This document shows, in pieces, positions 1 to 25,389 of a stretch of 25,389 nt of DNA. Source of the DNA: a virus; IMG/VR virus record IMGVR_UViG_3300030117_004504, positions 1-25,389 of that record; one strand, 5' to 3'. The translations under genes were made by a program, and so were the position numbers. Under the pieces are notes generated by a model that saw nothing but the letters and a program-made list of their open reading frames with translations, was not told where the DNA came from and did no database searches. Numbering within the stretch: position 1 is the stretch's first letter; every line of letters begins with the position of its first letter.

Positions 1-221
1 TTCTGTGTATCCATAATAGTATTACGAATCATTTGATCTTTCATTTGAAACTCCATACGCGTAACTTCATCTGGTGGAATTACAGGTAGTTCTTTTGCTT
101 CAGCAATATCAGCTTGCAACATAAAATACATACTTATTAAGGTTGCCATTGCAAAACCTATACCTATCAATGTTTTTATGCTTAGTTTAAAAGACGTATC
201 TTCGTTTAATTCTTTTGCCAT
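1..221 (-). CDS. small single-helix membrane protein, 3'-truncated by window edge (holin- or spanin-like?)
   Basis: The frame opens with ATG at 221 and runs off the left edge after about 73 residues, so only the N-terminal part is visible. It begins MAKELNEDTSFKLSIKTL, followed by one hydrophobic stretch at about residues 18-35 (IGIGFAMATLISMYFML). A charged segment with spaced hydrophobic residues follows (EVTRMEFQMKDQM), which could continue as a coiled coil. The layout, a short cytoplasmic N-terminus, one helix and then a soluble helical tail, resembles small membrane proteins that I recall from cyanophages and other marine phages. The family has no function I can name with certainty. The TAG stop of the upstream barrel-like gene ends one base before this ATG, so the two are probably translationally coupled. 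A holin or inner-membrane spanin role is a guess from topology and from its place at the end of the structural block. Confidence 0.75.
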   Translation of the reverse strand, partial: MAKELNEDTSFKLSIKTLIGIGFAMATLISMYFMLQADIAEAKELPVIPPDEVTRMEFQMKDQMIRNTIMDTQ

Positions 222-222
222 T

Positions 223-1320
223 CTAAAATATAGTATAATTTAATCCTAATTTAAAATCGTACCACTCACGATTCCAATACTTATTATATTTACCTTCTAC
301 AAAATAACCTAGTTGCTTGTTTACTTTTATTCCGTATATTAATCCACCAGAATAATCATACCATTGCTCGTCTTCTATATAATTGTGATATGAAAACTCA
401 TTACCATCATCATAATGCCAAGGCATTAAACTTCCCCAAACGTGCAACCAAGTTTTTTTATTGTATTTATAATAATCAAAACCCATAACTAAAGAGTGTT
501 GAATTATTTTTTTTAATTCGTTTCTTTTCTTTTCGGTATATTCCGCTAATACTTCAGGTATTACAACTGCCTCCCAAACTTCAGCGCTAGTAGCTACAAC
601 TTCTCCTGCTGGGTTGTAATATGTGTTGCTATACACATCTACTTCGTAACCTTCTTGTAACGCTAAATAAGTATAATGTATATTACCATTATCTAACATC
701 CATTTAGCCAGAGGATCATAACCATATGGCTCAGCGAGACGATGTGTTAAACCAACATTCCACGATAAGTTTTTTCCTTTACGATGTCTATATCTCTCTG
801 ATGCTTCAAAATATTTAATATCAGCAAAACCATCCTCTAAATATTCAACTTTTAAAGCAAAGAAGTTTACACATAACTCATTTGGACAACCATCATCAGA
901 ACTAAATCTAATAAAATGGTGTTGATCTAAATAATCTACACCTTCTTGTCTTTTATAATCAACCTCAAATAAATACTCAACTCCTCTTACTTTACCTACA
1001 GTAGCCGCATCACTGTAATTAGATTCTGTTCCATCGTAAAAAGTTTTAGCTTTGTTTTCGTAACCAAACCTAGCTATTTTACGTAGACCTATGGTAAAGT
1101 TATAATCATAAGGAGTTGAAATAGTCTGCGTAGATAAACCATTGTCTACAGAGAATATATCAACATCAGAAAGTGACGTACCACCATTTACCGCGGCATA
1201 AAACGTAGAAAACTTTAAAAGTCTTTTTACATCTATTGTTTTTGCTTGTGCACAACACTTTTTAGGCGCCGAGCAAGCAATTAAAATAATTGTTAATAAT
1301 ATTATTAGTTTTCTTACCAT
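223..1320 (-). CDS. secreted outer-membrane beta-barrel-like protein of unknown function
   Basis: 365 residues with a clear export signal: basic MVRK, a hydrophobic core (LIILLTIILIA) and a lipobox, L13-I14-A15-C16. A signal peptidase I site (CAQA, then K) lies ten residues further on, so lipoprotein versus plain secreted protein is undecided. The mature part is rich in Tyr, Trp and alternating hydrophobic residues. It ends in two strand-like segments joined by a short turn (LGYFVEGKYNKYWNREWYDF, then KLGLNYTIF) with a terminal Phe, the usual beta-signal of Gram-negative outer-membrane barrels. No catalytic motif was found. I recall very similar proteins in T4-like and other marine phages, without an assigned role. 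It follows the giant ejection gene after a 34-base gap. Plausible roles are blocking superinfection at the cell surface or helping lysis; neither is demonstrated. The start gives a complete signal peptide. Confidence 0.85.
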   Translation of the reverse strand: MVRKLIILLTIILIACSAPKKCCAQAKTIDVKRLLKFSTFYAAVNGGTSLSDVDIFSVDNGLSTQTISTPYDYNFTIGLRKIARFGYENKAKTFYDGTESNYSDAATVGKVRGVEYLFEVDYKRQEGVDYLDQHHFIRFSSDDGCPNELCVNFFALKVEYLEDGFADIKYFEASERYRHRKGKNLSWNVGLTHRLAEPYGYDPLAKWMLDNGNIHYTYLALQEGYEVDVYSNTYYNPAGEVVATSAEVWEAVVIPEVLAEYTEKKRNELKKIIQHSLVMGFDYYKYNKKTWLHVWGSLMPWHYDDGNEFSYHNYIEDEQWYDYSGGLIYGIKVNKQLGYFVEGKYNKYWNREWYDFKLGLNYTIF

Positions 1321-1322
1321 CT

Positions 1323-1334
1323 TTTTATTATCAC
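1323..1334 (-). repeat. 12-base intergenic repeat, copy 1 (GTGATAATAAAA)
   Basis: On the minus strand GTGATAATAAAA lies between the stop of the 2222-residue gene and the start of the barrel-like gene, two bases before the ATG. The identical 12-mer occurs at 10379-10390, in the other long intergenic gap and again upstream of a start codon. The copies could be leader or promoter-like elements. Chance is possible because the sequence is A/T-rich. Confidence 0.45.
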
Positions 1335-1354
1335 TTATTTTTTGAATTGTTTAC

Positions 1355-4300
1355 TTATCTAGATCTAACTTTTCGTTCTTTAACTTTTCTTTGCTTAACA
1401 CCTTTAGACTTTGTGTTCTTTTTATTTATACCAGCTTTTTCTTTTGCCTCTATAATAGCTTCGTTGTCTCCTAAGCCTAAACTCCAAGTAGTATAACCAC
1501 TAAAAAACATTACTCTTTGAAAATTAGTATAATCTTTATCAAGAGCATTACGCATGTTTATGCTTTTTTGGTATAATCTATTTGCTGGAAAATTAGTTAA
1601 AGCTTGAGTGTAATTAGTAACAGCTGACCATTGTGGATTATCAGCATCGAAAGTTTCCATTTCGCTTATAATATTTTCATTATAATTAATAGTTTTTTCA
1701 GCATTAACTATTTGTCTAGCTTTAATACCAACAACAGGTGAAAAGTTTAATAATTCCATTAATACCGCGCTTTCATCTTTGTTATAACCTTTATCTCTTT
1801 GTTCTTTCCATTTTCTAACAGCGTTTTTAAGCGTAGACGCAACAGCTCCATATATACCCGCGCCTCTTAATATAGAGTCAATAGTACCTTGTATAACTCT
1901 TTCGCTTTTCTTTAATATTTGATCTTCATCTTCATCATCACCAAACATAACAGCAAACAAAGCGGTTTGTAAGCTATAGAATATAACGTTTTGTATACCG
2001 CCGTAATATAATATTTTAGATAAGTTACCTAAGTTACTTTGTGCTTTAGTTGTATATGGTGGAGATATTCTACCTTTACCAATATCTAAAGCTGCTTTTT
2101 TAATTATTCTATTATATTGTGACGTGATATTTTGAAAGTTTAACACTAACTTACCTATCCAACTAGCTTGCTGTTTAGATGTCATATCAGGTCTTGAAGA
2201 CTGCTGAGTTGATTGTGTTAAGTCTTGAAAATCAGTAAAAGCTTTTGCTTCAGCTTCTTTTTTACTTAAACCATCTTTAATATATTTATTTACCCTGTTT
2301 CTATAAAACGTAGCGCCACCAGTTGCAATTGCAATATTATCACCAATTTGTGTAGGTAAAAATCCTAATTTTAACAATCTACCTATAACAACTTTAGTTG
2401 GATCTTTTGATCCTTTAACCGCTTGAGCAAGATCAGCACCATTAATATCTGTACCAATACCACCTCTTCTTTGTTTTAACATATCTGAGTTAAATATAAA
2501 TGCAAAATCTTTCCAGTATTGTGGTTGATTAGAAAAAGCTTTAGCAGCAGCAAATACATTGTTATCAGCAAAGTTTATGTAGTTTACAATAGACATTTGC
2601 TGTAATATAGCAGATCTAACGTTAAAGAACATTACAGTACCAACAGAACCGTTTAAATAATTCATAAACTTATTTATAGTACCAGTCTGCCCTTTAGGTC
2701 TATTAACACCAGTTTTAATTCTATGAAGCATATCTTCTAACGCGCTTCTAAAATCTTTACCATAAGCAGCTTCAATTTTATTTAAGTTTTCAGGTGAAAA
2801 CAATATATCAGCATTTTCATTAAACTCAGCAAAGTATTCAGCTCTACCAACTCTACCTGTAGCATCTATTAAATCTGTTTTTATATTACCACCTTCCCAA
2901 CCTTTACCTGGATCTACATACATATCTTGCTTAGATATTATGTTTAACGTTTCAGCGTAAGACTGTAGTTCAGAGTCGTTTGTAATTAAATCAACTAAAT
3001 TTTGTTGATCACTTGGTGATAAACCAGGTATATCGTAACCATGTTTATTCCACAAATAAATTCTAACTGCGTCTTCAAATATAAAATCTCCATCTGGAGT
3101 TTTCTTTTTTAGTTTCTTTTTAACACCTGTAAACTGCTTGTTTAGCTGTTTATAATCATTAGCTATAGCTTGTTTAGCAGTATCTATTTCTCTATATGCT
3201 CTATTTAAAGGTCTAACTAAAGCTTGTTCAAAAAAGTTTCTATGTTGATCACCTTTTCTACCTTTACCCATAAAGTTATATAATAAACCTACAAAATCTT
3301 CATGTGACGGTGGTATAAAAAATCTAAACTTACCTTTACTAGCACCACGTTTTCTAGCTTTAACATCAGAAAAACGTTTTTTAGCTTCAATACCAGTTAC
3401 TTCTTCTAATATATCATTGAAATCTTTATCTATTGATTTACTAAACTTAACTTTAGCTTGTTGAACTTTAGACTTAACATCAAATTGATCCAACATGTTT
3501 TTAACAGCTTGTACGTTTTGCAAAGCATCATCAGCAAAATAAAAATCATTATAACCTTCACCAACTTTATCAGCTATCCAAAGTGCTTTTGCTTCAGATG
3601 TACTGTTGCCTAAGCCAGTTATGTTTTTTAAAGGTATGTTTAAACCGTTAGCTTTTAAAAAATCAAATATAGCTTTTTGAGCTTGAGGTGGTCTAGCTGT
3701 TAATACAAACATATTTTCAGGACCAAACTTACCTTGTAGCTTTATTGCTTTATTAAATAGCGGTGCTAACTTACCCTTTACAACCTTGTTGAAGTCTGAA
3801 AAGTCAAAAGTAAAACCTTGATCTTGTAAGTCTTGGTATGTGCTAGCAAATTGTTCTGCATTTAATGTTCCTGTAGCGCCATCTGGAGCGGTATATTTAA
3901 CTAATGACTCAGTTGTAGCCAACGTGTCGTCAAAATCTAAAACAGTAATACCTTTAGGTTCTGATGTAATTCTAACTTTGTTTACGGCTTTACTAAATTG
4001 TTGCTGTGGTTTTAAATTAGATTTTATAATCGGTGATTTACCAGACATAGTAACACCATACTCATCAGCGAAAGTTTTACCGTTTTCAATTATTACAATG
4101 TTGTTTGGATTTACAGCGTTAACATCTGTGTTGAAGTATCTATCAAACCAGTTATCAACAAAAATATCCCAACCAACACCCATGCCGTTTTTGTACTTTA
4201 TTTCATTACCATTTTCATCTATATAAGTAGCGGTATCTACGGCTTTTGCATCCGCCTCACTTAACGCTATTAATTTATAATTTTTCTTAATAGCTTTTAA

Positions 4301-7300
4301 AGTCTTATTAAAATCTTGCTTTTTATCTAACAAAGCATCCATTATAACGTCTCTTACGTTAGCGTTTTGTAACGCGTGTTCATATATTATTTTACCAGTA
4401 GCCGTAATATCTCCACCGACATACTCAGCGCCAGCTCTCATAGGATGCGAGGTATCGTTAACAGCACTTGATAAATATTCAAAAATAGCGCTGTGAAGAA
4501 CTTTATCTTTTGGATTATCTTTTATAGCTTTTTTAATCATATCTATCATATCATTAAAATTAGCTTTACTTACTTCGTTATATCTTTTAGCTTTAGCTTT
4601 TGTTATATTTTTTACGTTTTTACCTAAAGCGCCTTCGGCATCAGGTCTAAGATAAACCCTTTCAAGTTTTACTCCATTTAACTTGCCATCAACCGTAAAC
4701 AAACCTAACTCTTCATACAAAGTAGTTGATCTAGCGTAGTCTTTTACAGCACTATTAGTAATATTTCCACGTAAATCAACAGCTCTAATTAAACCAGGTT
4801 TACCATATGTAGCTAATAAAACCATTTTATCTGTAAACACGTCAAAGTTATTAAACCCATTTTTAGGGTCATTTATATTTAAGTCAGGCAAACCGTGTTT
4901 CTGAAAAACAGTATTAGATTTGCTAAACATAATACTAGACGTACCGTCTTTAATGTTTTGTATAGTTTGCTCATTATTGCCTAAAAGCTGTAAGTTTTCT
5001 CTTACCGCTTGGTTAGTCATTACTTTACCTGTTAAATTAGCTAATGCTAAAACTCTAGCCGATGTATTCCTATCATCACGAGTTGGCTTACCATCTATAA
5101 TACCAAATGTTTCTAAAAACTCTTTTTTGTTAATCTTATTTTTAATTTGTATTGGTAAACCTGATGTACTACCTGTTTTAGCCATTTTAGCTCTATCAGT
5201 TTTAGTATAAAAAGCTTTAAGCAAGCTGTTAGGTACTCCTGTAGCTGTACCACTTTGTGTAGATCCTTCAGGCAGCATACTAATTAATAAATCAGCATTT
5301 TTATTAATAAACATTTGAGCGGTTTGTAGCTCTTTTTTAGTTATATTAGCTAAAGTTTTTAATTTTCTAGGGTTTATACCAAACTTTTCACCTATTATTT
5401 CAGGTACTAAATTTTTTAACTTTTTAAACGTTAATTCACTAACGTTAAGTTTTGGTATTTGTTTTTTGATAGTTTCGTTAACTTTACTTTTAACATTTAG
5501 TCTATCAGCTAAAACTATTTTTTTAGGTTTTGGCTTTGTAGTAACCGTAGGCTCTGCTACTTCTTCCGCGGCTATATCTACTTTTTCTGTTATATCTTCC
5601 GTAAACTCTTCTCCTAGCACTCTTTTAGATGCTTCAATAGCTCTTTTAGGTAAGTTATCGTTAATATAAGCAGCTAATGGTACTCCTTTATTAGGATCAT
5701 ACGCTCTAATTAAATCAAATATACCACGTTTACCTATTTCAATTTCACTCATCAAAAGCTCTCTATCAAAATTAGGAGCTTCTCTACGTCTTTCTGCAAT
5801 TTTGCTTGTTATAGGCTTAAACTGCTCTATAATATCCATAGCCCCAGCAACGCCTTGTTCTTCGTAAATACGTTGAACATTGTCAGAAGCTGATTTAGAT
5901 AACTTAGGTGTTTCTACTTTACCTTCTCCTTTAGTTGCTTTAATAACACCAGAAGCTAAAGCGCCTTTGTGTATACTTTTATTATAATCCTTTAAAAAAT
6001 TATAAGCGCCTTGACCTGTTTTAAAATCCACTTTGGTATAACCTAAACTCGCAAAAGTTCTTCTAATACTGTCTTTTACTTTAGTAAAAATACTATCGTT
6101 AAACTTTATTTCGTTGTTAGCTATAGCGTCAGAAAATATAGTAAAATATTCATCTAAATTTTCAGCCATATACTCTGGCGTATAATTTTTATCTATTCTA
6201 TCTTGTATTTTGGCTTTGTTTTCTTCGCCTATAATATTTAAAAAATCATCTATAGTTTTTTGAGTTATATCTTTTTTTTGACCACTAGCTTTAATAATAC
6301 CATGCAATAACTCGTGATTAGCAACATTATCACCATACACCCTTGTTTTAGCTAACTTTTTATTAATAACAAGTTTATTATCTACAATACCACCTAGTGA
6401 ATTAGCTAAATCGTCACCATATTTTTCTTTTATTTGTTCTTGAGTTAAATTATCTTCAACTTCCAAACCATATAGTTTACTATGTTTTTTAGCAAAATCT
6501 AAGTTTGCTTCAAAATTTTTATCAGCAATATTTTCTCTAACTCGCTCCGCTGTTTTCTTTCTTGCCCTAACATCTGCCGTTCTACCATCAATAGCTGTAT
6601 ACTTACCAACTATTTCGTTTATCTGCTCCTCAATGTTTTCTAGCCTAGTATCAGCATTGATAACTTTAAATATACCAGACTTTTTGGTATCAACTTCTGC
6701 TTTTGCTCTTTGTTTTTCAAGGTCAACTAATTTCGCTCTATCAGCTGGATCTTCTACTTTAGCATCAATTTGAGTTTCTAAAGATATATCATATAATTTT
6801 CCATTAATAAGTTGGGCAAATTTTTCATCGTTTTTAATATTAAACTTTATTTTAGTTTTTTCTTCGTTAGTTAGTTTATCACTTTCTATTAAATCTAATA
6901 TTTCTTGTTTAGATCTTTTTTCACCATTTATATTATATTCACTTTTTTGAAGTGTTCCTTTAACTATTTCACCTACGTTTATAACTTGACCAGCGCCAGT
7001 TACTTCACCAATAGCCTCTAATGTTGCTTCACCTAAATCTATATCTTGCTCGGCACCTATTTGACCAGCGACCTCACCAGTAAAGCCACCTGTTGTTTCT
7101 ATAGCTGTTGTTGCTACACCAGCTCTACGAAACTTACCAGCTTTAACCAACTGACTACCAACGCCTCTTGATATACCAAGAGTCATAGCCTCAACAGCGC
7201 CTATATTTCTACCCCTAGCAGCTGCTCTTTGTTTTATTTTTTCAAACGTTTCAGTATCATCTATTACTGCTCTTATGTTTTCTTTTGTTAATTTTACACC

Positions 7301-8023
7301 TTCACCAACCTCTTCTTGAATCAAATCCATTAAAGTTAAACCAGTTTCCATAGAGCCTACTAAACCACCAATAGCGCCAGAAAAAGTACCTGTAACCGCT
7401 CCCGCGGCTGTAGTAGCAGCGCCAAGTGGACCTAAAGTAAAACCAGTTGAACCAGCGGCAGCTCCACCCGCAGCACCAACACCAGCTGAAAGAGCTGTAG
7501 CTCCACGAACTTCACCAGCTTGTAAAGAACCAGCCATAGTAACAGCGCTACCAACTAGAAATTGAGGTATAAAACCTGGATTATCTTTCAACGCTAGCAA
7601 AGTACCTACTACACCACCACCATTGGCTTTCTGATCTTTAGCAAAACTAACTTGCTCATTCGTTGGTCCATACTTGTCCATTTCAGCTTTAGCGTCTAAT
7701 ATAGACTGTATTTGTTCATCTGAAATATCTTTACCAAGTTTATAAACGTCAAAAGCATCGTCAATAGTTGCGGCTGTAGCTTTTGATTGTCTAAATACTT
7801 GAACTATGTCTTCTATAAAACCTTTATCTTCCGGTAATTCCGATGAACCATCTTCCAAGTTGGATCCCATAACGTTTGACTCCGCTATCGGATCCGCAAT
7901 TGCAGAGTCGTTTATCTTTCCCGGCTCATCTACTTTTGTAGCATTTGGGTATTTTAACTTAAAAGCTTCTAGATCTTGAGTTTCAACTTCAAAACCTTGT
8001 CCTTCAAAAATATATCTTTCCAT
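1355..8023 (-). CDS. giant multidomain internal virion / ejection protein (polyvalent-type) with HExxH peptidase and HAD phosphatase motifs
   Basis: 2222 residues, by position and size the equivalent of T7 gp16. Visible parts: an N-terminal segment (MERYIFEGQGFEV, about 1-35); a Gly/Ala-rich stretch at 135-233 suited to membrane insertion; an HELLH zinc-peptidase motif (H570, E571, H574) with E625 in LDEYF as possible third ligand; a segment at about 715-800 centred on YDPNKGVPLAAYI (Y775) resembling sigma-70 region 2; an unidentified domain at about 1035-1340; a HAD phosphatase-like domain at about 1355-1515 with DFDDT (D1363, D1365), T1442, K1479 and D1498/D1499; and a long C-terminal region with a hydrophobic helix near 2010-2026, perhaps the large-polyvalent-protein domain LPD38. 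FSKS-like tetrapeptides sit at the joints (708, 1033, 1343, 1527). The last 25 residues are very basic. Its ATG follows the TAA of the upstream gene directly. The domain series fits the polyvalent proteins described in phages and conjugative elements, which are delivered with the DNA; delivery here is inferred. Confidence 0.85.
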   Translation of the reverse strand: MERYIFEGQGFEVETQDLEAFKLKYPNATKVDEPGKINDSAIADPIAESNVMGSNLEDGSSELPEDKGFIEDIVQVFRQSKATAATIDDAFDVYKLGKDISDEQIQSILDAKAEMDKYGPTNEQVSFAKDQKANGGGVVGTLLALKDNPGFIPQFLVGSAVTMAGSLQAGEVRGATALSAGVGAAGGAAAGSTGFTLGPLGAATTAAGAVTGTFSGAIGGLVGSMETGLTLMDLIQEEVGEGVKLTKENIRAVIDDTETFEKIKQRAAARGRNIGAVEAMTLGISRGVGSQLVKAGKFRRAGVATTAIETTGGFTGEVAGQIGAEQDIDLGEATLEAIGEVTGAGQVINVGEIVKGTLQKSEYNINGEKRSKQEILDLIESDKLTNEEKTKIKFNIKNDEKFAQLINGKLYDISLETQIDAKVEDPADRAKLVDLEKQRAKAEVDTKKSGIFKVINADTRLENIEEQINEIVGKYTAIDGRTADVRARKKTAERVRENIADKNFEANLDFAKKHSKLYGLEVEDNLTQEQIKEKYGDDLANSLGGIVDNKLVINKKLAKTRVYGDNVANHELLHGIIKASGQKKDITQKTIDDFLNIIGEENKAKIQDRIDKNYTPEYMAENLDEYFTIFSDAIANNEIKFNDSIFTKVKDSIRRTFASLGYTKVDFKTGQGAYNFLKDYNKSIHKGALASGVIKATKGEGKVETPKLSKSASDNVQRIYEEQGVAGAMDIIEQFKPITSKIAERRREAPNFDRELLMSEIEIGKRGIFDLIRAYDPNKGVPLAAYINDNLPKRAIEASKRVLGEEFTEDITEKVDIAAEEVAEPTVTTKPKPKKIVLADRLNVKSKVNETIKKQIPKLNVSELTFKKLKNLVPEIIGEKFGINPRKLKTLANITKKELQTAQMFINKNADLLISMLPEGSTQSGTATGVPNSLLKAFYTKTDRAKMAKTGSTSGLPIQIKNKINKKEFLETFGIIDGKPTRDDRNTSARVLALANLTGKVMTNQAVRENLQLLGNNEQTIQNIKDGTSSIMFSKSNTVFQKHGLPDLNINDPKNGFNNFDVFTDKMVLLATYGKPGLIRAVDLRGNITNSAVKDYARSTTLYEELGLFTVDGKLNGVKLERVYLRPDAEGALGKNVKNITKAKAKRYNEVSKANFNDMIDMIKKAIKDNPKDKVLHSAIFEYLSSAVNDTSHPMRAGAEYVGGDITATGKIIYEHALQNANVRDVIMDALLDKKQDFNKTLKAIKKNYKLIALSEADAKAVDTATYIDENGNEIKYKNGMGVGWDIFVDNWFDRYFNTDVNAVNPNNIVIIENGKTFADEYGVTMSGKSPIIKSNLKPQQQFSKAVNKVRITSEPKGITVLDFDDTLATTESLVKYTAPDGATGTLNAEQFASTYQDLQDQGFTFDFSDFNKVVKGKLAPLFNKAIKLQGKFGPENMFVLTARPPQAQKAIFDFLKANGLNIPLKNITGLGNSTSEAKALWIADKVGEGYNDFYFADDALQNVQAVKNMLDQFDVKSKVQQAKVKFSKSIDKDFNDILEEVTGIEAKKRFSDVKARKRGASKGKFRFFIPPSHEDFVGLLYNFMGKGRKGDQHRNFFEQALVRPLNRAYREIDTAKQAIANDYKQLNKQFTGVKKKLKKKTPDGDFIFEDAVRIYLWNKHGYDIPGLSPSDQQNLVDLITNDSELQSYAETLNIISKQDMYVDPGKGWEGGNIKTDLIDATGRVGRAEYFAEFNENADILFSPENLNKIEAAYGKDFRSALEDMLHRIKTGVNRPKGQTGTINKFMNYLNGSVGTVMFFNVRSAILQQMSIVNYINFADNNVFAAAKAFSNQPQYWKDFAFIFNSDMLKQRRGGIGTDINGADLAQAVKGSKDPTKVVIGRLLKLGFLPTQIGDNIAIATGGATFYRNRVNKYIKDGLSKKEAEAKAFTDFQDLTQSTQQSSRPDMTSKQQASWIGKLVLNFQNITSQYNRIIKKAALDIGKGRISPPYTTKAQSNLGNLSKILYYGGIQNVIFYSLQTALFAVMFGDDEDEDQILKKSERVIQGTIDSILRGAGIYGAVASTLKNAVRKWKEQRDKGYNKDESAVLMELLNFSPVVGIKARQIVNAEKTINYNENIISEMETFDADNPQWSAVTNYTQALTNFPANRLYQKSINMRNALDKDYTNFQRVMFFSGYTTWSLGLGDNEAIIEAKEKAGINKKNTKSKGVKQRKVKERKVRSR

Positions 8024-9382
8024 TTATTCTGGTTTAAATTTTGTATAATTTATTTCTTCTCCACCAATTCTATCTATTTGAGCCACGTTAGATAATCCAT
8101 AAAGCTCTTGTCTAGCAGCATTAAGATTATCAAACATAATATACGTAGGATAACCTTGTCCACTTAAAATTACAAAACCATCACCTTTTTTAGCACCTTC
8201 GTAATCACCTTCTTTTATTGGTCTTATAGTTCTTGATTGAGTAGCTTCCATAGACAAACCTCTTAAGTCAGATACGGTCATATCTTTACCTTTAGCTAAT
8301 ATTTCTTCTATTTTTTTAGATTTAGCTATACTTTCTTGTCTGTAAGGTTGGTTGCTTACTTGTGTAGCTCTATTTCTAGCTTGTGTTTCTGTAAAAACAC
8401 TTTTACCTTGCTCATAAGATGATTCAGTAACATCTGTATAATACTCAGACATTAAATCGTTTAAATCGTTAGTGTTATTTTTATCATACATCCATTTAGA
8501 TCCATCTTCCGCTTTAAACTTAGTGTAAAACTTTTCGCCTAATAAACCTTGGCTCCACATAGATTCAAAAGACATGTTACCAGCTTTTCTTCTGTTTTCA
8601 CCTTCACCTACATAATACTCATTATCACCAGTTAAATCTGTTTTAGCCATAACCATTATACCTTCTGGTCCTGTTTCTTTAAATTTAGATGTATAAAGAT
8701 TTTTAGTATCTTCTCTATAAAAAGCACCACCTTTTTCACCTACTTTTTTAGCGTTAAGATTTTGTGCTAAAGTATAAGTTTCACCTATATTATTTTTAAC
8801 GTTCCATCTACCAGCTGTATCAGAAAATTTAATATACTCACCATCTATAGTAAATCCAATATCACCATTTGCTTCTACGTTAAATTGACCTTTGTTAGTA
8901 TACATAGAGGTGTATTTATCATCTCCTAGCTCAGGTATGTCTACAAGTTGACCTTTGTCGTAAGCATTTAAGTAATCTTTTCTTTCAGTTGCTAAGGTTT
9001 GTAACTGTGTATTTAAATTACTAAAAGAATATTTTATTTCATCCATTTGATCTAAAAGATTAGTATCTTTTGTTCTAGCGTATGCATCTGCTAGTTTAGA
9101 ATATTTATCTCTTTGTGATCTAACAAAACTGGTTACAGCTTGTTTGTTATAATCTTCATCTAATAAGTTTATATTTTGTATACTACCTAAGTCACTTAAA
9201 TAAGCATCTCTTATAGAGTTTCTTTTTTCTTGCTCTTGTATACCTTGCTGTATAGCCTCTGTAAGATTTTGTGCAAACGCCGCTCCACCAGCCATATCTG
9301 CTAAAGCTTGTGATTGAGCTACGTCTCTTTGACCTCTTATTAGTGCCACGTTAGGACTATATGATGTTGATTTTTTTGCCAT
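8024..9382 (-). CDS. internal virion / ejection protein (T7 gp15-position)
   Basis: 452 residues, no family recognised with certainty. The first 60 residues are Ala/Gln-rich and helical (AQSQALADMAGGAAFAQNL and onward). Residues 75-140 look like a long amphipathic or coiled-coil helix with many Lys, Asp and Gln. The middle (about 150-300) is mixed, with Gly, Tyr and Asp suggesting short beta strands, and the C-terminal 100 residues form another mixed domain. There is no signal peptide or strong transmembrane segment. It sits between a gp14-like membrane-active protein and the giant gp16-like protein, with its TAA touching the next ATG. This is the arrangement expected of a set of ejection proteins that assemble a conduit during DNA delivery. 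The function is inferred from order and composition only. The start is preceded by an A-rich leader (AAAAAAAATTAAT) without a Shine-Dalgarno sequence. Confidence 0.85.
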   Translation of the reverse strand: MAKKSTSYSPNVALIRGQRDVAQSQALADMAGGAAFAQNLTEAIQQGIQEQEKRNSIRDAYLSDLGSIQNINLLDEDYNKQAVTSFVRSQRDKYSKLADAYARTKDTNLLDQMDEIKYSFSNLNTQLQTLATERKDYLNAYDKGQLVDIPELGDDKYTSMYTNKGQFNVEANGDIGFTIDGEYIKFSDTAGRWNVKNNIGETYTLAQNLNAKKVGEKGGAFYREDTKNLYTSKFKETGPEGIMVMAKTDLTGDNEYYVGEGENRRKAGNMSFESMWSQGLLGEKFYTKFKAEDGSKWMYDKNNTNDLNDLMSEYYTDVTESSYEQGKSVFTETQARNRATQVSNQPYRQESIAKSKKIEEILAKGKDMTVSDLRGLSMEATQSRTIRPIKEGDYEGAKKGDGFVILSGQGYPTYIMFDNLNAARQELYGLSNVAQIDRIGGEEINYTKFKPE

Positions 9383-9393
9383 ATTAATTTTTT

Positions 9394-10365
9394 TTATACT
9401 GCACCTATTGCTGCACTTGCAGCTGTACCGACTATACTACCTATACCTCCGTACAAAGCAGCGTTAGATTGTGCTATAGCTTGATTTGCTGCTGCTAAAT
9501 CTTGTTGAGACATACCAAACAGTGTTCCTGTTTTTTGGTATTCTAAACCTCTAGATGTTTCTTCACCTGCCAACCTTAACGCTTCAGCCTCAGCTTCACC
9601 TCTTCTTTCTAATTGTTGTATTCTACTAGCTTCTTGAGCTGAGTATATTTGATTTCTAGATTCTTGTAAACCAATACTTCCAGCTGCTTTTTGAGATTGT
9701 ACTAATGCTTGGTTTGACAATGCTTGTGCTAAACCAGCTATACCACTACCACCAGCAGCGCTTCTTAAATTCTGCATTATACTAGCTTGTTGCTGTTCAA
9801 ACATTCTTTTTTCAAACTCTGCTTGTTGTTGGTTAACTGTTAAATCTTCATATACATTTTCCATGTTTAAATACTTATTTTCAACATTAGCATATATATT
9901 GCTAGTATCTAAATCCATGTATTGTTGTCTCATTTTATCGTATTCTTCTTGAGCAGCAGCTTGAGCGTCTCTTCTTCTTCCTCTACCAACTAAACCTTGT
10001 ATTATACCACCTATTCCAGAAGCCATACCAGCCATAGCTTGTGGAGAACTCATATTAGCAGCAAAGTTTTGACCAAATCCACCACCCGCAGCTGGAGAAG
10101 TTGATGGTGAAAACGAGGGTGCTATTCTCTTTTGCAAATCAGGACCTCCTAAATCTTGAAATTGAGCACTAGCAACATTATAAGTACCTATACCAGAAGG
10201 AATTGGTGTTAATGGTTGCGTAGGAATAGTATTTAAAACACCTGTATTGTATTGACTACTCAAGTCTAAGTTTAAATTACCACTACCAGTTTCGTTAAAC
10301 GCGTCTTGAGCTGTTGCGTAACCAGGGTATAATGGATTTCCTGTATTTGATATGCCGTTTGCCAT
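9394..10365 (-). CDS. internal virion / ejection protein with glycine-zipper segments (T7 gp14-position)
   Basis: 323 residues. The N-terminal 100 residues are Pro/Ser/Gly/Asn-rich and probably disordered. A hydrophobic glycine-zipper segment at about 108-127 (MAGMASGIGGIIQGLVG region) is followed by a basic patch (GRGRRR). Residues 132-200 and 235-300 are long Gln/Ala/Glu-rich helices, likely coiled coils, with a Gly-rich break at about 204-212. The C-terminus (304-323) is a second glycine-zipper helix, YGGIGSIVGTAASAAIGAV. Two membrane-compatible glycine-zipper helices framing a helical body fit a small ejection protein such as T7 gp14 or P22 gp7, which enters the outer membrane during infection. 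The gene heads the ejection-protein trio and follows the 745-residue modular gene after a 47-base gap holding a small hairpin. Homology to T7 gp14 is not claimed, only a similar position and composition. Confidence 0.85.
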   Translation of the reverse strand: MANGISNTGNPLYPGYATAQDAFNETGSGNLNLDLSSQYNTGVLNTIPTQPLTPIPSGIGTYNVASAQFQDLGGPDLQKRIAPSFSPSTSPAAGGGFGQNFAANMSSPQAMAGMASGIGGIIQGLVGRGRRRDAQAAAQEEYDKMRQQYMDLDTSNIYANVENKYLNMENVYEDLTVNQQQAEFEKRMFEQQQASIMQNLRSAAGGSGIAGLAQALSNQALVQSQKAAGSIGLQESRNQIYSAQEASRIQQLERRGEAEAEALRLAGEETSRGLEYQKTGTLFGMSQQDLAAANQAIAQSNAALYGGIGSIVGTAASAAIGAV

Positions 10366-10378
10366 GTTATATTATTTG

Positions 10379-10390
10379 TTTTATTATCAC
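10379..10390 (-). repeat. 12-base intergenic repeat, copy 2 (GTGATAATAAAA)
   Basis: Identical on the minus strand to the copy at 1323-1334. It lies 13 bases before the ATG of the 323-residue gene and immediately follows, with two bases of overlap, the hairpin at 10389-10402. The two copies occupy the two longest clear intergenic gaps of the window. Confidence 0.45.
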
Positions 10391-10408
10391 AGTTTTCACT
10401 GTTTTTTT
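10389..10408. terminator. small intergenic hairpin; terminator-like only when read on the plus strand
   Basis: On the minus strand the RNA would fold as ACAGU-GAAA-ACUGU, a perfect 5-bp stem with a GNRA tetraloop, between the 745- and 323-residue genes. On the plus strand the same stem (ACAGT-TTTC-ACTGT) runs into seven Ts at 10402-10408, the form of an intrinsic terminator. The stem is short and only 40% GC, and no gene is read on the plus strand. It may therefore stop antisense transcripts, or act as an mRNA stability or processing element on the minus strand. Confidence 0.35.
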
Positions 10409-10412
10409 ACTA

Positions 10413-12650
10413 TTAAGCTGAATTAGAAAGTAGTTTTTCAACGTCAAATCTTAGTGTTCTATCACTTGTACCCGCTTTTATAACTTCAATGTTACCACTT
10501 ATAGTAGCCACTGTACCAGTATTTTCTATAGTTAAAGTAGCACCATTTTCTAAAGTTTGTGCTGAATCAACTGTAAAATTACCGGCACCATCAGCCCCAC
10601 CACCAGCTGTAATTAATGGATTACCAAGTTTTGCGTTAATACCTATACCACTAAGCCTTGATACATTGTTAATAACACCTTCTCTGTCCGCAACACCTAT
10701 CGTGGTGCTATTGCTTACAACACCAGAAGTAGTTGTAGTACGTGGTGTTAAAGCTACTTTTAAATCAGTAAACTTAACATCCCAACCAAAAACTCTAAGT
10801 ATTTCACTTTCTCCATAACCACCAAGTTTTATCGTGTCTCCAGCTAAAGCTAAAACTTGTTGTTTACTAAAAACTATCATTCCTTCTTGAACTGTAACCA
10901 AACCATTAACTATAGTTGGTTTTTTACCTAATGTATCTACAGCTTTTTGTGTATATTTAACTATTTTCTTTTCTTCTGTAGTTCCAGCAGATAACACAAT
11001 TGAATCTTCGTAGTTTGCGATAACTGATCCAGATGTTACATTACTTACTGTAGAGATCATACCAGCACCTATTCCTAACAAATTATCTACAGGCCAAGCA
11101 TAATTCATTCTAGCGCTAAAAGTTAAGGGTTGATTGTCTCGAAAAGCAATATTTTGTGACATCGTGAAATCAGTTGCAGCACCACTAGTTTCCACAACAG
11201 TAACCGTTGTTACCTCTCTATTAACCTTAGAACTAAATGTTAACGATGCATTATCAACCCACACGGTAGAATGACCAGCTGTAGTACCCATTGTAAATGT
11301 GTTAACATCACTACCAGTATTAATTTCTGAAACTACACAGGCTACGTTCTCTGGATTACTATTGCAAAAAGGACAACCCGGACCAGTTATGCTATCGCCA
11401 ACAGCCATTATATTTGCTACAACTTCATCAATTACAACAACTCTTCCATCAGCTATAGCGCCATTAACAGTACCTGTTGTAGTTGGTGAAGTTATTCTAT
11501 CTCCAACTGCGATAACAGCTGATAAATCAGTGTTATCCATTCTAACTACATCACTATCACGTGCTCCGTTAACATCATCTCCAGTAAAAGCATCTCTAGC
11601 CGTAGGATATATATCTTCTCCTGGTAAATCAATTGGATCTGATCCAATTGTAGGTTCTACAAAAGCTATAACATCATCTGGTGTAGGTTGTCTTAAAATT
11701 CTATAAGCAGTAGTTGCTGAGCTTGTCCATGAAAAAGAAAAAGGAATTTTACCCTTACTTTTTCCTCTATCTATATTTGATGTAAACGTACCAAACCCTA
11801 ATCCTGCTACAGTTGAGTTTGGTGAGTAACCTGATATAGTAAGCAATACTGAAGCGTATTGATATAAAACTTTTCTTAGCATTAACGAATTAGATCCAGT
11901 AGAGTTGTTTATATCTAAAGAACCATCATCAAACCTAACTTCTACGTAATCAGCATGACGCGTTGATTCTTCTGGATTAGAGTAAGGCACCGCGTATAAA
12001 GATACATCGTATTGATCATCACCAGAAAAAGATAATGTTACTCCATCAGCAATACTTGTCGATGAAGATAATGAAAATACGTTTGTGGAATCTATTGACG
12101 CAACAGTTATATTAGCTGAATTAAGAGCAGCGTTTCCAGTAACCCTGTCTCCAACCGCCATTTTAGTTGCTACGGCAGAATCCATTGTTACGCTAGTAGC
12201 ACTACTAACAGCTCCATTTACAGTATCTGTAGTAATAGTACTCGGAAACAAAATACTTCCTTTATAAACTCCACTACTAACAATTTCTTGTAAATAAGCA
12301 CGTGTAGTTTGAAACTCTTCTGTTACAAAATTATAATAATCACCAGTTGCGTTATTTTTAATTTCTAATATAAATTCAGGATTATTTTCACCGCTTATAC
12401 TAAAGGCTCTACGCTCGCCGTCAGCAGAAATATCAGAAAAATCTAAATCAAAACTTGTTATTACTTTTTTTGATAAATTACCATATAGTCTAGCGTACTC
12501 AACATCAGACATCAATGAACCATCTGGCATATAACGAAAACCAGGAGGTGCTGTTTGACCTTGATCGTTTACAGTACGACGTGAATATGTCGCGCTGCTT
12601 GCTCCAACTGAGCTTGATGAACCTGATGAACCGCCGTATCCGTTTGCCAT
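10413..12650 (-). CDS. VrlC-like modular virion protein (tail or fibre accessory)
   Basis: 745 residues. It starts with a low-complexity Gly/Ser linker (MANGYGGSSGSSSS), then PPGFRYMPDGSLMSD (about 35-49), then FDLDFSDISADGERRAFSIS and EFILEIKN (about 67-99), and later HADYVEVRFDDGSLDINNST (about 232-251). I recall this series of motifs from the T4-like cyanophage structural proteins annotated as VrlC; that is memory, not a search result. Several copies of an approximately 70-residue beta module (pattern VNGA..., MAVGDxVTG, ..., LTFS) interrupt or extend this core: at 143-209, a split copy at 359-393 plus 474-513, one at 394-473 lying inside the split copy, and a worn copy at 642-710. A CPFC motif with another Cys 11 residues on lies in the inner copy. 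There is no signal peptide. Its position between the nozzle and ejection genes suggests a tail-associated or fibre role. Confidence 0.8.
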   Translation of the reverse strand: MANGYGGSSGSSSSVGASSATYSRRTVNDQGQTAPPGFRYMPDGSLMSDVEYARLYGNLSKKVITSFDLDFSDISADGERRAFSISGENNPEFILEIKNNATGDYYNFVTEEFQTTRAYLQEIVSSGVYKGSILFPSTITTDTVNGAVSSATSVTMDSAVATKMAVGDRVTGNAALNSANITVASIDSTNVFSLSSSTSIADGVTLSFSGDDQYDVSLYAVPYSNPEESTRHADYVEVRFDDGSLDINNSTGSNSLMLRKVLYQYASVLLTISGYSPNSTVAGLGFGTFTSNIDRGKSKGKIPFSFSWTSSATTAYRILRQPTPDDVIAFVEPTIGSDPIDLPGEDIYPTARDAFTGDDVNGARDSDVVRMDNTDLSAVIAVGDRITSPTTTGTVNGAIADGRVVVIDEVVANIMAVGDSITGPGCPFCNSNPENVACVVSEINTGSDVNTFTMGTTAGHSTVWVDNASLTFSSKVNREVTTVTVVETSGAATDFTMSQNIAFRDNQPLTFSARMNYAWPVDNLLGIGAGMISTVSNVTSGSVIANYEDSIVLSAGTTEEKKIVKYTQKAVDTLGKKPTIVNGLVTVQEGMIVFSKQQVLALAGDTIKLGGYGESEILRVFGWDVKFTDLKVALTPRTTTTSGVVSNSTTIGVADREGVINNVSRLSGIGINAKLGNPLITAGGGADGAGNFTVDSAQTLENGATLTIENTGTVATISGNIEVIKAGTSDRTLRFDVEKLLSNSA
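10521..12224 (-). repeat. beta-module repeats within the VrlC-like protein (four copies, one split)
   Basis: The module runs roughly VNGA / V.MDS / MAVGDRVTG / T.ASI / F.LS / G.TLSFS over 65-80 residues. Copies lie at 12024-12224 (complete, placed in a loop of the core domain), 11232-11471 (complete, with a Cys-containing insertion), 11472-11576 plus 11112-11231 (the two halves of a copy flanking the previous one), and 10521-10727 (diverged). Similar modules occur in two neighbouring genes, at 22727-23233 and 17312-17542. I recall this module from marine phage fibre and tail proteins; its exact fold is not assigned here. Confidence 0.6.
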
Positions 12651-12662
12651 AATTTATTTTAT

Positions 12663-13028
12663 TTATTTACTACTTTGTGAAACTTCTGATCCTACAGAAA
12701 ATAATTCAACTTTATCTGTTCTTGTGTTTTTAAATTTAACACTAGCATAATAACCTTTTACATCTGACGAGTTAACTGCTTTGTTTTTACCAAACATTAT
12801 GTAATCGTTTTCACTAGGTAGTAATATACCGCTTTCATTATCATACATTACTTGTATTAAAAAAGCATCGTGATTTATGTTTGTTACTGTACCTAAAAAA
12901 ACAACACTATTATTAGAAGTAGAAAAACCACTATTTCCTACAGTGTTAACAGGAGAATAGTAAGCAGCATCTCCAACTTGAAGACTAACATTAATAGGTG
13001 AACCAATTGATAAAACTAATGTTTGCAT
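12663..13028 (-). CDS. small beta-rich virion-associated protein, cyanophage-like
   Basis: 121 residues, predicted almost entirely beta. The stretches NVSLQVGDAAYYSPVNT, VVFLGTVTNINHDAFLIQVM and DYIMFGKNKAVNSSDVKGYY, then ASVKFKNTRTDKVELFSVGS, ending SSK, closely match a small structural protein that I recall from T4-like cyanophages, where the C-terminal half (GYYASVKF...AELF) is most conserved. That likeness is from memory. There is no signal peptide, transmembrane segment or catalytic motif. It lies 12 bases upstream of the VrlC-like gene and 23 bases downstream of the giant nozzle gene, so the two cyanophage-like genes form a pair. A role in the tail or baseplate periphery is likely but unproven. 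The start is ATG with an A-rich leader (ATAAAAAACAATT). Confidence 0.8.
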   Translation of the reverse strand: MQTLVLSIGSPINVSLQVGDAAYYSPVNTVGNSGFSTSNNSVVFLGTVTNINHDAFLIQVMYDNESGILLPSENDYIMFGKNKAVNSSDVKGYYASVKFKNTRTDKVELFSVGSEVSQSSK

Positions 13029-13051
13029 AATTGTTTTTTATAATTTATTTA

Positions 13052-16000
13052 TTATATACTATCTGTACTGCATTTACGTTGATCACTTAATTGCAAGGTA
13101 GTATCTACATTTTGCCAAGTTTGCCATGTACCATTTACTGTTTCACCGCCACTAGTTTTACACCCAGCAGTATAAGTGTTTTCAATTTGTACTGGATCAC
13201 AAAGACCATCGCTTGTGGTTATAATATATCTAACTGTAACTTGACTAACGTAGTCATTAGCATCTACTAGCCCAACGTTACCAGGAAAATTGTAAAAAAT
13301 ATCTGTATTTTGCAGGCTATTTGAACCAGTTGACTGAAAATCACCAAGGGGATTATCTTCTGCTATTAAAACCATATTATCGTTAAAAATCTTTCTAGTT
13401 ACATTAAAGTCATCTGGAACACCACTTGCATCCGTGTCATTATCATAAGTTGAACCTGAAGTTGGTGTAATTGATAGAACTAATCGCGTTGCCTGGTTTA
13501 TAGCGCTTCCTCCTATATAAGTTGTTACTAGTGATCTAGAAGAGTTAAAACACTGAACTTCATCATAAGTACAAACAGAATTATCAGTAACGGTGTAAAA
13601 ATCTCCATAATTATTTGCCGCGGAATCTGTACACCCTTCATATTCACAACCTACGTTTGCAGTTGCATTTGGATTGTAGTTATTTGGTTGTACAAAGTTG
13701 CCATTAGAATCTTGGTATATAGTTCCGTTATCCATACATCCAGGAATAGGATTAATACAAGATCCATTATTATAAATAACTCCTGTTAGATAACTACCAA
13801 AATCTGAAGAGCAACTACTTGGTTCATATTGGTATTCCCAGCCATCAAACAAAGTAACTGTTGAATCGGTACAACTACCAGCAAAGTCATAGTTAGTAGC
13901 ATAAGGATCTGTACAGCCATACCAAAAACAAGACCCATCATCAGTTGTTGCTAAAGGATTGTTATTAAAAGCTGTAGACTCTGTACAACCATATCCATAC
14001 AAACAACTACCATCATCACAAGTTGCACTTGAATTATGATTAGAAGCACTTGGATCTGTACAGCCATCGTTACATTGAACACAATTTCCATTACCATCAT
14101 CTACAAAACCAGCTAAACAATTACCATCACAATCAGCGTTTGTAGAAGGACCACTATCACATGAGCCATCGTTAATTACAGCTAAAGGATCATAATTACA
14201 CGCCAAATCACTTGTACATCCAGATATTGGGGCAGCGCTTGTAGTTATTGTTCCATATATCTGTAAAGCAGAAGGATTAGAGGTTGACACCGTAGGCGTT
14301 ACTGAACCACAAGCTGTTGTAACAAGTATTGTGTAGTTTACACCAGCCGAGATATCGGTATTAAACGTATGGGTTAAAGTAGAACCTGGCCCAATAGAGT
14401 TAATAATAGCAATTGAATAGTTATCATCATCATTACTATCTACTAGTATCGAGTAACCAGATAAAGGTGCTAACGAAACACCTGTAGGTTCGTCAAACTC
14501 AACAGTAATAGTATCGTGAGTTGCTGAAAGAACTAGATTGTTAGCAGCATCACAATACGTACAATAGTTGTTACAAGTTCCACCATCATAATTAAATACA
14601 GTAGAGCTTTCAAAATGATTACAGTAAGTACAACTTCCATCGTCTGTAGTAGCTAATGAATTATAATCACAAGACATTGGATCTGTACAACCACTTACTG
14701 GATACGTACAAGAAAAATCATCAGTGTTTGCTAAAGCACTATAATTAATTGCTGTAGAGTCTGTACAACCGCTAACCACAGCAATACATGAACCATCATC
14801 AGTATTTGCTAAAGAATCATGATTAAACGCTGTTGAATCTGTACAACCCATAATATAAGGTATACAACTATTATCATCGTTAGTAGCGTTTATATTATAA
14901 TTAAAAGCAGTAGCGTCTGTACATCCATTTATAACACATGAACCATCATCAATAGTAGCCTCTGGATTATAGCCTGAATCTGCATCTGGATCAGTACAAC
15001 CATAAATTATAGTTGCACAAGTTCCGTTGTCTATACCTGCTTGTGGATTATAGTTATCAGCATTAGGATCTGTGCATCCAGCTAATTCTAGTATTGTTGG
15101 TGTAGAAGACAATCTACCTAAACCTTGAAAAGAACTATCAGCACTATCAAAATCACTAAGAAAAATTCCATTAGTAGTAACGCTGTCAGTTACACCTTTT
15201 ATATGATTAAACCATTTACCTTCTTTTTCTATAAATTCTTTTACACTACCTTTTTCTAGATCAGTATTAATTGTTTCTACATACCAACCAGCTTTATCTA
15301 TTAGATTATAATACTCATTATCACTTATTGGAGCTGTAGCATTTGGATTTATAACACCTACACCTGTAACTGGATCTATAGTCCCAGGTAAATAAACTTG
15401 ATACGCATCAATCGCGTTTACATTAGACTGTGATCCTTCGTAATTTAAAGTTTTAAAAGATTTAACAATACCAGGATTTTCGTTAAATATTATAGTTATT
15501 TCAGAAGGTTTAGGTATATTATAAAAAGTATTTCTATTTATTTCTTCACCCGAAAGAGCATCGAACTTTTCAACATGATGTTTCCATAATTCACCTTGTT
15601 TAAACGTGTAATATTCATTAGCACAACTAATAGCGTTTTCTGGAGTAAAAGACTTAAAACTAACCCAACCTTTTACATTTTCTTTAAAAGTAACTGTTTT
15701 TGGATTACCATCTTCACTATTGTCAAGAGTTATATTATACTCACTTTTCTTATCATCATAGCTACCAACAAGTTTATTACTTAACTTTAAATTATCTCTA
15801 AACCAATCTTTCATACCAAAGTTTGATATTGGTGTTAAACCATCTTTAGATAATCTAACAACCGCGCTTCTAACTTTGTCTGTAAAGTAACATCTATAAG
15901 ATTCTGAAGCAAATGATTCTGGATTTTTAGATATACCGTAATCACCAGCATAAGGAATAGTTTGACCTAACACATTATTTGTAGCTGTTAATTGTGTGTT

Positions 16001-19000
16001 ACCATCTGCATTAAATACAGCATCTTTATTTGCTAGTATTTTTAAAACTCTATCTTCACACAACGCTATTAAGTCTCCATCAGCTGTAGATCTAGAGTGT
16101 AGCTTTTGAATACTACCATATATAGGATTTACATCTTTGGTGATTTTTTCAGCTGCTATAAATTGGTTTAAACTATTTACGCCAGACATTGAGTTGTATA
16201 AACCAGAATATATTAAACCATTTTTTCTATGTTCTTTTTTATAATTTTCACCTAAAGTTGTCGATGCTTTAACTCCATTTGCTATAAATGGTAAATTAAA
16301 AGTATCTTTAATTCTATTAGATTCAACACCATTTCCAAAAGAATAACAATTATACCAATCTAAAAAATAATTACTATTATATATATCTTCTTTAAGCTTT
16401 AAAATAGGTGGATCTGTAGGATCATCTCCATCTGGTGTTATATTTTCAACCTCAACTTCAAACGCTATACCGTTAGGTCTAGTTATTGTTAAAATACTAC
16501 CAATTACTAAAGGTGGTACTGTAAAAGTACCAGCACCTCCAAGACTAAAATCAATACCAACATCAATTTTTATTTCTCTTCCAGAGCTATATGAGTTTGA
16601 AGATACTTGTCCTAAATCTCCATTAGCACGACCTTCACCAGCCATACTTGTTACAGTAGATCCTATAGGTATTGCTGTGTTAATAGTGCTTGCGTTTAGT
16701 TTTGTTGGGTTGTTTTCACTTATTTCATAATAAACATCTAAACCTGTGTTTTCTTTAGGTTCTGTTTCCCAAACAAAAGGGTTTTCAGGTAAATTTCCAC
16801 CATCAGCGTATTCTTCAACTGGCTCCACAAACTGCATGGTATAACCAACAGCACCTATTTGTCCTAATTCATTAAAACCACCTATTCCACCTATTGGGTT
16901 GTTAATTTGACAAATATCCGTATTATCTTCTGTAAAGTTACTAATACCATTCATACACACTTGTACAAACTTTAGTCTTTCACCCACTGTAGGTGCACCT
17001 GCATTAAAAGGATGTGAGCTTGAACCACCATAGTTTAATGGTTTTTCATAACCAGCTAATTCTATTTCCCAACCTTTAGGATGTTCTTTAATATTTTTTA
17101 TAACAATATCATTTGCTTTAGGAGCATTAGTAGCGCTAGTATCAATATTATATTCTAAAAGTTTCATACCTTTATGAAGACTATATATAGTTTTTAAATC
17201 GTTACCATTACTACATTCAGTTTTTATATTATCAACTACAATGTGGTTGTATTCATTTGTTGGACTAGCCGTAGTACCATACATGTTATTTTCTAATAAC
17301 CTTATTGTAAATCCAAATTCAATATCTGTATCATCGCTAATAGTACCTGTTATAGGTTGTGCATTAAGAGGATCACTTAGAGTTATAACAAGTGTGTTAC
17401 CGCTTGTGGTTACACCACTTACTACCGCTGTGTTTGTTATATTAGTATTTGTTCCAGCTGACATTCCAACTTTTATAGAGCTAGCAAGATCATTGCCGTC
17501 TTTAACTGTTATAGTTAAACCAGCACTCGTAGATCCTACACTTTTTACTGTGTAAAATTGACCATCACCTAAATGTAAACCACCGGTAATACTTACCCCA
17601 GGTGCTTCAGCTGGATTCCAACTACTAATAGGTGGAGTAACTTCAAAATTAAAAGTTTTAGTATAAGATGAAGCCGCACTCATTAACATTAGTTGAGGTT
17701 CAACACTGCTACTATTACCATCTTCAGGCCAACCATGATCATATCTTGCAAATCTTGCATTTCTTCTATATCCAGTTTGACTTGTTATTGTATATATCGT
17801 CTCTGTTGGATCTTCTTTCCATTTAAATCTAAAACCAGCAGCTAAAGAGTTTGCGAATGTAGCTGAATTACTTACTCTAGTACCATTACCGAAACTAAAA
17901 TAATCAGAAAAAGTTCCATAATAATCACTGAATGTAGTATCTGGATTATAAGCCGTATTGTCTGCAAGAAATTGTTGCACTGCAGTACCATCATCAGCAA
18001 CACCTCCACTCCAATTATCTCTTGGTAAAAAATCAAAACCACCAAAACCTAAATTTATAATTGAACTAGTCGGTGTATTTTGAATACCATCACCAACGTT
18101 ACTACTAGCACCAGTATAACCACAATCCGCAGCATTATTACATTCTGGTGAAAACTCATCGTTCATATTGCTTGAGTTAGGCCAAACTAAATCATTGTCA
18201 TCATTATCAGTGGTAGGAATGGTGTATTTTATAGTTCCTTGATCTATAAACCAAACACCCATTTGTCCTGTAGAAGGAGTATTTTCATTATCATCTCCAT
18301 AATTATTTATATAACGAGAATTTAATACACTCGCAACTTGACTAGCTGGTTTATTTTGTAGTATACTTATATTTCCTGTTTTATGAAAATAAGATTCTCT
18401 TGCTACACAGTGATTAAAATTACGATCTAGTGCATCATAATTTCCAACCGTAGAATCTGCACCATAGTCAAAATCAACCCAATTTTTATTATCACTAACT
18501 ACGGCAGCCGCACTTTTCTTTTTTAAATTAACATCATTATCTAAAAGATAAATTTGTTTACTAGTTGTTTCCACGTAATTGGTACCAACAGAATCATCAG
18601 TTATTTGAGTTTGTATTTTACCATCGTTTTCAATTTTAACAAAAAATCTACCGTCAAATTGAGGTTTATTCTCAATAACAGCTTTTGTAAAAACTATTTT
18701 AGTTTCATCAAGTATTTCGTTTATCGAACTACTATTATCAAATATAAAATCTATATCATTAGTAATATTTGTAGCAAGCGTTACGTAATATTCAGTTGGA
18801 TCAGTGTTTGGGCTTGTGGAGTCATCTCTATTAGATGTAATTTCTGATACCTTGTATTGTTGAGAAACATCACCAGCGCTAACAAACTGTACGTATATAT
18901 CTTCTGTAATATCTTCCATTCTAGACAAACTAGTAGATGCAAATCCAGCACCATAAGACATTGTAAATGATATACCATTTACCTTTGGAGGTTGGTTGTT

Positions 19001-22000
19001 CATGTAAAAAAGCTGATCATTACTACCAGTGTTAAAGTGCGAAATAGTTCCTATACGTATTCTTCTAGTTTTAATAAATTCTGGAGCTTCGTTTTCTATA
19101 GCTAAAACCTTGTATTTTGTAGAGTTTTCTATAACATTTTTATCGCCTTCAGCCCCTCTTTTAAAATATAAAAATGTATCTAAATCTATTTTGTTTCTAT
19201 CAGAAGAAGGGAAAGCTAGCCATATATTACCATCCTCGGCTTTATACCAACGATCCATAGGTACATTATAGTACTCGCTAGAAGTTTCTTTTATATAAAA
19301 CTTATAATAAAGCATTTCTGGAGGTATAGCGCCTTGCAATCCAACTTTTAGTTTATTTGCGTTTATAGACTCTGTTTTTTTAACTCTAAAACCACCGGTT
19401 TCACTGATTAAAACTGGAGTTTCTCTACCGTATTCGTCGGTAAAAACAACACCAAGTTTATAATCTCTTAAAGATTTAATTGATTTTTTTGGTGTACCAC
19501 TGTTTGATGGTGTCCAAGAATATATAGAGTTTTTAAAATCTGGTTGGTAGTTTAAATTACCAACTTTTAAATCATAATTTTGCTCGTAGTTACCATATAT
19601 AATTCTACTACCACTAACTGCTTGTGCTAAAGCGGTTTTTGGTACGTTATCCCAAGTTCTTAAAAGTTGATTAGCATCAATCGTGCTTTTTATTGTTTCA
19701 GATTTTATTAAATACTCACCAGTATCCCAAGGTCTAGAATCTCCAGCTACAGCTATATCTATAGGACTAATTGTTTGAACAAGATAAACGTTTGGAAAAG
19801 CATCTTCTTTATATAATATATCTACTTCAACTATATCTCTACCCAACAAAGAATTAGCAGTTGTTGGTTTAAAACCTTTAATTTTTATAGACTTAAGGTT
19901 ATTAATCATACCTTTATTCCAACCTTTTTTAGGATCATAATTAAATGAAGTTGGTAAAAAAGCTACTTCAGACCAAGGTGCAAAAGTAGAATACTCACCA
20001 TCTTCATATTTATATCTATAAGAAAATCTTGGAAATTTATCTTCGAATATAACAGGTTCTGTGTCTTCGTAATCAACAACGTAATTTAATTTACCAATAT
20101 ACTGAAGATTAGATGGAACACTAGATGGAACTCCATTTAATCCAACAACTTGTATTTGAACTTGAACAGTACCGTTGTTGCTATCAAAATTGTTATCTTG
20201 ATGATCTGTTATTAAGCCTCTTATCGTCCAATCAGCAAGAGGTGTAGCTGGAGCCGTAAAACTAGTAGCACTAGTTAAATTAAATTCTTTTAACAATAAA
20301 TAACCACCAACTTCCCACGCAAAGTTAACGTCAGAAACTAAATTAATATCAGTTTCTACAGAAAAACGAACTGTATCTCCAACTTGTAGTGCTGAAAAAT
20401 CAAATTGAACATTAGTATTTGAAGAACTAAGTATAGAAGTTGTACCGGAATCTATACCTATGGTTGTTATTCCAGTATAATCTAATAACTTATCTCTTCC
20501 ATCGTTAAGCTCTAAAGTTAAAGCGTTTTTAGGTGATTTACGAATTACTGTAATATGTTCTTCTCTTGCTATTATATTGCTACTATAATTTACGCCTTGT
20601 GCTTTATTTATTAAACGAGTAGAAAAAATCCCAGTATCATCCGTACCTTCTATACTTCTAGATATATTTATTTTTTTAGGCTCTGTCTTTCCATCAGTAA
20701 AGAAAAGCATATCATCTATAATATCTATTCCTGTAATATTTTGATTATGATTAAAGTTTAGTGTTCTAGGACCATAGAACATAAATCCTTGATATCCACC
20801 CGTGAGATTTAGATTATCATTTAATATAATAGTAGGAGAAGTTAAAATTTGCAACTGCCCACCAATTGGTGTGGGTATTCCGTTAAATATAACTCCAACT
20901 GGAAAACCTGATAATTCGTTTTGGTTAGCATCTTGAATTTTTATAGCATTGCAAAGACCACTAGGACCAGGGTTTCCACCACAAACTGTATCATCTATGT
21001 CACTTATAAAAAATAAATTACCATCGTATTGGACTTGATCACCAATGTTAAGATCACCTGCGTTGTATTGATTTTCGTTTAAATACAACCATCCAGTAGC
21101 TACATCTGTTGTTGTAGTGTAAGTTCTTGTAATTCGTAAAGTTAAAGGTGTTTGGTTAGGCGCAAAAGAAGTTGAGTATGCAGATAAAGAACCAGTAGCT
21201 GCAGCTGGAGTTGGCTGTGATAAAGTAAAATTTCCTATAAAAGATATAGAACCTGATACTGTAGAAGCGTCGTAATTATAAGGAGTTTCTAACTGCAACT
21301 CAACAACTTGTTCACTAAATTCATAAATAGGATCTCCTTGAAAATAAACCATTTGTTTAAAAGAAGCAGCAATAATTTTGTTTCCTGGTGGTGTTGTTGG
21401 AAAACCATCAAGAAATACTTCAGCGTCTATTAAGCCACTTAAACTACCACCTGTCCATTCACTTATATATATTATATTTGAATTAGCTGGATTATAACCT
21501 GTTGTAGGTGTTACACCAAACGAAGAAATAGGTGATAACATAGGTATAAAAACATCATTACCAACTTTATCCACCGTATAATCAGGACCAACTACAGTAG
21601 TGCTTATTGATGAAGCGGTAGATTGTTCTGATGCAAATTCAAAATCAACGATTACTTCATTAGTTATATCAGATACTTCAACAGCATTAGAGGTTGATGT
21701 TGTATTACCAATATTTACACCAACAACATTCCAACCAATTTCAATTTCACTTAACAAATTGTTTGTAAAGTTAATTAGAGACAACTCGTTAGAATTAGTT
21801 ACTAATTGTTCTTCGTTTGGAACATAAAAAGCATATTTATCTACAAATACAAGCTCGCATCCATTGTCAGAACTATATTTGCAAATAAAGTCTTTCATTG
21901 AAAAACTATTAGCAAGATCAATAGATTCTTGTTCACTAATAGTTGTTGTGCCAAAGCCACTTATAAAAGAATTAATACTTGAAAAAGAATTACCTGAAAC

Positions 22001-22255
22001 AAACCAATATAAAGAATCGTTTTTTTCGTCAGATATTGATCCTACTGTATATGCGTCTTTACCTAAAATATTATTAAACTCAGTGCTACATCCCGCGGTA
22101 TTACCCAATATATTTTGTACAGCACCAACGTCAGATCCTTCTGAAGTTGAAACCTGCACGTTCATTGCATCTCTATATTCTCCATTTGGAACAAGTCTTT
22201 CGTCAAGATCCTTGTTCATCTTACCACCGGTAAAATTATGCTTTATTTCTGGCAT
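13052..22255 (-). CDS. giant tail nozzle / fibre-like protein with C-terminal Cys/Asp repeat array
   Basis: 3067 residues, the largest gene. Residues 7-51 hold the motifs NFTGGKMNKDLDERLVPNGE, YRDAMNVQVS and GAVQNILGN. This N-terminus is typical of podovirus and crAss-like tail nozzle (tail tubular B or stabilisation) proteins, of which T7 gp12 is a distant analogue. The next 2300 residues are long and beta-rich, with many aromatic and Asp/Asn residues. A VGM-type beta module lies at about 1572-1648, shared with neighbouring genes. From 2393 to 2898 there are twelve Cys/Asp repeats (GCTD...NY...DDGSC), split by a fibronectin-III-like domain at about 2574-2675. A tail of about 170 residues with another beta domain ends the protein. 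T7 gp12 is only about 800 residues, so the extra length probably forms an external, adhesin-like part reaching the host surface; this is inferred. It starts three bases after the upstream TAG. No frame breaks were seen. Confidence 0.85.
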   Translation of the reverse strand: MPEIKHNFTGGKMNKDLDERLVPNGEYRDAMNVQVSTSEGSDVGAVQNILGNTAGCSTEFNNILGKDAYTVGSISDEKNDSLYWFVSGNSFSSINSFISGFGTTTISEQESIDLANSFSMKDFICKYSSDNGCELVFVDKYAFYVPNEEQLVTNSNELSLINFTNNLLSEIEIGWNVVGVNIGNTTSTSNAVEVSDITNEVIVDFEFASEQSTASSISTTVVGPDYTVDKVGNDVFIPMLSPISSFGVTPTTGYNPANSNIIYISEWTGGSLSGLIDAEVFLDGFPTTPPGNKIIAASFKQMVYFQGDPIYEFSEQVVELQLETPYNYDASTVSGSISFIGNFTLSQPTPAAATGSLSAYSTSFAPNQTPLTLRITRTYTTTTDVATGWLYLNENQYNAGDLNIGDQVQYDGNLFFISDIDDTVCGGNPGPSGLCNAIKIQDANQNELSGFPVGVIFNGIPTPIGGQLQILTSPTIILNDNLNLTGGYQGFMFYGPRTLNFNHNQNITGIDIIDDMLFFTDGKTEPKKINISRSIEGTDDTGIFSTRLINKAQGVNYSSNIIAREEHITVIRKSPKNALTLELNDGRDKLLDYTGITTIGIDSGTTSILSSSNTNVQFDFSALQVGDTVRFSVETDINLVSDVNFAWEVGGYLLLKEFNLTSATSFTAPATPLADWTIRGLITDHQDNNFDSNNGTVQVQIQVVGLNGVPSSVPSNLQYIGKLNYVVDYEDTEPVIFEDKFPRFSYRYKYEDGEYSTFAPWSEVAFLPTSFNYDPKKGWNKGMINNLKSIKIKGFKPTTANSLLGRDIVEVDILYKEDAFPNVYLVQTISPIDIAVAGDSRPWDTGEYLIKSETIKSTIDANQLLRTWDNVPKTALAQAVSGSRIIYGNYEQNYDLKVGNLNYQPDFKNSIYSWTPSNSGTPKKSIKSLRDYKLGVVFTDEYGRETPVLISETGGFRVKKTESINANKLKVGLQGAIPPEMLYYKFYIKETSSEYYNVPMDRWYKAEDGNIWLAFPSSDRNKIDLDTFLYFKRGAEGDKNVIENSTKYKVLAIENEAPEFIKTRRIRIGTISHFNTGSNDQLFYMNNQPPKVNGISFTMSYGAGFASTSLSRMEDITEDIYVQFVSAGDVSQQYKVSEITSNRDDSTSPNTDPTEYYVTLATNITNDIDFIFDNSSSINEILDETKIVFTKAVIENKPQFDGRFFVKIENDGKIQTQITDDSVGTNYVETTSKQIYLLDNDVNLKKKSAAAVVSDNKNWVDFDYGADSTVGNYDALDRNFNHCVARESYFHKTGNISILQNKPASQVASVLNSRYINNYGDDNENTPSTGQMGVWFIDQGTIKYTIPTTDNDDNDLVWPNSSNMNDEFSPECNNAADCGYTGASSNVGDGIQNTPTSSIINLGFGGFDFLPRDNWSGGVADDGTAVQQFLADNTAYNPDTTFSDYYGTFSDYFSFGNGTRVSNSATFANSLAAGFRFKWKEDPTETIYTITSQTGYRRNARFARYDHGWPEDGNSSSVEPQLMLMSAASSYTKTFNFEVTPPISSWNPAEAPGVSITGGLHLGDGQFYTVKSVGSTSAGLTITVKDGNDLASSIKVGMSAGTNTNITNTAVVSGVTTSGNTLVITLSDPLNAQPITGTISDDTDIEFGFTIRLLENNMYGTTASPTNEYNHIVVDNIKTECSNGNDLKTIYSLHKGMKLLEYNIDTSATNAPKANDIVIKNIKEHPKGWEIELAGYEKPLNYGGSSSHPFNAGAPTVGERLKFVQVCMNGISNFTEDNTDICQINNPIGGIGGFNELGQIGAVGYTMQFVEPVEEYADGGNLPENPFVWETEPKENTGLDVYYEISENNPTKLNASTINTAIPIGSTVTSMAGEGRANGDLGQVSSNSYSSGREIKIDVGIDFSLGGAGTFTVPPLVIGSILTITRPNGIAFEVEVENITPDGDDPTDPPILKLKEDIYNSNYFLDWYNCYSFGNGVESNRIKDTFNLPFIANGVKASTTLGENYKKEHRKNGLIYSGLYNSMSGVNSLNQFIAAEKITKDVNPIYGSIQKLHSRSTADGDLIALCEDRVLKILANKDAVFNADGNTQLTATNNVLGQTIPYAGDYGISKNPESFASESYRCYFTDKVRSAVVRLSKDGLTPISNFGMKDWFRDNLKLSNKLVGSYDDKKSEYNITLDNSEDGNPKTVTFKENVKGWVSFKSFTPENAISCANEYYTFKQGELWKHHVEKFDALSGEEINRNTFYNIPKPSEITIIFNENPGIVKSFKTLNYEGSQSNVNAIDAYQVYLPGTIDPVTGVGVINPNATAPISDNEYYNLIDKAGWYVETINTDLEKGSVKEFIEKEGKWFNHIKGVTDSVTTNGIFLSDFDSADSSFQGLGRLSSTPTILELAGCTDPNADNYNPQAGIDNGTCATIIYGCTDPDADSGYNPEATIDDGSCVINGCTDATAFNYNINATNDDNSCIPYIMGCTDSTAFNHDSLANTDDGSCIAVVSGCTDSTAINYSALANTDDFSCTYPVSGCTDPMSCDYNSLATTDDGSCTYCNHFESSTVFNYDGGTCNNYCTYCDAANNLVLSATHDTITVEFDEPTGVSLAPLSGYSILVDSNDDDNYSIAIINSIGPGSTLTHTFNTDISAGVNYTILVTTACGSVTPTVSTSNPSALQIYGTITTSAAPISGCTSDLACNYDPLAVINDGSCDSGPSTNADCDGNCLAGFVDDGNGNCVQCNDGCTDPSASNHNSSATCDDGSCLYGYGCTESTAFNNNPLATTDDGSCFWYGCTDPYATNYDFAGSCTDSTVTLFDGWEYQYEPSSCSSDFGSYLTGVIYNNGSCINPIPGCMDNGTIYQDSNGNFVQPNNYNPNATANVGCEYEGCTDSAANNYGDFYTVTDNSVCTYDEVQCFNSSRSLVTTYIGGSAINQATRLVLSITPTSGSTYDNDTDASGVPDDFNVTRKIFNDNMVLIAEDNPLGDFQSTGSNSLQNTDIFYNFPGNVGLVDANDYVSQVTVRYIITTSDGLCDPVQIENTYTAGCKTSGGETVNGTWQTWQNVDTTLQLSDQRKCSTDSI
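13562..15079 (-). repeat. twelve Cys/Asp (GCTDxxAxNY...DDGSC) protein repeats interrupted by an FN3-like domain
   Basis: Within the giant nozzle gene the translation shows twelve units starting GCTD (or GCTS, GCTE, GCMD), most with xxAxNY and ending in D-D-G-S-C or a variant. Six are upstream (residues 2393 to about 2565) and six downstream (2679 to 2898) of an FN3-like segment, which starts LVLSATHDTITVEFDEP. Unit length is about 24-26 residues in the regular copies and longer in copies 6, 7, 10 and 11. Copies differ at the DNA level, so they are old or selected to vary. Such repeats are common in secreted proteins of marine Bacteroidetes and occur in some marine phages. The Asp pattern suggests calcium binding. 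Confidence 0.85.
17312..17542 (-). repeat. single beta module in the giant nozzle gene, like those in the adjoining tail genes
   Basis: Residues about 1572-1648 read LTITVKDGN, then IKVGMSAGTNTNITNTAVVS, then LVITLSDPL, and end DDTDIEFGF. This is the same succession of elements as the modules at 10521-12224 and 22727-23233. Sequence identity is low, so the match rests on pattern. Confidence 0.45.
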
Positions 22256-22258
22256 GTA

Positions 22259-23644
22259 CTAGTGTTTTATTTGCTTAGATTTTCCTCTAAGTACTTGAGT
22301 TAATTCTTCTAATTTTAAATTAGATAATCTTAGTTTTGCAGTTCTAATAGCTGCAAATTTTTCTTTTTTAAATCTATTTACTTGGTATTCAGGTATATTA
22401 GATTTTCCTGATAAAACAGCATGAGCAATATACTTGTACATTGCTTCTTCTGCAAACTTATGAACTTGCATTTCACTATCTGTTCCTAGACTATCACTTA
22501 TATAATCTAATATCACAGTTTTTCCATTAATATTAGAGCTAAAATGTATTTTTCCTGATACTTGATCTATATAAAAAGATCCGTTTACTTGAGCATGTTG
22601 AGGGTCTAACCCATATCTTTCACCTTGCATTTTCCAATAAATATCATCTTCGTAATCATCGTTGTTATTTTCAGAAGGTGTTTGTGATTTATAATTTGAC
22701 CACGTATCACTTTCAACATCTGGAGATATAAACGTAATTTCTTCAGTATTAGCAGCTGCAGCATTTAGTGATTTTTCTGATACTAAAACCTTAAGATCAG
22801 TAGTAGAAATATTTTTTACAAACGTTCCTAATGGAAAATCTTCGTGATATATTAACATACCAATTTCTATACTAGATATATCAGAAGTTGAATTAAAATT
22901 TATTATATTATCATCAACTACCCAATCTAAGTTTTCAATTATAAATGATGATTTTTGAGGCAATATTAAATTATTGCTTTTTGTAATAGTTCCTGTAACA
23001 TCTAGATTTGTAAAAGTTAATGTCGCTCCATTAAACGTATCATCTGGAACAACTGGAACATAAGGAAAAGGTGGAGCAGCACCTATAGTACCAACAGTTA
23101 TCGTTGTAGCTCCACCTGAATTTGAAACTTTTATAACGCGTAAACCATCTACATAAGGACCACTAACATACATTCCAACTAAAATATCTTTATATTCTTT
23201 ATCTAATAATATTTGTCCAGGTGTAGACGCGTCACTACTAACGTTACCTATAGCTTGCAACTTAAATTCACCATCGCTGTTTTGAAGTGGATTAAAAGGA
23301 TTTGAAGTTCTATTTGTAGGATACAAAGGATGTTTTATACCGGCAGAATCCACCGAACTAATTTTAGTATAGTTTACATAATCTTGCGGTAACGTCATTT
23401 GAAGAGTTGCAGGCACGGTAATTTCTTGTGATTTAAAAGACTTAAACGTATCAAAAGATAATTCAGCTAAAGCTCTTTGCGCGTGAAAAGCAACATCTAT
23501 TCTACTAGCTTTAGATATTATTTTATCTTCACCAACATATACGAACATAAACTGACTTATTATATCATCTAAAGATACAAATTGATAACTACCGTGTTCA
23601 CCGCTATTGTAATAAAAGTTTTGCGTTTGATTTAATAACCCCAT
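22259..23644 (-). CDS. head-tail connector / ring-like structural protein with two inserted beta modules
   Basis: 461 residues. The N-terminal 110 residues (SLDDIISQFMFVYVGEDKII, then RIDVAFHAQRALAELSFDTF, then LPQDYVNYTKIS) match a conserved structural protein that I recall from crAss-like and uncultured marine phages, with the helical start and LPQDYV segment seen in connector or adaptor proteins. The C-terminal 120 residues (GLDPQHAQVNGSFYID, then MQVHKFAEEAMYKYIAHAVL, then a basic helical tail) also look conserved. Between them, residues 138-213 and 240-306 are two beta modules of the kind found in the VrlC-like gene, so the connector core seems interrupted by accessory domains. The gene lies directly before the nozzle gene and four bases after the 248-residue gene, matching the adaptor-to-nozzle order of podoviruses. 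The exact ring identity cannot be given. The start ATG follows AATAAATAA, with no Shine-Dalgarno sequence. Confidence 0.8.
   Translation of the reverse strand: MGLLNQTQNFYYNSGEHGSYQFVSLDDIISQFMFVYVGEDKIISKASRIDVAFHAQRALAELSFDTFKSFKSQEITVPATLQMTLPQDYVNYTKISSVDSAGIKHPLYPTNRTSNPFNPLQNSDGEFKLQAIGNVSSDASTPGQILLDKEYKDILVGMYVSGPYVDGLRVIKVSNSGGATTITVGTIGAAPPFPYVPVVPDDTFNGATLTFTNLDVTGTITKSNNLILPQKSSFIIENLDWVVDDNIINFNSTSDISSIEIGMLIYHEDFPLGTFVKNISTTDLKVLVSEKSLNAAAANTEEITFISPDVESDTWSNYKSQTPSENNNDDYEDDIYWKMQGERYGLDPQHAQVNGSFYIDQVSGKIHFSSNINGKTVILDYISDSLGTDSEMQVHKFAEEAMYKYIAHAVLSGKSNIPEYQVNRFKKEKFAAIRTAKLRLSNLKLEELTQVLRGKSKQIKH
22727..23233 (-). repeat. two beta modules inserted in the connector-like protein
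   Basis: Copy 1 (about 23006-23233) reads ILLDKEYKDILVGMYVSGP, then TTITVGTIG, then NGATLTFTN. Copy 2 (about 22727-22927) reads INFNSTSDISSIEIGMLIY, then GTFVKNISTTDLKVLVSEKS, then EEITFIS. Both share the VGM/IGM turn, the middle valine-rich strand and the final TFx strand with the modules of the VrlC-like protein. Confidence 0.5.
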
Positions 23645-23648
23645 TTAT

Positions 23649-24395
23649 TTATTGTATTTTTGATTGTTGTTGTTTCATCATTGTTTCCATGCTTTGTCCG
23701 GCTTGAGCAGCATCTTGTCTCTGCATAGAAATTCCAGCGTATTTTAATATTTTATAAACTAACTCTGTTTCTTCAGATGGATGTAATTCAAAGTCAACAG
23801 CGTTAGTAGCATCATACATTGCTTTTTCGTTAATAACAACGTAAGCCCAATTAGCTTTTAGTGGAAGTCTAAAATAATGTATACGAATAGGTGTAGTATT
23901 AATTGTAGCATCGCTTGTTGTTACTCTTATTCCGTTATTTTTAATTACTGCTACTGGTCGTTGTTTTGTTGGTTTTATTAAAGAGCCAATATTACCTGTT
24001 AAATTACCATAAGTACAGGCATTAAAATCTTTTACATTTAATATTTCAGCTTTTATAAAATCTTGCATAAATATTTCGTGAACTCTATACATATATTTAG
24101 GTATATTAGGATAGTAACTATTAATCGACGAACCTCCTTCCCATTCAGAAAAATTAGTCGTATCTGCAGTGTCAAATATCTGTATTTTTTGCTCTAACAT
24201 ATCGTCTATATCAGCATAAACAGTATCGTTACCTTGAACTCTTCTAGCAGCATTAGTATCGTAAAAATATTGTTCAAATATTTCCATTTGTGCTTGATTA
24301 GCAAATAAATTAAACTCTTGAGGAGTTATATAACCTCTTTGCTCTTTGTTAGCAAATGCTAAAACTCTTTGATATACCGTATCTATACTTATCAT
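23649..24395 (-). CDS. putative head-tail adaptor / ring structural protein
   Basis: 248 residues. The N-terminus MISIDTVYQRVLAFANKEQR, then GYITPQEFNLFANQAQMEIF, is a helical segment that I recall as highly conserved in crAss-like and uncultured marine phages, where the gene sits among the connector genes. The middle holds mixed beta segments (RPVAVIKNNGIRVTTSDATI; TTPIRIHYFRLPLKANWAYV). The C-terminus is helical: EETELVYKILKYAGISMQRQ, then a Gln-rich end. No transmembrane or catalytic motifs are seen. It is followed after three bases by the larger connector-like gene and precedes the nozzle, supporting a place in the neck. A specific name such as ring protein 2 would be a guess. The start ATG has the A-rich leader AAAAAGAAATT. 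Confidence 0.8.
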   Translation of the reverse strand: MISIDTVYQRVLAFANKEQRGYITPQEFNLFANQAQMEIFEQYFYDTNAARRVQGNDTVYADIDDMLEQKIQIFDTADTTNFSEWEGGSSINSYYPNIPKYMYRVHEIFMQDFIKAEILNVKDFNACTYGNLTGNIGSLIKPTKQRPVAVIKNNGIRVTTSDATINTTPIRIHYFRLPLKANWAYVVINEKAMYDATNAVDFELHPSEETELVYKILKYAGISMQRQDAAQAGQSMETMMKQQQSKIQ

Positions 24396-24404
24396 AATTT
24401 CTTT

Positions 24405-24569
24405 TTAGTTATTATAAGGAAACAATCTATTTAAAGTATCCTTTCTTTCTCCACAACCACAATCTTTACCTGTTGCTTTAGCAACCTTATCTACAACTTT
24501 TTTTATTCCAGTTGCTTTTGTAATTTTTTCTATTGTATCGCCTAAACCTTTAGATTTTTTCTTTTCCAT
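24405..24569 (-). CDS. small basic Cys-containing conserved phage protein
   Basis: 54 residues when started at the ATG at 24569; an in-frame ATG at 24614 would add 15 residues (MQSLYGAIANYKLYY). I prefer 24569 because it has the usual A/T-rich leader (ACAAATTATATT) and because the upstream 15 codons coincide with a structured GC-rich element. The protein reads MEKKKSKGLGDTIEKITKAT, then GIKKVVDKVAKATGKDCGCG, then ERKDTLNRLFPYNN. It is strongly basic and helical, with a C-G-C motif. I recall the KGLGD...TKATG...CGC.ER...LN..FPY pattern from many marine phage proteins, several of which run on for another 20 or more residues, so this copy may be a short form. No function is known to me. It sits just ahead of the connector genes. 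Confidence 0.7.
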   Translation of the reverse strand: MEKKKSKGLGDTIEKITKATGIKKVVDKVAKATGKDCGCGERKDTLNRLFPYNN

Positions 24570-24589
24570 ATAATATAATTTGTAGTTTG

Positions 24590-24618
24590 CAATCGCCCCG
24601 TAGAGCGACTGCATCTAC
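24590..24618 (-). promoter_or_regulatory. candidate H-type RNA pseudoknot in leader of the small basic protein gene
   Basis: On the minus strand, CAGTCGC (24611-24605) pairs with GCGATTG (24596-24590) as a 7-bp stem with one G-U pair. In addition GTAGA (24618-24614) pairs perfectly with TCTAC (24604-24600) inside that loop. The two stems interlock as an H-type pseudoknot with loops of 2, 0 and 3 bases, or else compete as alternative hairpins. The element is GC-rich in an AT-rich genome and ends 20 bases before the preferred start codon at 24569. If the ATG at 24614 is used instead, the element is coding. A translational switch or autoregulatory site is possible; no known riboswitch class was recognised. 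Confidence 0.45.
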
Positions 24619-24625
24619 AGTTTGA

Positions 24626-25389
24626 TTAATTATTTAATCTTTTTTCAATATTGGAGTAAATCTCCATACCTTCATCAGTTTTAAACCAAGCGGCTAAAGC
24701 TGAGTAAGGGTGTTCGTCAAACGGAACGTTCATTAGTTTTCTATTGTTAGAAGCCCAAGTAAAAGTTCTTTGATCTGAAGATAATTTTAATATACCCATT
24801 TCAGTTGCTCTAATACCAAAGTTTCTAAGAACTACATTTTCATCATTAACTAGTTCTAAAAACAAAACAGGATTTCTCTTAGCGTATAATAATAAGTCTC
24901 GTTTAAGTTCTTTAGAACTCATGTTAGATACTGCTGAACCAACTTCTACTCTCATTACTGCTTCAGCCATATCAATATCTAAGTTTTTAGCAGCATTTAA
25001 AGCTTCTATTTCTAATTCTAACGAATCGATTTGATCTTCAGCAATTTTAGCTGGTTTATACTCGTAATAAGTTTTGTTTACTTCAGGATGATATAATGAT
25101 AATAGTTTTTGTAAAACTGTTTTTTCTTTTTCAACAAACAAAGCACCATTTCTAAAAATAATATGTTCTAATCTTTGATCGCCTTTCATTTCATCTACAA
25201 ATACTGTTTTTTGATTTTGACAATACTTGAGTTCTCTTTCGTAACCTTTTTCTTCATCAAACCAGTAAACGTTTGCAGATTTTATCATTTTAGATAAAGG
25301 TCTTTTGTTTCCTTTTAAATAATAAACTCTATCTTTTATTTCCCAAGTTGGTTTTTTAGGTTCAACTTTTTTAGGTTTTGGTGTTTCAA
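24626..25389 (-). CDS. conserved phage protein of unknown function, 5'-truncated by window edge
   Basis: The frame is open to the right edge, so the gene begins outside the window. An internal ATG at 25288 is probably not the start, because 33 in-frame codons precede it without a stop. Those codons are Lys/Pro-rich (ETPKPKKVEPKKPTWEIKD), suggesting a flexible linker. About 254 residues are visible. The middle is acidic and helical (ILEAL-like segment around EDQIDSLELEIEALNAAKNL). The C-terminal part, RDLLLYAKRNPVLFLELVND and SSDQRTFTWASNNRKLMNVP, then PYSALAAWFKTDEGMEIYSN, I recall as conserved in marine phages, again without a function. There is no membrane segment or catalytic motif. Its place just upstream of the connector genes suggests a head- or assembly-related role. 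Confidence 0.75.
   Translation of the reverse strand, partial: ETPKPKKVEPKKPTWEIKDRVYYLKGNKRPLSKMIKSANVYWFDEEKGYERELKYCQNQKTVFVDEMKGDQRLEHIIFRNGALFVEKEKTVLQKLLSLYHPEVNKTYYEYKPAKIAEDQIDSLELEIEALNAAKNLDIDMAEAVMRVEVGSAVSNMSSKELKRDLLLYAKRNPVLFLELVNDENVVLRNFGIRATEMGILKLSSDQRTFTWASNNRKLMNVPFDEHPYSALAAWFKTDEGMEIYSNIEKRLNN

Follow-up and report, generated by a model that had tools for sequence, protein, structure and literature searches.

A small β-module of 65–80 residues was found to recur in the tail genes of a marine relative of the Crassvirales, and it probably forms a six-stranded β-barrel that acts as an exchangeable plug-in on the phage tail. The copies in different genes belong to a shared family, their presence or absence among relatives is precise, other domains replace them at the same site, the DNA is mosaic, and the module is restricted to tail genes. 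The window, that is, the whole stretch of DNA analysed, is 25,389 nucleotides long and corresponds to bases 1–25389 of a viral record of 33,638 bases (IMGVR_UViG_3300030117_004504).

The genes of the window were colinear with gp90–gp101 of Cellulophaga phage phi38:1, the terminase-portal-capsid-ring-ring-muzzle order of that phage being followed by further structural genes. On these homologies the window is assigned to a marine crAss-like phage, a Pervagoviridae-like relative of the Crassvirales. The four tail genes considered here all lie on the minus strand. The ring or adaptor protein C (the "connector"; 461 residues, 22259..23644) matched PHROG 13977 with an E-value of 1.8e-45 and immediately precedes the muzzle, in the position of gp96 of phi38:1. 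Its conserved core consists of residues 1–130 and 306–461, and residues 131–305 make up a cassette. The ring core gave no match in the PDB by sequence; the best structural match of the AlphaFold (AF2) model of C was chain 7qog_B of crAss001 (Z 10.7), and other ring/adaptor chains were matched as well (KHP30, Z 10.6; N4, Z 9.1), with a high overall rmsd that reflects the inserts and the domain arrangement. The giant nozzle protein G (3067 residues, 13052..22255) matched PHROG 14478 at 1.2e-119. The crAss_MUZ_C family (PF25729) scored 26.5 bits on G, for a cut-off of 27, and 44.5 bits on the muzzle of the relative L126, and these matches identify G as a relative of the crassvirus muzzle. The other two genes encode a protein of 745 residues, V (10413..12650), which carries four module copies, and a second ring protein of 248 residues (23649..24395), which has no module in the window.

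The initial annotation had described the module as occurring twice in C, once in G and about four times in V, and profile searches evaluated against decoys and control profiles bore this out. The copies of the connector are C1 (residues 131–213; 23006..23254) and C2 (residues 231–306; 22727..22954), and that of the muzzle is G1 (residues 1565–1650; 17306..17563), all on the minus strand, as are those of V. In V, module V1 spans residues 138–210 (12021..12239) and module V4 residues 648–709 (10524..10709). Between them lies an outer module, V2, whose N-terminal half (residues 356–390, 11481..11585; profile positions 1–35) and C-terminal half (residues 477–512, 11115..11222; profile positions about 38–72) are separated by an inner, nested module that was found by profile search (residues 391–473; 11232..11480). 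The VGD/VGM turn proposed as a mark of the module was present, as VGM, VGD or IGM, at C156, C261, G1596, V166, V382 and V417, and the last copy of V, V4, has no VGD.

Profile comparisons showed that the copies of C, G, V and the second ring protein form one family. Separate profile seeds were used for each gene; an iterative search dominated by the connector copies missed those of G and V. The C1 profile, built from the connectors of relatives, matched V399–473 with an E-value of 1.9e-5 and G1592–1648 with one of 1.8e-4, whereas none of 90 shuffled or reversed decoys did better than 0.13. The G1 profile matched C2 at 1.4e-7 and C1 at 8.6e-5, its best decoy being at 0.55. Alignment of profiles with hhalign gave probabilities of 89% for C1 and G1, 68% for C1 and V1, 56% for C2 and V1 and 93% for V1 and V4, while nearly all of the 47 control profiles taken from the same proteins remained below 10%; the exceptions were V1 with an insertion of the capsid protein (40%), V1 with a protein of 121 residues (18%) and V4 with a neighbouring tile of V (52%). 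The direct pairs C2–G1 (13%) and G1–V1 (24%) were weaker, and kinship was settled because bridging relatives link these copies: the profiles of V1, C1, C2 and G1 all hit a single segment of the L122 muzzle, and the second ring protein has modules that matched V1 at 95% and C1 and C2 at 97%. Profile identities between genes were low (7–31%). By sequence, the modules matched nothing in Pfam, the PHROGs or isolate phages, the β-barrel modules matched no carbohydrate-binding family, and matches in the PDB were only to antibodies and designed repeats, which were taken as chance.

The models make it likely that the modules belong to a six-stranded β-barrel fold class. In the model of C, six strands were seen in each of C1 and C2, with a pLDDT, by ten-residue block, of about 64–94 overall (about 64–90 in C1 and 80–94 in C2). 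The models of C1, C2 and V1 had the same strand order, and unrelated folds were not seen. Structural matches of C2 were to 8eci_1 (Z 9.8), to the insertion barrel of the LKA1 tailspike (residues 281–379; Z 8.0) and to 9n71_A, a phage tail-tube chain (Z 7.8); the portion of 9n71_A matched by C2 was matched by V1 as well (Z 8.2; rmsd 1.9; 67 residues at 27% identity), and C1 was closest to translation-factor barrels (Z 6–7), Z values of 7–8 being often reached by chance. The LKA1 barrel, which is also six-stranded, was likened by its authors to the I-domain of the P22 coat protein (PMC5701251).

Comparison with relatives showed that C1+C2, G1, V1 and V2 are, as judged from the alignments, true insertions interrupting conserved cores, as the initial annotation had supposed for all copies; this did not hold for V4. 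Relatives with empty sites are known for the ring protein, the muzzle, V and the second ring protein. Within the clade, the flanks of the cassette of C were mostly 70–90% identical to those of the window, and region 131–305 only 10–60% per block. The ring proteins of phi38:1 and Panino have no insert, and in seven members of the clade (L088, L094, L096, L097, L092, L099 and L147) a link of 4–5 residues replaces it; the C-terminal cores of L088, L094, L096 and L147 were 73–84% identical to that of the window. Nothing but a short loop was found in about half of 250 unique ring proteins, a share that depends on the sampling of relatives. In the muzzle, G1 was exactly missing in L073, L076 and L058 and present in L069, L060, L094, L087, L068 and L121.

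In V, the window, L081, L037 and L063 carry an insert at residues 137/211, the site of V1; in most other relatives this site was empty, and empty sites in V were seen in L048, L006, L091 and others. At the next site, one intact module lies between the same cores in L091, L006 and L126, whereas in the window, L048, L018, L085 and L062 a second module interrupts this one at profile position 35–38. In L003, the V4 module is itself split, at position 29, by a nested module of the V1 type. V4 itself was present in all V relatives that extend to this point, and it is integral rather than optional. That the modules are integral in all relatives was accordingly rejected, and holds only for V4.

The module was not the only domain found in these places. 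Across the 250 ring proteins, the single ring site was occupied by a short loop, by two modules together, by a jelly-roll of CBM-like type, by Laminin_G_3 or by an unclassified domain of 200–260 residues. The unclassified insert (type B, 200–262 residues) had 23 members in the first set. The CBM-like jelly-roll candidates comprised three profile groups and L102 (CBM_4_9 at 0.0018, sub-threshold), and some of these groups matched one another at 79–96%; the insert of L133 was a Laminin_G_3 domain, above the cut-off (1.6e-20). The module pair, type B, the L102 domain and the LamG domain matched one another at less than 1% by hhalign. Ring (adaptor) proteins are usually seen as part of the conserved virion core, yet here one site takes at least four unrelated domain types or nothing. 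In the muzzle, CBM-like profiles matched near residues 95–240 in L081, L123, L126 and L127. In the second ring protein, one site held the module in L254, L269, L154, L266, L256 and L164, as found by profile, and in L181 and L196, as judged by eye; a different site held CBM-like domains in L262 (CBM_4_9 at 2.7e-5, just below the cut-off) and L207 (0.0004).

Conserved flanks surrounding an exchange of non-homologous domains were also seen in the DNA. The core tree required at least 15 changes of insert type, core trees being possibly blurred by recombination themselves. The cores of L037 and L142 were 86% identical and their flank DNA 73–95% identical, while their inserts were of different types and only 40–57% identical in DNA. 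Comparison of L037 with L051 showed the reverse, with DNA identity of 90–96% across most of the insert and 66–85% outside. At informative sites, the flanks of L037 sided with L142 by 134:73 and its insert sided with L051 by 225:13, the latter ratio being partly expected, as the L142 insert is non-homologous. Among members of the module-pair type, identity averaged 38% across the insert, against 70% for the core. Such mosaics have the pattern of cassette exchange by recombination in conserved flanks. Near-identical module DNA in two genes, the sign of a recent intergenic copy, was found neither in this genome nor among the relatives compared, most of which are metagenomic contigs and fairly diverged.

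Among 2208 ORFs of the fetched loci, the module was borne by 76 ring proteins, 27 V proteins, 22 muzzles and 6 second ring proteins, and by no other ORF, so that within this set it appears restricted to four tail gene families. The proposal that the modules are interchangeable and were moved between genes was upheld by the exact empty sites, the other domains at the same site, the DNA cassette swaps and the spread over four tail genes.

We propose that the ring proteins, the muzzle and the 745-residue protein contain tolerant loops, or sockets, between conserved core segments, and that homologous recombination between the conserved flanks in co-infecting phages would swap the content of a socket. 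A socket could stay empty or take up one or two β-barrels, a jelly-roll of the CBM-like kind, a lectin-like domain of LamG type or some other domain of 200–260 residues. Occasional illegitimate insertion would bring modules to new sites, even within other modules. The plug-ins would be shown in many copies on the exterior of the tail, up to 12 per ring if arranged as in crAss001, where they may aid sticking to cell-surface glycans or alter the exposed tail surface. Display on the outer tail is likely, and a role in surface attachment or glycan binding is suggested, because lectin-like domains are the alternatives at the same site and no other part of these proteins changes as fast as the inserts; that the nearest structures include phage insertion domains also makes a surface domain likely. 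Barrels of a similar kind can be purely structural, as is the I-domain of the P22 coat protein, which counts against a binding role, and only the alternative inserts matched CBM_4_9 (sub-threshold) or Laminin_G_3.

A structural spacer role is the chief rival of the exchangeable plug-in. The modules would then be stabilisers, cementing or spacer barrels like the I-domains of the P22 and crassvirus capsid proteins, that brace neighbouring tail subunits, and the other folds at the ring site would reflect tolerance. We consider this unlikely: the nearest structural matches do include the LKA1 insertion barrel, reported to be similar to the P22 I-domain (PMC5701251), and V1 matched the insertion of the window's own capsid protein, but about half of the sampled ring proteins have no insert at all, unrelated lectin-like folds take the place of the module, and a bracing contact should be conserved, which the rapid change of the inserts contradicts. 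Another explanation, to which we give rather little credence, involves no selected function: the modules would be short β-domains, their ends close together, that ride along as neutral passengers and spread by recombination because tail loops tolerate them. Confinement to four tail gene families speaks against it, as does the presence of recognisable CBM- or LamG-type domains at the same sites, although the nesting of modules within modules and the frequency of empty sites would both be in keeping with it.

It seems very improbable, finally, that the likeness stems from low-complexity, β-rich Ser/Thr/Val sequence and that each module is an integral part of its own protein, without kinship to the others. 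The low profile identities between genes and the lack of a Pfam family covering the modules would agree with this. However, the controls drawn from the same β-rich proteins were mostly unmatched, the bridging sequences were matched by all of the profiles, the models share their strand order and the empty sites are exact; the decoys and the 47 control profiles led us to reject a chance resemblance.

Domain exchange is known for phage neck passage structures and receptor-binding proteins, in which, as here, related phages retain a conserved part of the protein and exchange a non-homologous domain, often one that binds carbohydrate (Smug et al. 2023, PMC10684548). That example is a C-terminal swap, whereas the socket of the ring protein is internal, the module family extends over four tail genes and modules are nested in modules. 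The P22 coat I-domain and the LKA1 insertion domain (PMC5701251) are like the modules in size, in the strand number of the models and in insertion into another domain, without detectable sequence similarity; here, however, related phages may lack the insertion or exchange it. The ring proteins of ΦcrAss001, built of a helical and a β-sandwich domain, assemble into dodecameric rings that are stacked, and variation in muzzle length by insertions has been noted in crassviruses (Bayfield et al. 2023, PMC10172136). That system, with its rings R1–R5 and its muzzle, agrees with the window in gene order and muzzle family, and the core of C is nearest to 7qog_B, but the matched crAss001 chains, of about 226–238 residues, have no room for such inserts. 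The BACON-domain tandem repeats of crAssphage (PMC6949934) resemble the modules as repeated, evolutionarily labile β-domains of a crassvirus protein, and differ in standing in tandem in one protein, the modules being inserted singly and optionally in several tail genes. The shuffling of domains in neck and tail proteins of phages is already known; a socket system spanning several genes, ring proteins among them, appears to be new, as neither this nor an exchangeable ring-protein cassette was found in the literature searched.

More tentatively, and with somewhat less than even confidence, we suggest that the crassvirus-type tail barrel of the marine clade is a general display scaffold, in which the rings, the muzzle and the extra tail protein draw on a common pool of exchangeable domains (β-barrels, CBM-like and LamG-like domains). 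If so, host attachment would be diversified via the core head-tail machine and not by fibres alone. The sockets offer a readable record of crassvirus tail remodelling, and the matched empty and filled proteins make the function of the plug-in domains directly testable.

Protein V has no counterpart between gp98 and gp99 of phi38:1. It gave no Pfam or PHROG match up to an E-value of 1 and none in isolate phages or by viral scan, and a Foldseek search with the whole model yielded no good match. The initial annotation had called it VrlC-like, a label that no match in the Pfam, PHROG or isolate-phage libraries supports, and its standing as a fibre component is unproven. Residues 60–137 and 211–267 of V, on either side of the V1 insertion, together resembled an Ig/macroglobulin-like sandwich (VIA; about 90 residues aligned over V 61–267), with Z values that chance commonly produces as well. 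The V1 module of the window was 76% identical to that of L081, which occupies the same site; its other nearest neighbours, in L075 and L048 (74% and 70% identity), lie at a different site.

The 745-aa gene (window positions 10413-12650) is an extra tail gene specific to the clade. It is without a counterpart between gp98 and gp99 of phage phi38:1, and Maribacter phage Panino has no obvious counterpart of it either. The product of this gene carries the β-module V1 at residues 138-210, which is matched weakly in a profile comparison (40%) by an insertion in a capsid protein (residues ~76-150; positions 5500-7011, minus strand, of locus L082); this insertion may belong, as a distant relative, to the V1 barrel class.

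Matches to PHROG 18548 were found both in the C-terminal part of the muzzle protein (residues 2185-2280) and in a separate 121-aa protein (window 12663-13028), as if the two were one split gene or two fused genes. At least two consecutive ORFs take the place of the single muzzle ORF in several relatives (loci L080, L045, L029, L056, L061 and L039), reflecting either a true split or a sequencing frameshift. Close to the C-terminus, the muzzle carries about eleven GCTDP..NY.P.A..DDGSC repeats (residues ~2393-2900; window 13052-15079), of a style found in Bacteroidota secreted proteins, and their copy number seems to differ among relatives.

The 2222-aa protein (window 1355-8023), which contains an HExxH motif (HELLH), is a probable large cargo-type protein. 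The GC content in its region is 41% at window positions 7001-8000, whereas it is ~31% around them.

Follow-up and report, generated by a model that had tools for sequence, protein, structure and literature searches.

A conserved two-part RNA hairpin between a capsid-side gene and the neck gene in an uncultivated group of marine phages

The end of gene X and the hairpin that follows it

The window, i.e., the whole stretch of DNA analyzed here (25,389 nucleotides), is part of a 33,638-base virus record (IMG/VR IMGVR_UViG_3300030117_004504) with its genes on the minus strand. In the order of transcription these code for the portal protein (phrog_6547), a 387-aa protein, the major capsid protein (MCP; phrog_13704, 'virion structural protein', with the MCP label resting on the gene order and a VirFam note in the relative Calle_1), and a protein of at least 253 aa, termed gene X here, whose stop codon lies 6 nt before the structured element; a small basic gene and the neck gene come next. 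The features of this junction are as follows:

24626 to 25389, minus strand: gene X, C-terminal part, with its start beyond the end of the window (phrog_34748, function not annotated)
24581 to 24619, minus strand: complete two-part RNA hairpin (fold energy, covariation, and covariance-model match)
24615 to 24619, minus strand: outer stem, 5' arm TGTAG (fold and alignment-free helix counts)
24603 to 24613, minus strand: inner stem, 5' arm TGCAGTCGCTC (fold and covariation)
24599 to 24602, minus strand: UACG tetraloop in c(UACG)g, a UNCG loop (fold and loop counts in relatives)
24588 to 24598, minus strand: inner stem, 3' arm GGGCGATTGCA (fold and covariation)
24581 to 24585, minus strand: outer stem, 3' arm CTACA (fold and helix counts)
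24570 to 24580, minus strand: 11-nt unpaired A/T-rich leader before the next start codon (sequence)
24405 to 24569, minus strand: small basic protein, 54 aa from the ATG at 24569 (phrog_32048, function not annotated)
23649 to 24395, minus strand: neck/virion structural protein (phrog_14543, head and packaging)

Relatives of gene X are found in 85 records of cultured phages, 83 of which come from Flavobacterium (68) or Cellulophaga (15), and the host of the window phage is therefore probably a marine member of Bacteroidetes. Elsewhere in the window, a 3067-aa protein with GCTDP...DDGSC-type repeats is encoded at 13052 to 22255 on the minus strand, the sole Pfam match of which is to crAss_MUZ_C (26.5 bits, just below the cut-off of 27). 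Runs of N occur in the record within gene X (about 391-400 of its locus, L251) and in the terminase frame near 6204.

Read from 24619 to 24581, the hairpin runs TGTAG, A, TGCAGTCGCTC, loop TACG, GGGCGATTGCA, AA, CTACA, with an outer stem of 5 bp that a 1x2 internal loop separates from an inner stem of 11 bp, two of them G-U, topped by a cUACGg tetraloop. The stop codon of X ends at 24626 and is followed by 6 nt, the hairpin, 11 nt, and the ATG at 24569, with no U tract directly 3' of the hairpin. The original prediction was of a compact pseudoknot at 24590-24618, and both of its pairings are present on the minus strand, viz., CAGTCGC (24611-24605) with GCGATTG (24596-24590) and GTAGA (24618-24614) with TCTAC (24604-24600). 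The element is structured beyond chance: none of 200 shuffles matched the fold energy of the 29-nt stretch (-13.3 kcal/mol, z -4.2) or that of 24575-24625 (-23.8 kcal/mol, z -7.4), and in a sliding 51-nt scan of both strands of the 33.6-kb record the hairpin is the lowest-energy window. Its minimum-energy and centroid folds (from a program that does not score pseudoknots) are both the two-part hairpin. The inner stem is longer than had been noted, with 11 bp and a cUACGg-closed tetraloop, using the 'TC' of TCTAC, and the pairing of GTAG with CTACA (24585-24581), which lies just beyond the predicted element, had been overlooked. No Rfam family matches the element at gathering thresholds, which agrees with the new phage RNA motif offered as one possibility in the original prediction; the best weak match (Prevotella-2, 22.5 bits against a threshold of 72.1) is chance-like.

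Conservation, covariation, and strand

Relatives were drawn from three protein scans of viral contigs (at least 80, 80, and at least 80 loci) and from genome contigs (5 loci). Among the resulting 251 sequences, 235 matched X and 233 contained its stop codon; 228 extended 75 nt beyond it, of which 183 are distinct. All counts below, save those from parsimony, are of distinct sequences rather than independent events, many of the loci lying on contigs that overlap or recur. A hairpin of at least 9 bp directly follows X in 178 of the 183 distinct relatives (among the matches listed), most often starting 6 nt past the stop codon (110/178), with the outer stem beginning at a median of 6 nt and the inner stem at a median of 12 nt past it. 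In 133 of the 178 the loop is cUNCGg, i.e., CTACGG (90, including the window), CTTCGG (37), CTGCGG (5), or CTCCGG (1). The gene that comes next is the small gene in 89 relatives, the neck gene (directly 3' of the hairpin where the small gene is missing) in 85, and neither in 4, and the spacing is alike for both kinds of next gene, with medians of 6 nt from the stop codon to the hairpin and 12-13 nt from the hairpin to the ATG (170 of the 178 being measurable); the latter distance is 10-15 nt in 153 of the 170. Given that the hairpin follows X ahead of either gene, it is not the small gene's own leader; it is a boundary element tied to the end of gene X. The original prediction was right about the location, with the small basic gene and the neck gene lying downstream, and the small gene is indeed next in the window, but it is with the end of gene X that the hairpin travels.

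The same distribution bears on the explanation that the original prediction had itself set against a structural element, viz., that what is conserved is coding sequence, for 15 residues that would extend the small protein at its N-terminus (ORF 24405-24614). This frame is open in the window and tblastn matches often include residues 1-15; however, the in-frame ATG (24614 in the window) is kept in only 23 of the 82 small-gene loci, the hairpin is also retained by relatives that have the neck gene in the next position, and its changes track base pairing. The 15-residue stretch is not conserved as coding sequence, and we rejected this reading, to which we attach almost no credence. Two recoding schemes were also discarded: the frames of X and the small gene are -1 apart with a TAG directly before the hairpin ATG, and therefore no simple frameshift joins them, while bypassing of the T4 gene 60 kind was dropped because the next gene varies among relatives and keeps its own ATG.

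A protein-independent scan with the DNA pattern of the hairpin recovered at least 120 stretches and returned at least 80 loci; of the 80 listed, 79 have X upstream and one has only 24 nt of flank, with none placing the hairpin anywhere other than the X junction. A covariance model finds a single strong site in the window (24574-24625, 66.6 bits). Across 22 records, it matches 16 at E-values up to 0.1, with one strong site (E below 1e-6) in 15 of these and a weak one alone (0.086) in G016; three further matches comprise two to the opposite strand of the same site and a weak one in G002 (E 0.029), and no match was obtained in 6 of the 22 records, four of them from cultured phages. When four long records were searched for cUNCGg hairpins of at least 6 bp, the X hairpin was recovered in all four, the terminator of the MCP gene in three, and two others besides.

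The exceptions to the presence of the hairpin are L034 and L217 (one contig), L212, L214, L220, and L228. In the contig of L034 (around 4850-5162) and L217 (G015), X and the small basic protein form one continuous reading frame and no hairpin is left; this might reflect a genuine deletion, or else a short repeat at which the assembly was joined. In the remaining four, the gene inserted after X is small, unrelated, and preceded by a long leader without structure, and the hairpin does not directly follow X.

For covariation we used a MAFFT alignment (A1) of 143 of the 144 prepared distinct segments, which leaves out seven loci with U-tract or outgroup terminators and an incomplete segment (L125), and in which related sequences inflate all cell counts. 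A free RNAalifold prediction on A1 returned a 10-bp inner stem, with 98.7% of its cells paired and double compensatory changes in 9 of its 10 pairs. For the 15-pair structure, 91.9% of cells are paired against 83.4 in shuffled alignments, 262 cells have double changes against 77.3, and the covariation score is 0.465 against 0.292, a value that none of 500 shuffles attained; when the partner is shifted by one to three columns, this score drops to 0.159 or less. By parsimony on a FastTree phylogeny of X, pairing in the inner stem was kept through 136 double and 131 single changes and was broken 17 times. The outer stem behaves differently in the two ways of looking at it. On the A1 alignment and the X tree it has 15 double and 30 single pair-keeping changes against 80 breaks, which counts against it; in an alignment-free comparison, an outer helix of at least four Watson-Crick pairs can be formed in 161 of 169 distinct relatives, using 32 different helices, against a mean of 27.9 (maximum 42) with permuted flanks and 115.7 with 3' flanks swapped between loci, these counts, the one line of evidence for this stem, being raw locus counts that ignore kinship. 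By parsimony on the X tree it was gained or lost 7 times.

There are 278 G-U cells as opposed to 24 C-A cells, and the coding strand is therefore the one that folds. These figures also weigh against the possibility that the inverted repeat acts as DNA, as an origin, recombination site, or hairpin promoter, or else through an antisense RNA. As DNA it folds as well (-11.6 kcal/mol), but the opposite strand folds worse as RNA (-16.0 vs -23.8 kcal/mol), and the UNCG cap is an RNA-stabilizing loop; we consider such roles scarcely credible. Taken as comparative sequence evidence, these results show a two-part hairpin kept by selection on the coding-strand RNA, at the X junction alone, its conserved fold combining a UNCG-capped inner stem (10-11 bp), a small internal loop, and an outer stem (5-6 bp).

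Compensatory changes in both stems had been named as what would support the proposed pseudoknot; they are found in the inner stem, while the interlocking stem shows no excess of them, its numbers of double-change pairs and of pair types being reached by 376 and 417 of 500 shuffles, respectively. On the X tree it shows 15 double changes and 89 breaks. The share of its cells that are paired (75.8% against 73.1% shuffled) was reached by just 1 of 500 shuffles, and the 5' flank can form at least four Watson-Crick pairs with the loop in 108 of the 169 relatives (22.5 with permuted flanks, 78.5 with loops swapped), GTAG facing CTAC in 88 and ATAG facing CTAT in 11 of the 169. Much of this association between loop and flank may be shared ancestry, and the X tree calls for 33 gains or losses of the interlocked form compared with 7 for the outer stem. 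On the strength of the covariation and tree counts, we rejected the pseudoknot as the conserved fold; it may exist as an alternative conformer in some members of the group.

The model invoked for it was the leader of T4 gene 32, described in the passages of PMC3014915 concerned as a true pseudoknot 67 nt upstream that is bound by gp32. A leader of that kind on the small gene, with a phage protein as its ligand, would share with our element the placing of a structured phage RNA ahead of a gene, and the GTAGA/TCTAC complementarity in the window as well as the loop pairing in relatives might speak for it. However, the present element is a hairpin common to two different next genes (with the neck gene in place of the small gene in 85/178), two interlocking stems conserved by covariation were not found, and the interlocked pairing competes with both the UNCG cap and the outer stem, which makes a leader of this kind very improbable. 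What stands of the proposed regulatory RNA is a real, conserved sense-strand RNA with compensatory changes, though not in the form of a pseudoknot, and regulation of translation by it is possible.

The hairpin and the terminators of the same gene run

The junction after the MCP gene offers a control from the same phages. A textbook intrinsic terminator with a UUCG loop and a U tract lies at 467-484 of L251 on the minus strand (about 25466-25483 of the record, just beyond the window), directly after the major capsid gene and, in relatives, a median of 29 nt before gene X; it might be a dosage device like T-phi of T7. Across the group, a strong hairpin (at least 7 bp and -10 kcal/mol, against a threshold of at least 9 bp at the X junction) is present at this junction in 165 of 167 distinct regions and is UUCG-capped in 109 of the 165. 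Like the X hairpin it is a UUCG-capped hairpin after a stop codon, and differs in having a U tract, a 29-nt leader, and no second stem, as opposed to no U tract and a 12-nt leader at X.

The two junctions differ in the U tract: at least 6 T in 8 follow the hairpin in 164 of 165 MCP junctions and in 9 of 178 X junctions. With a threshold of at least 5 T in 8 within the 12 nt 3' of the inner stem, a tract was found in just 3 of 169 relatives; in a looser T window the window phage reaches 5 of 8, because its leader is A/T-rich. The window hairpin is G/C-rich, as in an intrinsic terminator, but it lacks the U tract and is not among the predictions of a terminator scan of the window, and a canonical terminator at this junction was rejected. 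T content and spacing go together: six X hairpins are followed by at least 7 T, five of which have the next ATG 37-59 nt away (the sixth being L247), whereas in loci with fewer than 5 T the next ATG is within 25 nt in 135 of 136. The hairpin-to-ATG distance is 12-13 nt at the X junction and 29 nt after the MCP gene of these phages, where it varies just as little around that other length (standard deviation for the central 90%, 1.8 against 1.6 nt).

Some distant relatives are organized otherwise. In all five cultured relatives examined (elemo, Panino, phi38:1, Calle, and phi18:3; L246-L250), a U-tract terminator is present at both junctions, and a U-tract hairpin also follows X in L200, L219, L237, and L127. 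The motif TAnnTTTG, which we take to be the host-like promoter consensus, occurs 3' of the X terminator in elemo, phi38:1, and Calle, and is missing there in Panino and phi18:3. An identical 19-base block, possibly a phage promoter, lies between a U-tract terminator and the small gene in L200 (3844), L219 (3836), L237 (3841), and L228 (4309); a search of the window that allowed up to 3 mismatches gave no match to it. We infer, from an unrooted comparison, that a terminator, with a promoter in some cases, marks this boundary in the distant relatives, and that a co-transcribed hairpin lacking the U tract replaces it in the window's group.

The X hairpin might be a pause site or a weak or factor-assisted terminator that descends from the ordinary one of those relatives. 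The U-tract hairpins after X in the loci just named are consistent with this, as are L228, where a U-tract UUCG terminator stands one gene further on (3' of the inserted gene and before the small gene), and the fact that a hairpin with a UNCG loop is the make-up of most MCP terminators in the same phages. Against it stand the missing U tract and the association of T-rich hairpins with a distant ATG and of T-poor ones with a near ATG. Moreover, TAnnTTTG was found in 0 of 171 X junctions, so that full termination would silence the neck and tail genes unless a promoter of another kind were present there. We regard a terminator or pause site of this sort as unlikely.

Possible functions on the read-through message

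The literature search retrieved no paper on this element, which does not show that none exists, nor did it retrieve a 'Mu-like gpT downstream element'. The closest known kind, by loop and place, is the intergenic CUUCGG (UNCG) hairpins of phages, with which the element belongs: its loop has the C(UNCG)G closure in the 133 relatives counted above, and it lies between the X stop and the next start. Such hairpins, known from T4 and other phages (Tuerk et al. 1988, as cited in PMC8948821), are described in the relevant part of PMC8948821 as common, mostly intergenic, and of varied roles that include the stability of T4 gene 32 mRNA. They share with the X hairpin a very stable cUNCGg-closed stem between genes on the coding strand; the X hairpin differs in occurring at one junction per genome, mostly with N=A, in its outer stem and internal loop, in its fixed distances to stop and start without a U tract, and in its covariation across an uncultivated group. 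The L17 downstream element, as outlined in PMC2864571, is a conserved bacterial RNA structure by a stop codon whose strand was set by G-U pairs; it resembles ours in both respects, and its sequence, structure, and hosts are other ones.

Phages need major capsid protein in large excess over neck and tail parts, with the genes for these lying close together. The hairpin most likely tunes neck and tail expression relative to X on messages that would have been read through the MCP terminator, by ribosome-sensitive pairing or by mRNA protection.

We tentatively favor ribosome-sensitive pairing, which would set the amount of neck and tail protein relative to X post-transcriptionally. The 5' arm of the outer stem, 7-11 nt past the X stop, would sit about where a terminating ribosome still covers the message, and its 3' arm, around positions -12 to -16 relative to the next start codon, would fall in the zone that needs to be unpaired for initiation, whereas the inner stem, beginning about 12 nt past the stop, would stay folded. 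A ribosome finishing X could then open the outer stem and free the next start region; with no ribosome terminating there, the outer stem would close and damp initiation, the UNCG-capped inner stem serving as a scaffold that may also shield the RNA from exonucleases. We favor this because the outer arms are placed at the positions of the terminating and initiating ribosome with the inner stem starting at 12 nt, and because the leader is 12 nt at the X junction as against 29 nt at the MCP junction, an argument from spacing that is weakened by the equal tightness of the MCP junction at its own length. In Flavobacterium johnsoniae, according to the sections of PMC6847099 on initiation, pairing is depleted from -20 to +20, which goes with efficient initiation, and adenines at -3, -6, -12, and -13 favor it. 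These rules, which we applied here, may not be those of the window phage's host, itself deduced from the hosts of cultured relatives. To our knowledge, hosts of this kind (Bacteroidetes) do not use Shine-Dalgarno sequences.

A related arrangement is that of the split ribosome-binding sites of T4 genes 25 and 38, where, per the pertinent passages of PMC3014915, a hairpin shortens the distance from the Shine-Dalgarno sequence to the AUG. The likeness lies in a junction hairpin that shortens the effective distance to a start codon; in T4 it stands between the Shine-Dalgarno sequence and the AUG, and no GGAG or AGGA was seen, by eye, in the 25 nt just upstream of the window hairpin.

Two further points tell against ribosome gating: it would not call for an inner stem this strictly conserved, and the outer stem is poor on the MAFFT alignment and tree. 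A role in mRNA stability or processing is nearly as likely as ribosome-sensitive pairing. After an endonucleolytic cut close to the junction, the UNCG hairpin would block 3'-to-5' exonucleases on the X message and/or, as a 5'-terminal stem-loop, stabilize the neck and tail message, with the cistrons decaying at different rates. The very stable, strictly kept, UNCG-capped inner stem would fit protection, as would its retention without a U tract, and hence without termination, and the mainly intergenic phage CUUCGG hairpins, one of which stabilizes T4 gene 32 mRNA (going by the same part of PMC8948821), offer a precedent; protection leaves unexplained the closeness of the outer stem to both the stop and the start codon.

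Whether through ribosome-sensitive pairing or protection, two adjacent junctions of one gene run, across a large uncultivated marine group, present a textbook terminator next to a hairpin kept for another purpose. Such a pair would make a clean natural test of how intercistronic RNA structure sets the ratios of virion parts without Shine-Dalgarno sequences.

The interlocking complementarity could also be read together with the outer stem, as a strand-exchange switch in which the 5' arm (GUAG or AUAG) pairs either with the 3' arm (CUACA or CUAUA) or with CUAC or CUAU in the loop. Ribosomes at the stop codon of X or at the next start would decide between the two, coupling capsid-side and neck-side translation. 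We consider such a switch improbable.
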